In this document: piece after piece, positions 1-64,000 of the stretch
Layout: each line of letters starts with the position of its first letter
How positions within the stretch are numbered: the first letter of the stretch is position 1
NCBI GenBank assembly: GCA_016931715.1
Contig: JAFGEF010000093.1
Location: 1 to 64,000 of the forward strand
DNA length: 64,000 bases
Reading direction: 5' to 3'
Source: Sedimentisphaerales bacterium
GTDB lineage: Bacteria; Planctomycetota; Phycisphaerae; Sedimentisphaerales; Anaerobacaceae
The notes under the pieces: model-generated
What the model saw: the letters and a program-made list of their open reading frames with translations, nothing else
Database searches by the model: none
What the model was told of the DNA's origin: nothing
Translations under genes and position numbers: made by a program

Positions 1-255
1 AAACCCGACCCGGAAATTTACAATCTCGCTTTAAAGACCCTCGTGCTTAAACCTGACGAATGTGTTGTTGTGGAAGACAGCCGGAACGGCCTGCTCGCCG
101 CAAAAGCCGCCGGTATGCACTGTGTAGTTACGACAAACGGATATACCGAGAACGAAGATTTTTCCGAAGCCGACATGGTCGTCCCCGAACTCGGCGACCC
201 GCCAAATGTCAACGTCACAATCAACACAATTTTAAATATATGTAGGGTGCGTTGA
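1..255 (+). CDS. HAD-superfamily phosphatase/phosphomutase, C-terminal part
   Basis: The reading frame is open from the first base, so only the last 84 residues are present. It starts with KPDPEIYNLAL, the HAD motif III lysine region of the beta-phosphoglucomutase/CbbY-like subfamily IA. It then has VVVEDSRNGLLAAKAAGM, the motif IV acidic pair that holds Mg2+. Members remove or move phosphate on small sugar phosphates through an aspartyl-phosphate in motif I, which lies upstream of the window. The substrate cannot be told from this piece. The TGA stop lies inside the hairpin of a likely terminator, so the gene is probably the last of its transcript. Confidence is high for the family and low for the substrate. 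Confidence 0.85.
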   Translation, partial: KPDPEIYNLALKTLVLKPDECVVVEDSRNGLLAAKAAGMHCVVTTNGYTENEDFSEADMVVPELGDPPNVNVTINTILNICRVR

Positions 256-269
256 AACGCACCTTTTTT
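246..269 (+). terminator. Rho-independent terminator of the HAD gene
   Basis: A perfect 7-bp stem, GGTGCGT (246-252) with ACGCACC (257-263), closes on a TGAA loop and is followed by six T (264-269). The stop codon (253-255) sits in the loop. The GGTGCG core recurs in the palindrome at 303-320, so the terminator may have come from a dispersed repeat. Confidence 0.75.
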
Positions 270-302
270 GCGTTGGCTTGTTTATCTTTCGACAGATTGA
301 AT

Positions 303-320
303 GGTGCGAAATTTCGCACC
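303..320. repeat. GGTGCG palindrome, REP-like
   Basis: GGTGCGAAATTTCGCACC is a perfect 18-base palindrome and shares its GGTGCG end with the terminator hairpin 40 bases upstream. No gene is supported here. Such short GC-rich palindromes between genes are usually dispersed repeats. Confidence 0.6.
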
Positions 321-334
321 CTACCGTTTTTGTC

Positions 335-354
335 ATTCCCGCAAAGGCGGGAAT
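335..354. repeat. ATTCCCGC...GCGGGAAT palindrome (REP-like)
   Basis: ATTCCCGC (335-342) and GCGGGAAT (347-354) form an 8-bp stem with an AAAG loop. This 'CATTCCCGC-GCGGGAAT' pattern is a familiar dispersed intergenic repeat in many bacteria, and its chance translation contains VIPAKAGI. The rest of the gap to base 575 is AT-rich and shows nothing else. Confidence 0.6.
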
Positions 355-575
355 TTATTTTTTAGTCTGGATTCAGCACAGGAAAGCAAAGCAGCCGCTT
401 GCCATCTGGGACTGGAAAAAGAATAAGGTAAAATTCGTCTCACCACGTACCGCCCTAAAAATTTTCAATAAAGAGCAAAACTAAAACGTTTCAAATTTTA
501 AGAAATAAAAACATACAATATTCGAATCTTTTGTGAAAAGTTTTTGAACCAATGATATTTTATCAATTATCTTTA

Positions 576-950
576 TTAAAGTGTATATATATGGGCACCA
601 GATATCAATTGTCCATCAATTACACTATTTGAGATTGTTATATCTTTACATTTATTAAATGCTCTCTTTAACGATTGAATTAAACGAGTGTTAGGTTCAA
701 CTATAACAATGTCATCAAGAAAAATCATATTTTTTTCTTGTACATTAGATAGTGCTTTTTGAACTTTCTTATAAGCAGCTTTAGGTCCTTCTTCTTCAAT
801 ATTTGAAAATGATAACATCAGCTTCCATGAACCTTCCTCTTGATAATTAAACCAAAGAGCAGAATCAACCTTAATTCCTGATTCTTCTAGTTCTTTTATA
901 AGGCTTTTACCTGCTTTAATTATTTGATCTGTAAGTGTATTTGTTACCAT
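576..950 (-). CDS. Uncharacterised partner of the HEPN protein
   Basis: A 124-residue protein read from ATG at 950; a TTG at 965 in the same frame is a weaker alternative. It is a compact alpha/beta protein with an amphipathic start (IIKAGKSLIKELEESGI), a WKLMLSF strand, then FLDDIVIVEP and a helix rich in basic residues (LIQSLKRAFNKCK). No nucleotidyltransferase GSxxRG...DxD motif is visible, so it is not the usual MNT antitoxin of MNT-HEPN pairs. It overlaps the end of the upstream HEPN gene by 7 bases, so the two are translationally coupled. By position it could be an antitoxin or accessory subunit. That is inference, and no function is assigned. Confidence 0.7.
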   Translation of the reverse strand: MVTNTLTDQIIKAGKSLIKELEESGIKVDSALWFNYQEEGSWKLMLSFSNIEEEGPKAAYKKVQKALSNVQEKNMIFLDDIVIVEPNTRLIQSLKRAFNKCKDITISNSVIDGQLISGAHIYTL

Positions 951-1360
951 TTCGTTTTTATCCAAGAAAGTATGCCATTAGTATGAGAGGTACAGGCGGA
1001 ATATAAATCTTTTGCATCTGAACGTGATATATTTATATCATATCTTGAAGTTTCTTTCCAGTCCTTTACAATCGCCCAGTTCAATTCAAGCATTTTATTT
1101 TTCCGAGTATCTTGTTCAAGATCTTTTTCCAAACCTGCAAGTTTTATTAATTGTTCAAGATTATGAACATATGCTTTTGTAACTAAATCTTTGTCAGGAA
1201 AATCATATTTCTTGGTTTGCTTAGCTATGCAAGCCTTCAAAGCACATTCAATAGAATAACCAAGTAAATAATATGCTCCACAATATTGTTTAGCTTTTAG
1301 AAGAGCAGAAACTTCCTTGCGTCTTATTTTTGACAGTTCTTGTAATTCTTGACGATTCAT
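944..1360 (-). CDS. HEPN-domain protein
   Basis: 138 residues, almost all helical. The segment ALLKAKQYCGAYYLLGYSIE followed by CALKACI matches the conserved helix of HEPN proteins (A-x-YLxGYxxExxLKA), a fold found in toxin RNases and in their inactive relatives. The canonical RNase motif Rx4-6H is not evident, because the only late histidine (CTSH) is not preceded by an arginine at that spacing. It may therefore be a non-catalytic or divergent member. ATG at 1360 has only a weak ribosome site. The pair is visibly more AT-rich than the catabolic operon beside it, which fits recent acquisition. It is the first gene of a two-gene unit with the gene ending at 576. Confidence 0.75.
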   Translation of the reverse strand: MNRQELQELSKIRRKEVSALLKAKQYCGAYYLLGYSIECALKACIAKQTKKYDFPDKDLVTKAYVHNLEQLIKLAGLEKDLEQDTRKNKMLELNWAIVKDWKETSRYDINISRSDAKDLYSACTSHTNGILSWIKTKW

Positions 1361-1502
1361 TCAAATATCTTGTATATATACTCCTATATAAATCTATTCA
1401 TTCACCACAAATAACAGTTGAAAGTTGCTTATTTGTATTATACTTAATTTTATTAAATTTACAAATATTTTCAGATTTCGTTATTACGATTTTATATTTT
1501 TA

Positions 1503-2834
1503 CTAAAGGAATTTTTGGGCGAGCATGGCGGCGCCTTTCATTGAGGATTGCTCTTCCTCGATATATTCGGCGTTCCACATCCATTTTTTCTTTGCTTTTA
1601 TAAAAGCCGGTGTTACTGAGCCGCCGGTAACGTGGATTTGCTTCTTAAGTTGTAAATATCCTGATATTTCTTTTATGTGTAGTTTCTGGTATTCGCATAA
1701 GCCGCGGATAAGAGCGGCCATCATTTCCTCGCGTGTTGTCTGGCGAGTGAGGCCAAGAAATTCAGCTTTCAAAGTCTCACGTGAATAACGCGAGCCCATT
1801 AGATACGGGACATACGTGACACTGCTGTCACGCCCCAGCCATTGCTCAATCGAATCAGGAAGGAATTTTTTGAAAAATTCATCCTCGCTCATCTCGCTGC
1901 AAAAAACAGTTTTAAACCATTCGAGGGCAATCCCGCCTGCGTTCAATACGTGAAGCGTAAGCCACCTGTTTGGAATTACATGAGCGCGAACATTATAATT
2001 GGGCGAGCTAAGGCACTTTCCAAGGCAAATAAGAGTAATTTCGCAGGTACCATTGACATTAATAATTTCACCCGGCTCTTTAATCCCGACAGAATACGCG
2101 GCAAGGGTCGCATCGTTTCCCCCTATAAGTACATAAGGTTCTTTTTTCAAGCCCAGCTCTTTTGCCAATTTTGGCAAAACAGTACCAACGCTGTCGTAAG
2201 TATGTATTATTTTCGGAAGTTGATTCATCGAAATGCCAAACGTTCTTGCAATATCTTCATTCCATGTATGGTCATTAGCGGCTGTATTATAAATCGCAGT
2301 CAGCGACGCAGAGGATGGATCTATCGCAAAATTCCCCGTCAGACGGGAGGCGAAATAAGTGTTCGAGTGCCCGAACATATAAGTTTTGCGGAAAACATCA
2401 GGCATCTTATCCCTGAGCCATAAAATACTCGCAAGAGAACAGCCTCCGGCAACCGGCATATTGCCTGTATATTGAAGCAGTTTTTCTGCACCGATAGTAT
2501 CGATGATTTGCTTTGCCTGCACAGAAGAACGCTGGTCAAGCATCAGGATAGCGGGGTACAGAGCGTTTCCGCTTTTATCCATTGCAGTCAGGCCCGGCGT
2601 AGTGCCTGATAAAGCGATTACCTCAATCTCTCCTGTAATGTCCTGCAATTCCTTGCAGCCGGAAACGAAAGCTTTGTCCCATTTTTCCTGCTCGATGTCA
2701 CCAAATAAGCCTTCGTTATAAATATTTACTTTATATTCCTGTGAAAACTGACGCACAAGTTCGAGCGTACCATTTTCGATACGAAATACGCCCATCTTCA
2801 TGCTGGTTGTTCCGATATCGACTGCTAATATCAT
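1503..2834 (-). CDS. FGGY-family carbohydrate kinase
   Basis: 443 residues, actin-like two-lobed sugar kinase (xylulokinase/gluconokinase type) that phosphorylates a sugar or sugar acid with ATP. The first phosphate loop is AVDIGTTSMKMGVF at the N-terminus. The second lobe has VLIGGNDATLAAYSVG, which carries the catalytic Asp of GGND, and IHVTGGSVTPAFIK for adenosine binding. I chose ATG 2834 because it follows the previous TAG by one base and has GAAGG eight bases upstream; a TTG at 2852 would overlap. It is somewhat shorter than the usual ~490 residues. It is the third gene of the operon with the aldolase-like and RraA-like genes, which suggests breakdown of a sugar acid. The exact substrate is unknown. 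Confidence 0.85.
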   Translation of the reverse strand: MILAVDIGTTSMKMGVFRIENGTLELVRQFSQEYKVNIYNEGLFGDIEQEKWDKAFVSGCKELQDITGEIEVIALSGTTPGLTAMDKSGNALYPAILMLDQRSSVQAKQIIDTIGAEKLLQYTGNMPVAGGCSLASILWLRDKMPDVFRKTYMFGHSNTYFASRLTGNFAIDPSSASLTAIYNTAANDHTWNEDIARTFGISMNQLPKIIHTYDSVGTVLPKLAKELGLKKEPYVLIGGNDATLAAYSVGIKEPGEIINVNGTCEITLICLGKCLSSPNYNVRAHVIPNRWLTLHVLNAGGIALEWFKTVFCSEMSEDEFFKKFLPDSIEQWLGRDSSVTYVPYLMGSRYSRETLKAEFLGLTRQTTREEMMAALIRGLCEYQKLHIKEISGYLQLKKQIHVTGGSVTPAFIKAKKKWMWNAEYIEEEQSSMKGAAMLAQKFL

Positions 2835-2835
2835 T

Positions 2836-3729
2836 CTAAAAACCTTCGCCAAGAATTGTTTGCCTGATTTTTTCTATTCCTTCGGTTGTAATTTCCTTTA
2901 AGGGATGCCTCGGCGAGCCTCCTTTAAATCCGCGAATATCCATAGCGGCTTTGACGCCTGCAACTCCCCATGAACCCGAAATCGCCTGGTTCAGTCTGCT
3001 GATTCTAAAATGTACTTCCTTCGCATGTTCAAAATCACTTTTCCGGAAATACTGGTACAATTCACAGCAGATTTCAGGCATGGCATTCGCAATCGAAAGC
3101 GTGCCTCCGGTTGCGCCGAGATGCAGCGATGTATAAAAGAAATCGGCAGAGCCTGCAAGTACACTGAAATCTTCGTTCGGGTCCAGCATGGTAAGAAACT
3201 TAGCGGGCCCTGTTGGTGCAGAATCTTTCATACCTGCAATATTAGGATGTTTCGAAAGTTCAGAAACAGTCTGCGGCGGAATAACTACGCCGCCTGCAAA
3301 TCCGGGAGCGTTATAGAGCAAAACCGGAATATCGACTGAATCGGCAATTTGCAGGTAAAAATCTTTCAGGACTGCTCCATCCATTTTTTTTGCGAAATAG
3401 TGCGGCGTAAGAACACTCACAAAATCGAAGCCCATCCTGGCGACTATTTTAGATTTCTCGATTGTCTGGAAAGTCGATTCGCAGCCAGTTCCGACCATTA
3501 CGACTTTATCACCTTTGGTCTGGGCGAAAACTTCCAATATTTTAATTTGTTCCCTGTCAGCCAGGCTCTTATACTCACCATTGGAGCCAAGAGCAAGATA
3601 ACCGGTAAGATTTGTTTTACCAAGTTTCTGCAAATTTTCTCTTAAATAACTCAGCTCAACTTTATCATTTTTAAAAGGTGTTACTACAGGAGCAAAAATG
3701 CCCGATAGTTTCTTTCTGTTTTTTGTCAT
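2836..3729 (-). CDS. DHDPS/N-acetylneuraminate lyase family aldolase
   Basis: 297 residues, class I (beta/alpha)8 aldolase/hydro-lyase. The Schiff-base lysine is K168 in GMKDSA and the catalytic tyrosine is Y139 in LLYNAPG. The pyruvate carboxylate loop reads ALGSNGEY rather than GGTGE, as in several non-DapA members such as 2-keto-3-deoxy-sugar-acid and 4-hydroxy-2-oxoglutarate aldolases. ATG 3729 has AGGA upstream; an earlier in-frame start at 3810 would overlap the RraA-like gene and adds a non-family extension. It lies 16 bases behind the RraA-like gene and one base ahead of the kinase. With those neighbours, retro-aldol cleavage of a keto-deoxy sugar acid to pyruvate is more likely than lysine synthesis. 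Confidence 0.85.
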   Translation of the reverse strand: MTKNRKKLSGIFAPVVTPFKNDKVELSYLRENLQKLGKTNLTGYLALGSNGEYKSLADREQIKILEVFAQTKGDKVVMVGTGCESTFQTIEKSKIVARMGFDFVSVLTPHYFAKKMDGAVLKDFYLQIADSVDIPVLLYNAPGFAGGVVIPPQTVSELSKHPNIAGMKDSAPTGPAKFLTMLDPNEDFSVLAGSADFFYTSLHLGATGGTLSIANAMPEICCELYQYFRKSDFEHAKEVHFRISRLNQAISGSWGVAGVKAAMDIRGFKGGSPRHPLKEITTEGIEKIRQTILGEGF

Positions 3730-3745
3730 AATATTTTTCCTGATT

Positions 3746-4804
3746 TTACTGACGTTCACCAATATAATTCTGTATAAATTCCTTAGAAGGCGCTGCGTTC
3801 GGGTCATCAAAGAATTTTCCCATATTATCGATATTGTCCTGCAGCCATTTGTTAAATTCCTGGTTCATCTGCGGTGTAAAGCCGCCATCAGCCTGCTGTG
3901 CGGTAAAACGCCCTTCCATAACACCGATATGAGCAAAAGTGTCCCGAATACGTGTTCTCTCGGATTCGATAACAACTGATTCGGCAAGGTGAGGCGGGAT
4001 GAAAACAATGCCCATCTCTTTTGCAAGAACAACATCACCGGGCATGACTGTTACATAACCAAGCTGAAGCGGGCAATTTAATCCCATCATCATATTATTG
4101 GCATTAGATTGCGGACGGAAATCTCTCACAAATACGTTAAAACCTTCGAGCTTCTTATTTCCCTCGAGATCCCGCAAAGTTCCCCAAATTATTGCCCCGT
4201 TACCTGAGTGGTGTAAAATCGAAGTACCAAGGTTATCCCCTACATGCGAGGCATCCAGTATCGCTTCGCAGACATTGGCAACATAGACGTCACCCTGCTG
4301 CAGCATATCAATTCCCCATGTATATTGTCCCGAGCTTCGTCCATCTTTCTGACCCTGCTGACTAATAGCACGATTTATGTCAGGTCGCATTGGCATGAAA
4401 TGAGCAGTCATCGCCCTGCCGCAAATCGTTACGTCTGTATGCATAGGCTTCATCGTTCCCACATATTGATTTTCATAAGTTCCGCCACCCAAACCGCCTC
4501 CTGCCATTCCTCCTCGCATACCGGCTCCCGCTGCTCCGCCGCGAATGCCGCCAGCACCACCGGCAGAGCCTCTGCGCACAAGTTCCCAGGCTTCTGTAAT
4601 AGTTACATATTTCATCCTTTTAATAATATCATCAGGCACCTTCGGGCGGCCATCCGGAAAACGCTCACCCTGCCAGAGCGGCGAATATTGAATCATCTCA
4701 TCTTTCGTAAGCGACAAGGGCTGTGCCTTGAGCGGAATTGCCGTAAAAGATGAAAGTGCAAATATGACAGCAAAACATGTGAATACGGTTGGTTTAAGAT
4801 TCAT
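3746..4804 (-). CDS. Exported RraA-like (HMG/CHA aldolase family) protein
   Basis: 352 residues from ATG 4804, which has GGAGG eight bases upstream; an in-frame start at 4885 is rejected. Residues 1-28 form a signal peptide ending in IPLKAQ. From about residue 58 the chain follows the RraA/4-hydroxy-4-methyl-2-oxoglutarate aldolase fold: PDDIIKRMKYVTITEAW, GDVYVANV, GAIIWGTLRDLEG with the metal-binding Arg-Asp, then VTVMPGDVVLAKEMGIVFIP. A Gly-rich insert (about 79-109, GGAGG- and RGGMAGGG-type) interrupts the domain near its start. RraA proteins are normally cytoplasmic and 160-230 residues long, so the signal peptide, insert and C-terminal extension are unusual. It heads the operon with the aldolase and the kinase. 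An extracytoplasmic lyase or binding role is inferred. Confidence 0.8.
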   Translation of the reverse strand: MNLKPTVFTCFAVIFALSSFTAIPLKAQPLSLTKDEMIQYSPLWQGERFPDGRPKVPDDIIKRMKYVTITEAWELVRRGSAGGAGGIRGGAAGAGMRGGMAGGGLGGGTYENQYVGTMKPMHTDVTICGRAMTAHFMPMRPDINRAISQQGQKDGRSSGQYTWGIDMLQQGDVYVANVCEAILDASHVGDNLGTSILHHSGNGAIIWGTLRDLEGNKKLEGFNVFVRDFRPQSNANNMMMGLNCPLQLGYVTVMPGDVVLAKEMGIVFIPPHLAESVVIESERTRIRDTFAHIGVMEGRFTAQQADGGFTPQMNQEFNKWLQDNIDNMGKFFDDPNAAPSKEFIQNYIGERQ

Positions 4805-5009
4805 TGCAGCAGCCTCCAAAAAACTAAATGTATCCGAATGAAAAAAAGCTGCAGAGTGTAATGAAATTGCACTTCTGCATACCACACCTTACAACATCTT
4901 TATTACATTCTTATAACGCTATATCACAATAATAGCAAGCAGAAAAGAGGTGTGATTTTTTTAGCATCTAATGAAGACTTTATACATACAACTAACACGG
5001 AGATTTTAA

Positions 5010-7517
5010 TTATAAACGTCTCATAAGCAGACCTAAAACCATGAAAAGCAGAGACAAAAGATAGCATATATGGCCAATAGATTGACGTGATTCTATTTGA
5101 GGTGTATCATCCCGAATATGCTCAATATCGAAAATTTTAATAATACTTAGTGCAGGATCCGGTTTTGCCGCAAGGTTGTATTCGGAAGGATACGGATTAT
5201 GAAAATGCAGCACTTTCATTTTTTCAGCATCACTATTATAGAGCCTCAGAGAACACCTTTTCCATGTCTGAATCGGCACAGCAAGCGAATATTTTCCCAA
5301 TCCTGTTTCTCTGCATTCTACTGTCCTCGTGTTACCAATATCATCGGTGATTTGCGTATCCCAGTTTATGCCGGAAACAAAGCGGCCGGATTTGTCATTT
5401 TGTGTTATCTCGATGTTCCAGAATTCACTATTCGATGTCTGGCTGACAAAAAGTCCTTCTACAGAATCTCGACGCACGACACTGCGGATAACCTGCGCCC
5501 AGAACCGGCCGAATTTATTCCAGTTCAGCCATTGACTGGACCACCTGTCGGTTAGGTCGCTCGTAAAAGCAGCGCCCATTCCCAGGCCATATCTCGATAC
5601 GGCAAGGAGAGGATCGCCTGTATCAACTGCATATAAAAGCTGTGTCGCAGGTTTCGCTCGCGTCATTACATATCCAAGCAGAACAGGAAGTTCTGACTCA
5701 TCGATACCATTCAGCATGGGATGGTCACCTGTTTGCACAATTGTAAAAATATCTTCCTTAACAGCAGTTCGTGAAGTCTCGACTGTTTCCTTGGTGAATA
5801 TATGCGGAATATTACTGGGATCGGTAGTCTCGTAATATCTTCCGCGCCCGATTTCAGCCAATGAGGCGAGCAATTGTTTGTCCGCATTGCCAAGAGCTAC
5901 GGTAGAAAGCGTAATTCCTGCGTTGGTCATTTCTGAAGCAAGCCCATGAAAGTCCGCCTGCTGACTGTGGCCGTCTGTGAGAATAATAACATGCTTGATT
6001 TTTGCACTGGCGGTATCCAGCATCTGGAAAGCTGTACTCATACCCGGATACATATTTGTACCGCCGCTTGCCGCCAATGAATCGATGGCTGATTTAATGT
6101 ATTCGGCTTCTGATACGCTGCGCATTTCGCTGACAACATATGCCTGGCCGTCAAAACCAACCACTCCTATCTGATCCTGTCTGCTCAACAGTTCTACAGT
6201 GGCTTTGGCTGCCTGGCGGGCAAGATCAATCGGAGCCCCATTCATACTGCCTGATTTATCAATAACCAGCACCATAGCTACTGAAGGCTGCTCTTTTTCT
6301 TTTTCATATCGGCTTGTCAAAGGCAGAACTTCCTCGATAGGCGTTTTAAAATAGCCCCCAAGCCCGTAACTGTTGTTGGAACCGAGCATAAGCAGGCCGC
6401 CGCCGAAGTCAGTGACATAACGTTTAATCATTTCCATTTGTGCCGGCTTCATATCTGTAGCTGAGATATTTGCGAGAATTAAAGCATCGAAAGCAAGCAG
6501 TTCTTCAAGCTGCTCCGGCACGCCGTGATTATCTCTTGTTTCAGCGACAAGGCCCTGTTCAGTCAACGCTTTCACGAACGGCCGCATTTGTCTGGTTTTT
6601 TCATGCAGAATAAGAACTCTGGGTTTGCCGCCGACATTCACAGTGCAGCCTGCATGGTTATTTATTGGAAAATAATCATCCTGCGCTGCTGCCTCAACAG
6701 TCCAGTGAGTTGCTCCGGGAGTAGTCATTTCCACATCAAAAATAAACTTATTATCTTTATTCGGATCGAGTTCTGCTTCAATCTGCTGAACAACAACAGC
6801 CTGATGAAGGAGTTTGATTTTTACAGGTATCTGTGAATTTGCAGTCAACTCTGTGTAAAAACGTATTTTCTCCCCTTCAAAAGCATCAGGAGTATTCGTT
6901 TTCAGGTAATTGACACATACTTCCTTTTCTTTTATGCCATCGAGTTTCCGAAAGCGAACATCAATATGCTCTTTTGTGAGAATATCCATTGCATCAGCGA
7001 TTTTATCGTGCGTCTCGCATCCATCAGAAAAAAGAACTGCTCGTCGGGCTTTATCGGCGGGAAAACGCATCCTTGCAGCCAATAAAGCCTGCGAAAGTCT
7101 GCTTGCCCTTCTGAACTGGTCATCAGGGATATTTTCAAGCCACTGGTCAAGTAATTCACATGCCTGTTCTGCTGAATCACAGGATTTGAGACCATCAGCG
7201 ACCAGGAAAATATCCCATGAATCGTTCCAATCAAGCTTGTCGATACTCCTTTTTATTTCATCAACAGCGACACGTGCCGATTGAAGGTCTATTGACTCTG
7301 AAACATCAATCAGAAAAACAACATGCAGCCCTTCGACTTTGCTTGTAATAAAAGGACGCGCCAGCGCAAGCATAACCAAAAGAATCGACAGAATTCTCAA
7401 AACAAAAGCGGCAATCCTGTATTTCAGAGGTCTGTCAACAAGACTATACCTGTAACTGATCAGGATTGGAACCAGCAATATAAGCCATAACAACGATTTC
7501 AAACTTACAAGATACAT
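5010..7517 (-). CDS. Large membrane VWA protein with two MIDAS-type sites
   Basis: 835 residues. Two N-terminal membrane segments (LLWLILLVPILISYRY; FVLRILSILLVMLALARPF) lead into a first VWA domain with FLIDVSESID (DxSxS). A region resembling a class I amidotransferase fold follows (ALILANISATDM, GGLLMLGSNNSYG). Then comes a second VWA domain with LVIDKSGSMNG and TNMYPGMSTAF, both metal-site elements. The chain ends in a hydrophobic helix (ICYLLSLLFMVLGLLMRRL). VWA domains bind protein partners through Mg2+. It is the last gene of the first MoxR operon, three bases after the BatA-like gene, with AGG upstream of its ATG. A periplasmic or envelope scaffold served by the MoxR ATPase is inferred; the client is unknown. 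Confidence 0.82.
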   Translation of the reverse strand: MYLVSLKSLLWLILLVPILISYRYSLVDRPLKYRIAAFVLRILSILLVMLALARPFITSKVEGLHVVFLIDVSESIDLQSARVAVDEIKRSIDKLDWNDSWDIFLVADGLKSCDSAEQACELLDQWLENIPDDQFRRASRLSQALLAARMRFPADKARRAVLFSDGCETHDKIADAMDILTKEHIDVRFRKLDGIKEKEVCVNYLKTNTPDAFEGEKIRFYTELTANSQIPVKIKLLHQAVVVQQIEAELDPNKDNKFIFDVEMTTPGATHWTVEAAAQDDYFPINNHAGCTVNVGGKPRVLILHEKTRQMRPFVKALTEQGLVAETRDNHGVPEQLEELLAFDALILANISATDMKPAQMEMIKRYVTDFGGGLLMLGSNNSYGLGGYFKTPIEEVLPLTSRYEKEKEQPSVAMVLVIDKSGSMNGAPIDLARQAAKATVELLSRQDQIGVVGFDGQAYVVSEMRSVSEAEYIKSAIDSLAASGGTNMYPGMSTAFQMLDTASAKIKHVIILTDGHSQQADFHGLASEMTNAGITLSTVALGNADKQLLASLAEIGRGRYYETTDPSNIPHIFTKETVETSRTAVKEDIFTIVQTGDHPMLNGIDESELPVLLGYVMTRAKPATQLLYAVDTGDPLLAVSRYGLGMGAAFTSDLTDRWSSQWLNWNKFGRFWAQVIRSVVRRDSVEGLFVSQTSNSEFWNIEITQNDKSGRFVSGINWDTQITDDIGNTRTVECRETGLGKYSLAVPIQTWKRCSLRLYNSDAEKMKVLHFHNPYPSEYNLAAKPDPALSIIKIFDIEHIRDDTPQIESRQSIGHICYLLSLLFMVLGLLMRRL

Positions 7518-7520
7518 ATA

Positions 7521-9344
7521 CTAACCTGCTTTGCGACGCTGATAGAGTATGCTTTCGGCCGCAAGAATAAGCATAGCCAAAACGCTCAAAATTACACTCG
7601 GTGACGTACCTCGATGAATCGGCATCGAGGTATCAGGAACTTCATTATTAATCATAGTCTGAGATTTATTAAATAATCCGCTTCCTGTTTGCCACTGGCC
7701 TGATGAGTTGGAAAAAGTATAGTATCCAAGCTCGCGAACAGTGAATTGTGATTCGTTAATCTCAGTTTTATTTTCATCATCTGCAACTTCTGACTCTTTA
7801 GGCAATTCATAAGTAACAAACCATTTGTCTTCATCCTTGATATCCGGCATGCTTATAGCGGAACCGGTCGGGTATGCCGAGGCAAACTGCTCTGATTTGC
7901 CCATAAGATTTCTCGCGGTATTGTATATTATTACAGGAAACCATGCGCTGTAGTAAAATTCCGAGTCTTTAAGATTCATATTTACGACAACAGCGTTTTT
8001 TTCGCCGTAACGAACTCTGTAAATTAATGGCACATGGTCAGAATTTTCAACAAGTACAAAACTGTCACCGGGCAGATTCACCTCTCTTGCACCGATAAAC
8101 GGAATTGCCTCGATATCACAATGCTCAAGCAGGGGATGGTCTTTCACAATAATACGCGGCAGAACATTTTCGATTTGCTCGCCGAATCCGCCCCACCAGC
8201 CTTCCGATGGCTCGGGATCGAAAACTATCGACTGCCCCTGTTCAGAAGGCGCCCCTTTGGACAGGATTATATCAGGCTGCGAATCAGTCAAAACCAGGTC
8301 GCCGCTCGTCTGAGAGAAAGCAAGAACGCTATTCTGGAGAAAATATGCGTCATTCGAATCCACAGCCACACGAATCGTTTGTTTTGGCGGAACTGCCAGA
8401 TAAGCGATGTTGTCCTTGTCGAGCGCATCATCATAATCAATTTGTACAGTCCATATGCCGGGCTGAGCGTTTGCAATTATATACTGCTCAGATTTATTAA
8501 AGCCGGGCTTGATTTCGACAGGAATAAGTTTTTGCACATGCAGTTCCGGTCCGTATTGAACGAGCAAATCGGCTTGAATCACTTCATCTGCAGAAGATGC
8601 TATTTGAAAATATAATTCCACCTGATCGTTTGTTCCCGCTATGCGCTTCATATCGCAGGCGGTAAAGCCGACATTATTGCTTTTCCTGCCAACCTTAAAC
8701 AATTCTATCGAATCCGGCAGATTACCGTCTATGCCGCAGCCATCGCTTATAAGCAGGATTCTATAATCTCCGCTCACACCTTGCGGCTCACTGTTCGGTT
8801 CATTTTGAATGATTTGTGACTGCATGACTGCCATATCAAGAGCCTGAATATGAAATGGACAATCCGAAGGCTTTATATCTGCTGCCGCGTCAATTAATGT
8901 TCGGGGACTTGTCGTAAAGTGACTCATATATCGGATATCGATCGACATAGATGCTATCGCCGCCCGCTGATTATGATTCAGGCTGCGAATTATGTCTTTC
9001 GCTATCTCTTTTGCTTCATCGAGGCGAGTTCCATTTTTATCCGCTGCGCTCATCGAAGCGCTGTTGTTGATAATTATAAACAAATCTTTTCGCTGAGCAT
9101 CGTTATATACAGGAGCAGTCAAAGCAAGAACAACGAAAATAAATGCAAGCAGCATCAGGAACAAACTCAGAAGGTCGCGCAATTTCTGGAAAAGGCTCGT
9201 TGAGCGTTTCTGGTCGAACAGTTTTTGCCAGAGAAAAAACGCCGATGTAGGTTTTCGTCGCGGGCGCACTTTGAGAAAATATACTGCCGCTAAGGGAACC
9301 AGTCCCAGCATTGCCCAGAAATAAAACGGGTACAGAAAACTCAA
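7521..9344 (-). CDS. BatA-like membrane protein with VWA domain
   Basis: 607 residues. The start (FYFWAMLGLVPLAAVYFLKV, then RRKPTSAFFLW) is the BatA N-terminal membrane domain. A second membrane helix (LLSLFLMLLAFIFVVLALTAP) follows, then a VWA-like domain. The metal-site motif reads INNSASMS, so the first Asp of DxSxS is Asn, which may weaken metal binding. A C-terminal helix near ILSVLAMLILAAES re-enters the membrane. It starts with TTG at 9344, overlapping the TGA of the DUF58 gene by three bases, with GGGAGGG upstream. The overlap points to coupled translation. It is the structural counterpart of the protein at 37374-39428 in the second operon. Confidence 0.82.
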   Translation of the reverse strand: MSFLYPFYFWAMLGLVPLAAVYFLKVRPRRKPTSAFFLWQKLFDQKRSTSLFQKLRDLLSLFLMLLAFIFVVLALTAPVYNDAQRKDLFIIINNSASMSAADKNGTRLDEAKEIAKDIIRSLNHNQRAAIASMSIDIRYMSHFTTSPRTLIDAAADIKPSDCPFHIQALDMAVMQSQIIQNEPNSEPQGVSGDYRILLISDGCGIDGNLPDSIELFKVGRKSNNVGFTACDMKRIAGTNDQVELYFQIASSADEVIQADLLVQYGPELHVQKLIPVEIKPGFNKSEQYIIANAQPGIWTVQIDYDDALDKDNIAYLAVPPKQTIRVAVDSNDAYFLQNSVLAFSQTSGDLVLTDSQPDIILSKGAPSEQGQSIVFDPEPSEGWWGGFGEQIENVLPRIIVKDHPLLEHCDIEAIPFIGAREVNLPGDSFVLVENSDHVPLIYRVRYGEKNAVVVNMNLKDSEFYYSAWFPVIIYNTARNLMGKSEQFASAYPTGSAISMPDIKDEDKWFVTYELPKESEVADDENKTEINESQFTVRELGYYTFSNSSGQWQTGSGLFNKSQTMINNEVPDTSMPIHRGTSPSVILSVLAMLILAAESILYQRRKAG

Positions 9345-10207
9345 GCTACAAGCCCTCCCCTTCGCAGGATTTTTTGTATTACTTCATCGAACGGTATATC
9401 CGAAGAAGTTGAAACCAGACCTATGCCGTGACGAGCGCAAAACGTCTCAAGCTCTGTGTTCCACTGACGTACAGCCTGTTCATATGCTGAAGCGATACTT
9501 CCTGTTATCGTAATTTTTCGACGCTGTGCGGTTTCAACACATTCCAGCTCTACATCACCTTTTAGGATGCATCGTCTCTCGTCAGGATTCTGGGTCTGTA
9601 TGCAGAAAACCTCGTGTTTGTTCCATTGGAGGAACTTGAGGGCTTCCTCATAGCCGTTCGGAAAGAAAAAATCAGAGACAGGAATAACCATTCCCCTGCG
9701 AGGATGCCACTGCTGAAGCGTTTTAACCGCTTTGTTAAAGTCAGATGTGCCTTCGAATGTTTTCGTGTCTTCGAGCGCACGCAGGACTTCGAGAGTTTTT
9801 CCGCGTCCGAGAGTCGGCACTGTTATGGGTGACAGGCGGTCGGTCATGCCGTATATTACAATTTTGTCCATGCTGTGCAGCGCAATATATGCAAGAGCTG
9901 CAACAAGCTGGCGGGCATAAAGAAACTTCGAGTCCATCGAGTGACTTGCGTCAAGAAGAAAATATATTGTAACATCCTCTTCCAGTTCGAATAGTCTAAT
10001 CATCAGAGTTTCGAGCCTTGCATAAACCCTCCAGTCAATAGCGCGATGGTCATCTCCTATGGAATACTCACTGTAATCAGCGAAAGTTATTCCGACTCCC
10101 TTTTTTGTGCTCTTGCGGTCAGCCTGCAGCGTACCGCCAAGAACCTTGCGAGCCAGAAGGTACAGAGATTCGAGTTTTCTTATGAATGCCGGGTCAGTAA
10201 GTAACAT
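9341..10207 (-). CDS. DUF58 protein
   Basis: 288 residues from ATG 10207, with AGGAA upstream. DUF58 proteins sit next to MoxR ATPases and combine a conserved basic domain with a VWA-like fold. Here the conserved domain shows GVGITFADYSEYSIGDDHRA followed by IDWRVYAR, and the VWA metal site is FLLDASHSMDSK. No membrane segment is evident, so it should act at the cytoplasmic face. It lies between the MoxR gene (16-base gap) and the BatA-like gene (3-base overlap). The paralogue at 36481-37377 has the same order of motifs. The family's role as adaptor between MoxR and membrane VWA proteins is a general inference. Confidence 0.88.
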   Translation of the reverse strand: MLLTDPAFIRKLESLYLLARKVLGGTLQADRKSTKKGVGITFADYSEYSIGDDHRAIDWRVYARLETLMIRLFELEEDVTIYFLLDASHSMDSKFLYARQLVAALAYIALHSMDKIVIYGMTDRLSPITVPTLGRGKTLEVLRALEDTKTFEGTSDFNKAVKTLQQWHPRRGMVIPVSDFFFPNGYEEALKFLQWNKHEVFCIQTQNPDERRCILKGDVELECVETAQRRKITITGSIASAYEQAVRQWNTELETFCARHGIGLVSTSSDIPFDEVIQKILRRGGLVA

Positions 10208-10223
10208 AATGAAAATTCCTTTC

Positions 10224-11294
10224 TCATAATGCTGCGGCATTTATAACGGTACGAATTATTTGGTCCGGTGTAATACCTTCGGCTTCACCTTCGAAGCTCA
10301 ATATGAGCCGGTGACGCATGGCAGGCACAGAAACTGCGTCAATATCTTCTATAGCTACATGATACCTGCCCGACAAAAGAGCGCGCACACGTGCAGCGGC
10401 CAGTATAGTCTGTGCCGCTCTCGGCGAAGCTCCGTGACGAACATATTTTTTCACATCTTCCGGTGATTGCGGATCGCGAGGATGCGTCAGACGAACAACA
10501 CGTATCAAATAATCCTGAATGCCTTCTTCGATAGGAATATAGCGGACAGTTCGTCCCATCCTGAGAATTTCATCTCCGGTAGCTACAGGCTCAATTTCCG
10601 GTTCTGTAATACCGCCGGTTCTTCTGAGTATCTCCGCAAATTCGCTGTGATTCGGCATTTCGACATGCAGCTTGAAAAAAAACCTGTCAAGCTGAGCCTC
10701 CGGAAGAGGATATGTCCCGTCCTGCTCGATTGGATTTTGTGTCGCAAGAACAAAAAATGGCTTAGATAAGGGATGCGTAACGCCGGAAACCGTTACATTT
10801 TTTTCCTGCATCGTTTCCAGAAGAGCTGACTGTGTTTTCGGAGTTGCCCTGTTAATTTCATCAGCAAGAAGAATATTACAAAATACAGGTCCCGGCTCGA
10901 ACTGGAAAATCTTTTGCCCGCCGCGCTGAATAAGAATATTCGATCCCACGATATCGGAAGGGAGCAAATCAGGCGTAAATTGTATTCGCTTGAAACTCAA
11001 GTGCAGCGCCCTTGCAATAGTATGCACCAGGGCAGTCTTGCCAAGCCCGGGAACACCTTCGAGCAGGACATGGCCGCCGCAGATAATGGCATTAAGGACA
11101 TTGTCGATTACATCTTCCTGTCCTACCATAAATTTCCGAATCTCCGCTTTCAGAATATTAAAAATAGAGCGAAACTGCTCTGCCGCCTGCTGCGCTTCTT
11201 CCGTTTCCACGCCGTTGCCATTCAGGAGTCCTGATGACTGCGTATCGCCGTTATCTTTCTGCGATGCAGAACTCTGTTGTTTATGGTCAGTCAT
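10224..11294 (-). CDS. MoxR-family AAA+ ATPase (first system)
   Basis: 356 residues. After a polar, disordered stretch of about 40 residues comes the AAA+ core: Walker A GVPGLGKT at 80-87, Walker B ILLADE at 141-146, the sensor-1 region VLATQNPIEQDGTYPLPEAQ, and the C-terminal lid with RHGASPRAAQTI. MoxR ATPases act as chaperones that insert metals or mature VWA-containing complexes. Start ATG 11294 has AGGAA upstream, and the gap to the preceding gene is three bases. The core is close to the second MoxR of this window (35349-36422). The N-terminal tails differ and Walker A reads GLGKT here against GLAKT there. Confidence 0.92.
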   Translation of the reverse strand: MTDHKQQSSASQKDNGDTQSSGLLNGNGVETEEAQQAAEQFRSIFNILKAEIRKFMVGQEDVIDNVLNAIICGGHVLLEGVPGLGKTALVHTIARALHLSFKRIQFTPDLLPSDIVGSNILIQRGGQKIFQFEPGPVFCNILLADEINRATPKTQSALLETMQEKNVTVSGVTHPLSKPFFVLATQNPIEQDGTYPLPEAQLDRFFFKLHVEMPNHSEFAEILRRTGGITEPEIEPVATGDEILRMGRTVRYIPIEEGIQDYLIRVVRLTHPRDPQSPEDVKKYVRHGASPRAAQTILAAARVRALLSGRYHVAIEDIDAVSVPAMRHRLILSFEGEAEGITPDQIIRTVINAAAL

Positions 11295-11297
11295 TGC

Positions 11298-12953
11298 TTA
11301 ATTTCCTTCATCAATATTATGAATATTTTCAAAATACGCTTTTACACCTGCTTTTACCGCTTCAGGTACATCTTCCCGTCGTACAAATGATTCAACCTGC
11401 CGCATATATTCTTCCAGTTCACGCTCAAGAGTTCCTATATTGCTTCCTGCACCGGAAGCCGATTCCTGTGAAGAAGTTATCGATGGTCCCGCTCCATGAG
11501 TTCCCTGAAGCTGGGTTATCTGGCCATTCGGAGCATCTTTACCGGGTTCGGTGTTTTTTGCATTGCTTGTACCGTAACCGGCTTCGAGACCACCGGGATT
11601 CGGACTGTTTGCCGGAGTTTGGCCTGAACCGTTCGGGCATGGCATATTACCTAACCCCTGCTGGCTTTGAGCAAGAGCGCCAAGCATGCCCTGCATCATG
11701 GATTGTGCCTGCTGTCTTGCAGACATCTGTTGAAGAAACTGCCCGAGGTTATTGAGATTCTGATTTGCATTCTGAGACATCTGCTGCATTTGTCCGGCAA
11801 ACTGCTGACCATTTTGCGCCTGGTTTTGGATAGCCTCCTGCATCGCCTGATTCATCTGCTGTGCCGACTGGTTCAATTGCTGCGCCATTTGTGCCAGCCG
11901 ATCTGTCGAAGACTGCTGATTTTTTTGTGAACCGTCTTTCTGTGTTTGATTATTCTGCTGGTTATTCTGACTTTGCCCATCGGAAGATTGCTGACTTGTG
12001 CCGGTCTGGGAGCGGGCAGCTTCTTCAGACATACGTGCGGCCATGGCTTTCAATTTTTCGATTTGATCCTTTTGAATTTCCATCGCCGCCTGGGGGTCTA
12101 TTTTAAATTCCTGCATCTCCTTCGATGCAGAACTATATTCTTTTTGTGTCAATTGATTGCCCAGAGCTTTTGTTGCATCGTCTTTTTGAAGCTGCTTTCC
12201 CATACGCTCCAGAAGCTGCTCGGTCTGACGCTGAGTCAATTTGGACAAAACTTCTCCAAGCTCTCTTTCAAGCTGAGCGTACTGTCTCATAGCATCTTTA
12301 ATATCAGGCGTTTCCTGAAGCTCATTCACACGCTGTCTTATTTCATTAATATCAACTACTTCATTGAGTTTCTTTTCCTCAAGCTCCTGACGTATTTGCT
12401 CGGTAATTTCATTAATCTGTTCATTAATCAATTGTGTTCTTTCGATAACAAATTGTTCCTGCTGCCTCTTTTGAACTATTCGCGGGCTGTCATCCTTAAA
12501 ACCCAATAAAGCGGAAGCGAGAATCAGGACAATCGCAAGAGCCACCAGGCAGGTCGGGCATTTATAACGAATTGATTTTAAGGAAATCGCAGAGATTGCC
12601 TTGTCAGTCTGTTGAGCCTGAAGCGCATAAAATCCGCTGCTTTTTCCTGCCTTGTGAAAACCAGAATACGAGCGTACGCCGTCTTTCAAAGAAAAATAAT
12701 CGTCTGTGAATTTCGCGGCCTGATAATGCGAGTGTCTCAAAAAATACCAGCAGCACATACCAGCAAATAAGCAGACAGTAAATACGACAGGATACCAAAA
12801 CAAGGGGACATGATAGCCGCGTATAATATAAATCAATGCTGCCAATGTGGTAAAGACACCGCCTGCGGCAAGTGAGCCTATGAACACAGTCAAGCCGAGA
12901 TGCCTGTTCAAACGACTCCTTACCCTTTTAATAAAGTTATCGATATGTTCCAT
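11298..12953 (-). CDS. Membrane protein with Gln/Asn-rich coiled coil (DUF4175-like)
   Basis: 551 residues. Two N-terminal membrane helices (TVFIGSLAAGGVFTTLAALI; WYPVVFTVCLFAGMCCWYFL) and a third at about 150 (LVALAIVLILASALL) precede a long charged coiled coil with repeated EQI/EL heptads. From about residue 320 to 450 the sequence is dominated by Gln, Asn, Ser and Met (NQQNNQTQKDG, AQQMNQAMQEAI), followed by a Gly/Pro/Asn linker. It ends in a short acidic helical tail. The layout mirrors the 1083-residue protein of the second operon, which has a Gly/Lys/Glu/Gln repeat instead. A DUF4175-like assignment rests on architecture, not on clear motifs. ATG 12953 has AGGGA upstream. Confidence 0.72.
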   Translation of the reverse strand: MEHIDNFIKRVRSRLNRHLGLTVFIGSLAAGGVFTTLAALIYIIRGYHVPLFWYPVVFTVCLFAGMCCWYFLRHSHYQAAKFTDDYFSLKDGVRSYSGFHKAGKSSGFYALQAQQTDKAISAISLKSIRYKCPTCLVALAIVLILASALLGFKDDSPRIVQKRQQEQFVIERTQLINEQINEITEQIRQELEEKKLNEVVDINEIRQRVNELQETPDIKDAMRQYAQLERELGEVLSKLTQRQTEQLLERMGKQLQKDDATKALGNQLTQKEYSSASKEMQEFKIDPQAAMEIQKDQIEKLKAMAARMSEEAARSQTGTSQQSSDGQSQNNQQNNQTQKDGSQKNQQSSTDRLAQMAQQLNQSAQQMNQAMQEAIQNQAQNGQQFAGQMQQMSQNANQNLNNLGQFLQQMSARQQAQSMMQGMLGALAQSQQGLGNMPCPNGSGQTPANSPNPGGLEAGYGTSNAKNTEPGKDAPNGQITQLQGTHGAGPSITSSQESASGAGSNIGTLERELEEYMRQVESFVRREDVPEAVKAGVKAYFENIHNIDEGN

Positions 12954-12986
12954 AAGTAATCCCTGTCCCGATCATTAAATATATTT

Positions 12987-15900
12987 TTAATTTCGATTTT
13001 CAAGATTATCTGTTAAAGTTTTATATTCAGACAACGATTTCTGTGATAAAGATTTCGTATCGAACAAACGCCAATTCTCCAGAGCCTTTTCACGAAGATT
13101 ATTAGTATTCAAAAAATACATATAACCCTGCATACCATTCCATGGAGTTTCTGCTTTAATACCGATTTCAACTGCTTTTCGCCATGATTTTTCAGCTTCA
13201 CTCAACAATCCCTGCCTTGCCTGGTAAAACGCAAGATTCTGCCAGCATGTTTCATTAACAACAGGAAGAGCCATCAAGGTATCCGCGTTAGCGATAACTT
13301 CCTCAACAGAAAAAATCTTTTCGTTCGTAACAAGAGACATCATCGAACTACTGCCTTGCTGACTCATTGCTCCCGTAATTTGCTCAAGACTATAAAGCTT
13401 CTTAAGAATTTCCAGTCGTTTTTCAAAAGTCATATTCGTAGAACACATATATCTTGCCAGAACCTGGTGAGCGGCCAAAATTTCATTACTTCGGATGGTT
13501 ATGCTGTTCATCGAGCCTCCAAAGTTTTCTTGATACGGCTTTATTAAAGCAAAAGTGGATTCTATTTCCTTAAGTGTGTTTGGGCTGAGATTTGATGACT
13601 CATCAGCAAGTAATAACAATGCGGCTCTGCAGCATATAAGCTGTAAAATGCTCGAAGAATAACTCCGGTTATCAAAAGATGATAATAACTCTTGTGTAAT
13701 CTCAAGGAACGCTTCTATGTTCTCAGTTTTCCATTCTGTACCGGTTATCAGCTTAAGAAAACCGGTATTTATTGCCATTATATAACTGTTACTGCTAAAA
13801 CCACCCTGAGGATTAGATAAATTTTTCTTTATAGCGATAATCATGTCTGAAAAGCTCTTAATATCTCCCTTCAAGAGCAAATTCATCTTGTTTGCAAGTA
13901 ATAATTGAAAATCAGGATTTTCAGATGCATTCGATTGTGACGTTGAAAGCAGCGAAGACAAATCGATACGCATTGCCTGTTCATCCAGAGCGCTCGATAT
14001 ATATGGTAAAGTGCTAACCTCCTGAATGAAAAGAATCAATGCCTGTTTTTTGAGAATATCACTTTCAAATGTAATTTCATTAAGCTGCATAGCGAGATCT
14101 TTCAATCGTTCCTGCCGGGTAGAAATATTCCCAAGTTCTCCTGAACCGTAAGGGAAAGGCATAGGCTGGCTGCTGTTATTATGAGCATAAAGAAATACTT
14201 TTATCAAATACTGAATATCTTTTCGAGTGATATTCTGTAGAGACTCCGTTAGCCTGTCTTCAATCTGCGGATTATAAAGACCTCTCGAATCGAGCCTGAC
14301 TATATTAATATTATCCCTGACAAACTGCTCGAACAAAGGTTTATTCCGGTACTGTGCAAGCAGCGCAAGAGAGCAGGAACTGGTTTTCAAGGTGCCTTCA
14401 CTGTCGCTAACAAGTTTCATTGCCGCCTCATTGTTTTTCAGAAGCAGGCTCGTCTCAAACATCACGAGTTCTGAAACCGTTGCGTATTGTCGCATCGACA
14501 TTCTGAATGCGGCAGGCGGAAATTCTGATTCCGGTCTTCGCCTGGCTCTGCTTTCTAAATAAATATTTAATACTTTCGATGCCAAATCAGACCAGCCGGG
14601 GCGCAAAGGCGTAACATCAGATGCAAAATTATACTGCTGCCCTGCCTCCGGCATCTGTTGTTGAGTTGCCGAACGTACAAAACGATTAAGCAGATTATTG
14701 TATAAATCCCAATTAAATACAGTAGATTCGGAACTGCACCTTGACAAAATCAGCATTGCCTGGTCAGCAAGCTCGTCATACATTGGATAACTAATCCAGC
14801 TCTCGAAGGCATGAACTGTCATCAAACGCCATTGCAAAGACAGATTTTCATCTGCAAGAACATTTTTATAATGTTCAATTACCGGACGAACTTTTTCGCT
14901 GTCTGTTACAAATCCAAACATAGGCCTGAACCTGTAAACAGTTGCTGTCATTTCAATTTCACGAGCAAATGACGAATATTGCCCGTTTTGAGTCTCTCCT
15001 CCTGCCCACTGGATTATGGAATCCAATAATTGATTATCCCTCCACTGCTGATTCGAGAACAAACTGCTGAAAATCCCTGAAATTCCGGAAGCATTGCCGC
15101 TTCCAGTATAAGGTCCGACCTGTTGATAAATATTTTTTATAACATCTAATTTACTGGTTTGAACCTGTATTGTTTGTGTATATAGAGAAGCGATTTCTCT
15201 GTCTATCTGGTATAAGGAGCTGTCAGGGAAATTCTTTTGGCCTTTCGTATCACGCATCAATTTAATAACGATATTTAAGCTTTGTAACCTGTTTCCATCC
15301 TGCTGAATAAGACGGGAAATAATTCTGCCGATAAAATCCTGCCCCAGCGGTGTTCTCGACGTCCCTGAGTTTAACATCTGCTGGTTCAACTCAGCGGCTT
15401 TGGTTATAATTTTCAATATTATATCAGTATCATAAACAGTAACAGATGTCAGAATATTATTTACATAGGAATCAAGCTGATAAAAATCCGAGTTTAACTC
15501 AGCAATATTTTTAATATTAAGAAAAGAACTTATAGCAGGATTCATTAATTCACTGAAGGAAGACGAATTATCAATAGTTTCCTGTCTCGTAAAGATTTTA
15601 TGGTCTATAAGTGACTGAACTATATTTACACCGGGCATATTACCCCTATTACCTCTTTGTGACCATGTATTCACAATCCAGTCCATTTTATGCAGTCGGC
15701 TTATAATACTTAGTCTTTGCTCGAACGACAGATTTCTATTAACAAGATATTCAGCCAGTTTAGCGTAATATTCAGGCAATCTTTCATAACGCTGCCAGTT
15801 TTGCAGAATCCACTGAGTCTGAGAAGAAAACCTGTTATACTCTCTCTGTAATTCATCAACTTTTTCACTTAAAACGAAAAAAATACAATGGTTAATAAAC

Positions 15901-18900
15901 AAGGTATCTGTAGAATTCAGAGATACATTACTTTGAACAAAAAATTCGGTAGCGGCAGAAGCAAGAGCTGACATTTGTGAAACAGACCAGTTGCTCTTTA
16001 TGCAGTCGGCAGTCTTCAGGAGATTTTCCGCCATAGTATTTAGAAGCTCTCTGCCTGTATTCTGCTGGGCGCTGGAACTATTTATTATGACACTTTTAAC
16101 AGTATTTATAAAATGATTCGGATCGCCTGTAAGTATTTTTTCACAGCAGCTTGCCAAAACAAGATTAAACTGGTCACGGGAAGAATTGTTAAAGTTCAAA
16201 AACAAAGAACCTATGTCAATCTTTGCGGCCTGCTCAGTAAGACTGTCACTGACAAATTCAAGCGCATCAGGCTCGTTTATCAGCAATGCAAGAATTCTCT
16301 GCTTTATTATATGCTCATCGAAATTCACTTTATTATACTGCCCGGCAAGCCGCACTATGCGCTCTTTATGTGAAGCAGCAGGTACATGCTCCTGCTGCGG
16401 CGAATCAGGTAATGAAGATAAAACAACTTCCGCAAAATAACGAATATCTTCACGGGATATTCCTGCAAGGCATTTTTTAATACTTGCTTCAATCTCCTTT
16501 GTATATAATAAGGAACTGTGCGTTGAGGCAGTCTGCCAGAATTTCTCGATAACACCGGCAAGCATTACGTCCCTGCCGTATTGTGCAAGAAGAGCCCATG
16601 TGTCGAGGCTTTTACCCAATGGATTATCGTTATTATTCAATTGTGCCTGTATAAGCGCATCCTTGTTGATAATCAGCCTGATTTCAAGCATTGATTTTTC
16701 AATAGAACTGATACTGCTGTCAGCCAAAGCCGGATTTTGCTGTAATTGCCCTGTTGTTCGAGACATAAATTCCGGCTCACTTGCAAGAAATCCTCCGCCC
16801 AGTCTGCCCGAAGATACAACCATGCCTCCTCGTGCGCCTCGCGATATTACCTGTCGAAGTGCTTGCTCAAGTGGCTCTGCGTTCTCCTGAATTTGAATTG
16901 CAGGTATATTTTTTTTCTTTAATCTGAATTCTTCATAAGCAGCCGACAACTGTTCGGCAAGTTCCTTCCACTTCGGTTTGTCCTGCATTTTCAAAAACTC
17001 TGATACAGTACTGCTGCAGTAAGATTCAGGCAAATTCGGATACTGCCTCCATCCTTCTATCACAAGCGGCAATGCCTGCATAACAAGTTCTGAATTTGTC
17101 TGGTATGAAACATTATTATATTGACTTCGTTTTCGGAATTCTTCCAAAGCCATTAAACGCCATATAACGGAAAGATTCGAGTCAGCAATTACATTCAGAT
17201 AATAATCCGCGGATTCGTCTTTTTCCGGAGTGACTTCAGGCTGTACGGATTCTGTCATTCCTCTGCGAGAAGATGAACCGGAACGCAGCACAGCCTCTGG
17301 TGTGCCAGATCGTCTTACTGAAGAGCGTTGAAAACCGCTCGCATCAAATGATATATCGAACGAAGCATCAAAAGACGTTGAACGTCCAAATGGACCTGCC
17401 GGTCTTCTGCGTGCGGCACAGGCAAATTTTATTTCGCGTGCCAGTCCAGGATAGCTGCCGGATTCAATCTGTTTATTTACCCATTCTATTATCGAATCGA
17501 TTTCAGTCTGATTCCAGTTGTCGTTCTGAAATAGTGTTACCCATAATCCGGAAAGCCCAGAAGCGTTTCCCTTGCCGAAGTAAGGCCCGATTAACTCGTA
17601 TAAACTTTTAACCGCTTCAACCTTATTCTGATTCTTTTCATTTATCAACCTGCGATAACGTTCAAAAACAGTATCTGTAACTCTCTGCAGATAATCTCTG
17701 CTTAATACAATTTGCGGACTATTCGCATCGCGCGTAAGTTTTGTCGCGATTCCCAAATCAACCAAGGTAAAGTATGTGCCGTCCCGCTGCACGAGAATCG
17801 AGGAAACAAATTCATCTGCTTTCATGATTCCAGCAGACTGCATTGCACTTTCTGCATTCTGGGAATTGAGATTATACACCTCGTGAATAAAAAGATTTGT
17901 CTTAGTTAATATCTTAACACATAAATCAACATCCTGCCAAAGAGTAGAATTTAACAAGTTTAGAACATATTGCCTCAACTGGTCTTCATTCGCATTTATA
18001 TTTGTAATTTCACGAACGCTTTTAGCCTGTAAAAAAGCTTCTATCTGTTTCGTCTGGACAAATAAACCTTTCAATAACTCCCCGTATTGTTCTATTTCCT
18101 GGCGGGTTAAAACATTATAGTTCGTAAGATAAGACATCATATTGGACTGGTTCTCACGGCTCATTGCAGTCTGAACCTGTTCAGTTTGATAAAAACGCTT
18201 GATAATATCTATCTTCTTTTCAATCGGAAGATTTCTGCTGCGAATAAAACGACCAAGCGTATTACTTAATTCATAAAGGTTCATATAATTCGACAGATTT
18301 TGACGAATTTGAGCTGAGCATCGTTCCATCGCGGCAGGAATTTTTTCTTCTTTGCCGGCTAAAACATAAAGAACAACAACATTGCTAACCATGCGGCTCG
18401 GGCTGTAATACTGATTTGAGTTGGCAAGGAATTCGGCAGAAACATCAGCGAGCATAAGAATCTGCTGTTCTGTCCAGTTGTTTTGAATATTATTTGTCTT
18501 ATTTATAAACTCCTGACTAAGAACCTCATATACCTGACGCACACCAGACGGCGGATTTTGACCCGGATATGTCGAAAAAGATTTAATGACATTTAGAAAC
18601 GCATTCGGATCACCTTTCATTAATTCGTCTGTGCAATAATAAGCAAGTATCCTGCTCTGCGTCCTGACCAGGTTCGTGTCCTGTGTCGCTGCAAGAATGC
18701 CAAAATCGATATTTTTTCCAGCCTGCAATACATGTTCCGATACTAAGGGAATTAATTGAGAATCATTAACATAAAGTTCCAATATTCTGCTCTTGATAGG
18801 AACAGAATTAAAAACAACATCTCCGAACTTACCCGCAAGCTCTCGCAGACGCGCATTTCGATCTTTATTCAGTCTTTGCCGGCTGTTTCCTTCATCACTG

Positions 18901-21900
18901 AGAGAGCTTATCATTACCTCTGCAAAATAGCTTATATCAGCCGATTGCAGGAGATTGAGACAATCCGATAAGTTTTTCTCTATTTCGCTGTCGAAACGAA
19001 CTACATTCATCTGGTTTATATTATTGCTCCACTGTTTTTCCACCACAGCCTTGAAGATATTTGCCTGGTTATATTTTACAAGCAAAGCCCAGCAGTCAAG
19101 ATATGTTCCGGCTCTGCTGTCGAAACCATCGAGCATCGTCCGAACAGCATCATGCCGATTCAAACGCAGATTTATTTCAAGCATAGCCAATTGAATAGTG
19201 GCGTTACTATCGTAACTCGAAGAGCCGGTAATTATTGTAAGTCCGCTTCTGCCGCCTGAAGAAATAAATGGCGGAGCGGAACCTGACGGAGTAAGTAATG
19301 TATTGGTTTGTGCCGGCTGCCGCATAGACATATAAGCATCAGCAAGCCTCCCTGCCGCTTCCATCCACACATCGGTTTCAATTGGTACGGCATTTTGCAA
19401 GTTACGATTGGAAGGATCATTATTAGGTGAGCCGGAATTAATAAATCGACGGATGGTATTTGTAAAATAGTCTGAATTCAGATTCTGATAAACTTTCCAG
19501 CCTTCTATAATAAGGTTGATTTGCAGCATTAGGAGTTCTTTGTTAGCCGTCTGCTGCTCGATACTCGAATTACGGCTCATAAAAGAAGAGTCACGTCCTA
19601 AATATTGTTCAAGAGCGTAATTAGACATGAGCCTCCATACCAAAGAAAGGTTGGGATCCGCTAATACCTCCTGGTAGTATTGCTGTATCTCAAGAAAAGA
19701 ATTATCATTTATTGCCGATGAACCGAAATTTCCTGTTCGGCTAAAACGCTGCTGCTTATAAAAAGAAGCATTGACGGCAAATAATTTTGCAAGGCTGGGA
19801 TAGTCTCCTGATTCAGTCTGTTTGTTCGCCCAATTGATGGCTTCGTTCACAGTCTGCTCATTCCAGTTGCCGCTTTCAAATACTCTTCTGAACATCGAAC
19901 TCAGGCCGGACAGATTACCTTCTCCTGCATATGGACCGATATCCTGATACAGAACCTTTAATGCTTCAAGAGTATTGTTATTCAAAGACTGTCTGTATTG
20001 ATTATAACGTTCATAAATCGGGTATTCGAATTGCATTACATATGACGGCTCAATTCTTAGGTCGGGTACATTCGAGTCACGGATCAGTTTAACGAGAAAA
20101 CCTATCGAGCCGGGAGCAAAATTCCTGCTGTCACTCCGCATCCGATCTATAACTCGCGCAGTTAAACTTTGATTCGATGGATTTCTGTATTGGCCCCTTT
20201 TCTGCGCATCCGAAATCATTCCTTCGGCTTTTACTAATATCTCCAGACCTGCATCGACATCATACGAGACAAGTGAATTAATCAGATTTGAAGTATTTTC
20301 ATAAAACTGCGATTCATTAATCCTGAAGTCCTCGAATCTTTTATTGACCATAAATTCAGTGACTTTTTCTTTACCTGCTTCAGCTCGAAGCTCATTCAAT
20401 CTGGAAACTATTAATTTCATGTCATCAGTTAATGAATTGCCTTTGGCAGTCATCATCCCGACGGTATCACAGAGCATCATGCTTATTTCCTGCTGTCTTT
20501 TCGGATCAATTTTCTGTAACTGTTCCCAGTATTTGCCGATGCAGTCATATACTGCGCTGCGCCTGTTATCTGAAAGCTGCGCTATTAATAATTCCGTGCC
20601 GAATCCCGGGATGCCGGTAACTGTCTGCGATGAACGCTGCTCAAGAGACTGGCTTAAAAGCGAACGCAGATTCTTATATTGTGTACCCGAACTTTGCCAG
20701 AATCTGTACATCATATAACCATATACACTATTGTTTTGAAGCTGGGCAACCGGTAAAATCTTAAATGAATTCACATCTCCAAGAAACGGAGATTCATTCA
20801 GCATCTCCATTAGAACCTTAAAATCACCTGTATTCATTGAGCCCTGTGCAACGCTGTTAATCGCTTTATTGAACGCATTATCAAGCCCATTCTGAACATA
20901 ATAACGAATATCCGGAACGTAACCTTCAAAATCTTCGAATTGTGACAAAACAGTGAAAAGCAACTCGCCATTTTGAACCATAGTTCTCAGGAAGTCGAAA
21001 CAAATTTGTATTCTCTGGTTATTGGCGGTACTGCCGGACATTTGCCGATTATTATAATACTGCCTTATAAACTCGCCTCGTTTTTCTTTTGGTCCTAAAT
21101 ATAGATTTACGATATCATCAAGAAATTTTTTGGCAGATTCCTGATCTTCCTTTACAAGTTCACCCAAATAGCTTCTGACAAAGTCCCTGACCTGATATAT
21201 TCTGTTCTGATCATTGATATTAATCTGCTCAATTAAAAACTGATTTAAGTTGATTTTCAACGCACGGTCGGCACGTATTTCGATAATATGAGAAAGCGCC
21301 GCATCTTTAGACAGTAATGCATATTGCGAGGAGCCGCCTGAAATAATGTCGCTTTCAAGTATATTTTTCGCCTGGCTGATATAATTTTCAGGTGAAGCCT
21401 GATAAAGTGAAACTAAAAGCCTGACCTGTTTTGCTTCACCTATGCGATTATTCTTTTCCAGGATTGGCACAATCTCCTCAACAAATTCGTTCAAAGTTCC
21501 CTTCTGCCAGTTATAATATATCAGAAACTCAAGCGGACTGAGAATTTTCTTGTCTCGCCCGAATCCCCAGTTGTATGTGCTTAACAATCCGCCGCTGGAT
21601 GAACCGCCGCTTGAAGGACGATATTTCAGCATAGCATCAATAGCGATTTTGACAATATCATCACTTACTGCGTTTCTCGCTCGCGCTTCGGAATGCAAAT
21701 ACGCAAATCCCTGAGAAGCCAGATATGGAAATCGCAGCATCGATCTGCATAAACGGTTATGAACCTCACGGCGTCTTTGAGCCAGTTCTTCCTGCTCTTT
21801 AATAAAATTTATGTTATTTTGTGTGTTTGTCTGAGATTCAGAATAAAGCTGCGGCAATCTTATATTATTCCTCGAATAAGAATTTGCAATAGTTCTCGGT

Positions 21901-24900
21901 ATATTTGTCACCCATGATAAATTTGTCGAATTCACATCCTTAACATTATCGAGATACTGAGCGACAATTTCTACAATATCGTAAGAATATTTTACATTTT
22001 CACGATTATAATTGTTTTGTATATAATTCGATAACTGCTGCCCCAACTGACTTTGATAACGATTATCAATCGCCAGGAGACATTCAACAGATTTATCGGG
22101 ATCATCAGCAGCACTTAAGAATGCCAGCCAAACTCCTGCCCCGAACTCATTCGGCTTTATCCGCAGGATTTCTTCATAAACCTGTTTCGCTCTTTCTTTT
22201 TTACCCAGCAAGTCGCATAAACGTGCGAAAATGAGCAGTTTGCGCACGCTCCGTGTCGGGGACGGGTCAGATAATTCGATAATTTTATCTTCAACTTTAT
22301 ATGCATGTACAAGAGACAGTCGGTCATTTATATTCGAACTTTCATTGCTCCTGTCAGGCAGCAGAGATTCGCCCGCAATAAACTTCAGGTCCGACAGCAA
22401 TAATCGCATCGCAGGTTCTTTCTTCTCTTCGCGAAACATTTCAACGATTCTATTGTACTGCTGAGCAGATAAATCGGTAGTTCTCCCCAGTATCGTGTAC
22501 ATACCCTGCGTAAATGCACCGGCAGTACTTTGTGCAGATACATATCTTCTGGCAAGCTGCCGTGCCTCATCACCCAATCCGAGATTCCCCATTGCCTGTA
22601 TAAGCACATCTCGATATGACTGTGAGAATTGACTTTTGCCAAGACGTACTGCAGCATTGCGCGCCGATTCAAGGGCTTCAGGAATTGTTTTTAAGTCAAG
22701 CCCAAGCGAATAAGAAACCATAGCGCTATCAAGTACCTGCTGCACTGAAGCGTCCAAATCAGGTGATGCAGCTTTTCCGAGCATAATAATCGCCTGTTCT
22801 TTTTTGTTCTGTTTGGCAAGTATAGTCGCCGTTATTATATGCGCAGAAACTGATTTTGTTTGAGCTTCAATTTGTTCATTAAGAATTTCCAACGCTTTAT
22901 TTTCATTATTAGCGGCTATATAAACTATCGATTTAAGAATCGGATCTTCAAGCTTGGAAATAAATGAATCGATGTTTTCAGAATTCAGAAGCTTTTCAAA
23001 AAAGGCCGCATATTCGCTGCTTCTCTGAAAAAATAGTTGTGTTATTACATTCGGGAAATCCGGTAAATTATAAGGCGGATAATTCAATTCCGGCATCTGC
23101 ATCTGACCTCTGGAAAACGAGCCAGACGATATAAAAACCTGGTTAAGCTGGTTAAGCTGGTTAACCTGAACCTGCGGATTCTGTACAGCACGTTTTCTAA
23201 AATTAGCAACTTCTTTATTAAGTATATTAATGAATCTATCTACGTCGCCTCCGTTAATTAAGGCACCGGCGATACTATAAAACAGATTACTGCTTTGATT
23301 TTGCGGAGATTGCAGGTTTTCCTTATCGTACCAGCTTATCATTTTCTCTGTTATAAGTGACTTCTGCGGCTGTGATAGAATATTATCCTGCGCCCTTAAA
23401 ACCTGCGCATATCTTGACACTTCATAATCTGACAGATTTGTAATATTTTTAAGCAAATTAAACGATTCTTCAAGAATATCAGAAGCAGTTTTTTCTCTTG
23501 AGCCGTACCAGAGTCCCATAGTGCAGGCCAATTGAGGATAATTCTTTTTGAGAGTATCAAACACTCGGCGAATTTCCTGTTGGTTACTATTTATTGCGCT
23601 ATCTGAAATATACATGGCATATAAGCCCAGAAGAGATTCGTTTTCGGGATATTTCTTTACCAGTTCTGATATTGAACCGCTCAAATTATCAAAGTTAAAC
23701 TGGTCCATGTCGAGTATAAAGTCTAAAGACGAAAACTGACCAAATAAAGAATCGTTTGCAAAATATTTCTTAATTTTATTTTTCAATTCATCCGCAATTC
23801 CAGCGGTTTTATCAGCTTCATTAAGCATCTTACCCAATGAAAGAATATGAGCCATAGCAAAACCCGGCAAGTCATCAACTGTCGGAGGTAAATCGATAGT
23901 TTGTGATTGTGATGACCTCGAACCCATATACCAGTAGGGAAGATTATTATATTGCCTCTGATAACGATATGCCTGACTGAAAATTTGCTGTAAACTGAGA
24001 ATTTCTATCGCTCCGGGAGGCAGAATCTTCCCAAGATAGTCCAATGAGCCTGTTCTCTGTGAGAGAAGACTTTGTGCGGTATTACCCGGAATTTCCTGCT
24101 TTATTTCAAGAATTTGAAAAAAATTCTCTAAAGCTTGTTCATATTCGCCATTTTCCTCAAGACACATAGCATAAAGAAATGCCAGTTTATAATCCTGTGG
24201 ATGCTGTGTCAGAACTTCTTCGAGAAATTTTCCCGCCAACTCGAAATTTGTTCCGGCTATCATTGTTTCGGCTGTAGTTTGCGCATCGCGAGGATTAATA
24301 TTTGCACTCTCGCTCAAACCATAAAGAATATCGAATCCCTGTTCCTCACTGCCGTATTGAATATAAAGCCGGGCAAGTTTTTGCTTTGTGGAAGCAGTTG
24401 CATCAAGCAGCATAGCCTGCTGTAAAGTCTCGATTGCCTGTTCCCAAAATCCTTCCGATTCCTCGATACGCGCAATTTCATGCAATAATGAGACATCATT
24501 CGGCCTTAACCTGGCCGCCTCCATCAAAACCTGAAGGCGTTCTTCATGTTTACCCATTTGGCGATAAACTTCAGACATCGCAAGCAGCGGTATTACCGAA
24601 GTCCGGTCACTATTCCTGCGTTCCAGTAATTTCTCTATAAGAGCATCGGAATTTCCCATATTCCGGGATACCGCTGCAATATCGCGCATATAATCAAGTT
24701 TGTCCGAAATGTCCTCAGCTTCGTCATAAAGACGCCAAAGAATACGATAAGCCTGCGCATTTTTGTTTGAAGAGCGATACAGCAGAGCCAGTTCCGCCAT
24801 GATTTCCTTATTATTCTCAAATAACTGATCTGCAGCCCGCAATTTTTCGATAGCCGTATCTATTTCATACAGCCTTCTTAAAATTCTCGATTCGGTCAGT

Positions 24901-26978
24901 ATCGGTTCTGTACTGCCGGGCGAGGATTTCTTCCAAACCGGTATCCACTCAAGGGCTGTACGTGATTGTCCTGATTTCTCGTACAGGCTAATCAGTTCCC
25001 GCACATAAGATGATTCGTGAGTTCCTTTCAGTTCTATCAGTTCCTTTGTACATTCGGCAGCTTTGTCCCATTGCCTGCCGGCACTGAACAAATGTATTTT
25101 TTGCTGAAGCGCTATTTCATGATGCGCATTTCTTCTTGTATCCTGTGTATTAGAATTATTTGCATCAGGAATAAATTCACCAAGTACGCTCTGTGCTTCG
25201 TCCGAAAGATGACAATATTCCAGTAACTCTGATAACAGGCAAGTCTCCTGAATTGTTCGTTGTTTTTGCGATTTAAGCTCGGATATTGTCTTTTCAATAG
25301 TGCCTTTGTTTTTTTCTATAAGCAATCTCTGTTTAACAGAGGCTTGTATAAGTGATATACGATCTGACATTAATAACTGCTTTTGCAGCCATGGAAGGCT
25401 CTTTTCATATAATCCCTGGCGAATCGCTTCCTCGCAAAGCTGATATAAAAACGAAATGTCATTTTCAAATTCATCGTATCGTGCTTCAAGCCAGCTTAAG
25501 GAAGATTCCTCAAATCCCCTTGTGCCTGCGATTTTTGCGATGCGAAGAAGTGTCTGCATATCACCAGTCAGCGCTATCTTATCCCATATTTCAAGAGCTT
25601 TTTCTTTCTGATCATAACGATATAAAATCTCTGCATAGGCTTCTTTTGCAGTCAGGCTGTCCGGAGCCTGAGCCAGAAGCTTCTCAAAAACCTCAAGCGT
25701 TTTTTCTTTATAGCCATAATTTTCAAGTAATCTTGCAACACGCAGAAAAACATACTCGGATTTATCCGATTTATCCAGAAACGCTTCCAGCGTTTCGATA
25801 ACAGCCTGGGCATCACGATTCAAATAATATAAATCTGCCAGTTCAATCAAAAGTTCACGATCATCAGGATTTCGCTGACAAAGCTGTTTCATCATCTCGA
25901 CTGCTTTTTCAGTCTGTGAAGTTGACTTCAGAGCGTTTATATATGTTTGCTGGTTTTGCTTCTCTCCGGGTGTAATTCGCACTATTTCCTGAAATAAATT
26001 CAGAGCTTCGTCAAATTCACCAAACTGCAGAAGCAATTGCCCGAAACGCTTTTTGATACTTATTCGCTGCGGCTCAGCTTCAATAAATTTCTCCCAGAAC
26101 TCACGAAGAGCCCTGATATTATCTTCCCGCCTGAAAACACGCTCTATCTGCGAGCAAATCTGATTTTCCAGCCATGTGCCCTGCCCGACAAGCTCTAACG
26201 TTTTAGCGTACAAATCCAGAGCTTGTTCACTCTTGCCGCTGTATTGATAAATATCAGCCTTACGAAGCTGTCGCATTACCAGTTTATAGTTGTCTTTGGT
26301 CTTTTTCAGCAAACGGTCACTTGTTTCCAAAGCCTGTTCGTAAAGCCCTTCAGACAACTGAAGTTCAATTAAATCCTCAAACAGATCTTCGTCATCCGGG
26401 TAAGTCTGAATGAGTTTCTCCCATGTTTTGGCGGCATCTTCTTTTTTATCATTTCGTATATAAAGCCGCCCCAATAATTTACCTATTTTAATATTTAACT
26501 CAGCAACCTGAGCAGAATTTTTTGCCGTTTTTTCGATATAATCCGCGGCGGTATTTAAATCTGAAATTGCAGATTCAATATCAAGCAGCCTTGCTTCAAG
26601 AGAAGCTTTTTGATATAAAAGGTCGGGATTGGGAGTTTTGCCGGTTTCTGCTGCCTTTTGATAAAACTCCAGAGCCTCAGAGTCTTTACCCTGTCTTTCA
26701 TAGAAATACGCAAGCAGCAGCGATCCAGTGGAACCTGAAGAGTCTTTGGAATATTGCTTAAGGAATGTTTCCAGGCTTTCAACTGTGCCGGTATCAAGCC
26801 AGGCATCATAAAAGCTGTCGTAAAGGTAGTCTCCGACTGGATTTTGAATCAGTAAATTAAAGTATTTTTCAGCTCTCGGATCGGGTTTTTGTGACTGGCA
26901 AATAGCAGTAGAAATGAGAAAAAACACTATGACTACTATCCGCCATAGACTAAAAAAACCATTTCTTTGAAGTAACAT
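12987..26978 (-). CDS. Giant exported TPR/alpha-solenoid repeat protein
   Basis: 4663 residues in one uninterrupted frame, from ATG 26978 (TAGGAG nine bases upstream). A signal peptide (FSLWRIVVIVFFLISTAIC) is followed by about 940 residues of TPR-type helical pairs (for example LLLAYFYERQGKDSEALEFY and LGRLYIRNDKKEDAAKTWEK). A middle region (about 980-2200) is helical and less regular. Residues about 2219-4565 consist of three divergent tandem modules of about 780-835 residues (separate entry). A last TPR pair (ETCWQNLAFYQARQGLLSEA) closes the chain. TPR arrays bind other proteins, so this is most likely a periplasmic or surface scaffold. It is the first gene of the MoxR operon, 33 bases ahead of the next, which ties it to that system. 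Its function is not known. Confidence 0.88.
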   Translation of the reverse strand: MLLQRNGFFSLWRIVVIVFFLISTAICQSQKPDPRAEKYFNLLIQNPVGDYLYDSFYDAWLDTGTVESLETFLKQYSKDSSGSTGSLLLAYFYERQGKDSEALEFYQKAAETGKTPNPDLLYQKASLEARLLDIESAISDLNTAADYIEKTAKNSAQVAELNIKIGKLLGRLYIRNDKKEDAAKTWEKLIQTYPDDEDLFEDLIELQLSEGLYEQALETSDRLLKKTKDNYKLVMRQLRKADIYQYSGKSEQALDLYAKTLELVGQGTWLENQICSQIERVFRREDNIRALREFWEKFIEAEPQRISIKKRFGQLLLQFGEFDEALNLFQEIVRITPGEKQNQQTYINALKSTSQTEKAVEMMKQLCQRNPDDRELLIELADLYYLNRDAQAVIETLEAFLDKSDKSEYVFLRVARLLENYGYKEKTLEVFEKLLAQAPDSLTAKEAYAEILYRYDQKEKALEIWDKIALTGDMQTLLRIAKIAGTRGFEESSLSWLEARYDEFENDISFLYQLCEEAIRQGLYEKSLPWLQKQLLMSDRISLIQASVKQRLLIEKNKGTIEKTISELKSQKQRTIQETCLLSELLEYCHLSDEAQSVLGEFIPDANNSNTQDTRRNAHHEIALQQKIHLFSAGRQWDKAAECTKELIELKGTHESSYVRELISLYEKSGQSRTALEWIPVWKKSSPGSTEPILTESRILRRLYEIDTAIEKLRAADQLFENNKEIMAELALLYRSSNKNAQAYRILWRLYDEAEDISDKLDYMRDIAAVSRNMGNSDALIEKLLERRNSDRTSVIPLLAMSEVYRQMGKHEERLQVLMEAARLRPNDVSLLHEIARIEESEGFWEQAIETLQQAMLLDATASTKQKLARLYIQYGSEEQGFDILYGLSESANINPRDAQTTAETMIAGTNFELAGKFLEEVLTQHPQDYKLAFLYAMCLEENGEYEQALENFFQILEIKQEIPGNTAQSLLSQRTGSLDYLGKILPPGAIEILSLQQIFSQAYRYQRQYNNLPYWYMGSRSSQSQTIDLPPTVDDLPGFAMAHILSLGKMLNEADKTAGIADELKNKIKKYFANDSLFGQFSSLDFILDMDQFNFDNLSGSISELVKKYPENESLLGLYAMYISDSAINSNQQEIRRVFDTLKKNYPQLACTMGLWYGSREKTASDILEESFNLLKNITNLSDYEVSRYAQVLRAQDNILSQPQKSLITEKMISWYDKENLQSPQNQSSNLFYSIAGALINGGDVDRFINILNKEVANFRKRAVQNPQVQVNQLNQLNQVFISSGSFSRGQMQMPELNYPPYNLPDFPNVITQLFFQRSSEYAAFFEKLLNSENIDSFISKLEDPILKSIVYIAANNENKALEILNEQIEAQTKSVSAHIITATILAKQNKKEQAIIMLGKAASPDLDASVQQVLDSAMVSYSLGLDLKTIPEALESARNAAVRLGKSQFSQSYRDVLIQAMGNLGLGDEARQLARRYVSAQSTAGAFTQGMYTILGRTTDLSAQQYNRIVEMFREEKKEPAMRLLLSDLKFIAGESLLPDRSNESSNINDRLSLVHAYKVEDKIIELSDPSPTRSVRKLLIFARLCDLLGKKERAKQVYEEILRIKPNEFGAGVWLAFLSAADDPDKSVECLLAIDNRYQSQLGQQLSNYIQNNYNRENVKYSYDIVEIVAQYLDNVKDVNSTNLSWVTNIPRTIANSYSRNNIRLPQLYSESQTNTQNNINFIKEQEELAQRRREVHNRLCRSMLRFPYLASQGFAYLHSEARARNAVSDDIVKIAIDAMLKYRPSSGGSSSGGLLSTYNWGFGRDKKILSPLEFLIYYNWQKGTLNEFVEEIVPILEKNNRIGEAKQVRLLVSLYQASPENYISQAKNILESDIISGGSSQYALLSKDAALSHIIEIRADRALKINLNQFLIEQININDQNRIYQVRDFVRSYLGELVKEDQESAKKFLDDIVNLYLGPKEKRGEFIRQYYNNRQMSGSTANNQRIQICFDFLRTMVQNGELLFTVLSQFEDFEGYVPDIRYYVQNGLDNAFNKAINSVAQGSMNTGDFKVLMEMLNESPFLGDVNSFKILPVAQLQNNSVYGYMMYRFWQSSGTQYKNLRSLLSQSLEQRSSQTVTGIPGFGTELLIAQLSDNRRSAVYDCIGKYWEQLQKIDPKRQQEISMMLCDTVGMMTAKGNSLTDDMKLIVSRLNELRAEAGKEKVTEFMVNKRFEDFRINESQFYENTSNLINSLVSYDVDAGLEILVKAEGMISDAQKRGQYRNPSNQSLTARVIDRMRSDSRNFAPGSIGFLVKLIRDSNVPDLRIEPSYVMQFEYPIYERYNQYRQSLNNNTLEALKVLYQDIGPYAGEGNLSGLSSMFRRVFESGNWNEQTVNEAINWANKQTESGDYPSLAKLFAVNASFYKQQRFSRTGNFGSSAINDNSFLEIQQYYQEVLADPNLSLVWRLMSNYALEQYLGRDSSFMSRNSSIEQQTANKELLMLQINLIIEGWKVYQNLNSDYFTNTIRRFINSGSPNNDPSNRNLQNAVPIETDVWMEAAGRLADAYMSMRQPAQTNTLLTPSGSAPPFISSGGRSGLTIITGSSSYDSNATIQLAMLEINLRLNRHDAVRTMLDGFDSRAGTYLDCWALLVKYNQANIFKAVVEKQWSNNINQMNVVRFDSEIEKNLSDCLNLLQSADISYFAEVMISSLSDEGNSRQRLNKDRNARLRELAGKFGDVVFNSVPIKSRILELYVNDSQLIPLVSEHVLQAGKNIDFGILAATQDTNLVRTQSRILAYYCTDELMKGDPNAFLNVIKSFSTYPGQNPPSGVRQVYEVLSQEFINKTNNIQNNWTEQQILMLADVSAEFLANSNQYYSPSRMVSNVVVLYVLAGKEEKIPAAMERCSAQIRQNLSNYMNLYELSNTLGRFIRSRNLPIEKKIDIIKRFYQTEQVQTAMSRENQSNMMSYLTNYNVLTRQEIEQYGELLKGLFVQTKQIEAFLQAKSVREITNINANEDQLRQYVLNLLNSTLWQDVDLCVKILTKTNLFIHEVYNLNSQNAESAMQSAGIMKADEFVSSILVQRDGTYFTLVDLGIATKLTRDANSPQIVLSRDYLQRVTDTVFERYRRLINEKNQNKVEAVKSLYELIGPYFGKGNASGLSGLWVTLFQNDNWNQTEIDSIIEWVNKQIESGSYPGLAREIKFACAARRRPAGPFGRSTSFDASFDISFDASGFQRSSVRRSGTPEAVLRSGSSSRRGMTESVQPEVTPEKDESADYYLNVIADSNLSVIWRLMALEEFRKRSQYNNVSYQTNSELVMQALPLVIEGWRQYPNLPESYCSSTVSEFLKMQDKPKWKELAEQLSAAYEEFRLKKKNIPAIQIQENAEPLEQALRQVISRGARGGMVVSSGRLGGGFLASEPEFMSRTTGQLQQNPALADSSISSIEKSMLEIRLIINKDALIQAQLNNNDNPLGKSLDTWALLAQYGRDVMLAGVIEKFWQTASTHSSLLYTKEIEASIKKCLAGISREDIRYFAEVVLSSLPDSPQQEHVPAASHKERIVRLAGQYNKVNFDEHIIKQRILALLINEPDALEFVSDSLTEQAAKIDIGSLFLNFNNSSRDQFNLVLASCCEKILTGDPNHFINTVKSVIINSSSAQQNTGRELLNTMAENLLKTADCIKSNWSVSQMSALASAATEFFVQSNVSLNSTDTLFINHCIFFVLSEKVDELQREYNRFSSQTQWILQNWQRYERLPEYYAKLAEYLVNRNLSFEQRLSIISRLHKMDWIVNTWSQRGNRGNMPGVNIVQSLIDHKIFTRQETIDNSSSFSELMNPAISSFLNIKNIAELNSDFYQLDSYVNNILTSVTVYDTDIILKIITKAAELNQQMLNSGTSRTPLGQDFIGRIISRLIQQDGNRLQSLNIVIKLMRDTKGQKNFPDSSLYQIDREIASLYTQTIQVQTSKLDVIKNIYQQVGPYTGSGNASGISGIFSSLFSNQQWRDNQLLDSIIQWAGGETQNGQYSSFAREIEMTATVYRFRPMFGFVTDSEKVRPVIEHYKNVLADENLSLQWRLMTVHAFESWISYPMYDELADQAMLILSRCSSESTVFNWDLYNNLLNRFVRSATQQQMPEAGQQYNFASDVTPLRPGWSDLASKVLNIYLESRARRRPESEFPPAAFRMSMRQYATVSELVMFETSLLLKNNEAAMKLVSDSEGTLKTSSCSLALLAQYRNKPLFEQFVRDNINIVRLDSRGLYNPQIEDRLTESLQNITRKDIQYLIKVFLYAHNNSSQPMPFPYGSGELGNISTRQERLKDLAMQLNEITFESDILKKQALILFIQEVSTLPYISSALDEQAMRIDLSSLLSTSQSNASENPDFQLLLANKMNLLLKGDIKSFSDMIIAIKKNLSNPQGGFSSNSYIMAINTGFLKLITGTEWKTENIEAFLEITQELLSSFDNRSYSSSILQLICCRAALLLLADESSNLSPNTLKEIESTFALIKPYQENFGGSMNSITIRSNEILAAHQVLARYMCSTNMTFEKRLEILKKLYSLEQITGAMSQQGSSSMMSLVTNEKIFSVEEVIANADTLMALPVVNETCWQNLAFYQARQGLLSEAEKSWRKAVEIGIKAETPWNGMQGYMYFLNTNNLREKALENWRLFDTKSLSQKSLSEYKTLTDNLENRN
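13284..20324 (-). repeat. Three tandem ~800-residue modules inside the giant protein
   Basis: Approximate module limits are 20324-17997 (residues 2219-2994), 17996-15492 (2995-3829) and 15491-13284 (3830-4565). Landmarks recur in the same order in each. They are YQDIGPYAGEGNLSGL / YELIGPYFGKGNASGL / YQQVGPYTGSGNASGI; then INWANKQTESGDY / IEWVNKQIESGSY / IQWAGGETQNGQY; then NLSLVWRLM / NLSVIWRLM / NLSLQWRLM; then DISYFAEVMI / DIRYFAEVVL / DIQYLIKVFL; then NYNVLTRQE / DHKIFTRQE / NEKIFSVEE. Divergence is high at the DNA level, so the duplications are old. Confidence 0.8.
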
Positions 26979-27046
26979 TTTATTTTACTCCTAACCAAAT
27001 AGAATAGGCTATGATTTCTCGCCTTATTTATTTTTATCTAAGAACT

Positions 27047-27073
27047 ATTATACTCGGTATGTGAAAATGTCAA
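27047..27073 (-). promoter_or_regulatory. Sigma-70-type promoter for the giant-protein/MoxR operon
   Basis: Read on the minus strand, TTGACA (27073-27068) and TATAAT (27052-27047) are both perfect consensus hexamers with a short 15-base spacer. Transcription would begin near 27040, about 60 bases before the ATG at 26978. It is the only good promoter seen ahead of the ~22-kb gene run. Confidence 0.6.
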
Positions 27074-27395
27074 TTATTTTCTGAAAATCTTCGTTTTTTT
27101 ACAAAAAATTTACATTCATCCACATTATCTCCGTATTCCCATTTAAAATACTTCACCAGGCTCCACATAAATAAATAATTGCAGCCGGATTATATTATTA
27201 AGACGTTTGAAAAACTGGTTAGTTGCAGAAAAAAATAAAATTTGAAAAAATAATAAAAAAATCATTAAAAAACAGTGGTTTTAACGAAGAAAAATCGTTT
27301 TTCATCTGCAATTTCTTTTTTACTGCGCTTCAGCAAACCAGAACTAACACAATTGTTTTGCACAATAATCAAGCAGTTGTAAACAACAAAATAGT
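27074..27395. other. AT-rich spacer, no gene
   Basis: These bases separate the DUF4139 gene from the promoter of the giant-protein operon. They are strongly AT-rich with several runs of six or more A or T. I see no convincing gene, RNA structure or repeat. Confidence 0.5.
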
Positions 27396-28910
27396 TTACC
27401 ATGTATAATGCACTTTATAGGTAATGACCTTTTCTTCATCCGGCTTAAGTAAAATCCGGAATTCAATAGTCTGGCTGTCGGTCTTGGTGAATGTGTCCGA
27501 TTTTTCTGTAATATTCCAATTAATCCAGCGATATAAATTCTCAACTACTCTTATTTCTACAGTATCTTTTTCCTTATGGTTGCGTACTTTAATTTCAAAA
27601 GATTCATCAAGCCAATCATTGGACGTAGAAATTTGATAATCAGTTCTTTTTCTTTCTCCAACCAGGTCAAATGCGTTTCCTGTATAAACACGAACAGTTT
27701 CATCCTTCGGTGTATGATCGATAATATTTTCACCTGTAAACTCAAGCTGGCTGTCGTCATCCTGCCGATAGAAACGAACAATACCTCGCGGCAAAGGAAT
27801 ACCCAGATGATTTTCTTTGGAGTTTTCAAATTCCTTCATAATCCAGACCTTCGGATTGCATTCTGTTCCATAGTCTCTGTTGCGTCTCAAACTGTCAGCA
27901 TCCCAGCCCCGATACCGGTTCCAATCGATTCTTGCGCCGTTGTAAACATATATACGTTTTGCTGTAACGTCCTCAGCCCGAAGGAATTCTACCTGTTTTG
28001 TCTGCCGGTCGCGAAGCGTTGTCTTGCGAGCTAATGTATAGAGATGATAATCTTCAAAAGCTTTTTCCGAAACAGTAGCCGGCATACTTTCATCCGCTAT
28101 AAAACTGCTTCTTGCAGCATATTCATACCGCTCCTGGTTATTTTGAATTTTACTCACGTCACCAGCCATAAGTTTAATCTTCGCATTCTCGAAAGTCTTG
28201 CCTGATTGATTATCTACTGTGACCCAGCCGATAACATCAATTTTGTCTTCGGAATCATGTGAGAGCATACTATAGTCAGCTTTCCAGCTCATGCCGCCTG
28301 TTACATAGCTCAACTCTGCATCGAGTTTACCATCTCTGTTTGTATTAAGAATCCAGTCAATTGTGGGCTTTAAGATAGTATCATCCGAAAGAGATGGAAA
28401 TAAAGGCTGCCCGGGCAAGCTGAATCTTAATTGTCCGTTAACAAGGATTACAGGCTGCGTGTTTGTGCTGTAATCATATTGTCTTTGACTGTAGCTTGAG
28501 CCGTAGCGCTGTATGCCCAACTGGTGCGGAACATAACCGCTTCTGATAATTTTCCCTCGCACAGTCTGGTTTTTGCCGTCAGCAGAATTGATTAAAAAAT
28601 CAATTTCCTGTCCCTCATACAGAGACAGCAAAAGTCCCTCAGAAATCGGGTCGGAACGATAGTTCTGTTCGAGAATTTGCAGATCGCGCTTGCCGGTCGG
28701 ATCACGAAGAATCACTGAATCCGGCTCAAGATGTGCGGTAATGTCTGTTACGCTTACTTTATTCTCACCTGTTTTAAGACTGAGATTCAACTGGTCCCGA
28801 ACGACCGCAAAATCCTGGTTATATATTGTCAAAGACGGCTCAGCAAAAGCCGCACAGCAGGCACAAAACAATATAATAACCGTTATTTTAGTGTTCTTTT
28901 TGCTGTTCAT
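27396..28910 (-). CDS. DUF4139-domain exported protein
   Basis: 504 residues with a clear signal peptide (ITVIILFCACCAAFAEPS). The first ~110 residues (LTIYNQDFAVVRDQLNLSL; VSVTDITAHLEPDSVIL) and the C-terminal two thirds match DUF4139. That part includes LSYVTGGMSWKADYSM, the conserved W-x-A-x-Y strand, then IDVIGWVTVDNQSGKTFENA and the end EEKVITYKVHYTW. DUF4139 proteins are envelope beta-rich proteins of unknown biochemical role. ATG 28910 follows AGGGG by five bases. It is oriented like the giant-protein operon but separated from it by about 420 bases and a promoter, so it is probably its own unit. Confidence 0.85.
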   Translation of the reverse strand: MNSKKNTKITVIILFCACCAAFAEPSLTIYNQDFAVVRDQLNLSLKTGENKVSVTDITAHLEPDSVILRDPTGKRDLQILEQNYRSDPISEGLLLSLYEGQEIDFLINSADGKNQTVRGKIIRSGYVPHQLGIQRYGSSYSQRQYDYSTNTQPVILVNGQLRFSLPGQPLFPSLSDDTILKPTIDWILNTNRDGKLDAELSYVTGGMSWKADYSMLSHDSEDKIDVIGWVTVDNQSGKTFENAKIKLMAGDVSKIQNNQERYEYAARSSFIADESMPATVSEKAFEDYHLYTLARKTTLRDRQTKQVEFLRAEDVTAKRIYVYNGARIDWNRYRGWDADSLRRNRDYGTECNPKVWIMKEFENSKENHLGIPLPRGIVRFYRQDDDSQLEFTGENIIDHTPKDETVRVYTGNAFDLVGERKRTDYQISTSNDWLDESFEIKVRNHKEKDTVEIRVVENLYRWINWNITEKSDTFTKTDSQTIEFRILLKPDEEKVITYKVHYTW

Positions 28911-28952
28911 TTTTTCCCCTTTCTAATTTTTTTCTCTCTCATACTTTATTTA

Positions 28953-28967
28953 CTTGTCTTAGACAAG
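28953..28967. promoter_or_regulatory. Small palindrome upstream of the DUF4139 gene
   Basis: CTTGTC-TTA-GACAAG is a perfect 6-bp inverted repeat with a 3-base centre, 43 bases before the DUF4139 start codon. Its size and position suit an operator, but no matching second copy was noticed in the window. Confidence 0.35.
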
Positions 28968-29138
28968 ATAACTTACATAAATATAGACGAGTCACACAGC
29001 TTAATGGTTGACAAAAAAATCTCATAACAGATATTTTCAATTTACATTACTCAGTTTCATCATATCAAAGATTCTGTAAACAATATAAATTCTGGTACAT
29101 GTTATAAAAATTGGCAAGTAAAAGTTTTGTAAAATATT

Positions 29139-29867
29139 TTACTGCTTCTTTACAGCAAGAACTTCTTTACGGATTTCAGGGGTGAGTTTTTCGATTGCAT
29201 AAAGAGTTATAGTTGATGAAACGCCTCTCCTGCGCAGGTCTTTAATATATTCAAGCACACGACCTTGTGCATAGCGCATATTTACTTTCAGAGTCCAGCC
29301 TACACCTTTTCTTACAATATCTTCTTCGTCCCGGACAAGGTTCTCGCACAGTCTCAAGGCATCATCTAAAAACTTTCCCGACTTTGCAACATCCTGAATA
29401 AATGTTACGACACTGGCTCTGCGTTTGAATCGATTCGGTGAACTATTCCATTTATTCAGGAAATCGAGCATTTGCCCGGGATAGTTAAATAATATTGGCG
29501 GAGTAACTTTTGTACTGAAATAATCCACGTGAGACCAGCTTTTGAAGTCCTCTCCGATTTTATCCAAAACAGGAAAATGTTTCGGCTCTATTAGTTTTGC
29601 ACTTATCTGAAGAACATAAATCCCCGCGTGACCAAGTTCGCCTATATGTTTTCCTAAGAGCTTAGCCGCAAGTTCCAGTCTTTGTTGGAGAGAAAATTCG
29701 AGAAACCGCGTGCGATATTCCTTCATCATTTGATGAAAATCCTGCGTCTTTAATCCGTAACATATATACTGGTCATGCTTATGGTATCGTCTTTCCGGTT
29801 TGGGTTCTTTACTACCAGATACTTGTTTAATATCTCTTTCGAGTCGGTTTATTATTGTGTTAATCAT
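29139..29867 (-). CDS. DNA alkylation repair protein, AlkD-like HEAT-repeat family
   Basis: 242 residues, all-helical HEAT-like repeats. The pattern SWSHVDYF followed by NKWNSSPNRFKRRASVVTF and EDIVRKGVGWTLKV matches the AlkD family (D-xW-xxD, W-x-xSpn-xxRRaavV, xKA-xGWaLR). These glycosylases wrap DNA and remove bulky N3/N7 alkyl purines, using an Asp and a Trp. The Asp in HVD is retained. Lys-Gly replaces the usual Lys-Ala in the last motif. ATG 29867 has no recognisable ribosome site. The zinc-ribbon gene just upstream on the same strand ends 30 bases before it, so the two could be co-transcribed. Confidence 0.8.
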   Translation of the reverse strand: MINTIINRLERDIKQVSGSKEPKPERRYHKHDQYICYGLKTQDFHQMMKEYRTRFLEFSLQQRLELAAKLLGKHIGELGHAGIYVLQISAKLIEPKHFPVLDKIGEDFKSWSHVDYFSTKVTPPILFNYPGQMLDFLNKWNSSPNRFKRRASVVTFIQDVAKSGKFLDDALRLCENLVRDEEDIVRKGVGWTLKVNMRYAQGRVLEYIKDLRRRGVSSTITLYAIEKLTPEIRKEVLAVKKQ

Positions 29868-29897
29868 ATATTATAGATTACTGGATTTTTATTGTGT

Positions 29898-30413
29898 TTA
29901 TAACGACGAAAAAAATGCAATCAATGCAGCGTCTATCAGCAGCTCTATCCCTTCCTGCCATAATCTGTCATTGACTTCGCTTTCTTTTCTTTGTTTATTT
30001 GCTAAGGATTCAATCTCCAATTTAGCCAGAACTTTTCGTGCTTTCAAAGGTAATTGTTCTTTCTCCTTTGTCCCGGATATCTCATTTTTCGGTAAAGTTT
30101 CAAACTCATTTGCATCAAACCAAATAAAATAACACGTTTCACAAACATCAAGATACATATCTTTTTCTTTTTTCAAAACAGGTACTTCAGACATGGGTGA
30201 TTTACAGGCAGGACAACGTCTTTTGCGGGAATATTCCCGAGATTTTACTTTCCTCCAGAATTCATTTACAACAGGATTAGGAACAGCCTTCCTTAAAATA
30301 CTTAATGAAACACCTTTCCCTGAACAGGCTGGGCATATCCATGAAACTCCGAATAAGCCTGAATTTCTTTTTAAAGGTATCCTGCATGTCGGGCAATTAT
30401 ACATAGCGAACAT
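29898..30413 (-). CDS. Zinc-ribbon (TFIIB-type) protein
   Basis: 171 residues with two CxxC/CxxC zinc ribbons. The first is CPTC...CPAC (about residues 7-34). The second is CPAC...CETC (about 72-99), followed by YFIWFDANEFETLP, which is the zf-TFIIB signature (C-x2-C-x-xWfDxxEle). A short hydrophobic C-terminus (IDAALIAFFSSL) may touch the membrane. In relatives this ribbon pair precedes a rhomboid protease domain, which is absent here, so it may be a stand-alone or shortened version (inference). ATG 30413 is used; ATG 30404 is equally possible. Function unknown. Confidence 0.7.
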   Translation of the reverse strand: MFAMYNCPTCRIPLKRNSGLFGVSWICPACSGKGVSLSILRKAVPNPVVNEFWRKVKSREYSRKRRCPACKSPMSEVPVLKKEKDMYLDVCETCYFIWFDANEFETLPKNEISGTKEKEQLPLKARKVLAKLEIESLANKQRKESEVNDRLWQEGIELLIDAALIAFFSSL

Positions 30414-30723
30414 TTATTTCATTCCGCACATGAAATCCATTTTTGTCATAGTAATATTCCCAAAACTCACTTACAATTCACAAAGCATTATTGGAAATAT
30501 AAAGAGGAAAGTCAAGTAAAATGTCATAAGAGCCTCTAACAAACTGAATTTTTAAGATGCAGCATTGCCATCATGGTAATGTTTATTAAATGACAAGAAT
30601 CCCTGATATTTTACACAGAAATGAATATGGGTGAACTGCCCAAACAAGTGACGTATATTTAAATAAGAGTTTTGCAAAAGTTCAGTTTAAACTCAAATGC
30701 TATAAAAAAAAGAGTATTTGAAA
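30414..30723. other. Intergenic spacer with an imperfect hairpin, no gene
   Basis: Between the zinc-ribbon and regulator genes. The only structure is CATTGCCAT (30563-30571) with ATGGTAATG (30573-30581), a 9-bp inverted repeat with one G-T pair. There is no T-run beside it, so it is not a good terminator. It could be an operator or a weak transcription end for the regulator gene. Confidence 0.4.
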
Positions 30724-31302
30724 TTAATAAATAATCGCTGTAACTTCTTCAATCCTTTTTATAACTTCTATAACATCATCAGAATAAGAAACAAAGCCAT
30801 CGAAACCTTTTTGCATAAGCGCTGCCGCTTCTGAATTGCTCAGGTTATTGACAAGTGCAACAATTTTAATGGTTTGTGACTCTTCATTGGAACGAATCCC
30901 CCTGCATACATCAGCGGAGTCTATTCCATCTGCAAGAAGACTGATTAAAAGAACATGAGGCGCGAATTTCTCTACAACAGCTCCTGTCTCGAAATTACTG
31001 CGTACAATCTGCACATCGTAATCAGCTTTGTTTTTCAGAGCTTCCGCCAGTGTCAAAGCAGTTACATGATTACTGTCTGCTATGAGCACGCGGATTTTTC
31101 CGACTGTCAGTCCCGCAGTCGGCATATTATGCACTTTCATAAAGCGCATCAGCTCACTTACAGGAATCCTTCTGTCTTTGCTGCCAGGTATGCGATATCC
31201 TTTTAACTGGCCGTTATCAAACCATTTGGAAACTGTTCGAGGTGCAACATGACATATTTTCGCCACATCACCGGTCGTTAATACATTTTTACCCTTTGCC
31301 AT
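30724..31302 (-). CDS. Regulator: excisionase-type HTH plus degenerate receiver domain
   Basis: 192 residues. Residues 1-60 form a MerR/excisionase-like winged HTH: LTTGDVAKICHVAPRTVSKW, then a wing around GYRIPGSKDRRIPVSEL. Residues 70-190 have the CheY-like receiver fold, with IRVLIADSNHV keeping one acidic residue (D76). The phosphorylation site is lost: VLLISLL has S121 where Asp is needed, and FVSYSDD lacks the late-strand Lys. It is thus a pseudo-receiver, likely regulated by binding or dimerisation and not by a histidine kinase. It is divergently oriented to the DegT aminotransferase across 260 bases, so it may control that gene (inference). Confidence 0.8.
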   Translation of the reverse strand: MAKGKNVLTTGDVAKICHVAPRTVSKWFDNGQLKGYRIPGSKDRRIPVSELMRFMKVHNMPTAGLTVGKIRVLIADSNHVTALTLAEALKNKADYDVQIVRSNFETGAVVEKFAPHVLLISLLADGIDSADVCRGIRSNEESQTIKIVALVNNLSNSEAAALMQKGFDGFVSYSDDVIEVIKRIEEVTAIIY

Positions 31303-31562
31303 TTTATTGATTCCTGAAAAAGCTTTTATAAACCCTGCTTCCGTTTAGTTTCTCGTTCTTATGCTATTTTTTCGGCTATAAAGGGATGCGGATTTAGCAG
31401 ATAAGTACGATTATATTATTTACAACAAATAAATTACTTTTATGGAAAATGCACGTCCTATAATCACACTATTCTTTCCTTTCAGACTAAAACTTGAAAA
31501 TGTTTTTGATTTAATGCCGATAGAATATACAATCTTAATAATTTTTTTCAGGAATATTTTTT

Positions 31563-32672
31563 ATGCAGATATATTTGTCACGACCTGATATTACCGAAAA
31601 GGAAATCGAAGCAGTTAGTTCGGTGCTTCGCAGTCCAAATCTCTCGCTCGGTCCTAAATTGGGCGAGTTCGAGCAAATCTTTGCGAAGTACATTGGAAGG
31701 AAACGAGCGGTCGCGGTCAATAGCGGCACGAGCGGCTTATTTCTGTCCCTTTCAGCAATGGGCATAAAAGACGGTGATGAAGTAATTACGACACCATTCA
31801 CATTTATTGCATCGGCAACTTCCATAATGATGACCGGTGCAAAACCTGTTTTTGTTGATATTAATCCGATAAGTCTCAATATTGACGCGTCAAAAATTGA
31901 GTCTGCAATTACAAACAAAACAAAAGCCATCTTGCCGGTCGAGATTTTCGGAAATCCGGCGGGCTTCGATAAGATTTGCGAAATTGCAGACAAACATAAT
32001 CTTCCTGTAATTGAAGACTGTTGTGAAGCTCTCGGCTCATCATTGAATGGAAAAATGGCGGGAACTTTTGGCAAAACCAGCGTTTTTGGTTTTTATCCCA
32101 ATAAGCAAATAACCACAGGTGAAGGCGGCATGATTCTTACTGACGATGAAACCATAGCAGATTTATGCGTGTCCCTGCGCAATCAGGGAAGGGATAAAAA
32201 TGCTGGCTGGCTGAGTCACCAGCGACTTGGATATAATTTCAGGCTGAGTGATATAAACTGCGCACTCGGAATCACCCAGCTTTCCCGTATAGATGAAATC
32301 AAAGCCAAACGAAATCAGGTTGCAAAATGGTATCAGGAAATGTTATCCGATGAAGACAGATTGATTGTACCGAAAGCTGCTGAAGGATGTGATATAAGCT
32401 GGTTTGTTTTTGTTGTACGTCTGGCAGAATCTTCTCGTGAGAATCGAGAGATGATTCTGGAAAAAATGACAAACAAAGGAATTCAAGTTAGCAATTATTT
32501 CCCTCCTGTTCACCTTATACCATTTATGGTAGAGCAATTCGGTTATAAACAGGGTGATTTTCCACTTACTGAAGAGGTTTGCGAAAGCACCATCGCCCTG
32601 CCGTTCTACAACAACCTCTCAAAAGATCAGATTGCAATTGTTTGTCAAAATCTTAGAGAAGTACTTCCTTAG
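31563..32672 (+). CDS. DegT/DnrJ/EryC1/StrS-family PLP aminotransferase
   Basis: 369 residues, fold-type I. The PLP lysine is K181 (FYPNKQITTGEGG), the ring-stacking Asp is D152 (EDCCEA), and the phosphate loop is NSGTSGLFLSL. These enzymes put an amino group on keto-sugars bound to nucleotides, as in perosamine or other O-antigen sugars. No other sugar-nucleotide gene is nearby, so the substrate is open. The ATG is at 31563. The stop is only 12 bases from the converging prepilin gene, with no terminator between them. The pseudo-receiver regulator is divergent upstream. Confidence 0.85.
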   Translation: MQIYLSRPDITEKEIEAVSSVLRSPNLSLGPKLGEFEQIFAKYIGRKRAVAVNSGTSGLFLSLSAMGIKDGDEVITTPFTFIASATSIMMTGAKPVFVDINPISLNIDASKIESAITNKTKAILPVEIFGNPAGFDKICEIADKHNLPVIEDCCEALGSSLNGKMAGTFGKTSVFGFYPNKQITTGEGGMILTDDETIADLCVSLRNQGRDKNAGWLSHQRLGYNFRLSDINCALGITQLSRIDEIKAKRNQVAKWYQEMLSDEDRLIVPKAAEGCDISWFVFVVRLAESSRENREMILEKMTNKGIQVSNYFPPVHLIPFMVEQFGYKQGDFPLTEEVCESTIALPFYNNLSKDQIAIVCQNLREVLP

Positions 32673-32684
32673 TTTCAACCTGTC

Positions 32685-33521
32685 TTACCATGATGGAATG
32701 GGTGCTCCACCCGGCCAGCACATTTTAAAGGAATTTGATGGTGCAGGGGTTGCCGGATATGCCGAAGCACTCTCAACATGCTGATCTACAAATGCCGCAT
32801 ATGCTACACCATTATTCAAATTTTTCAAAGATGTCTCATGGAACGTTGCAAGTGAATGGAAACTGCTATTAGGAACACAAAATAAAACAGTATCATTAAA
32901 TGAGTTATTATTGAGACCATCAATCTTCCATGTGTTTTCTTCAGAAAACAGAATTACCTTGGACGGATTTTTAACTCCTGTTTCTTTGACAGCATTTTGT
33001 ACGAGACTTTGGTATTTTGTTGGTGTAACAGATGCTCCATATATACAGCCGCCAAGATAGGCATTCATGTTATAACTATATATAGGTTCTATCGGGATTT
33101 TACCTTTGCCATGACAGACATCACAATCACCCACTGCTCTTGCTGTACTGCTAAATACCGGGCAAAGATGTATATCTTTGTCTTTAAGGTAGGGCCATAA
33201 ACTACCCGCAAGCTTAGGCATGTCTTCAAGATTTATCCTTTTGTCATGCCAATCACAATTGTTGATTCTTCCATCGTTAAAGAGCCATCTTGCCGGATCA
33301 GGAAAGTTGCCTTTGTTATCATCCAGATACATCCTGTCTGCATATGCATATTGTTTCAGGTTGTTTCTGCAGAGAATTTCCTGTGCCTGCCTCCTGACTT
33401 TTTGGAGTGATGGCATTAAAATTGCAAGAAGTACTGCTATTATGGCGATAACCACCAGAAGCTCAATCAATGTAAAACCATCTCGCCTGTGTAACGTCCT
33501 CTCGATTTTCTTTCTGTTCAT
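32685..33521 (-). CDS. Prepilin-type protein, paralogue 1
   Basis: 278 residues from ATG 33521 (GGGAG upstream). A basic leader of 15 residues ends in Gly, then [20 protein letters not shown] gives the type IV prepilin site: cleavage after G15, Glu at +5, methylated Phe. A coiled neck ([14 protein letters not shown]) follows. The body belongs to the planctomycete prepilin group with a C-terminal His/DG motif, but here the usual VDGH reads FVDQHV. It ends in [10 protein letters not shown], shared with paralogue 2. Such proteins are minor or major pseudopilins of type II secretion or pilus systems. No other pilus gene is nearby. Confidence 0.88.
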
Positions 33522-33617
33522 AATTGTGTCTCCCGATTTCATTTACTTTACAGTTTATTTCCCAATACCAATTTTGCCGATCGAAATATAATAATACTGC
33601 AAACATTTAAAATTATA

Positions 33618-33661
33618 ACACTATCAAACAATATATTGCAACACTATTTTTGATAGTATTA
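33618..33661 (-). terminator. Inverted repeat between the two prepilin genes
   Basis: AACACTATCAAA (33618-33629) and TTTGATAGTATT (33650-33661) form a 12-bp stem with one G-T pair and a 20-base loop. It lies just beyond the stop of paralogue 2. On the minus strand it is followed by a weak AT-rich tract, so termination or mRNA-end protection is plausible but not certain. Confidence 0.45.
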
Positions 33662-33668
33662 GCGTTTA

Positions 33669-34484
33669 TTACCATTTCGGAGTCGGTGTTCCTCCCGGCC
33701 AGCTTAATACAAATGAATTACCAAGCGGTCTTGGATCTGCTGTATCAACATGACCATCTACAAATACTGCATTTGCTACTCCCGAATCAATTTTTCCTGA
33801 TGAAGTATTATGGAAAGTAGCCAGGCAATCATCAATAGTAGGCTCTGGAAGAGCATGAAGGCTGTTATCGTTAAAGAAATCGTTACTAAGACCATCTATC
33901 TTCCATGAATTCTCCTCCGAAAACAGATATACCTTGGAGGGATTCTTTACTCCTATGTCTTTTTTTGCCCTTTCAAGAGCAGATTTATATTGAGCCGGAA
34001 CCCTGCTAGCCATATCACCATTGAGGTATGCATTTAAAACATAGCCATACTGAGGTTCAATTGGATACGCTCCCTGACATACTTTAGGACAATTACCTAC
34101 CTGCTTTGCAAGGGTCTCGAATGTTGGGCACAAATGTATATCTTTGTCTTTCAGATAAGACCACAAGCATCCTGCAAGTTCCGGTTTCAGCTCTAAATTC
34201 CTTCTGGCATCGTGCCATTGACAACCCCATGGATTATCGTTGAAAAGCCATGTATTCACATAAGGAAATGTATTGTCATTGCTATCCAGATACATATTCA
34301 TAGCTATACCATATTGTTTCAGATTAGACTGACAGACAATACCCTGTGCCTGTTTTCTAACCTTTTGCAAAGAAGGCATTAAAATTGCAAGCAGAACCGC
34401 TATGATTGCAATAACAACTAAAAGTTCAATCAATGTAAAACCCTTATGTTTAGAATATATCCGCTTAATTTTTTCTTTTTTCAT
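33669..34484 (-). CDS. Prepilin-type protein, paralogue 2
   Basis: 271 residues from ATG 34484 (AGGAG upstream). The leader KRIYSKHKG is followed by [20 protein letters not shown] and [12 protein letters not shown], almost the same as paralogue 1. Matching landmarks continue ([42 protein letters not shown]). The tail keeps [12 protein letters not shown] and ends in [10 protein letters not shown]. The two genes are a tandem duplication about 150 bases apart, and their upstream regions are also alike (ACTGCAAAC near 33595 and 34560). Unlike paralogue 1, this copy keeps the DG of the C-terminal motif. It is probably the intact pseudopilin of the pair. Confidence 0.88.
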
Positions 34485-34811
34485 GATTGATTCTCCTGTT
34501 TTGCATGTTTTACAGTTCATTCTGCCAAATCCTATTCTTCCTGAAATATGTACAGATACTGCAAACTATTTTAATTATACAATTATTAACCGACTTAACA
34601 CAATATTACTTATAAATATTACTGTTATTTCACAAATAATTTGGATAATTCCTTTTTATTTCTTACTTATATATATAGAAGCATTGGAATAAAAGTAACT
34701 AAAATGAGCTTAAGTAAATTAAAGTTTTTCGTTTTTTCTTGACTTAAGTCCTTTTAGACATTTTCAACCTCAGAAATTTATAATAACCTCTTTTAGGAGG
34801 AGAGAAACTTA

Positions 34812-35084
34812 GTGAAGGGCTGGAGATCAAAACTTATTTTCATGTTTATTCTGTATTTTGCCGGTTTTGCCACCGCCGTTTATATGCTTGCCCCTCAACC
34901 TGATGCTGAACCTGGCCAAAATATTGAGCAAAACGCAGTACAGACTGCATTTGCAAACTTCGATTCTCAGGAATTTGTTAAATCCTTCAACTCCGGCATG
35001 CATAAATGTATTGATTTAGGCAAAGATGCCGCCCTTCGCACATCAAAATACATTAAACAGAAAACTCAAGATTCTGAATCGTAA
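34812..35084 (+). CDS. Small single-pass membrane protein
   Basis: 90 residues from GTG 34812, with a strong AGGAGG 11 bases upstream and a TATAAT at 34779-34784. One membrane helix (LIFMFILYFAGFATAVYMLA) is followed by an acidic, Gln/Asn-rich linker and a short amphipathic C-terminus (KDAALRTSKYIKQKTQ). No family is recognised. It precedes the second MoxR operon on the same strand but is separated by a likely terminator and a new promoter, so it appears to be its own unit. The clear ribosome site and the membrane helix argue that it is a real gene. Confidence 0.6.
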   Translation: MKGWRSKLIFMFILYFAGFATAVYMLAPQPDAEPGQNIEQNAVQTAFANFDSQEFVKSFNSGMHKCIDLGKDAALRTSKYIKQKTQDSES

Positions 35085-35197
35085 AAATTATTGCTGAAAA
35101 TCCGCATATATACACAAAAAATTAACAATATTTAAAGATTTTTTGTTACAAAATCCTCACTTTTACGTCTATATCAAAAGAAAAGAACTTCTTAATA

Positions 35198-35256
35198 CAG
35201 ATTTGGTGTATAAGATAAGTTTTTTATACATTATCCTGTGTTCTAATCTGTTTTTT
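35198..35256 (+). terminator. Possible terminator behind the small membrane protein
   Basis: CAGATT (35198-35203) pairs with AATCTG (35245-35250), with a second inner pairing (GTGTATA near 35207 with TATACAT near 35225), and six T follow (35251-35256). The long, partly paired loop makes it imperfect. Confidence 0.4.
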
Positions 35257-35282
35257 AGTGTAACGGTTCTCTATTTTATCAT

Positions 35283-35310
35283 TTGAATTTTTCGAGCAAT
35301 TCTTTATAAT
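35283..35310 (+). promoter_or_regulatory. Sigma-70-type promoter for the second MoxR operon
   Basis: TTGAAT (35283-35288) and TATAAT (35305-35310) are 16 bases apart. The start of transcription would be near 35317, about 30 bases before the MoxR ATG at 35349. Confidence 0.6.
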
Positions 35311-35348
35311 AGAGATAGTTGTTGACTATTTATTTAAGGGATAGGCGT

Positions 35349-36422
35349 ATGGAACAACCAGCGGAACAGCAGCTTGAGAATAAAGTTGAAACACATGTGA
35401 AAACTAATTCTGAAGCAGTACAAAACGCTTCTGTTAACGAAGCACAGTTAATTGCAAGCCTGCACAAGGGATACATCGAGCTGAAACACCAGATACACAA
35501 GGTCATAATAGGCCAGGAAAGCGTAATCGATTCGATGCTCTGCTGTATGCTCGCCGGAGGGCATTGCATTGTGCAGGGTGTACCGGGCCTTGCCAAGACT
35601 CTTATGGTGCATTCTGTCGCGGATGCTATGAGCCTGAGCTTTAACAGGATACAATTTACGCCCGATTTAATGCCTTCGGATATTACGGGAGCTGATATAA
35701 TTCAGCGTGACCCTCAATCACATAAAAGAAAGTTCGAGTTTGTAAAGGGGCCTATTTTTTCCAATGTAGTTCTGGCTGATGAAATAAACCGAACGCCTCC
35801 AAAGACCCAGGCTGCGCTTTTACAGGCTATGCAGGAAAGGGAAGTAACCGTATCTGGCCAGACTTATAAGCTTGAAGAGCCTTTTTTCGTCCTGGCAACA
35901 CAAAATCCGATCGAGCAGGAAGGTACATATCCTTTGCCTGAAGCCGCTCTAGACAGGTTTATGTTTATGATTTATATAGACTACCCTTCTGCCAAAGAAG
36001 AACACATGATTGTTAAGCAGACCACTACCGGCAGGAAAAAAGACACTCAAACCGTTCTGGACAGACATAATATGCTCCTTTTCCAGGAAATAGTCCGCAT
36101 GGCGCCCGTAAGCGACACAGTTATTGCGTATTGTATAAATCTCGCACGTGCAACCCGCCCGACCAGCAAGACTGCAACATGGATGGTAAAGAAGTATCTT
36201 AAATGGGGCGCTGGTCCAAGGGCCGGCCAGTTCATGACACTTGGCGCAAAAGCTCTTGCGCTTATAAAAGGACGCATAACTGCGAGTTTTGACGATGTCA
36301 GGGATGTAAGTAAACTTGTACTGCGACACCGGATTATTACAAATTTCGATGCCGAAGCCGATGGCGTCAGTGTTGAAAAGATACTCGATGACCTTGTAGA
36401 AAATGTTCCACTGCCGAAATAA
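35349..36422 (+). CDS. MoxR-family AAA+ ATPase (second system)
   Basis: 357 residues from ATG 35349, preceded by AAGGG; a TTG at 35319 is in frame but lies close to the promoter. Walker A is GVPGLAKT (77-84), Walker B VVLADE (140-145), sensor-1 region ATQNPIEQEGTYPLPEAALD, and the lid has WGAGPRAGQFM. The first ~40 residues are polar and likely disordered. It is a paralogue of the MoxR at 10224-11294 and heads a seven-gene operon on the opposite strand. Its role should be ATP-driven maturation of the VWA proteins behind it, as known for MoxR systems in general. Confidence 0.92.
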   Translation: MEQPAEQQLENKVETHVKTNSEAVQNASVNEAQLIASLHKGYIELKHQIHKVIIGQESVIDSMLCCMLAGGHCIVQGVPGLAKTLMVHSVADAMSLSFNRIQFTPDLMPSDITGADIIQRDPQSHKRKFEFVKGPIFSNVVLADEINRTPPKTQAALLQAMQEREVTVSGQTYKLEEPFFVLATQNPIEQEGTYPLPEAALDRFMFMIYIDYPSAKEEHMIVKQTTTGRKKDTQTVLDRHNMLLFQEIVRMAPVSDTVIAYCINLARATRPTSKTATWMVKKYLKWGAGPRAGQFMTLGAKALALIKGRITASFDDVRDVSKLVLRHRIITNFDAEADGVSVEKILDDLVENVPLPK

Positions 36423-36480
36423 GCAGAAATTTATTAAAATGGATTTTCGAAAAATCGTGCTTTTTTAGAGGAATAGGACA

Positions 36481-37377
36481 TTGAAATACAGCCGTGAATA
36501 TCTTGACCCGTTATTTTTGAGCAAGCTGGCAAATATGGAGCTTGTTGCACGCTGTGCTGTCGAGGGATTCTTTGCCGGTTTGCATCCAAGCCCTTTTCAT
36601 GGATTCAGTGTTGAATACAGCGATCACAGACAATATCACTCCGGCGATGAACTGAAATTCGTTGACTGGAAGGTTTTCGGACGAAGCGACAAACTCTACA
36701 TAAAGCGTTTCCAGCAGGAAACAAATACTATTGTTTATATTCTTTTAGACAGCAGTAAAAGCATGACTTTTTCAGGGAAAGGCTCTGTCAGCAAAAGCAG
36801 GTACGGTTCATTTCTGGCTGCCGCTCTAAGCTACCTAATGCTTGGTCAGGGCGATAGCGCTTCTTTGCTCCTGTTTGCCGATAAAGTGAAAAAACGCATT
36901 CCTGCAAGCTCTCGCCGCACACATCTGAATGTAATTCTATCAACACTGCAATACAACCAGCCTGATGGACAAACAAACCTCGCCGATGTTCTTCATGCAC
37001 TCGCTGATACAACAAAACGCAGGGGTCTTGTTATTTTAATTTCAGATTTACTTGACGACAAAGGCAATATTTTTAAGGGATTGTCTCATTTGAAGTTCCT
37101 TCGGCATGATGTTATTCTTTTTCAGACTCTTGACCACCAGGAGATAAATCTTGATTATGACGGTTTGATACAGTTCGAGGATTTGGAATCAGGTGAAAAA
37201 ATCCGCACATTTCCACAATCGTTCAAGCAGAAATATAGTGAGTGTGTCACGGAATTTCTGGATGAAATTTCCAAGACAGCGGGCAGGAGTAATGTGGATT
37301 ATTGCCTTCTCGACACATCAATGCCTTTAGACAGAGCTATAATAGCTTACCTTGCCAAACGTAAGAGGATGAGATGA
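36481..37377 (+). CDS. DUF58 protein (second system)
   Basis: 298 residues, starting with TTG at 36481 after AGAGGA. The conserved N-terminal region reads FHGFSVEYSDHRQYHSGDEL then KFVDWKVFGR. The VWA-like metal site is ILLDSSKSMTFS, later joined by QTNLADVLHAL. No membrane helix is visible. The last four bases (ATGA) overlap the next gene, a sign of coupled translation. Relative to its paralogue at 9341-10207 the motif order is the same, with a divergent C-terminus (DYCLLDTSMPLDRAI). Confidence 0.87.
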   Translation: MKYSREYLDPLFLSKLANMELVARCAVEGFFAGLHPSPFHGFSVEYSDHRQYHSGDELKFVDWKVFGRSDKLYIKRFQQETNTIVYILLDSSKSMTFSGKGSVSKSRYGSFLAAALSYLMLGQGDSASLLLFADKVKKRIPASSRRTHLNVILSTLQYNQPDGQTNLADVLHALADTTKRRGLVILISDLLDDKGNIFKGLSHLKFLRHDVILFQTLDHQEINLDYDGLIQFEDLESGEKIRTFPQSFKQKYSECVTEFLDEISKTAGRSNVDYCLLDTSMPLDRAIIAYLAKRKRMR

Positions 37378-39428
37378 GTTTTGCAGCGTGGACATTTCTG
37401 TTTGGAGTCATAGCGGTAGCCGGACCTGTTCTCGCGCATTTTCTCGCCAAGCCGCGATACAAGCGCGTTCCTTTTACAATGCTCCAGTTCCTGAAAAGCA
37501 GCCAGATAGAAAGTCACTCCCGAAGACATTTGCGGGATTTGCTGATACTATTTCTGCGATGCGCAATAATCATAATGATTGCTTTCCTGTTTGCACAGCC
37601 AATCATATTTAAAAAGACTGAGCCGAAGAAAGGTCATAACATTTATTATTTGGGACTCGACGATTCTGCTTCTATGGCATATAAAGACGGCAGCGATTCA
37701 TATTTTGAGCAAATGAAAGATTCTGCAATTGATTATATCGTGTCTGCCAAATCGGATGCAGTATTTAATATCTGTTCATTAGTGTCAGGAAACTGGAATT
37801 ATGGCTTAGGCAAACAGCAGGCTCTGGCAATGGTTCAATCTATGAATATTAAAACAAAAAGAGCAAACCTCGGAGCATTCATCTCCGGCATAAGCGGCAG
37901 AAATAATAATGAACGTGACGGATATATATCTGCTTATGTAATCAGCGATTTTACAGAGAGCATCATGCAGCAGTTTTTAAATATACAGGAACCGGCGTTT
38001 GTAGATAATATCGATTATAAGATAATTACGTCTTCCGGACCTGTCAACAATGCTTCTATAATCAGTGCTGACGCTTCTGATTATAAAAATAATACACTTT
38101 CTGTTAATGTCACTATTAATAATAATGGTCAAACACATCAAAACAGAAATCTGTACGCAATAATTGAAAAAGAAAAAATTGCTTCTTTCGATATCGATTT
38201 GAATCCCGGCCAGTCAGGAAACTATCCTTTGGTAATAGAAGCTGATTTCATCAGGGATTCGCGTTCTTTTATTCCGATAGAACTGATTTTAACACCGTAT
38301 GATAATCTAATTGAGGATGATAAGTATTATCTGGCTGTTCAATTGCCAAAACAAAGCACCAGGAATGTCCTTTTAGTAGAAACTGAGCAAGATGAAATGT
38401 TTTTATTAGAGACTGCAGTTCATACTCTTTCAGAAACCGGTTCATCCAATAAATATAATATCAAACGGATTCCGATGATTAGTATGGATTCTGCCTATCT
38501 CAGGTGGGCTAATATATTCGTTTGTCCGAAAATTCCGGATGCATTAGAAAATTTTACAAAATCTCTTTCTGATTTTATCGATACCGGCGGCAGAGCGATT
38601 TTTTTCCTGACTGATGAGCCTGTTGGTAAAACTGCACAAAAACTCTGGCAGCAGAAAATTCTTCCCGCCTTACCGGTCAAGTGCATAAAAAAGCAGATAT
38701 ATCTTGAGATTAAGGCGGATTCGGAGCAATTGTTCAGCCTGGATAATGATGCTGTAAAGGCATTGTCAAATTACAGAATAGACAAAATACCGCTTTACGG
38801 ATACTGGGATTGCCAGAATCTGCCGGAAAGCGCTTGTTTATGGCGTTATCAGAATGATGCCGGATTTATCTATTACATAAAGCATGGCAGCGGTACATGC
38901 ATACTGGTTAATTCGAGCCTTGATAATTCTTTGGGCTCTTTATTGAAATCGAGCGCCTCGGCTGCACTGTGTCAGTGCCTGTTAGGAGAACAGAACAAAT
39001 TAATAAACTCCAGTTTTGCATGTGATGAGAAAATAATCTTACCAATAGACAATGCCCAAACAGATAAAGACAGGCAAAAACAGATTATGATACAGAACTG
39101 CAATGGACAAAAACAGCTTGCTGCTATGCGGGATACTTTCATCATGGTCCCGGAATCCGATGATACAGGCTGGATTAAAACTCTTGGCGAGCCAATACTA
39201 TATGCGGGAATCAATTTGCCGCCGGGAGAGACAAACATAACAAAACCTTCCGCTGAAGAAATTGATAGTGCAATCAGAAGAGTTTTTTCAGGAAAAGAAA
39301 TAAATAGCATGGTTACCGCCAATGGTTTTCGTCTAAAAGAGAAATTGCCTGTCTGGAAATATATTGCCTGGGTATTAATCGCCCTGCTGATAATTGAATC
39401 GTTTGCCGCGAATAGAATGAAAAGATAG
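37374..39428 (+). CDS. BatA-like membrane protein with VWA domain (second system)
   Basis: 684 residues. The start (TFLFGVIAVAGPVLAHFLAK, then RVPFTMLQFLKSSQ) is the BatA N-terminal domain. A second helix (LLILFLRCAIIIMIAFLFAQ) and a VWA-type domain follow, with the intact site LGLDDSASMAYKDG. A middle Ig-like part and a section with VETEQDEMFLLETAV and SDFIDTGGRAIFFL resemble an amidotransferase-like fold. The final helix (WKYIAWVLIALLIIESFA) anchors the C-terminus. The ATGA overlap joins it to the DUF58 gene. In the first system the matching protein has Asn in place of the first metal-site Asp; here it is Asp. Confidence 0.82.
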   Translation: MSFAAWTFLFGVIAVAGPVLAHFLAKPRYKRVPFTMLQFLKSSQIESHSRRHLRDLLILFLRCAIIIMIAFLFAQPIIFKKTEPKKGHNIYYLGLDDSASMAYKDGSDSYFEQMKDSAIDYIVSAKSDAVFNICSLVSGNWNYGLGKQQALAMVQSMNIKTKRANLGAFISGISGRNNNERDGYISAYVISDFTESIMQQFLNIQEPAFVDNIDYKIITSSGPVNNASIISADASDYKNNTLSVNVTINNNGQTHQNRNLYAIIEKEKIASFDIDLNPGQSGNYPLVIEADFIRDSRSFIPIELILTPYDNLIEDDKYYLAVQLPKQSTRNVLLVETEQDEMFLLETAVHTLSETGSSNKYNIKRIPMISMDSAYLRWANIFVCPKIPDALENFTKSLSDFIDTGGRAIFFLTDEPVGKTAQKLWQQKILPALPVKCIKKQIYLEIKADSEQLFSLDNDAVKALSNYRIDKIPLYGYWDCQNLPESACLWRYQNDAGFIYYIKHGSGTCILVNSSLDNSLGSLLKSSASAALCQCLLGEQNKLINSSFACDEKIILPIDNAQTDKDRQKQIMIQNCNGQKQLAAMRDTFIMVPESDDTGWIKTLGEPILYAGINLPPGETNITKPSAEEIDSAIRRVFSGKEINSMVTANGFRLKEKLPVWKYIAWVLIALLIIESFAANRMKR

Positions 39429-39441
39429 GAAAGGTTCTATT

Positions 39442-42400
39442 ATGGCTATTAACGAAGAACTTGATTTTCTTGTATCGCGAGTCTCAAAAGTAAGGAGATG
39501 GCTCGCTGCGATAGCTGTACTTAAAACCGCCGCGATTTGCCTGCTCTTCGCATGTTTTTATATAGGCGGCTATATCCTGCTGGACCATAAGCTGAATTTC
39601 GGAGCATTGGGCAGATTATTTGCTTTTGCTTTGCTGATAGCCGCAACTTCGATTTTACTTTATAAATTGTCTCGGCTGCTGCTGGTTCAAATTTCTTATA
39701 CAAACGCCGCAAATTTTATAGAAAATAATAACAGCTTCAATCAGCAGCTTGTGGCAGCTATGGAATATTACGAGAATACAGCAGATTATCCATACTCAAA
39801 AGCGCTCGCTGAGCAGTTGATTTTGCGAGTAAATAAAGACAGTGAATCATTCAGATTCGATTCTGTCGTTGAAAAATGGCGAGGTTACGCTTTAGCAGTT
39901 TCCGTATTTTTAGGTATGAGTATCGTTGGTTTATATATTCAGCACAATCTCTCGTTTTTAAAAACATATTTAATCAGGCTTGCTGTGCCATTTTCATCAG
40001 TTGAGCCTGTATCAGCTACATCTCTAAAACCGATTACAGGAGACATCGTTTCCGAACCTGAAACGATGATTGTTATGGCTGCGGAAATTAATGGCCGTAT
40101 TCCCGAAAAGGGCCAATTAATAATAACACCTGCTGCACAGGACTCGAATAATCAGGAAATACAATTGCATCCGATTGTTGAATCAGAAAAAGAACCTAAA
40201 TTCGAAATATCTGAATTTTTCCCGGAAAAGGGACAATTCAAATATCGATTTGAAACAGGACAGGTTCAGACTCAGTGGCAAAATATTGATATTCGTGAAA
40301 CGCCGCAAATTAAGAGTATAACTGCTGAAATTAAACTTCCCAAAAATATTTCAGATGATAATATCCTGAAAAATTATACCGAACAAATAAAGAACAACAA
40401 ACTCGAACTTATCAAAAACAGCGATGTTACATTACATATCGAATCTACAAGCAGCCTCAGCGAAATAGAGCTGACTGAACCGAGCGGCTTGTCAAAAAAG
40501 AACCAGATTAATGGCGAAAGTACATTCACTCATACTTTCAATGCAAATATGGAAGGCTCTGTCGAGTTTCATCTTACCGATGATAAAGGGATGAAAAGCA
40601 AGAATGTGACCGCATTGAAAATATTATTGAAAAAAGATAATCCACCGCAATTTAAACTAATTTCTCCGGATGGTGACTATCTTGCGACAAGTGTTTCCAG
40701 CATTCCGATTGAGTTTGAAATTACCGATGATTTTGGTTTAAGTTCGGCAAAGTTTATTGCAGAGTTTCCTAAAGACAAAGCAATTTCACTGGATATACCG
40801 GTTAAATCCGACTCAAACGAAGCCAGGTTCAGTCATCTTCTCGAACTGGAACAATACAACCTTGAAGTTGGCGACAGTATTATGTTCCATGCTCAGGCAG
40901 AAGACATCAAAACAGCAGTTTCCACAGAGAAAAACGCTGCGGGCAGTGAAATCTATTTTATTGAAATCAGGCCTTATCATCAAATATGGCATCTAAAACC
41001 AGGAGGCGGCAAGAGTAATATACCCGGCGCAATTGCTGAAGACCTGATGACTCTGCTCGAATATACACGGGCAATAGTGAAAAATACGTCGATCATAGAA
41101 AGTAAAACAAATATACATTCAGATGACCGAACCAAACTGGATTCAATAAATCAGGACGTCGAATATTGCATTAATTTATTAACTGCCTTACGTGATAATC
41201 CTGACAACAATTTCACTGATGCCCATAAAATTGTGCTCAATCAGATACTTGCCAACTATGATAAGGCTTCCGGCTATCTGGAACGATACGATGCATCGGA
41301 AGCTCTGTCAGCCGAGAAAGAAGCTTACAGGATTCTGCGAAAATTTGTTCTCGAACTTGAAAATGAATATTCCCCTCCGGAAAGCGGTACAACTGTACCA
41401 CAGGAAACTCCGGAAAAATCGGAGCTAAGAGCATCGATACAACCGCCGGAAATAGAAGAAGAACGCCTTGAGGATGAACTTGAAAAAGCTCAAAATGAGA
41501 TTGAAAAACTCAAGCAGGAGCAGCAGGAATTAAAAAAGGATCTTGAGAAAGTCGCAAAGCAGCAGAAAGAAACCAACGAAAGAGCCAAAGCAAATTCACA
41601 GGCTGAAGATCAGGGAAAAGGCAGCGAACAAGGTGAATCTCAGGGACAAGGCAAAGGCGGCGAAGGACAGGGAAAAGGCGGCGAAGGACAGGGAAAAGGC
41701 AGCGAGCAAAGCGAATCTCAGGGGCAAGGCAAAGGCGGTGAAGGACAGGGAAAAGGCAGCGAGCAAAGCGAATCTCAGGAACAAGGCAAAGGCGGCGAAG
41801 GACAGGGAAAAGGCAGCGAGCAAAGCGAATCTCAGGGACAAGGCAAAGGCGGCGAAGGACAGGGAAAAGGCAGCGAGCAAAGCGAATCTCAGGGACAAGG
41901 CAAAGGCGCTGAAGGACAGGGAAAAGGCAGCAAGCAAGGTGAATCTCAAGAACAAGAAAGCACTAACCAGACTATTGCGGATGCACAACTAAAAATGCTT
42001 CAGGCAAGGCAGGCAGAACTTCAGCGTAATGTCTCACAACTGCAACAGAAATTAGATACTATCAGTCAAAATTCTGAAACAAATATTTCAAAAGTATCTA
42101 ACGAAACACAGGAACATCTTAGCGAGGCTCTCGAACACATGGAACAAATAAATAAAAAGATGGACGAGATGCGATATCTGCCTGAAAAATTTAATGAACA
42201 GACAAATGAGACTGTTGAAATGATGGATTTAGCCTCACAAAAACTGGAATCGGCTGATAATGCTATCGAAAAAGGTTTGCAAGGCAGCCAGGAATCACAA
42301 TTAGCACAAAAATTAATGGAAAACGCAGAGAGATTAACAAAAGATGCTGAAAGTCTTGATGAAGGGCTTACAGAGCTTGAACGTGAGCAGATGCTGGCTC

Positions 42401-42693
42401 TTCTCGAAGCGGCTATACGTCTGCTTGAAAGTAATGCCAGTGCACACTGGTCAACAGCCGGACAGGGAGGTGATAACAGAAATCCAGGCAGTCATGTTCT
42501 GACAAAAGGAGGAGCAGGTAAGGCTGATACACCAAGAGAAATTTCACGTCAATTCTGGTCACTTGCTTTCGAACTTGAAAAAAGGAAGGAACAGCCTATC
42601 GAAGACGAACCTTCTGATTTGAGATTTTTCGAGATTGAGAACAACTTTTTTGAGAATGCAGCTAAATATAATACAGGAGTTAGTGAAAAATGA
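39442..42693 (+). CDS. Large membrane coiled-coil protein with G/K/E/Q repeat (DUF4175-like)
   Basis: 1083 residues. Three membrane helices lie in the first ~170 residues (AAICLLFACFYIGGYILLD; LFAFALLIAATSILLYKL; ALAVSVFLGMSIVGLYI). A large extracytoplasmic part with beta-rich segments (FELTDDFGLSS-type) follows, then a charged coiled coil at about 655-710. Next is a low-complexity repeat (about 716-838) and further coiled coil to the end. The architecture fits DUF4175-type proteins found in these operons. It is the counterpart of the 551-residue Gln-rich protein of the first system, but about twice as long. The stop overlaps the next start by four bases. A flexible spacer linking membrane and periplasmic parts is inferred. 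Confidence 0.78.
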   Translation: MAINEELDFLVSRVSKVRRWLAAIAVLKTAAICLLFACFYIGGYILLDHKLNFGALGRLFAFALLIAATSILLYKLSRLLLVQISYTNAANFIENNNSFNQQLVAAMEYYENTADYPYSKALAEQLILRVNKDSESFRFDSVVEKWRGYALAVSVFLGMSIVGLYIQHNLSFLKTYLIRLAVPFSSVEPVSATSLKPITGDIVSEPETMIVMAAEINGRIPEKGQLIITPAAQDSNNQEIQLHPIVESEKEPKFEISEFFPEKGQFKYRFETGQVQTQWQNIDIRETPQIKSITAEIKLPKNISDDNILKNYTEQIKNNKLELIKNSDVTLHIESTSSLSEIELTEPSGLSKKNQINGESTFTHTFNANMEGSVEFHLTDDKGMKSKNVTALKILLKKDNPPQFKLISPDGDYLATSVSSIPIEFEITDDFGLSSAKFIAEFPKDKAISLDIPVKSDSNEARFSHLLELEQYNLEVGDSIMFHAQAEDIKTAVSTEKNAAGSEIYFIEIRPYHQIWHLKPGGGKSNIPGAIAEDLMTLLEYTRAIVKNTSIIESKTNIHSDDRTKLDSINQDVEYCINLLTALRDNPDNNFTDAHKIVLNQILANYDKASGYLERYDASEALSAEKEAYRILRKFVLELENEYSPPESGTTVPQETPEKSELRASIQPPEIEEERLEDELEKAQNEIEKLKQEQQELKKDLEKVAKQQKETNERAKANSQAEDQGKGSEQGESQGQGKGGEGQGKGGEGQGKGSEQSESQGQGKGGEGQGKGSEQSESQEQGKGGEGQGKGSEQSESQGQGKGGEGQGKGSEQSESQGQGKGAEGQGKGSKQGESQEQESTNQTIADAQLKMLQARQAELQRNVSQLQQKLDTISQNSETNISKVSNETQEHLSEALEHMEQINKKMDEMRYLPEKFNEQTNETVEMMDLASQKLESADNAIEKGLQGSQESQLAQKLMENAERLTKDAESLDEGLTELEREQMLALLEAAIRLLESNASAHWSTAGQGGDNRNPGSHVLTKGGAGKADTPREISRQFWSLAFELEKRKEQPIEDEPSDLRFFEIENNFFENAAKYNTGVSEK
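41590..41955 (+). repeat. 57-bp coding minisatellite
   Basis: About five near-identical copies of a 57-base unit encode GKGSEQSESQGQGKGGEGQ, preceded by a partial, variant copy. The unit length is a multiple of three, so copy-number change keeps the frame. The few base differences between copies suggest recent expansion. Confidence 0.85.
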
Positions 42694-44894
42694 TATTCGC
42701 AGATTATCCGGGACATATTGCTGCAATAACTGCATTAGCGATAAGTGCGATACTTGTTTTCCTGGCATTTCGCTGCAATGAGCTTCAAAAAGAAAAGTAC
42801 AGACTTTTTAGAGTATTTCTCATTGGTCTTAAGTTTCTTGTGATTGTGACATTAATTGTAATATTATGGAATCCATCACACTCCGAATTGGCAGAAACTT
42901 TCTCAAGAAATAACGTCCTTGTATTATTTGATACGAGCGAAAGTATGTCTGTCATTGAAAATGCAAAGAAAACAAGACTCGATTCTGCTTTGGAAGTCTT
43001 CGACGAAAAGTTCCATTCTTCAGGCAAAGACGAACCTGAGTATAAAATACTTGGTTTCGATAATGACGTATATCACAGCGGCTCAACGCAATTATTGCGA
43101 CGCTGGGGAAAACGCACGAATATACACAATATCCTTGCTTTGCTTGGCAGATACGATAAAGTACAAACTATTGACAATGCTTCTGAAGCCGGCAAGTCAG
43201 ATACGAAAGGCGCTGTCATATTTACAGATGGACAGGCTGACGACCAGCATATAACAGCATATTCTCCTCTTCTCAGGAATGATTTCCCGATTGTAATAGT
43301 CGGTATGGGCTCTAAACAAAAAGGAGCAGATGTCGAAATAAAAACAATTAAAGCTCCATTAAAAGCAATGATTGGTTCGATTTATAATGTTGAGATAACA
43401 GCAGCCGCGAATAACATGGCTGATGATTCGGTTATAATAGAGCTTCTCAAAGACAATATTGTAATAGATTCAATCAATATCGCCGCAAAGGAATTTGTAA
43501 ACGAAAAAGACCAGACAAGTAAAGATGTCCCTGTGAAATTTACAGTCGCTGCAAACACTCTGGGCATTCAAAATCTTTCTGCCCGGGCAAAGCCGGTCAG
43601 CAATGAAGTCAATCAGGCAAATAATGTTCAGAATACTTTTATTGAAGTTGTGGATGAAGAGGAGCTTAAAGTTTTATTTTATACACAGTTCGCCGAATTT
43701 AATGCAGGTAAACTGCGGCAGGTACTTTCATCAGATCCGCGCATCCATCTCGATTTCGGACTGGATGCTATCATAAACGTCAGTCAGTCCTCAATGGTCA
43801 ATAAGGAATTGGGTTATGTTACATTACCTGAAACCAAAGAGGAATTTAACAAATATGACATTATAATTTTGGGAAGCTGCTGTGTAGATGCTCTTGCCGA
43901 TGAACAAATAGACGGCTTATACAACTTCGTTGTCAAGAGAGGAGGCGGTCTTGTTCTTCTTCCCGGCAGAGATGAATATAGTCCCGCAGGATGGAAGAAT
44001 CCGAAAGTAAAGCTGCTTATTCCGGTTATTTTCGATGCGAATGAGCCAATGCTCCCGTCTCCTGAACCAAATCAAGTCGAATTAACAACTGAAGGAAACA
44101 GAGGGATAATTTTTTCTCAGGATGACATTCCAATGTACGATTTTAAGGTATCACCTTTTTACAATATCAATAAAAACAAACCTGCTTCGACTACGCTGGT
44201 CTCGTCCGGAGATAATCCGATAGTGATTATCCAGCGCACGGGCAGAGGAAAGGTTTGCCTTTTGAATATTTCAAGGCTTTTTTCATTTTATCGCGAGGAC
44301 AAACAGGGAGGCTGGCTGTATAATCTTATGTCCGGGCTGACATCTAATCTTGGTCAAACTCCGGGCAGTTCTGCAACTATTGAAATGTTCGCGGAAAGAA
44401 ATAATTCGGGGGAAAATAAAGTAAGATTCACTGCATACATCCGGGACAAAGATTTTTCTCCCGTAGAGCAGGCAAATGTTCTTCTGAACTTTAATGAACA
44501 GACTTTAAAAATGGAACCTTCCGGATCAGGATATTACGTTGCAGAAGTTGATGACATAACAACAGACAGAATCGTTGCCTCTGTCCAGGCGGAAACGAGC
44601 GGCCTGTTTCTCGGAGAAAAACCGATTGCCATGAGCCTGCCTTTCCCAAAAAATGAAATGAGTGACACGAGATTTAATGAGCAGTTCCTGCAGGCTCTTG
44701 CCGGGCAGATTAACGGCACATATATATATGCTGATGACATTAATAAAGACATCGTAAATTTATTTGATGCCCAGACACAGGTCGGTCATACAAATTGCAT
44801 CACAAGTATCTGGCCCAACTGGTTTTTGTGGGGATTATTATGTTTGCTCCTCAGCTTTGAATGGTTCTTCCGGCGAGCGAAAGGTCTTGTATGA
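42690..44894 (+). CDS. Membrane VWA/amidotransferase-like protein (second system)
   Basis: 734 residues. Two N-terminal membrane helices (IAAITALAISAILVFLAF; LKFLVIVTLIVILW) precede a VWA domain with LFDTSESMSV and the strand GAVIFTDGQADD. An Ig-like stretch follows. Then an amidotransferase-like segment has YDIIILGSCCVDAL and GGGLVLLPGRDEYSP, without a clear Cys-His-Glu triad. It ends in a membrane helix (WFLWGLLCLLLSFEWFF). It resembles the last gene of the first system (5010-7517) but has only one VWA domain. It overlaps the genes on both sides by four bases (ATGA). Confidence 0.8.
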   Translation: MIFADYPGHIAAITALAISAILVFLAFRCNELQKEKYRLFRVFLIGLKFLVIVTLIVILWNPSHSELAETFSRNNVLVLFDTSESMSVIENAKKTRLDSALEVFDEKFHSSGKDEPEYKILGFDNDVYHSGSTQLLRRWGKRTNIHNILALLGRYDKVQTIDNASEAGKSDTKGAVIFTDGQADDQHITAYSPLLRNDFPIVIVGMGSKQKGADVEIKTIKAPLKAMIGSIYNVEITAAANNMADDSVIIELLKDNIVIDSINIAAKEFVNEKDQTSKDVPVKFTVAANTLGIQNLSARAKPVSNEVNQANNVQNTFIEVVDEEELKVLFYTQFAEFNAGKLRQVLSSDPRIHLDFGLDAIINVSQSSMVNKELGYVTLPETKEEFNKYDIIILGSCCVDALADEQIDGLYNFVVKRGGGLVLLPGRDEYSPAGWKNPKVKLLIPVIFDANEPMLPSPEPNQVELTTEGNRGIIFSQDDIPMYDFKVSPFYNINKNKPASTTLVSSGDNPIVIIQRTGRGKVCLLNISRLFSFYREDKQGGWLYNLMSGLTSNLGQTPGSSATIEMFAERNNSGENKVRFTAYIRDKDFSPVEQANVLLNFNEQTLKMEPSGSGYYVAEVDDITTDRIVASVQAETSGLFLGEKPIAMSLPFPKNEMSDTRFNEQFLQALAGQINGTYIYADDINKDIVNLFDAQTQVGHTNCITSIWPNWFLWGLLCLLLSFEWFFRRAKGLV

Positions 44895-45712
44895 AAAAGA
44901 GCATCATATCGAATACTGTAATATTTATGACTTCATTATATTTTTGCACAAATAATGCAGAATCCGCAGGTAATGAAATATACCGTGAAAAAACCTATGC
45001 GTTAATAATTAGCGGAATAAGCAAAGATACTCAGGATAAGTCAATAAGATATAACGCAGTTATAGGTTTGCAAAAATTTCTTCTTGATAATGCTATAGTA
45101 ACATTTGAACAAATAAAAATCCTTACGGCAGAAGCTGCTGATGGTAAGGAAAATCAATACATCTCAAAATTCGAGAACATAAATAAAGTAATTAATAATT
45201 TTCAATCGAAAATTAATCCGGAAGATAGGTTTATTTTTTATTATACCGGACAGGCAAATGTCATAGGTGAGCAACTTCGTATCAATCTGCCTGACACAGA
45301 TATAACTCAAGAACAATTGTCCGGATTAATTAAGAATATTAAATCGTCTTCCATGCTCATCGTGCTGGATTGTCCGGCTTCAGGCCTTATTATAAAAGAA
45401 CTCTCAGGAGCAGGCAGAATTATAATTTGCAGTTGTACCGCAGAACAGCGTTTCAGCATAAAATTCAGCGAATATTTTATTCCTGCGTTAAGCGATATTG
45501 AAACAGATATTGATAAAAATGGGAAGATTTCGATATTAGAGGCTTTTATCGTAACAACGAAGAATGTACAAGAATGGTATCAGCAGAAACAATTAATTAT
45601 TACTGAAACACCTGTTCTTGATGATAACGGTGACAGCAAGGCATCCAAAGAACCATGGAGATATATGATTGATGTGCCTGACGGCAAAATGGCTTCAAAA
45701 TATGAATTCTAA
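44891..45712 (+). CDS. Exported peptidase-like (legumain/caspase fold) protein lacking catalytic residues
   Basis: 273 residues from ATG 44891, which overlaps the upstream stop (ATGA). A signal peptide (IISNTVIFMTSLYFCTNNAE) leads into a clan CD-like fold: FIFYYTGQANVIGEQLRINLP, then MLIVLDCPASG, RIIICSCTAEQRFSIKFSEY and DKNGKISILEAFIVTT. In active C13/caspase-type members the first motif is YxTGHG and the second LDxCxSG. Here Q121-A122 replaces His-Gly. In LDCPASG the Cys (C161) sits one place early, with Pro at the catalytic position. It is therefore probably a pseudo-protease that binds rather than cuts. The family link is by pattern and should be tested. Confidence 0.65.
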   Translation: MKKSIISNTVIFMTSLYFCTNNAESAGNEIYREKTYALIISGISKDTQDKSIRYNAVIGLQKFLLDNAIVTFEQIKILTAEAADGKENQYISKFENINKVINNFQSKINPEDRFIFYYTGQANVIGEQLRINLPDTDITQEQLSGLIKNIKSSSMLIVLDCPASGLIIKELSGAGRIIICSCTAEQRFSIKFSEYFIPALSDIETDIDKNGKISILEAFIVTTKNVQEWYQQKQLIITETPVLDDNGDSKASKEPWRYMIDVPDGKMASKYEF

Positions 45713-45730
45713 TAATAATTTTAATTATTG

Positions 45731-46582
45731 ATGGATTTAAATAAAATGAACAGACGAATATTTCTTAAAACGGTAGCAAAATCAGCAGGTCTGGTTTTTC
45801 TGTCCGGAAAGCTCTTTGCTTCTGCAAGACAGGAATTTTCACATTTAAGTACAACGAAAATAAATGAGCAGCAGACAGACGATCTTGACAAATATGATTT
45901 TATTATGCCGCGAGTCAAGTTCACTCCAATAAAAGTACCGGGAAGAGGAGAGGGACCGGATTTATGGAATGTTCGACCTGGCGGCGACAGAAATCTCATG
46001 GATCATCTCAGTACTGTTATACGATGTAAAACAAAGCCGATATTGAATGTCGGGCAAGATGGTTTTAGCACGCAATATGCTGATAAAGAAGGCCAGCTTA
46101 ATGCAATTGTTACTTTTGATAATCCGGAAAGAATCAATAAATTTCCATTCCTTTTTATGACAGATGAAAACGAATTCCAGTTTAATTTGACACAAAAAAA
46201 CAATCTCAGAGATTATATTAAGCGAGGCGGTTTTCTCTTTATGGATGATTGCGTTGTCGGTAATGGCGGTGATTTTTTTTATCAAAGCGCTTATCGTCTG
46301 CTGGAGGATGTATTTGGAAGAAACTCTGTAAAATCCATCTCGCGGGAACATGAAATATTTCATAACGTATATGACCTTGGCAGTATCGGCTTGCCGCACA
46401 TGAAAGGACAAAATCACGGCGCAAAGGGAGTATTTTCCGGAAATCGTCTTGCAATATTTTTAAGCTCGAACGATATACACTGCGGCTGGTGTGACAACTC
46501 CCGTACGAATTTTCCTCCGATGAAATATGAGCAGGCTTTACAAATGGGTATAAATATCATTATGTATGCTATATCACATTAA
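45731..46582 (+). CDS. DUF4159 protein with Tat signal
   Basis: 283 residues. The start is taken as ATG 45731; ATG 45746 is also possible, since neither has a good ribosome site. NRRIFLKT is a twin-arginine motif (RRxFLK) followed by a hydrophobic stretch (AGLVFLSGKLFASA), so the protein is probably exported folded. The body matches DUF4159: VRPGGDRNL, LRDYIKRGGFLFMDDCV and IFLSSNDIHCGWCD. DUF4159 proteins have an amidotransferase-like fold and are frequent at the ends of planctomycete MoxR operons. It is the last gene of the second system, 18 bases behind the pseudo-protease. Confidence 0.82.
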   Translation: MDLNKMNRRIFLKTVAKSAGLVFLSGKLFASARQEFSHLSTTKINEQQTDDLDKYDFIMPRVKFTPIKVPGRGEGPDLWNVRPGGDRNLMDHLSTVIRCKTKPILNVGQDGFSTQYADKEGQLNAIVTFDNPERINKFPFLFMTDENEFQFNLTQKNNLRDYIKRGGFLFMDDCVVGNGGDFFYQSAYRLLEDVFGRNSVKSISREHEIFHNVYDLGSIGLPHMKGQNHGAKGVFSGNRLAIFLSSNDIHCGWCDNSRTNFPPMKYEQALQMGINIIMYAISH

Positions 46583-46625
46583 CTGTATTTTCAACTCATA
46601 CATATATAACGTACTGTATTTTCAA
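46582..46625. repeat. Short direct repeat after the DUF4159 gene
   Basis: ACTGTATTTTCAA occurs at 46582-46594 and again at 46613-46625. The first copy begins at the last base of the stop codon. It may be a slippage product; no function is evident. Confidence 0.5.
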
Positions 46626-46744
46626 GAAATTTAGCGTTTTTTTTGCATTTCCTATTAGTAATATAAAGCCTTGTTATCATTATACTTATACATCTTTAAT
46701 AACTGATTTCCTTTAAGATGATACCATTTTTATTAAAAATTCTA

Positions 46745-46774
46745 TTGACAATGTTAGGTACGACTAACTATATT
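46745..46774 (+). promoter_or_regulatory. feo operon promoter with DtxR-type operator
   Basis: TTGACA (46745-46750) and TATATT (46769-46774) are 18 bases apart. Between them TTAGGTACGACTAA (46754-46767) has TTAG...CTAA symmetry. Extended by five bases it matches 13 of 19 positions of the DtxR consensus TTAGGTTAGCCTAACCTAA. A weaker half site (TTAGAGATACCTTA, 46773-46786) follows. A repressor bound here would cover the promoter, so iron- or manganese-dependent autoregulation is likely. Confidence 0.6.
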
Positions 46775-46802
46775 AGAGATACCTTACTTTGGAATATTTT
46801 AT

Positions 46803-47246
46803 ATGAAAATAAAAAAAGATAAATTGAGCGCTTCCCTCGAAGATTACCTTGAGGCGATTTACAACCTTACTGGTGAAAATAATATTACCAGAAGCAAAGA
46901 TATAGCAGAACAGCTTAGTGTTTCACGAGCATCTGTTACAGGCGCTCTGCGTGCATTAAAAGAGAAGAAATTAGTAAATTATCAGCCTTATGATTATATC
47001 AGCCTGACAGAATCCGGACGAACGGCAGCGGCTGAAATCGCAAATAAACATGAGATTTTAAAATCATTTTTCATCGAGATTCTTGATGTAAATATTGAAG
47101 CGGCACAGAAGGCGGCTTGCAAGGCAGAACATGCACTTGGGCCGGATATTATTGCCAGACTGTTGTGCTTCGTTGAATTTCTCGGCAATACAAAAGGACA
47201 GAACTTGATAAAAGAATTTAAAAAGTTCTGTAAAAACAGAAAATAA
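46803..47246 (+). CDS. DtxR/MntR-family metal-dependent repressor
   Basis: 147 residues: winged HTH (about 26-65, SKDIAEQLSVSRASVTGALR) plus the dimerisation/metal domain, without the C-terminal SH3-like domain, so of the short MntR/IdeR-like type. Metal ligands are visible. C106, E109 and H110 in ACKAEH correspond to Cys102-Glu105-His106 of DtxR. D14 in SLEDYLEAIY stands where DtxR has Met10 and MntR has Asp8. The mix of MntR-like and DtxR-like ligands leaves Fe2+ versus Mn2+ open, though the following feoAB genes favour iron. The gene lies directly behind an operator-like promoter that it probably represses. Confidence 0.85.
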   Translation: MKIKKDKLSASLEDYLEAIYNLTGENNITRSKDIAEQLSVSRASVTGALRALKEKKLVNYQPYDYISLTESGRTAAAEIANKHEILKSFFIEILDVNIEAAQKAACKAEHALGPDIIARLLCFVEFLGNTKGQNLIKEFKKFCKNRK

Positions 47247-47258
47247 TTATGAAAATAT

Positions 47259-47537
47259 ATGGAAAAAAAAGAAGTAAAACCTCTTTCGAAAATACGTTCA
47301 GGTGAAAAAGCAAGGCTCGTTACTATCGTGGCAGGACGAGGATTGAACAACAAACTTGCATCTATGGGACTTGTTTCAGATGTCGAAATAGCAGTTGTAA
47401 GCAACAGCCATCCCGGTCCATTTGTAATTAATGTCAAAGGCTCGAAAGTAATGCTTGGACGCGGTATGGCAAACAAAATTATGGTATCTTCCTGTGGCAA
47501 TGAAAAAGTTAAAAGCGGCTCTGGCAGGCAATCCTAA
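47259..47537 (+). CDS. feoA: FeoA, ferrous iron transport accessory protein
   Basis: 92 residues, small SH3-like domain. The family pattern is present: KARLVTIVAGRGLNNKLASM followed by GLVSDVEIAVVSN and VINVKGSKVMLGRGMANKIM. FeoA is cytoplasmic and is thought to assist FeoB. It starts 12 bases after the repressor gene and its last 38 bases overlap the feoB start in another frame. Both sequence and context make this assignment secure. Confidence 0.9.
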   Translation: MEKKEVKPLSKIRSGEKARLVTIVAGRGLNNKLASMGLVSDVEIAVVSNSHPGPFVINVKGSKVMLGRGMANKIMVSSCGNEKVKSGSGRQS

Positions 47538-49536
47538 CAGCGGAAAAACTACCATTTTCAACCTCCTTACCGGCTCTCACCAGCATGTAGGCAATTATCC
47601 GGGCGTTACAGTGGAGGAAAAGTATGGCGTTTGCCGATACGGGGACTATGAAATCACTTTCGTAGATTTGCCGGGAACATACAGCCTGACGGCTTATTCG
47701 GAAGAAGAGCTTATCACGCGAAATTATATCATAAACGAAAAACCTGATGTTGTTGTCGATATTATAGATGCATCAGGAATCGAGCGAAACCTGTATTTGT
47801 CCATGCAGCTTATGGATCTCGATATCCCGCTTGTACTTGTGTTTAATATGAGTGACATTGCGGAGCAAAGAGGCCTCGTATTCAATATCGAGCAGCTTTC
47901 GGTATTGTTTGAAGCAAAAATCGTCAAAATGGTCGGCAACAAAGGCAAGGGAAAACAGGAGTTGCTCGAAGCCGTCATTGAAACATCCGGCATACCGGGA
48001 AAGTCACGTATTCACAAGATGAAATATGGTGATGAAATCGAGAATGAGTTAGAAAAAATCGAAAAAGCTGTACTCACAGAAGAACCTGCTCTTTGTCAAA
48101 TATATCAGGCAAGATGGCTCTCAATTAAACTGCTCGAGCAGGATGATGAAATAACAAAAAAGGTCCAAAGCAGCAAAGTTAATACAATTGTTGAATCATC
48201 AGTTAATCATCTTAAAAGCATCTTCAGAGAAAGCCCTGAAATTATAATGGCGGGCAGAAGATACGGCTACATTTCCGGGGCATGCCAGGAAACTATTAAA
48301 ACTACTGCCGAGTTAAGTCACAATTACAGCGATATGATCGATGCTGTCGTGACTCACCGCATTCTTGGTCTTCCTATTTTTTTGGTTTTAATGTATTTAA
48401 CATTCTTTTTGACATTCAAATTGGGTAGTTATCCAATGAGCTGGCTTGAACATTTGTTCGGCTGGGCGGGAGAAAATATTTCCGGTTTCTGGGAACCTGG
48501 CAGTAACAACTGGCTCAAGTCTCTTCTGGTTGACGGAATTATAGGCGGTGTGGGCGGCGTAATCGTTTTTCTGCCCAACATTCTTATCCTGTTTATGATG
48601 ATTGCTTTTCTCGAAGATTCAGGCTACATGGCAAGAGCGGCGTTCATCATGGATCGCATAATGCACAAAATCGGTCTGCATGGAAAGAGTTTTATTCCAA
48701 TGCTCATCGGTTTCGGCTGCTCAGTTCCCGCGATTATGGCAACGCGAATACTCGAAAACAAACGCAACAGGCTTGCAACAATAATGGTAATTCCTCTAAT
48801 GAGCTGCGGCGCAAAACTGACGATTTACGCGCTCATAATACCAGCGTTTTTCGAGCCATATTTTTACGGCCCGATGATGTGGCTGATTTATCTCATTGGA
48901 ATAATATTAGCTGTAATCTGCATTAAGCTGCTTCGTTTGACAATATTCAAAGGTGAAACTGTACCGTTTGTAATGGAATTACCGCCCTACCGCTTGCCTA
49001 CTTTCAAGTCGATTGCTATTCACATGTGGCAGCGAGGCTGGATGTATTTGAAAAAAGCAGGTACGATAATTTTAGCCGCTTCTATAATCCTGTGGTTTGC
49101 GATGAGCTATCCCAAACCTGATACCTCATCAGAGCAGGGAAAACTTGAGTATTCGGCAATAGGCAGATTAGGTAAAGTCATCGAGCCTGCGATAAAGCCG
49201 CTCGGTTTCGACTGGAAAATCGGAACAGCACTTATAGGAGCGACAGCCGCGAAGGAGCTTTTCGTTTCGCAAATGGCAATTGCATATTCTGTATCAGATC
49301 CGGAACTGGCAGGTATGACATTACGTGAAAAGCTTAGTGCGAATTATACTCCGTTAACAGGTTTTTGCATTATGCTTTTTTGCCTGATTTATGCGCCATG
49401 TATTGCAACCATCGTAATGACAAAACAGGAGACAAATTCATGGCGATGGGCAATGTTTCAGTTCTTCGGCTTGACCGCACTTGCATATATAATAACATTT
49501 ATTGTTTATCAAATGGGGAGCTTGATTTTTAACTAA
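47500..49536 (+). CDS. feoB: FeoB, ferrous iron transporter
   Basis: 678 residues from ATG 47500. The N-terminal GTPase domain has G1 GNPNSGKT, G2 around HVGNYPGVTVEEK, G3 DLPGTYS and G4 NMSD (Asn-x-x-Asp). The membrane domain carries two Gate-like motifs: GFGCSVPAIMATRIL with its conserved Cys, and KLTIYALIIPAFF nearby. A later segment is GATAAKELFVSQMA. FeoB imports Fe2+ across the inner membrane. No ribosome site is seen at the ATG, which lies inside the end of feoA, so translation is probably coupled. The length is near the family norm. Confidence 0.95.
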   Translation: MKKLKAALAGNPNSGKTTIFNLLTGSHQHVGNYPGVTVEEKYGVCRYGDYEITFVDLPGTYSLTAYSEEELITRNYIINEKPDVVVDIIDASGIERNLYLSMQLMDLDIPLVLVFNMSDIAEQRGLVFNIEQLSVLFEAKIVKMVGNKGKGKQELLEAVIETSGIPGKSRIHKMKYGDEIENELEKIEKAVLTEEPALCQIYQARWLSIKLLEQDDEITKKVQSSKVNTIVESSVNHLKSIFRESPEIIMAGRRYGYISGACQETIKTTAELSHNYSDMIDAVVTHRILGLPIFLVLMYLTFFLTFKLGSYPMSWLEHLFGWAGENISGFWEPGSNNWLKSLLVDGIIGGVGGVIVFLPNILILFMMIAFLEDSGYMARAAFIMDRIMHKIGLHGKSFIPMLIGFGCSVPAIMATRILENKRNRLATIMVIPLMSCGAKLTIYALIIPAFFEPYFYGPMMWLIYLIGIILAVICIKLLRLTIFKGETVPFVMELPPYRLPTFKSIAIHMWQRGWMYLKKAGTIILAASIILWFAMSYPKPDTSSEQGKLEYSAIGRLGKVIEPAIKPLGFDWKIGTALIGATAAKELFVSQMAIAYSVSDPELAGMTLREKLSANYTPLTGFCIMLFCLIYAPCIATIVMTKQETNSWRWAMFQFFGLTALAYIITFIVYQMGSLIFN

Positions 49537-49547
49537 TTACCAGAAGA

Positions 49548-49568
49548 ATTACAATTTTGATTTGTAAT
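49548..49568. terminator. Hairpin between converging feoB and MGMT-family genes
   Basis: ATTACAA (49548-49554) and TTGTAAT (49562-49568) form a 7-bp stem with a 7-base loop just after feoB. No long T-run follows in either direction, so it could be a weak two-way terminator. Confidence 0.35.
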
Positions 49569-49573
49569 CTGAT

Positions 49574-50053
49574 TTAAGTTATCAAGAAATTTATAAAATC
49601 TTTTACTTTAGGTGGTTTCCGGCTTTTGGGAGTAAGTATTTCGTGGCCTTCTGAGATTAAATGTTTTGCCTGAGATTCTACGCCGCCGGGGTATTTCGTA
49701 TTTAAACTGCCTTCCGATTTAAGTACTCGCCAGTATGGAGTAATACTTTTTTTCTCGGCCTGTAAATCTTCTTCTGCTACTTCGGCGCAAATCCGGATAA
49801 ATATGCCTGTTGTAATTTGGCATGTAGAATCGGCATTAAATTCCTGAGCTAATTTTTCCCTGATTTGATTGACTGTAATAAGTTTTCCTTTTTTGACTGT
49901 TCGTATAACTTTATCGACAAGAAGAGGGGTAGGCACAAGAACTCTCGTGCCCCCGAACCTTTTTTCGCATTTTTCCGGGCCATCTACAACTTTAGGCAGA
50001 CCAGCCGGAGCATTGTTTAATTTTTCACGCCATGTTTTACGATTCTTTGTCAT
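49574..50053 (-). CDS. MGMT-family (alkyltransferase-like) protein
   Basis: 159 residues from ATG 50053; a longer in-frame start at 50125 lies within ilvN. The C-terminal half matches a subgroup annotated as MGMT family: LITVNQIREKLAQEF, STCQITTGIF with a Cys, TPYWRVLKSEGSLN, and KYPGGVESQAKHLISEG. True O6-methylguanine methyltransferases have a PCHR active site, which is absent, so this is more likely an alkyltransferase-like DNA-binding protein. It overlaps the end of ilvN by 17 bases and is probably read from the same mRNA, though its role there is unrelated to amino acid synthesis. Confidence 0.72.
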   Translation of the reverse strand: MTKNRKTWREKLNNAPAGLPKVVDGPEKCEKRFGGTRVLVPTPLLVDKVIRTVKKGKLITVNQIREKLAQEFNADSTCQITTGIFIRICAEVAEEDLQAEKKSITPYWRVLKSEGSLNTKYPGGVESQAKHLISEGHEILTPKSRKPPKVKDFINFLIT

Positions 50054-50558
50054 CTTCGGTTCTTGGTGTTCGAATATCTGTTTTTTCGTACCTTGGCATT
50101 GCGATAGTGCCGGTTCTTGCAACACTCTTAATTCCGTAAGGTTTGCACATGTTTATAAAAGCTTCGATTTTATCTTCCGGGCCGCTGGCTTCAATCATAA
50201 TATATTTCTGGCTTATATCGACAACTTTGGCCCTGAAGACTTCTATCAGTGAGAGTAATTCAGGCCTTTGTTCAGGCGAGCAGGAAACCGCGACTAACAT
50301 TAAATCACGTGCCACGACAGGCTGGCCGACAAAATCTTGAACTTTAACAACCGGGATAATCTTTGCTAATTGTTTTCGAACCTGCTCGACAATCCTGTCA
50401 TCACCGATAACGACAATAGTCATTCGACTCAAATCCGGATCTTCGGTTCGCCCGACAACGAGTGAGTCAATGTTAAAGCCGCGTGCGGCGAACATCCCGG
50501 CAACATGAGCCAGAACGCCGGGTTTATTTTCTACTAATGCGCTTATTATATGTTTCAT
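50037..50558 (-). CDS. ilvN: Acetolactate synthase small (regulatory) subunit
   Basis: 173 residues. The N-terminal ACT domain (ISALVENKPGVLAHVAGMFA, then RGFNIDSLVVGRTED) binds valine in this family and gives feedback control. The C-terminal domain (VVDISQKYIMIEASGPEDKI) contacts the catalytic subunit. It is often called ilvH. It stands 113 bases behind ilvB, with a repeat-rich spacer between, and overlaps the MGMT-family gene. The assignment is secure from sequence and neighbour. Confidence 0.93.
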   Translation of the reverse strand: MKHIISALVENKPGVLAHVAGMFAARGFNIDSLVVGRTEDPDLSRMTIVVIGDDRIVEQVRKQLAKIIPVVKVQDFVGQPVVARDLMLVAVSCSPEQRPELLSLIEVFRAKVVDISQKYIMIEASGPEDKIEAFINMCKPYGIKSVARTGTIAMPRYEKTDIRTPRTEDDKES

Positions 50559-50574
50559 TTCTTTATCCTTGAAA

Positions 50575-50670
50575 GTCGTTGGTATTTAGTATTTAGTGAA
50601 TAGTATTTGAAGTCTCGAAATCGGTGTTAGTAATTACTAAATACTAACGACTAAATACTGTTCACTATTT
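50575..50670. repeat. Interleaved inverted repeats in the ilvB-ilvN spacer
   Basis: GTCGTTGGTATTTAGT (50575-50590) pairs with ACTAAATACTAACGAC (50636-50651), 15 of 16 bases matching. The next stretch, ATTTAGTGAATAGTATTTG (50591-50609), pairs with CTAAATACTGTTCACTATTT (50651-50670), about 15 of 20 matching. The order is A-B-A'-B', which cannot fold as two simple hairpins and would form a pseudoknot if both paired. Confidence 0.6.
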
Positions 50671-50671
50671 A

Positions 50672-52375
50672 TCAAATTAATCTTTCCAGAATATCAAGCC
50701 CGTTCATTTCGTTGAGGCTTTTGCCCGCGGGAACCATAGGCCAGACATTTTCTTCAGGTTCGACATGAAAATCGACAACACAGGGCTGCTTTTCCTTAAG
50801 CATTTGCTCAACAGCCTTTGAAACATCAGATTTCTTATTTACAGTCATCCCGACTGCTCCTATTGCTTTGGCTAACGATTCATAGTTGGGATTCTTCAAA
50901 TAGCTTTTCGAATAACGTCTGCCGTAAAAAAGCTCCTGCCATTGTCTGACCATTCCCATATAACCATTATTCAGAATGCAGACCTTTATCGGCAGATTAT
51001 GCTCAACTGCGGTCGCAAGCTCTGTCATGGTCATATTAAAGCTGTGGTCGCCGTCAATGTCAATAACAAGCTCACCCGGTCTTGCGATTTGAGCGCCGAT
51101 AGCGGCCGGCAATCCGAATCCCATCGTACCAAGCCCGCCTGAGCTTATGAACTGCCGGGGCTGAATAAATTTATAAAATTGCGCAGACCACATCTGGTTT
51201 TGACCTACACCTGTTGTAATTATGGCTTTGTTTTTAGTCTGTTTGCATATTTCCTCGATAACATACTGAGGTTTTACATTAGAAGCTTTTTTATCGTAGG
51301 CAAATGCAAATTTTTTCTTCCATTCGGCAATCTTCCTGAACCATTCTTCTCGTTCCTGATATTCAACCTGCTTTGTCAGTTCTTTAAGAATGATTTTCGC
51401 ATCGCCGACAACAGGAATATCAACTTTAACATTCTTCGATATGCTCGCAGGGTCTATATCAATATGAATCGTCTTTGCATTGGGTGCGAAAGTCTTTATA
51501 TTACCAGTTACCCTGTCATCAAAACGCGCCCCAATAGCAATAAGCAAATCAGATTCCTGTACGGCATAATTTGCATATGCCGAACCGTGCATGCCAAGCA
51601 TATCAAGCGATTCAGGCTTAGTCTGGTCAAAACTGCCCAATCCCAAAAGAGTCATAGCAACAGGTAAATGTGCTTTTTCCGCAAAATCTCTTAGTTCCTG
51701 GCTTGCATTAGCAATAATAACACCGCCGCCCACATAAAGAACCGGCTTTTTCGACTGGTTTATCGCTTTTGCAGCATTCGATATTTGTCTTGTATGTCCT
51801 TTGCCTGAAATATGATAACCGGGCAATTTAATTTCTGTTGAATTATTTCCACTGCATTTGCTTAGTGATACATCAACAGGCAAATCAATAAGTACCGGAC
51901 CAGGTCTGCCTGTAGAAGCGATATGAAACGCTTCACGAATCGTTCGCTCAAGGTCTTCGACATCTTTAACTATGGAATTATATTTAGTAATGGGTCTTGT
52001 AATTCCAGTGATATCTGCCTCCTGAAAGGCATCGTTTCCGATAAGGTCGGTGCGAACCTGCCCTGTAAAAGCAACCATAGGAACCGAGTCCATCATTGCG
52101 GTTGCAAGACCTGTGACCAGGTTGCAGGCGCCGGGACCGCTCGTAGCCAAAACAACACCGACTTTGCCGCTCGCGCGGGCGTATGCGTCAGCCATATGAC
52201 AGCCGCCCTGCTCATGACGCGGTACTATGAAATTTATCGGCGCATCATATAACTTGTCAAATAAGGGTAAAACCACACCGCCAGTGTAGCCGAACATCGT
52301 TTCGACACCCTGATCGATAAGTGTATCTACAACTATCTGGGCGCCTGTTCTTGTGTTTGAAGATTTTTCAGACAT
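50672..52375 (-). CDS. ilvB: Acetolactate synthase large (catalytic) subunit
   Basis: 567 residues from ATG 52375, which has GGAG eight bases upstream; this start gives the usual family length. The chain has the three ThDP-enzyme domains. FGYTGG and the catalytic E55 (PRHEQGG) lie in the first. The ThDP/Mg2+ motif is IDGDHSFNMTMTEL...NNG near the end. It makes 2-acetolactate or 2-aceto-2-hydroxybutyrate for Val, Leu and Ile. The frame stays open for another 153 codons upstream, but that stretch has no family sequence beyond a partial copy of the N-terminus (52485-52600). A leader of about 510 bases is predicted. ilvN follows. Confidence 0.93.
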   Translation of the reverse strand: MSEKSSNTRTGAQIVVDTLIDQGVETMFGYTGGVVLPLFDKLYDAPINFIVPRHEQGGCHMADAYARASGKVGVVLATSGPGACNLVTGLATAMMDSVPMVAFTGQVRTDLIGNDAFQEADITGITRPITKYNSIVKDVEDLERTIREAFHIASTGRPGPVLIDLPVDVSLSKCSGNNSTEIKLPGYHISGKGHTRQISNAAKAINQSKKPVLYVGGGVIIANASQELRDFAEKAHLPVAMTLLGLGSFDQTKPESLDMLGMHGSAYANYAVQESDLLIAIGARFDDRVTGNIKTFAPNAKTIHIDIDPASISKNVKVDIPVVGDAKIILKELTKQVEYQEREEWFRKIAEWKKKFAFAYDKKASNVKPQYVIEEICKQTKNKAIITTGVGQNQMWSAQFYKFIQPRQFISSGGLGTMGFGLPAAIGAQIARPGELVIDIDGDHSFNMTMTELATAVEHNLPIKVCILNNGYMGMVRQWQELFYGRRYSKSYLKNPNYESLAKAIGAVGMTVNKKSDVSKAVEQMLKEKQPCVVDFHVEPEENVWPMVPAGKSLNEMNGLDILERLI

Positions 52376-52484
52376 TTTTATTCTCCGAAATTGTTCACTT
52401 ATTATTCTATCGTAATTTGTCATTTGCTCGAGAGGGGCAGTAACATCTTTATAATATTGCATTGAAACATCCGGCGTCACTTTG

Positions 52485-52600
52485 CAGACTGTATCAATTG
52501 CATCAAAAAGGGGAATAACTGAAGCCCCTGTATATCCGAAGATTGTATCAACACCCAAATCAATAAGCGTATCGACAAATATTTGGGCGCCTGATTTAAT
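52485..52600 (-). pseudogene. Partial in-frame copy of the ilvB N-terminus in the leader
   Basis: Translated, this stretch reads SGAQIFVDTLIDLGVDTIF then GYTGASVIPLFDAID. The ilvB start (residues 10-43) reads TGAQIVVDTLIDQGVETMF then GYTGGVVLPLFDKLYD. About three quarters of residues agree, and DNA similarity to 52270-52355 is also clear. It has no good start codon of its own and stops resembling IlvB after ~35 residues. It is most likely a remnant of a tandem duplication that now sits in the mRNA leader. Confidence 0.65.
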
Positions 52601-52811
52601 CAAGGATTGGTCGGCGATTTTCGCCGAACAGAAAGATTTGGAAGTCACTTCATTATACCTTTCCTGATAAACTAAATCAGAACCATATATTTTACTAAAC
52701 CGTAAAATATCAGTCCATATGTTATTCCAACTAATTATGGCTTTTTTCGACTTTTCCGAAGCTCCAGGCATTTTCAGTCCGAAAAACACCCGAATCAATC
52801 GAAGATTCTTG

Positions 52812-52855
52812 CCCTGCCATAATCGCAAAACCACAGCTTCCGCCGTGTTTCAGGG
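52812..52855 (-). promoter_or_regulatory. Structured element in the ilvB leader
   Basis: On the minus strand, CCCTG (52855-52851) pairs with CAGGG (52816-52812). Inside, CACGGC-GGAA-GCTGTG (52847-52832) is a 6-bp hairpin with a GGAA tetraloop. It starts about 30 bases after the predicted transcription start. A 29-codon ORF (ATG 52820 to TAG 52731) begins within it, but has no good ribosome site and no run of Val, Leu or Ile codons. Confidence 0.4.
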
Positions 52856-52891
52856 TTGTTATCAGCCCGATTTTCAAGCTGACACAGTTAA

Positions 52892-52921
52892 ATTATACAA
52901 ATGCAATTAACTTATTGTCAA
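52892..52921 (-). promoter_or_regulatory. Consensus promoter for ilvB
   Basis: On the minus strand TTGACA (52921-52916) and TATAAT (52897-52892) are both perfect and 18 bases apart. Transcription would start near 52885, about 510 bases ahead of the ilvB ATG. Confidence 0.7.
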
Positions 52922-52935
52922 ATATATTCGACAAT
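52914..52935. promoter_or_regulatory. Palindromic operator candidate over the ilvB -35 box
   Basis: ATTGTC at one end and GACAAT at the other enclose AAATATATTC. Apart from one mismatched base pair the 22 bases are symmetric. The right half contains the -35 box of the ilvB promoter, so a bound repressor would block it. It also lies between the divergent ilvB and nifU-type genes. Confidence 0.45.
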
Positions 52936-53004
52936 TTTTGTAATTTTCTTTGATTTTTTCCTTTTTATCATCACAAATTGATTGCAAATGTGTATAAAAA
53001 ATAA

Positions 53005-53032
53005 TAGTCAGAATAAAAAAACATGATATAAT
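53005..53032 (+). promoter_or_regulatory. Promoter for the NifU-domain gene
   Basis: TAGTCA (53005-53010) and TATAAT (53027-53032) are 16 bases apart. The -10 box is perfect and the -35 box matches 4 of 6. TTTGGAG lies nine bases before the ATG at 53067. Confidence 0.5.
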
Positions 53033-53066
53033 CAGGAAAATCAATAATCTTATTTGGAGTTTTCCG

Positions 53067-53348
53067 ATGTGTGAAAAATGTGGTTGCGGCGAATCAATGA
53101 ATGAAGCCGAAAATGAAATGACTTTCGAGGAGAAGGTAAAAGAAATAATCGATTCCATCAGACCGAGTCTTCAGGCTCATGGCGGTGATGTCGAGCTTGT
53201 TGGTATAAAACCAGACAACACAGTTAATGTCCGCTTACAGGGCGCATGCCAGGGCTGCCCGGGAGCTACGTTGACGATGAAAATGGGCATCGAAAGAATT
53301 CTCAAAGAAAGAGTCCCGGAAGTGAAACAGGTTGTCGCAGTTAAATAA
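53067..53348 (+). CDS. NifU-like Fe-S cluster scaffold (NifU C-terminal domain)
   Basis: 93 residues. VKEIIDSIRPSLQAHGGDVE followed by NVRLQGACQGCPGATLTMK is the NifU C-terminal domain, with the cluster-binding C61-x-x-C64. These proteins assemble 4Fe-4S clusters and hand them to apo-enzymes in the cytoplasm. The N-terminus is unusual: MCEKCGCGES has three cysteines (C2, C5, C7) that could bind metal. It is single, with its own promoter, and converges on the FAD-dependent gene 29 bases away. Confidence 0.9.
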   Translation: MCEKCGCGESMNEAENEMTFEEKVKEIIDSIRPSLQAHGGDVELVGIKPDNTVNVRLQGACQGCPGATLTMKMGIERILKERVPEVKQVVAVK

Positions 53349-53376
53349 ACCTTTGTTCTATAAAATTCGTTACTGT

Positions 53377-55398
53377 TCAGGAGTAGATGTTCCGTTCTCT
53401 GTAATCCCGCCAGGCCGGCTCGAATGCTTTTCTGCCGGATGGAGCTTTTCTTAATTCGATTTTCTGGCTTTTGAATAAATCAGATGAAGTTTCATCGTAT
53501 TTAACCTGCAGTATGGAATTTCTAAGCGATTCATTTTCAGGTTTGAATCTTAAAGGTTTCCCTGTCGATTTATCGATTACATCAGGATGAATTTCTATTC
53601 CTTCATTTTCGAGGACGAGATGAGAACCTCGTGAGCCGCTGCCCTGCTTTAATAATTCTACTATTGCTTTCAAAAAAGCTATGCTCGATAAAGCCATGTG
53701 TTCTGCCTGTATAGCAAGAATTAACGTTTTCTTATTTTCGGAATTGAAGCCTTCCTTTTTTATTTTTTTGTATAGTTTAAAAGCTTCTTTCAGGGCATTT
53801 TGTGCATTTTTATTTTCTCTGATATGTCCGCCGGAAGTAGTCATTCTGTTCGTGATTTCATCTAATATTTCCTTCGGATTAAGGCCTGAACTATTTTTAT
53901 AATTTTCTAAATCAGATATGATATTTTTAACCTGGTTTTTAATTTCTTTTTCTATGTCTGAATAATCGGGTAATTCAGAGCCATAGACATTAACGATATA
54001 TTCAGCCGCACGAAGGCCTCCGGTCTGCCCGGCATTAAGAGCAGAACCACCCGGGCGTTTTACGCCGTGAGTTCCAGCCATCTCGCCAATGATAAAGGTA
54101 TGAGGAATATTCGATTGCCACCATTTATCGACAGCAAAGCCGCCGTTATTGTGCTGGGCACAGACTGCTATTTCGAGCGGCTCCGAATATAAATCAATAC
54201 CGTTTTCCCTGTAAATCTCAATTGCAGGAGTATTCATATGCGTCAAACGTTCGATGGGAGTTTTCTGCAATGCACCGGCTTTCTGCAGATACTCTTTTGC
54301 CTGCGGTTCGAGTGAGTCGATATTAAATTCATCCATCGAATCATTGCCAACTGGATTATGAAGGAAATCCATAAATACTCGCCTGTACTGCTGAGTTTCG
54401 TTAAATACAAGAATGTCTATTAAAGAGGATTGGAGATTTTCGATTCTTTGAGGATCAAAAGGCCACTGATAACCTTTGAGGAAAATATCTGTAGCCATTT
54501 TACTCATTGTAGGAAAATAATTAACCAGGAAGTCCTTCTCGTTTTTTCCGTCTGCATCAGTACTGAATATTCTCGGAATTGCCTGCATATAAGTACCAGA
54601 GACATTCCAGCGAAACTTTGTACTTGCCAGGCCAAACTGAGATTCTGTTAGATTTACTCCAATCAGGCCGGTCTTGAACGCGAGGCCGTGAATACCAACT
54701 TGTCCTTTGGGATAAACTGTTGTTTGATATAGCTCACCGGGACCGCCAGCGGCCAAAACTATATTGGAGCACAAAAAAACATTTACCGCATTTTCCAACT
54801 CATCAAGTTTTGCTTTATCAACAGTAATAATTCCAATGATACGTTTTTCCTGTCCCTTACCAGATGTCAGCAGATGGACTGCTTCCTGCCTGTCATAAAT
54901 TTTTACACCGTATCGGTTAAGCTGTTTCTGGAGGCACTCACTCATGAACCTGCTGGTCTTTGGGCCTGCTGAAGTAGCACGTTCGTACGGATCGTGGTCT
55001 GTTTTATAACCAATAAAAGTTCCCATCGAATCGGTCGGAAAAGGAACGCCCGCCTGAACCAAATGGTAAAACTCGCGAAGCGAGCCTATAGCTTCTATGA
55101 GAGCAGAATCATAATGGCAGCATCCAGCGGCTGTCAGGCTTTTCGCGAATTCTTCGGCGCTGTCAGCGATATTGGGACTTGTTCCAATTTTGTAATAAGT
55201 CTGTTTGTCGGAGCCGCTCATGCGCGAAGCGCCAAGCCCGATTCCGGATGTTACTACTGCGATTCTGCTTCCGGGATTTTTTATACCGTTTTGCTCCATG
55301 AACTCGCACAAATGAACGCCGCAATTCATTCCAGCCGCTCCGGAACCGACAATTATTGTATTGTATTTATAAAAATTGAATTTGTTTATATTATTCAT
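53377..55398 (-). CDS. FAD-dependent oxidoreductase (fumarate reductase/aspartate oxidase-like)
   Basis: 673 residues from ATG 55398 (GAGG upstream; an in-frame start at 55422 is less likely). The Rossmann motif NTIIVGSGAAGMN (18-23 GSGAAG) binds FAD. VLAAGGPGELYQTTVYPKGQ and GEMAGTHGVKRPGGSALNAG match the flavoprotein family that includes SdhA, FrdA and NadB. The C-terminal helical part (SGLNPKEILDEITNRM) is also typical. There is no partner Fe-S or membrane subunit, so it is probably soluble. It is the last gene of the uvrA-redox run, and its substrate is unknown. Confidence 0.8.
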   Translation of the reverse strand: MNNINKFNFYKYNTIIVGSGAAGMNCGVHLCEFMEQNGIKNPGSRIAVVTSGIGLGASRMSGSDKQTYYKIGTSPNIADSAEEFAKSLTAAGCCHYDSALIEAIGSLREFYHLVQAGVPFPTDSMGTFIGYKTDHDPYERATSAGPKTSRFMSECLQKQLNRYGVKIYDRQEAVHLLTSGKGQEKRIIGIITVDKAKLDELENAVNVFLCSNIVLAAGGPGELYQTTVYPKGQVGIHGLAFKTGLIGVNLTESQFGLASTKFRWNVSGTYMQAIPRIFSTDADGKNEKDFLVNYFPTMSKMATDIFLKGYQWPFDPQRIENLQSSLIDILVFNETQQYRRVFMDFLHNPVGNDSMDEFNIDSLEPQAKEYLQKAGALQKTPIERLTHMNTPAIEIYRENGIDLYSEPLEIAVCAQHNNGGFAVDKWWQSNIPHTFIIGEMAGTHGVKRPGGSALNAGQTGGLRAAEYIVNVYGSELPDYSDIEKEIKNQVKNIISDLENYKNSSGLNPKEILDEITNRMTTSGGHIRENKNAQNALKEAFKLYKKIKKEGFNSENKKTLILAIQAEHMALSSIAFLKAIVELLKQGSGSRGSHLVLENEGIEIHPDVIDKSTGKPLRFKPENESLRNSILQVKYDETSSDLFKSQKIELRKAPSGRKAFEPAWRDYRERNIYS

Positions 55399-55433
55399 AA
55401 AAACCTCAGTTTTTAGGTGCAAACCAGAAATAA

Positions 55434-56231
55434 TTAGAGTCTTCTAAAATGAAAACCGCCATCGACATTGATAACCTGGCCTGTTGAGAAATCAAGTTTG
55501 CCTTCAGCAATTGCTCCAACAACTTTACCAATATCTTCCGGCTGTCCCCATCTTTTAATCGGTGTTATTCCTTCCGCTATCATCTTGTCATATTTATCTT
55601 TTACCACACTGGTCATGTCCGTTTGGATAATACCGGGCCGGATTTCAAATACTCCGATATTATATTCGGCCAGTCTATCAGCATAAAGCAATGTCATCAT
55701 ACTGACGCCAGCTTTACTTACACAATACTCACCTCTTGCGGGCGAGCTGGTGTACGCCGACATTGAGCCGGTATTTACAATCCTGAATTCCTGTTCGGGA
55801 TTTGCTTTCTTCTGCTCTATCATCCAGTTTGCAACAAGCTGCGTAAGAAAATAAGGACCTTTAAGATTGATTGACATCACCCTGTCGAAACTTTCTTCTG
55901 TAGCTTCGAGGATATCCATTCTCTTCGATGGTGCTACACCGGCATTATTTACCAGCATATTGCAACTGCCGAATTTATTTTTAGCAAATTGAACAAGACT
56001 TTTCCTATCCTCTGCATTGCTGATGTCACCACGCAAAATTTCACATTCTATGCCAGTTTTTTTTATCTCCGTATGTGTTTGCCTGGCGTTTGCCTCATCC
56101 GGTTCACCCTTGACGGTAAAATCAAAATAGTTAATCACTATGTTATATCCTAATGAAGCCAGTTCCATGGCGATGGCTTTGCCAATACCTCTGCTGGCTC
56201 CGGTGACAATCGCTACAGGTTTATGTGACAT
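55434..56231 (-). CDS. Short-chain dehydrogenase/reductase (FabG-like)
   Basis: 265 residues from ATG 56231, whose ribosome site GGAGGAG makes the earlier ATG 56246 unlikely. The cofactor motif is TGASRGIG (10-17), the structural motif NNAG, and the catalytic set N122, S156 (NTGSMSAY), Y169 and K173 (YCVSK). The N-terminal part, with NYFDF after strand 2, leaves NADH versus NADPH open. The C-terminus (TGQVINVDGG) is standard. The chain is slightly longer than a typical FabG, and its redox neighbours suggest action on a particular keto or hydroxy compound, not fatty acid synthesis. Confidence 0.88.
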   Translation of the reverse strand: MSHKPVAIVTGASRGIGKAIAMELASLGYNIVINYFDFTVKGEPDEANARQTHTEIKKTGIECEILRGDISNAEDRKSLVQFAKNKFGSCNMLVNNAGVAPSKRMDILEATEESFDRVMSINLKGPYFLTQLVANWMIEQKKANPEQEFRIVNTGSMSAYTSSPARGEYCVSKAGVSMMTLLYADRLAEYNIGVFEIRPGIIQTDMTSVVKDKYDKMIAEGITPIKRWGQPEDIGKVVGAIAEGKLDFSTGQVINVDGGFHFRRL

Positions 56232-56250
56232 AGAATACTCCTCCATGTTT

Positions 56251-58899
56251 TTATTTAGTTAAATATTCGTTGATTTCTATTGCTGCTTTCATTCCATCTG
56301 CAACAGCAGCAACAACAGTTGATGCACCCCTGACAAGGTCGCCGCCTGCAAAAACTTTTTCACGAGTTGCAGCAAATGACTGTTTTCGAGTTTTAATTAA
56401 ACCTTTATATAATTCAACGCCCGGAAGAATTTCTTTAATTTCTTCCACCTGTTTCTGGCCGATAGCCTCTATTGCCGCATCCATATCAAGATCATACGCG
56501 CTCGATTCAATAGGTACAGGTTTGCGTCTTCCGGAAGAGTCCGGCTCTTCAAGTCTTGTTGGGCAGACTGTAATCGATTTGAGTTTTCCCTTGGAGGAAT
56601 TGAACTTTAACGGCTGTGTCAAAACAAGAAAATGTATCCCCTCTTTGATCGCCCTGTCTCTTTCTGCCTGCCAGGCGGGCATTTCGATAAAAGAGCGGCG
56701 ATACAATATATAAACGTCTTTTGCACCAAGATATTTTGCGGTAACTGCGGCATCCATTGCGGTATTGCCTCCACCTATTACAGCAACACTTTTTCCTTCA
56801 ATGTCCGGCTTATTACCATCTTTGGCGGCAGAAAGAAAATCCATTGCATTCCATAAACCGCTGATTTTCTTATCTTCCTCATTGATTCCAAACGCCTTCG
56901 GCAAACCCATGCCAATAAACACTGCATCGAATTTCTCTTCGATTATATTGTCAAGATTAAATTCCCTGTTCAATTCAGTTCCGAGCCGCAAATTTAACCT
57001 GTCTTTCGGTACATCTGCGAAAACCGCTTTAATTTCATTTTTAAGCGAGTCGCTTTGCCTTTCCGCTGGAATAACTGAATCTATCGTCCCGCCCAATTCG
57101 GCATTTTTATCAAAAATTGTTACGTTGTGACCCGCTTCAAGCAGTTTTGCGGCACAAGACAAACCTGCCGGGCCGGCGCCAATTACGGCAATGTGTTTCC
57201 CTGTTGATTTTTCCGGAATTCTCAGTTTCGACCAGCCATTTTTATTTGCCTGCTCCGCCAGGTATCTTTGTATATCAGCAATTGGCAAAGGCCCGTCTCC
57301 GATAAAAGACTGAAGACAATTTCCCTGGCACTGCTGTTCAACCGGACAAAGCCAGGCACAAACTTCCGGAAATATATTGGATTTCCTTATCACTTCATAA
57401 GCCTGTTTGTCTTTATTTTCGAGAAATAGACTGATAAATTGCGGTATATCAATGCCTGCCGGACAAGCGAGTTGGCAAGAAGGCTCCTGGCACATGCGGC
57501 AATTAGATGCGAGACGAGCAAGGTTTTCTCTGCTGCTCATACGTCCATGCTCGAATATCGGGCCATAAACTTTACTATCACGCACGACACAGCCGGCCAT
57601 GCCTCCATCCCGCATTATCTGTGTGCAGGCGCTGCATCCTACACAGACTTTTTCCGGTTTCATTTTCCCTTTTTGAATGATATCCTTTGCAAAATCAGGA
57701 TAAGCAAAAGCCATTCGCCCCACACCTGCCAGGGTAACAAGACCATTCGATATGTTTGTTGCGGCGGCATTTGCAAATAATGTCCTGAGCCAGCTATAAC
57801 CAGCGCCGATTATTACCATATCGTGAAATTGCTTTTGAATTTGCCCTGTGAGATTGAATAACCTGTTCACTCCGGTCAACGGATGCTCCGGCTCTTTATA
57901 TCCCCCAACAATCGCTTCATTGAAGGGTCTGCCTATATGCGGATTATAATATGGATTAGCAAGCGTAATATTCAGCAGATTGACGCCGCGATCATGTAAT
58001 AATTTTATCAATTCTGTCGGCTCTCTCAGGTCAGGTTTAGTGTAGTCTTTTTTATCTACTCCCCAGCCGTATGGATATGGTATGGCGTCATATATCCCAA
58101 GACGTGTTGTTATTACTGCTTTGTCACCAAGTTCTTTACGAATTTTATCGATTGTTTCCAGCAGAAATCTTGTCCTGTTTTCGAATGAGCCCCCATATTT
58201 TCCTTTTCTGTTGTAACAGGCAAAAAGCTCATTGATTAAATAACCGTGACATGATTTTATATCAACTGCATCAAATCCGGCCTTGAAAGCAAGTCTGGCC
58301 GCATTAACATAAGCGTTCTTTAAATTGTCAAGGTATTCATCAGTAACAAGAGGCCAATCATTAGGAATTTTGCTTTCTCTTTTCGGTTCAGGTGTTTCCT
58401 GCGGCGTAAGCGCATCACGATAAGAATCACGCTGCGGAATAATCGGATGTGGTCTCCCTTCGGGTTTACTATACCTTCCCGAATGTGTAAGCTGCATTAC
58501 TATTACAGGCTTATGATTCGGCCCCATACTTTCTGACGCGACCTGCCTCATCATAGAAACCATTGCGGCAAAATCGCTCACATTATTTTCATTGATCCAA
58601 AGCTGTCTTGGGTTTGCCCTGCCTTCCGGTACAACTGCAGTTGCCTCTGACCAGAGCAAACCGGCTCCTCCTGCTGCAAATCTTCTGTACCGCCTGAGCG
58701 TTAGCTGACCGGGTGTACCTTGTAAATCACCATCGCAGCCTTCCATCGGATGTATTGCCAGTGAATTTGGTATGTTCAATTTACCTGCCTGAACAGGTCT
58801 GGCAAGGATAGAAACATCCTCCTGTACCTGTACCGACAGCCCAAGCTTATCGCTTAGTCTTTTCAAGTCTTCAATGCTGTTTAAACTAAATTCCCACAT
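56251..58899 (-). CDS. Old-yellow-enzyme / GltD-type fusion oxidoreductase
   Basis: 882 residues in two parts. Residues ~1-400 are an FMN-binding (beta/alpha)8 NADH:flavin oxidoreductase: QLTHSGRYS, GFDAVDIKSCHGYLINELF and IIGAGYSWLR. A cysteine cluster (CVGCSAC, about 420) marks a 4Fe-4S site as in 2,4-dienoyl-CoA reductases. The second part resembles GltD: CRMCQEPSCQLACPAGIDIP (about 467), CAWLCPVEQQCQGNC, an FAD motif VIGAGPAGLSCA (about 573) and an NADPH motif VIGGGNTAMDAA (about 710). Electrons can thus pass from NAD(P)H through FAD and Fe-S to FMN and substrate. It overlaps uvrA by 14 bases and precedes the SDR by 19. The substrate is not known. Confidence 0.85.
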   Translation of the reverse strand: MWEFSLNSIEDLKRLSDKLGLSVQVQEDVSILARPVQAGKLNIPNSLAIHPMEGCDGDLQGTPGQLTLRRYRRFAAGGAGLLWSEATAVVPEGRANPRQLWINENNVSDFAAMVSMMRQVASESMGPNHKPVIVMQLTHSGRYSKPEGRPHPIIPQRDSYRDALTPQETPEPKRESKIPNDWPLVTDEYLDNLKNAYVNAARLAFKAGFDAVDIKSCHGYLINELFACYNRKGKYGGSFENRTRFLLETIDKIRKELGDKAVITTRLGIYDAIPYPYGWGVDKKDYTKPDLREPTELIKLLHDRGVNLLNITLANPYYNPHIGRPFNEAIVGGYKEPEHPLTGVNRLFNLTGQIQKQFHDMVIIGAGYSWLRTLFANAAATNISNGLVTLAGVGRMAFAYPDFAKDIIQKGKMKPEKVCVGCSACTQIMRDGGMAGCVVRDSKVYGPIFEHGRMSSRENLARLASNCRMCQEPSCQLACPAGIDIPQFISLFLENKDKQAYEVIRKSNIFPEVCAWLCPVEQQCQGNCLQSFIGDGPLPIADIQRYLAEQANKNGWSKLRIPEKSTGKHIAVIGAGPAGLSCAAKLLEAGHNVTIFDKNAELGGTIDSVIPAERQSDSLKNEIKAVFADVPKDRLNLRLGTELNREFNLDNIIEEKFDAVFIGMGLPKAFGINEEDKKISGLWNAMDFLSAAKDGNKPDIEGKSVAVIGGGNTAMDAAVTAKYLGAKDVYILYRRSFIEMPAWQAERDRAIKEGIHFLVLTQPLKFNSSKGKLKSITVCPTRLEEPDSSGRRKPVPIESSAYDLDMDAAIEAIGQKQVEEIKEILPGVELYKGLIKTRKQSFAATREKVFAGGDLVRGASTVVAAVADGMKAAIEINEYLTK

Positions 58900-61753
58900 C
58901 TAATTTTCTTTCAAGTTTTTCTTTAAGATACCTTGCAGTATAGCTGTTAGGATTTTTTATAATTTCCTCTGGCGAGCCTGTAGCAACAATCTGGCCGCCT
59001 GCTTCGCCCCCTTCGGGACCAAGGTCAATTATATAATCTGCCATTTTTATTACATCAAGATTATGTTCTATCACAATTATGGTATTGCCGCAATCAGTTA
59101 ATCTCTGTAAAACATTTAAAAGATTATGAATATCTGCAAAATGCAGCCCTGTTGTCGGCTCATCAAGCAAATATAAAGTATGCCCTGTTCCAGCTTTTCC
59201 AAGCTCAGCGGAAAGTTTGACACGCTGCGCTTCACCGCCCGAAAGAGTAGTCGAAGCCTGTCCCAACTGCATATAACCAAGCCCGACATCCATTAGTGTT
59301 TTCAATATTCTAATTATAGCCGGAAAATTCGCAAAAAAGTCAACTGCCTCTTCTATTCGCATATCAAGCACATCGGCAATGTTTTTGCCTTTATATGTTA
59401 TAGTAAGCGTATCCTGATTGAATCTTGTTCCTTTGCAATTCTGGCAGGTTACATACACATCGGGCAAAAAGTGCATTTCGATTTTTTTGGTTCCCTGCCC
59501 CATGCAATATTCACAGCGTCCGCCTTTGACATTAAAACTGAACCGGCCTGGTTTGTAGCCGCGAATTTTCGCCTCGCGTGTCATACTGAATAATTTGCGT
59601 ATCACGTCGAAAAGGCCCGTATATGTCGCGGGATTGCTTCGTGGTGTTTTTCCGATTGGCGACTGGTCAATTTCAATTACTTTATCAATTTGCGAAAAAC
59701 CCAGAATTGATTTATATTGCCCGGGCTTCTCACGAGAACTATAAAGCCTGCGTTTCATCGCCTTGAGAAGAATCTCATTGACGAGTGAGCTTTTTCCTGA
59801 GCCGGAGACACCGGTAACACATGTAAAAACACCAAGCGGAAATTTAACATCAATTTTTTTAAGATTGTTATGTGCCGCTCCTTTTATCTCGATACATTTT
59901 GAAAAAGTGTATTTTCTTCTTCTCTGGGGCAATACGATGCTTTTTTTCCCGCTGAGATACTGCCCTGTCAATGATCTTTCGCAGGCTGCAATATCTTCCA
60001 TGCTTCCCTGTGCGACCAATTCGCCGCCCTGTGCACCAGCGGCCGGCCCGATATCAATTATATGGTCAGCATCCCTGATAATATCTTCATCATGCTCGAC
60101 TACTATAACAGTATTACCTATTTTGGTGAGCTGTCGCAATATCCCGGCAAGCCTGTCGTTGTCACGCTTATGAAGCCCGATAGTCGGCTCGTCAAGCACA
60201 TAGCATACCCCGACAAGACCGCTGCCGACCTGGGTTGCCAGACGAATTCTTTGCGCCTCGCCTCCTGCAAGAGTGCTGCTCTTTCTATCCAATGTCAGAT
60301 ACCCGAGACCCACATCCATCATGAATTTTAATCGTGTCTTGATTTCTTTTATTATTGCGGCCGCTATAACAGCTTTTTCCTTGTCCAGTTTCAGCTTGCT
60401 GAAAAAATCCTGTGCTTTTTCTACACTCAATGCAGAAAGCTGACTTATATTTTTGCCTCCGACAAGTACGGCAGCAGCTTCAGGTCGAATACGATTACCT
60501 TTACAGCTATGGCAAGGCTGCTCGGAAAGATAAGCATGCAGCCTGGTTTTGACATATTCGCTGGTGGTATTTTTCCATCGCTTGGTAAGATTCGGAATTA
60601 TCCCCTCGAACCATATACCATATTTATTCTCATCCTCTTCGTTCGTACCGTAAAACAAAATTCTTTTGAACTCTTCGGAAATCTGGCTGAATGGTACAGA
60701 TTTATCTATGCCTATGTTTTTGCAGAAACGTTTAATCAGCCTGTTGTAAAAGATATTCATTCTTTTACCGCCCTTGCGCCAGGCATCAATCGCTCCGTTT
60801 TCCAGCGATAAGCTCTTATCCGGAACAATCAGGTCCGGATCAAACTCAAGAATTGTACCCAGTCCATCGCAACTTTGACAGGCTCCGTACGGGCTGTTAA
60901 AACTGAAGAGACGCGGAGATAATTCCGCAAGACTGGCTTCCGGATGATCGGAACATGCGAATTTCTCACTGAAAATAATTTCCTTCCAATTTCCATCGCC
61001 GCCATTTTTTTTGTCTGCAGCGGCTTCCTGGTATAAAACTATAATTACACCTTCAGCCAGTTTAAGAGCAGTTTCTACTGAATCGGCTAATCGAACACGG
61101 ATATTATCCTTAATTATCAACCTGTCAACAACGGCCGCAATGTTGTGGCTCTTGTTTTTATTCAGTTCCGGCACATTTCGTATATCGTAAATTTCACCAT
61201 CGATACGAACTCGAACAAATCCATCCCTTTGTATATTAGCGATTACATCTTTATGCTCGCCTTTTTTTCCGCAGATTATCGGGGCACAAATCTGAATTCT
61301 TGTTTCGGCGGGCCAGGAAAGAATCGAATCTACAATTTGTGATGGGTGCTGGCTCTGAATTTCTTTGCCGCAAATCCAGCAATGAGGCTGTCCTGCCCGA
61401 GCAAAAAGAAGTCTGAAATAATCATAAATCTCAGTTGTTGTCGCTACCGTCGAGCGAGGATTCGAGCTTGCGCTTCGCTGCTCAATTGCAATGGTTGGCG
61501 GAAGACCAGCGATTTCTGAAACAGCCGGTTTCTGCATCTGTTCGAGAAACTGCCTTGCGTAAGTGCTGAGCGATTCAACATATTTTCTGCGTCCTTCGGC
61601 GTAAATCGTATCGAAAGCAAGCGAACTTTTTCCTGAGCCGCTGATGCCGGTAATGACAACCATCTTGTCTCGCGGTATATTAACGTCGATGTTTTTCAGA
61701 TTATGCTCAGAAGCACCGACTATTTTTATTACTTTTTCTGTTGTCTTAGCCAT
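58886..61753 (-). CDS. uvrA: UvrA, excinuclease ABC subunit A
   Basis: 955 residues, with two ABC ATPase halves. Walker A motifs are GISGSGKSS (36-44) and GVSGSGKSS (about 650). Signatures LAGGEAQRIRLAT and LSGGEAQRVKLS and the D-loops LDEPTIGLH and LDEPTTGLH are intact. The zinc module CEYC...CQNC is at about 750. UvrA finds bulky lesions and loads UvrB in nucleotide excision repair. Length agrees with the family (~940). GAGG precedes ATG 61753 closely. The overlap with the downstream oxidoreductase gene suggests one mRNA, though no metabolic link is obvious. No LexA-type box was recognised upstream. Confidence 0.97.
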   Translation of the reverse strand: MAKTTEKVIKIVGASEHNLKNIDVNIPRDKMVVITGISGSGKSSLAFDTIYAEGRRKYVESLSTYARQFLEQMQKPAVSEIAGLPPTIAIEQRSASSNPRSTVATTTEIYDYFRLLFARAGQPHCWICGKEIQSQHPSQIVDSILSWPAETRIQICAPIICGKKGEHKDVIANIQRDGFVRVRIDGEIYDIRNVPELNKNKSHNIAAVVDRLIIKDNIRVRLADSVETALKLAEGVIIVLYQEAAADKKNGGDGNWKEIIFSEKFACSDHPEASLAELSPRLFSFNSPYGACQSCDGLGTILEFDPDLIVPDKSLSLENGAIDAWRKGGKRMNIFYNRLIKRFCKNIGIDKSVPFSQISEEFKRILFYGTNEEDENKYGIWFEGIIPNLTKRWKNTTSEYVKTRLHAYLSEQPCHSCKGNRIRPEAAAVLVGGKNISQLSALSVEKAQDFFSKLKLDKEKAVIAAAIIKEIKTRLKFMMDVGLGYLTLDRKSSTLAGGEAQRIRLATQVGSGLVGVCYVLDEPTIGLHKRDNDRLAGILRQLTKIGNTVIVVEHDEDIIRDADHIIDIGPAAGAQGGELVAQGSMEDIAACERSLTGQYLSGKKSIVLPQRRRKYTFSKCIEIKGAAHNNLKKIDVKFPLGVFTCVTGVSGSGKSSLVNEILLKAMKRRLYSSREKPGQYKSILGFSQIDKVIEIDQSPIGKTPRSNPATYTGLFDVIRKLFSMTREAKIRGYKPGRFSFNVKGGRCEYCMGQGTKKIEMHFLPDVYVTCQNCKGTRFNQDTLTITYKGKNIADVLDMRIEEAVDFFANFPAIIRILKTLMDVGLGYMQLGQASTTLSGGEAQRVKLSAELGKAGTGHTLYLLDEPTTGLHFADIHNLLNVLQRLTDCGNTIIVIEHNLDVIKMADYIIDLGPEGGEAGGQIVATGSPEEIIKNPNSYTARYLKEKLERKLDVGI

Positions 61754-61916
61754 CCTGCCTCAAGATTGGATAAACTATGTAAAATTTTCAATAAAACCAA
61801 ACCAATAATTGTAACACAGAGCAATTAGAAAAAAAATATCTTTTCAAAATAATTATTTCTCTCTTTTTTCGAAATAGAGATTGATTTTATAGGAATAAAC
61901 ATTATTTTTTAGTGAT

Positions 61917-62013
61917 ATACTAATTTAATACTAAAATATGAAATATTAGTATTTGAATCTTGCCGAAGAGGATTATATACTATTTTTTAATAAATTAGTA
62001 TATAATTAGTATT
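61917..62013. repeat. Cluster of TTAGTAT/ATACTAA repeats before the Fic gene
   Basis: Five copies of a heptamer lie in under 100 bases: ATACTAA at 61917, AATACTAA at 61927-61934, TTAGTATT at 61946-61953, TTAGTATA at 61995-62002 and TTAGTATT at 62006-62013. The second and third form an inverted repeat with an 11-base centre. They end about 35 bases before the fic start, as for operators. The rest of the 294-base uvrA-fic gap is AT-rich with no gene. Confidence 0.55.
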
Positions 62014-62047
62014 TGTTATAGTTATTTTGATATAAGGACAAATAATA

Positions 62048-63385
62048 ATGAAAATGCCCAAATTTCCCCCTAAAGAGGATTATTTATGGAATAAAGTAAA
62101 AAATGATCCAGACCGTTTTTTTAAGATTTATGAATTGCTCAAGAAACATAAAACATACGGAAAATATCTTCATTGGGATAAGCTCATTCATTATCAACCC
62201 CCAGAAGATTATACTCACGAAGAATGGTGGTATGCATTAAAAAGAGAGAGAAGATTTCTTTATAAATCCATCCCTTCATTTGATAAAACTGGTAAATTAT
62301 TTAAGTATCTGATAGTTGATCCTGTACCGGAAATATTACACAAAATTGACCAAGGTGCAGGAGGATTTATTCAAATGCCTGAACAAATAACAAATCCCGA
62401 TACAAAAGACCAATACTATGTAAATTCGCTTATTCAGGAAGCAATAACTTCAAGTCAGCTTGAAGGAGCCGCAACGACACGTAAGGTAGCAAAAGATATG
62501 ATAAAATCCGGACGTCCTCCCCGCGACAAAAGTGAGCAGATGATTCTAAATAATTATAAGACTATGAGGCAAATTGGGAAACTTAAAAATGAACCATTAT
62601 CCAAAGAATTGGTATTTAATATTCATCAAGTAATTACTGAACAGACACTTGATGACAATACAGCTACAGGCCGCTTTCGCAAAGAAGATGAACGAATTGT
62701 TATTGGTGATATGTATAATGAAATATTTCACGATCCGCCAGATTCACAGGAACTGGAAAAGAGAATGGCATTAATGTGTGATTTTGCTAATAGCAAAATT
62801 CCTTCTGGTTTTATTCACCCTGTAATTCGCTCAATTATACTTCATTTCTGGCTTGCATACGACCATCCATTTGTTGATGGCAACGGAAGGACAGCCAGAG
62901 CTTTGTTTTATTGGTCTATGCTTCATCATGGTTTTTGGTTGTTCGAGTTTATATCGATTTCACAGATTATTCTTAACCATCCGGCAAAATATGGAAGAGC
63001 TTTTTTGTATACAGAAACAGATGAAAACGATCTTACATACTTTATTCTTTATCACCTTGACGTAATTCAAAGAGCTCTTAATGAGCTTCACGAATACATT
63101 AAACGAAAAACTGAACAACTGCATTCAATTGAAAGCAAGTTGCGAGGTATGTCAATGTTAAATCACCGTCAGCGTGAACTTATTAGCCATGCGTTAAAAC
63201 ATCCATACCAGCACTATACAATTAGATCGCATCAGCTAAGCCATAACATTGTTTACCAAACAAGCAGGCTTGATTTATTTGACCTGGAATTACGCGGCCT
63301 ATTAGAATGTAAAAAAATTAGTAAGACATGGCACTTCACTCCTGTAAAAGATTTGGAAGAAAAACTGGCAACCATGGGTAAATAA
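62048..63385 (+). CDS. Fic-family protein (class II, N-terminal inhibitory motif)
   Basis: 445 residues. The Fic motif HPFVDGNGRTAR starts at H273, and every catalytic position of HxFx(D/E)GNGRxxR is kept. The inhibitory motif SSQLEG (S135-G140, E139) comes before it, which puts the protein in class II, where an internal Glu blocks ATP placement until released. The N-terminal region (about 90 residues) fits the Fic/DUF4172-type family, and a winged-helix-like tail (TIRSHQLSHNIVYQTSRLDL) is seen at the end. Such enzymes add AMP to proteins. ATG 62048 follows an operator-like repeat cluster. No separate antitoxin gene is visible, in line with self-inhibition. Confidence 0.9.
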   Translation: MKMPKFPPKEDYLWNKVKNDPDRFFKIYELLKKHKTYGKYLHWDKLIHYQPPEDYTHEEWWYALKRERRFLYKSIPSFDKTGKLFKYLIVDPVPEILHKIDQGAGGFIQMPEQITNPDTKDQYYVNSLIQEAITSSQLEGAATTRKVAKDMIKSGRPPRDKSEQMILNNYKTMRQIGKLKNEPLSKELVFNIHQVITEQTLDDNTATGRFRKEDERIVIGDMYNEIFHDPPDSQELEKRMALMCDFANSKIPSGFIHPVIRSIILHFWLAYDHPFVDGNGRTARALFYWSMLHHGFWLFEFISISQIILNHPAKYGRAFLYTETDENDLTYFILYHLDVIQRALNELHEYIKRKTEQLHSIESKLRGMSMLNHRQRELISHALKHPYQHYTIRSHQLSHNIVYQTSRLDLFDLELRGLLECKKISKTWHFTPVKDLEEKLATMGK

Positions 63386-63399
63386 ATATAAAATCAATC

Positions 63400-64000
63400 A
63401 TGAAAATAAATCTGCTTCACAACTGGGATTTGACTTATTCACAGGCTGTCTCACTGCAAAGAGAGCTTGCCGGCATGGTGCAACATCAAAAAATCAAGAC
63501 GAAACCGAAAACTATAGCCGGTCTCGATTGTGCATTTAGTAAGGATGGCAGAAAAATAATCGCGGTTGCAGTTGTTTTGCGATTTTGTGATTTTGAGCTT
63601 ATCGAGACAACAAATGCTATTCAAAATGTGACTTTTCCATATATTCCCGGCCTGCTGTCATTTCGAGAAGCTCCCGTGTGCATTGCGGCTGCCGAAAAGC
63701 TGAAAATAACACCTGATGTCTTTATGATAGACGGCCAGGGAATTGCCCATCCCCGCCGGCTGGGCTTGGCAGCTCATCTCGGACTTTTTTTCGATATGCC
63801 AACTTTCGGCTGTGCGAAAAGCAGATTAACGGGACAATTTGAAGAACCAGCACAAGAAAAAGGTGCATATACACCGCTAATAGACAAAAATGAAATAATC
63901 GGCTCAATAGTAAGAACCCGTACAAAAGTCAAATCTGTTTTCGTTTCTGTCGGGAATAAATGCATACTTGATAATGCGATAGAAATCACCCTTGCATGCG
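63400..64000 (+). CDS. nfi: Endonuclease V, cut by the window edge
   Basis: The first 200 residues are present; the frame is open to the last base. The metal-binding acids of the family are seen: D43 (AGLDCAF), E90 (YIPGLLSFREAP) and D111 (MIDGQGIAHPRRLG), followed by GCAKSRL. Endonuclease V cuts DNA next to deaminated bases such as inosine. It starts 15 bases after fic on the same strand with no visible ribosome site, so it may share the fic transcript. With the AlkD-like, MGMT-family and UvrA genes it is one of several repair genes in this window, but they are not clustered. Confidence 0.9.
   Translation, partial: MKINLLHNWDLTYSQAVSLQRELAGMVQHQKIKTKPKTIAGLDCAFSKDGRKIIAVAVVLRFCDFELIETTNAIQNVTFPYIPGLLSFREAPVCIAAAEKLKITPDVFMIDGQGIAHPRRLGLAAHLGLFFDMPTFGCAKSRLTGQFEEPAQEKGAYTPLIDKNEIIGSIVRTRTKVKSVFVSVGNKCILDNAIEITLAC

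Follow-up and report, generated by a model that had tools for sequence, protein, structure and literature searches.

A giant exported protein, predicted to be an alpha-solenoid, is encoded at the head of a MoxR-VWA operon in planctomycetes

Introduction

What is a 14-kb gene doing at the head of a MoxR operon? The question is raised by a 64,000-nucleotide stretch of DNA from a Sedimentisphaerales bacterium (hereafter the window; GenBank assembly GCA_016931715.1, contig JAFGEF010000093.1), in which a single reading frame of this size heads an operon that includes moxR. A preliminary description, made from the sequence alone, read the product as an exported TPR protein and suggested that it belongs to a large envelope assembly outside the usual MoxR models. 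We asked if the gene is real, how its product is built, if its link to MoxR holds in other genomes, and what the protein might do.

Results

The giant gene is intact and heads a six-gene operon

The frame opens with an ATG and continues for 4,663 codons with no internal stop (Table 1). It is preceded by an AGGAG ribosome-binding site 9 nt 5' of the ATG, and its product begins with a signal peptide whose hydrophobic stretch spans residues 8-26. The next gene starts at 12953, leaving a gap of 33 bases. On all of these points the preliminary description was accurate. Its "consensus promoter" is correct as to the hexamers, which are both perfect, but not as to the spacer, which at 15 bp is below the consensus of 17. 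Two TTGACA-15-TATAAT sites occur in the window against 0.16 expected by chance; a scan of the window for the hexamers with a spacer of 16-18 gave a count not above chance. Elsewhere, a perfect TTGACA-18-TATAAT is found at 52892-52921 (-), just upstream of a TPP-enzyme gene (50672-52834). Upstream of the giant gene lies a gene for a DUF4139/DUF4140-like protein (27396-28910, -), a relative of which is 79% identical in a genus-mate (G001) and is not followed by a giant there; G001 has several copies or relatives, on short contigs. The window also encodes a Fic-domain protein (62048-63385, +) and, at 32685-34520 (-), two adjoining proteins whose N-methylation motifs resemble those of type IV pilins.

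Table 1. Features of the giant gene and its operon in the window.
Feature	Position	Strand	Basis or remarks
Promoter-like site TTGACA-15-TATAAT	27047..27073	-	about 70 nt 5' of the giant start codon
Giant exported gene (predicted alpha-solenoid), 4663 aa	12987..26978	-	ORF list, intact frame; collinear homologues
Export signal, residues 1-28	26895..26978	-	hydropathy; homologues also start with export signals
Core part 1, TPR region, residues 30-970	24069..26891	-	Pfam TPR families
Core part 2, all-helical, residues 971-2000	20979..24068	-	almost no Pfam match; kept in homologues
C-terminal module 1, residues 2221-2990	18009..20318	-	self-comparison and AF2 model
C-terminal module 2, residues 2997-3815	15534..17990	-	self-comparison; 32% identity to module 1
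C-terminal module 3, residues 3830-4570	13269..15491	-	self-comparison; 25-27% identity to modules 1 and 2
C-terminal TPR-like cap, residues 4571-4663	12987..13268	-	weak self-match to residues 89-149, E 0.002
551-aa partner	11298..12953	-	three membrane helices, coiled coil, Gln/Ser/Gly-rich linker
MoxR AAA+ ATPase	10224..11294	-	Pfam AAA_3 E 8e-63; Walker A GVPGLGKT and Walker B ILLADE intact
DUF58 protein	9341..10240	-	DxSxS motif intact; Pfam
BatA-like membrane protein, 607 aa	7521..9344	-	VWA with degenerate metal site, NNSAS for DxSxS
VWA and glutamine-amidotransferase-like membrane protein, CmdD-like, 835 aa	5010..7517	-	VWA metal motif DKSGS intact

A frame of this length might instead have been fused or falsely extended during assembly or gene calling, which the preliminary description had itself named as a way to overturn it. 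The length is certainly unusual, and the MAG consists of 173 contigs. However, the gene lies on a 97-kb contig and, at lengths above 30 bp, shows no near-identical DNA repeats, and in-frame, collinear homology extends over 2,000-3,000 residues in independent genomes. We therefore give an artefact hardly any credence, and for the core these alignments indicate that it is already refuted. Because the operon and its giants recur in the order and in other planctomycete families (see below), the giant is not an artefact and is not peculiar to one genome.

The operon encodes, in order, the giant, a 551-aa protein, MoxR, a DUF58 protein, a BatA-like protein and a VWA protein with a GATase-like domain. 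Pfam recognizes the MoxR, DUF58, BatA and VWA/GATase genes downstream of the giant. The MoxR matches PDB 2r44 with 279 bits; a bpMoxR-domain profile also matches it, more weakly than AAA_3. The start of the DUF58 protein, which has no match in PDB, more likely lies at 10207 (MLLTDP...), as in its homologues. Both GATase1_like (E 1.6e-21) and VWA matched the 835-aa protein in Pfam, and three membrane helices are predicted in it. The 607-aa protein matched BatA and VWA_2 alone; no DUF4159 was matched in the operon, and none of the six proteins matched BatD. The 551-aa protein belongs to no family in Pfam or NCBIfam and ends in a conserved VRREDVPxxVKxGVKxYFExIH-type motif. DUF4175, which it resembles in its helix and coiled-coil layout, was rejected as its family, since relaxing the E cutoff to 1 still gave no match.

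By hydropathy, neither MoxR nor the DUF58 protein has a membrane helix. The BatA-like and VWA/GATase proteins each have two N-terminal helices and one C-terminal, with a large domain predicted to lie outside by hydropathy and charge; the same rules place outside the approximately 400-residue coiled-coil and low-complexity tail that accompanies the three helices of the 551-aa protein. Charge and hydropathy thus suggest that the large domains of the BatA-like and 835-aa proteins and the tail of the 551-aa protein are periplasmic, as the giant would be.

The giant consists of a shared core and a variable arm

Pfam TPR matches above the gathering score fall mainly in residues ~88-963, the first fifth of the giant, and from ~1000 to 4570 there are just isolated weak matches at ~1350 and ~1585. 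The name "TPR protein" is thus apt for the N-terminal region and not for most of the chain: beyond ~970 Pfam matches almost cease, and the modules described next have profiles that do not match the core. Comparison of the protein with itself, done with overlapping pieces, revealed three C-terminal modules of 740-820 residues that are 25-32% identical to one another, followed by a TPR-like cap that also ends the L009 giant. The possibility that the modules are copies of the core was rejected, as module profiles gave no significant match to it.

An AF2 model of module 1 (residues 2206-2995) was all-helical (pLDDT 77, pTM 0.69), as was a model of residues 1000-1990 with low global confidence (pLDDT 66, pTM 0.43). 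Foldseek with the module model returned generic HEAT/karyopherin-type solenoids, with a best E of 1.6e-3 and TM of at most 0.31 among the 50 matches listed; since all were generic, with E 1.6e-3 or worse, we did not accept any as a specific structural homologue of the module. A search of PDB with hmmsearch found no sequence relative of the module. Because the models are all-helical, the fold matches generic and PDB relatives lacking, the giant chain is best described, as far as such models go, as one very long alpha-solenoid.

All giants share a core of ~2,000 residues, made up of ~960 residues of TPR and ~1,000 that are helical and without Pfam matches. Giants of 1854-2040 aa that lack an arm align collinearly with window residues ~14-1985, at about 30-36%. 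Profile comparison (E 5e-83) identified this same core in the giants of family f35, as their first ~2,000 residues. What follows the core is another matter. The arm is absent in eight genomes (G043, with its partial contigs, among these) and is a single module of ~740 residues in G074 and G075. The arm of the G508 giant is related to that of the window (E 1e-7). The G140 giant carries about three and a half copies of a ~616-residue repeat with a distant relationship (E 3e-12) to the module of the window, and f35 giants have a ~2,000-residue tail that is unrelated to the window modules by profile comparison.

In a tree of nine modules, the three from the window cluster together, with 94% bootstrap for the split. 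This grouping is consistent with the three-module arm having arisen by duplication in the window lineage. A paralogue in G140 carries a single repeat unit and its sister giant several, a probable second sign of recent arm expansion. On sequence evidence, then, giants appear to grow by addition or duplication of C-terminal pieces, and to have done so on more than one occasion. Several giant paralogues were seen in both G074 and G140, including a tandem pair in G074.

The giant co-occurs with one MoxR clade across the order and beyond

Among 161 genomes of the order, the 551-aa gene is present in 12, and a profile of giant residues 1000-1990 matched the same 12, as did MoxR at an identity of at least 73% (the next MoxR is at 55%); these 12 genomes are related and do not represent 12 independent events, although one of them, G140, is from a different family. 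On every contig of sufficient length, the order giant, 551, MoxR, DUF58, BatA, VWA is kept. Named public relatives come from Phycisphaerae, Sedimentisphaerales and other planctomycete MAGs. Conservation is highest for MoxR (73-76%) and declines through DUF58, VWA, BatA and 551 to the giant, a gradient in keeping with an engine that is conserved and an outer part that evolves fast.

The operon was not found in two genus-mates, which are 88-89% complete. Because the two that were searched are without it, the function of the operon is apparently dispensable in the genus of the window. The preliminary description would have been undermined by close relatives with no long homologue beside moxR; such relatives exist in the genus, but at the level of the order the co-occurrence stands.

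In a phylum sample of 392 genomes, the same operon was found in two further planctomycete families, with giants of 2939 aa (G508) and 2805 aa (G182); in G401 the locus is cut off upstream. A third family, f35, encodes giants of 4226, 4124, 4423, 3885, 3637 and 2241 aa in divergent orientation beside moxR, and a 3738-aa giant that heads a 551-like gene with MoxR just past it. Many other 551-like genes of f35 stand alone, apart from giant and moxR. In G580 a giant and MoxR-type genes are co-directional. Upstream of a close MoxR orthologue in G425, no giant lies within 8 kb.

These distributions bear on the proposal that the giant serves at the cell surface or in adhesion and that its place in an operon with MoxR is a coincidence. 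Reva and Tummler (cited in PMC5177795) are reported to have assigned more than 90% of giant genes in bacteria to surface proteins or PKS/NRPS, and G074, G075 and G140 hold further, paralogous giants that lack a 551-aa neighbor. Chance neighbors would, however, hardly show exact co-occurrence in a set of 161 genomes, as the giant, MoxR and the 551-aa gene do, together with linkage in several families, and Pfam found no adhesion domain or adhesion repeat in the operon. We consider this proposal improbable. The extra giants do suggest that part of the giant family may act alone, given that they have no 551-aa partner.

Comparison with known MoxR systems

In the Bat operons of Bacteroides and spirochaetes, MoxR, DUF58, BatA-type VWA and TPR proteins are encoded together, with the TPR domains being parts of small proteins. 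The operon studied here has the Bat-type arrangement of a MoxR adjoining DUF58 and BatA-type VWA, together with a TPR component in the form of the giant. It differs in that a single exported, predicted solenoid of 1,850-4,663 residues is encoded, in that BatD is unmatched, and in the addition of the 551-aa and VWA-GATase proteins. A periplasmic complex of Bat proteins with VWA domains, TPR scaffolds and MoxR-associated proteins has been proposed earlier (PMC3557215, PMC5700661), and bat deletions left growth and morphology of Leptospira biflexa unaffected (PMC3557215).

The window itself contains a second MoxR operon (35319-46582, +) of the conventional planctomycete type. It likewise has MoxR, DUF58 and BatA-like genes; unlike the giant operon, it encodes no giant and has 1083-, 734- and 283-aa proteins and a DUF4159 protein. 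The 283-aa protein has a weak caspase-like match. The 1083-aa protein (39442-42693, +) has no Pfam match, and its region has a strong A-over-T skew (0.30 at 40-42 kb). The MoxR of this operon is 82% identical in G001, where the giant operon is not conserved. Seven MoxR paralogues are encoded in the 4.5-Mb genome G000.

The Rhizobium cmdABCD operon (RL3499-RL3502) encodes MoxR, DUF58 and VWA/GATase-like membrane proteins, as does ours, and is not known to contain a giant TPR gene. Ours differs from a Cmd-type operon in that no DUF4159 protein and, for the 551-aa protein, no DUF4175 was matched. The effect of the cmd operon on cell envelope and morphology is cited in PMC5700661.

PMC7159879 describes vWA-MoxR ternary systems in planctomycetes, in which MoxR and vWA genes are found together, sometimes with TPR. 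Could the giant be the fast-evolving third component of such a conflict or immunity system? The patchy distribution (12 of 161 genomes), the lineage-specific C-terminal arms, the weaker bpMoxR-domain match and the presence of these systems in planctomycetes all fit. However, Pfam found no effector or STAND domain in our operon, the giant carries an export signal, DUF58, BatA and the GATase-like protein make up a Bat/Cmd set, and the giant core is kept across the phylum. A conflict role thus seems quite unlikely.

Bat systems that contain TPR proteins are, then, already known, as are Cmd operons and the giant genes of planctomycetes; genes over 5 kb are described as common in Planctomycetes (PMC5177795). 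Term searches found no mention of TPR or tetratricopeptide in the text of that paper, and no such giant protein in PMC7159879. We found no description of a giant solenoid combined with MoxR-VWA in open-licence full texts on MoxR, planctomycetes and TPR. New relative to the usual MoxR models are the giant solenoid, as predicted, the C-terminal arms that differ between lineages, and the partner of 551 aa. We regard the locus as a distinct MoxR-VWA subtype, spread through the phylum and marked by a modular giant.

Discussion

The growth of the giants at their tails, together with their recurrence beside a MoxR-VWA machine, points to a large, undescribed envelope scaffold. We think it somewhat more probable than not that the giant is the secreted alpha-solenoid scaffold of a MoxR-VWA envelope machine, with a conserved core for docking and a variable arm. 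The signal peptide would export the giant, so that the ~2,000-residue core and three-module arm would sit in the periplasm. There, docking by way of its conserved core, the giant may bind the coiled-coil tail that extends from the 551-aa membrane protein, as well as the VWA domains of both the BatA-like and the VWA/GATase-like protein. MoxR, helped by cytosolic DUF58, would spend ATP at the inner membrane side to assemble, load or remodel the complex. The variable arm, here a triplicated ~800-residue module, might set its reach or add client-binding surface. By analogy with Bat and Cmd, the complex would act in envelope assembly or maintenance. Of the assembly first suggested from the window, the linkage to MoxR/VWA is now confirmed widely; the assembly itself is something we infer, and the idea of a periplasmic complex is not new.

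Alternatively, the giant could act in the periplasm as a holding chaperone or as a platform to which secreted clients bind before their maturation by MoxR/VWA, with the arm diversifying what is bound and not serving to build a structure. Peptide binding is common among TPR and HEAT-like solenoids, MoxR proteins are regarded as chaperones (PMC3893208), and the arm is the least conserved part, with modules 24-32% identical and f35 tails unrelated. No conserved candidate client gene is seen in the six-gene operon, however, and we regard this reading as possible but not likely. A bolder version of the scaffold reading is that the scaffold is planctomycete-specific and size-tunable: an ATP-driven inner-membrane MoxR-VWA machine would build or anchor the giant, whose length would be set by the addition or duplication of C-terminal modules, perhaps matching the unusually wide planctomycete periplasm. 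This we find doubtful, and offer as speculation.

The clients and architecture of MoxR-VWA systems are poorly known, and the giant is a concrete candidate for a structural partner. As its presence in the order matches that of a single MoxR clade one for one, it could serve as a marker to pull the complex from the cell. One class of unexplained planctomycete giant genes thereby gains a genetic context.
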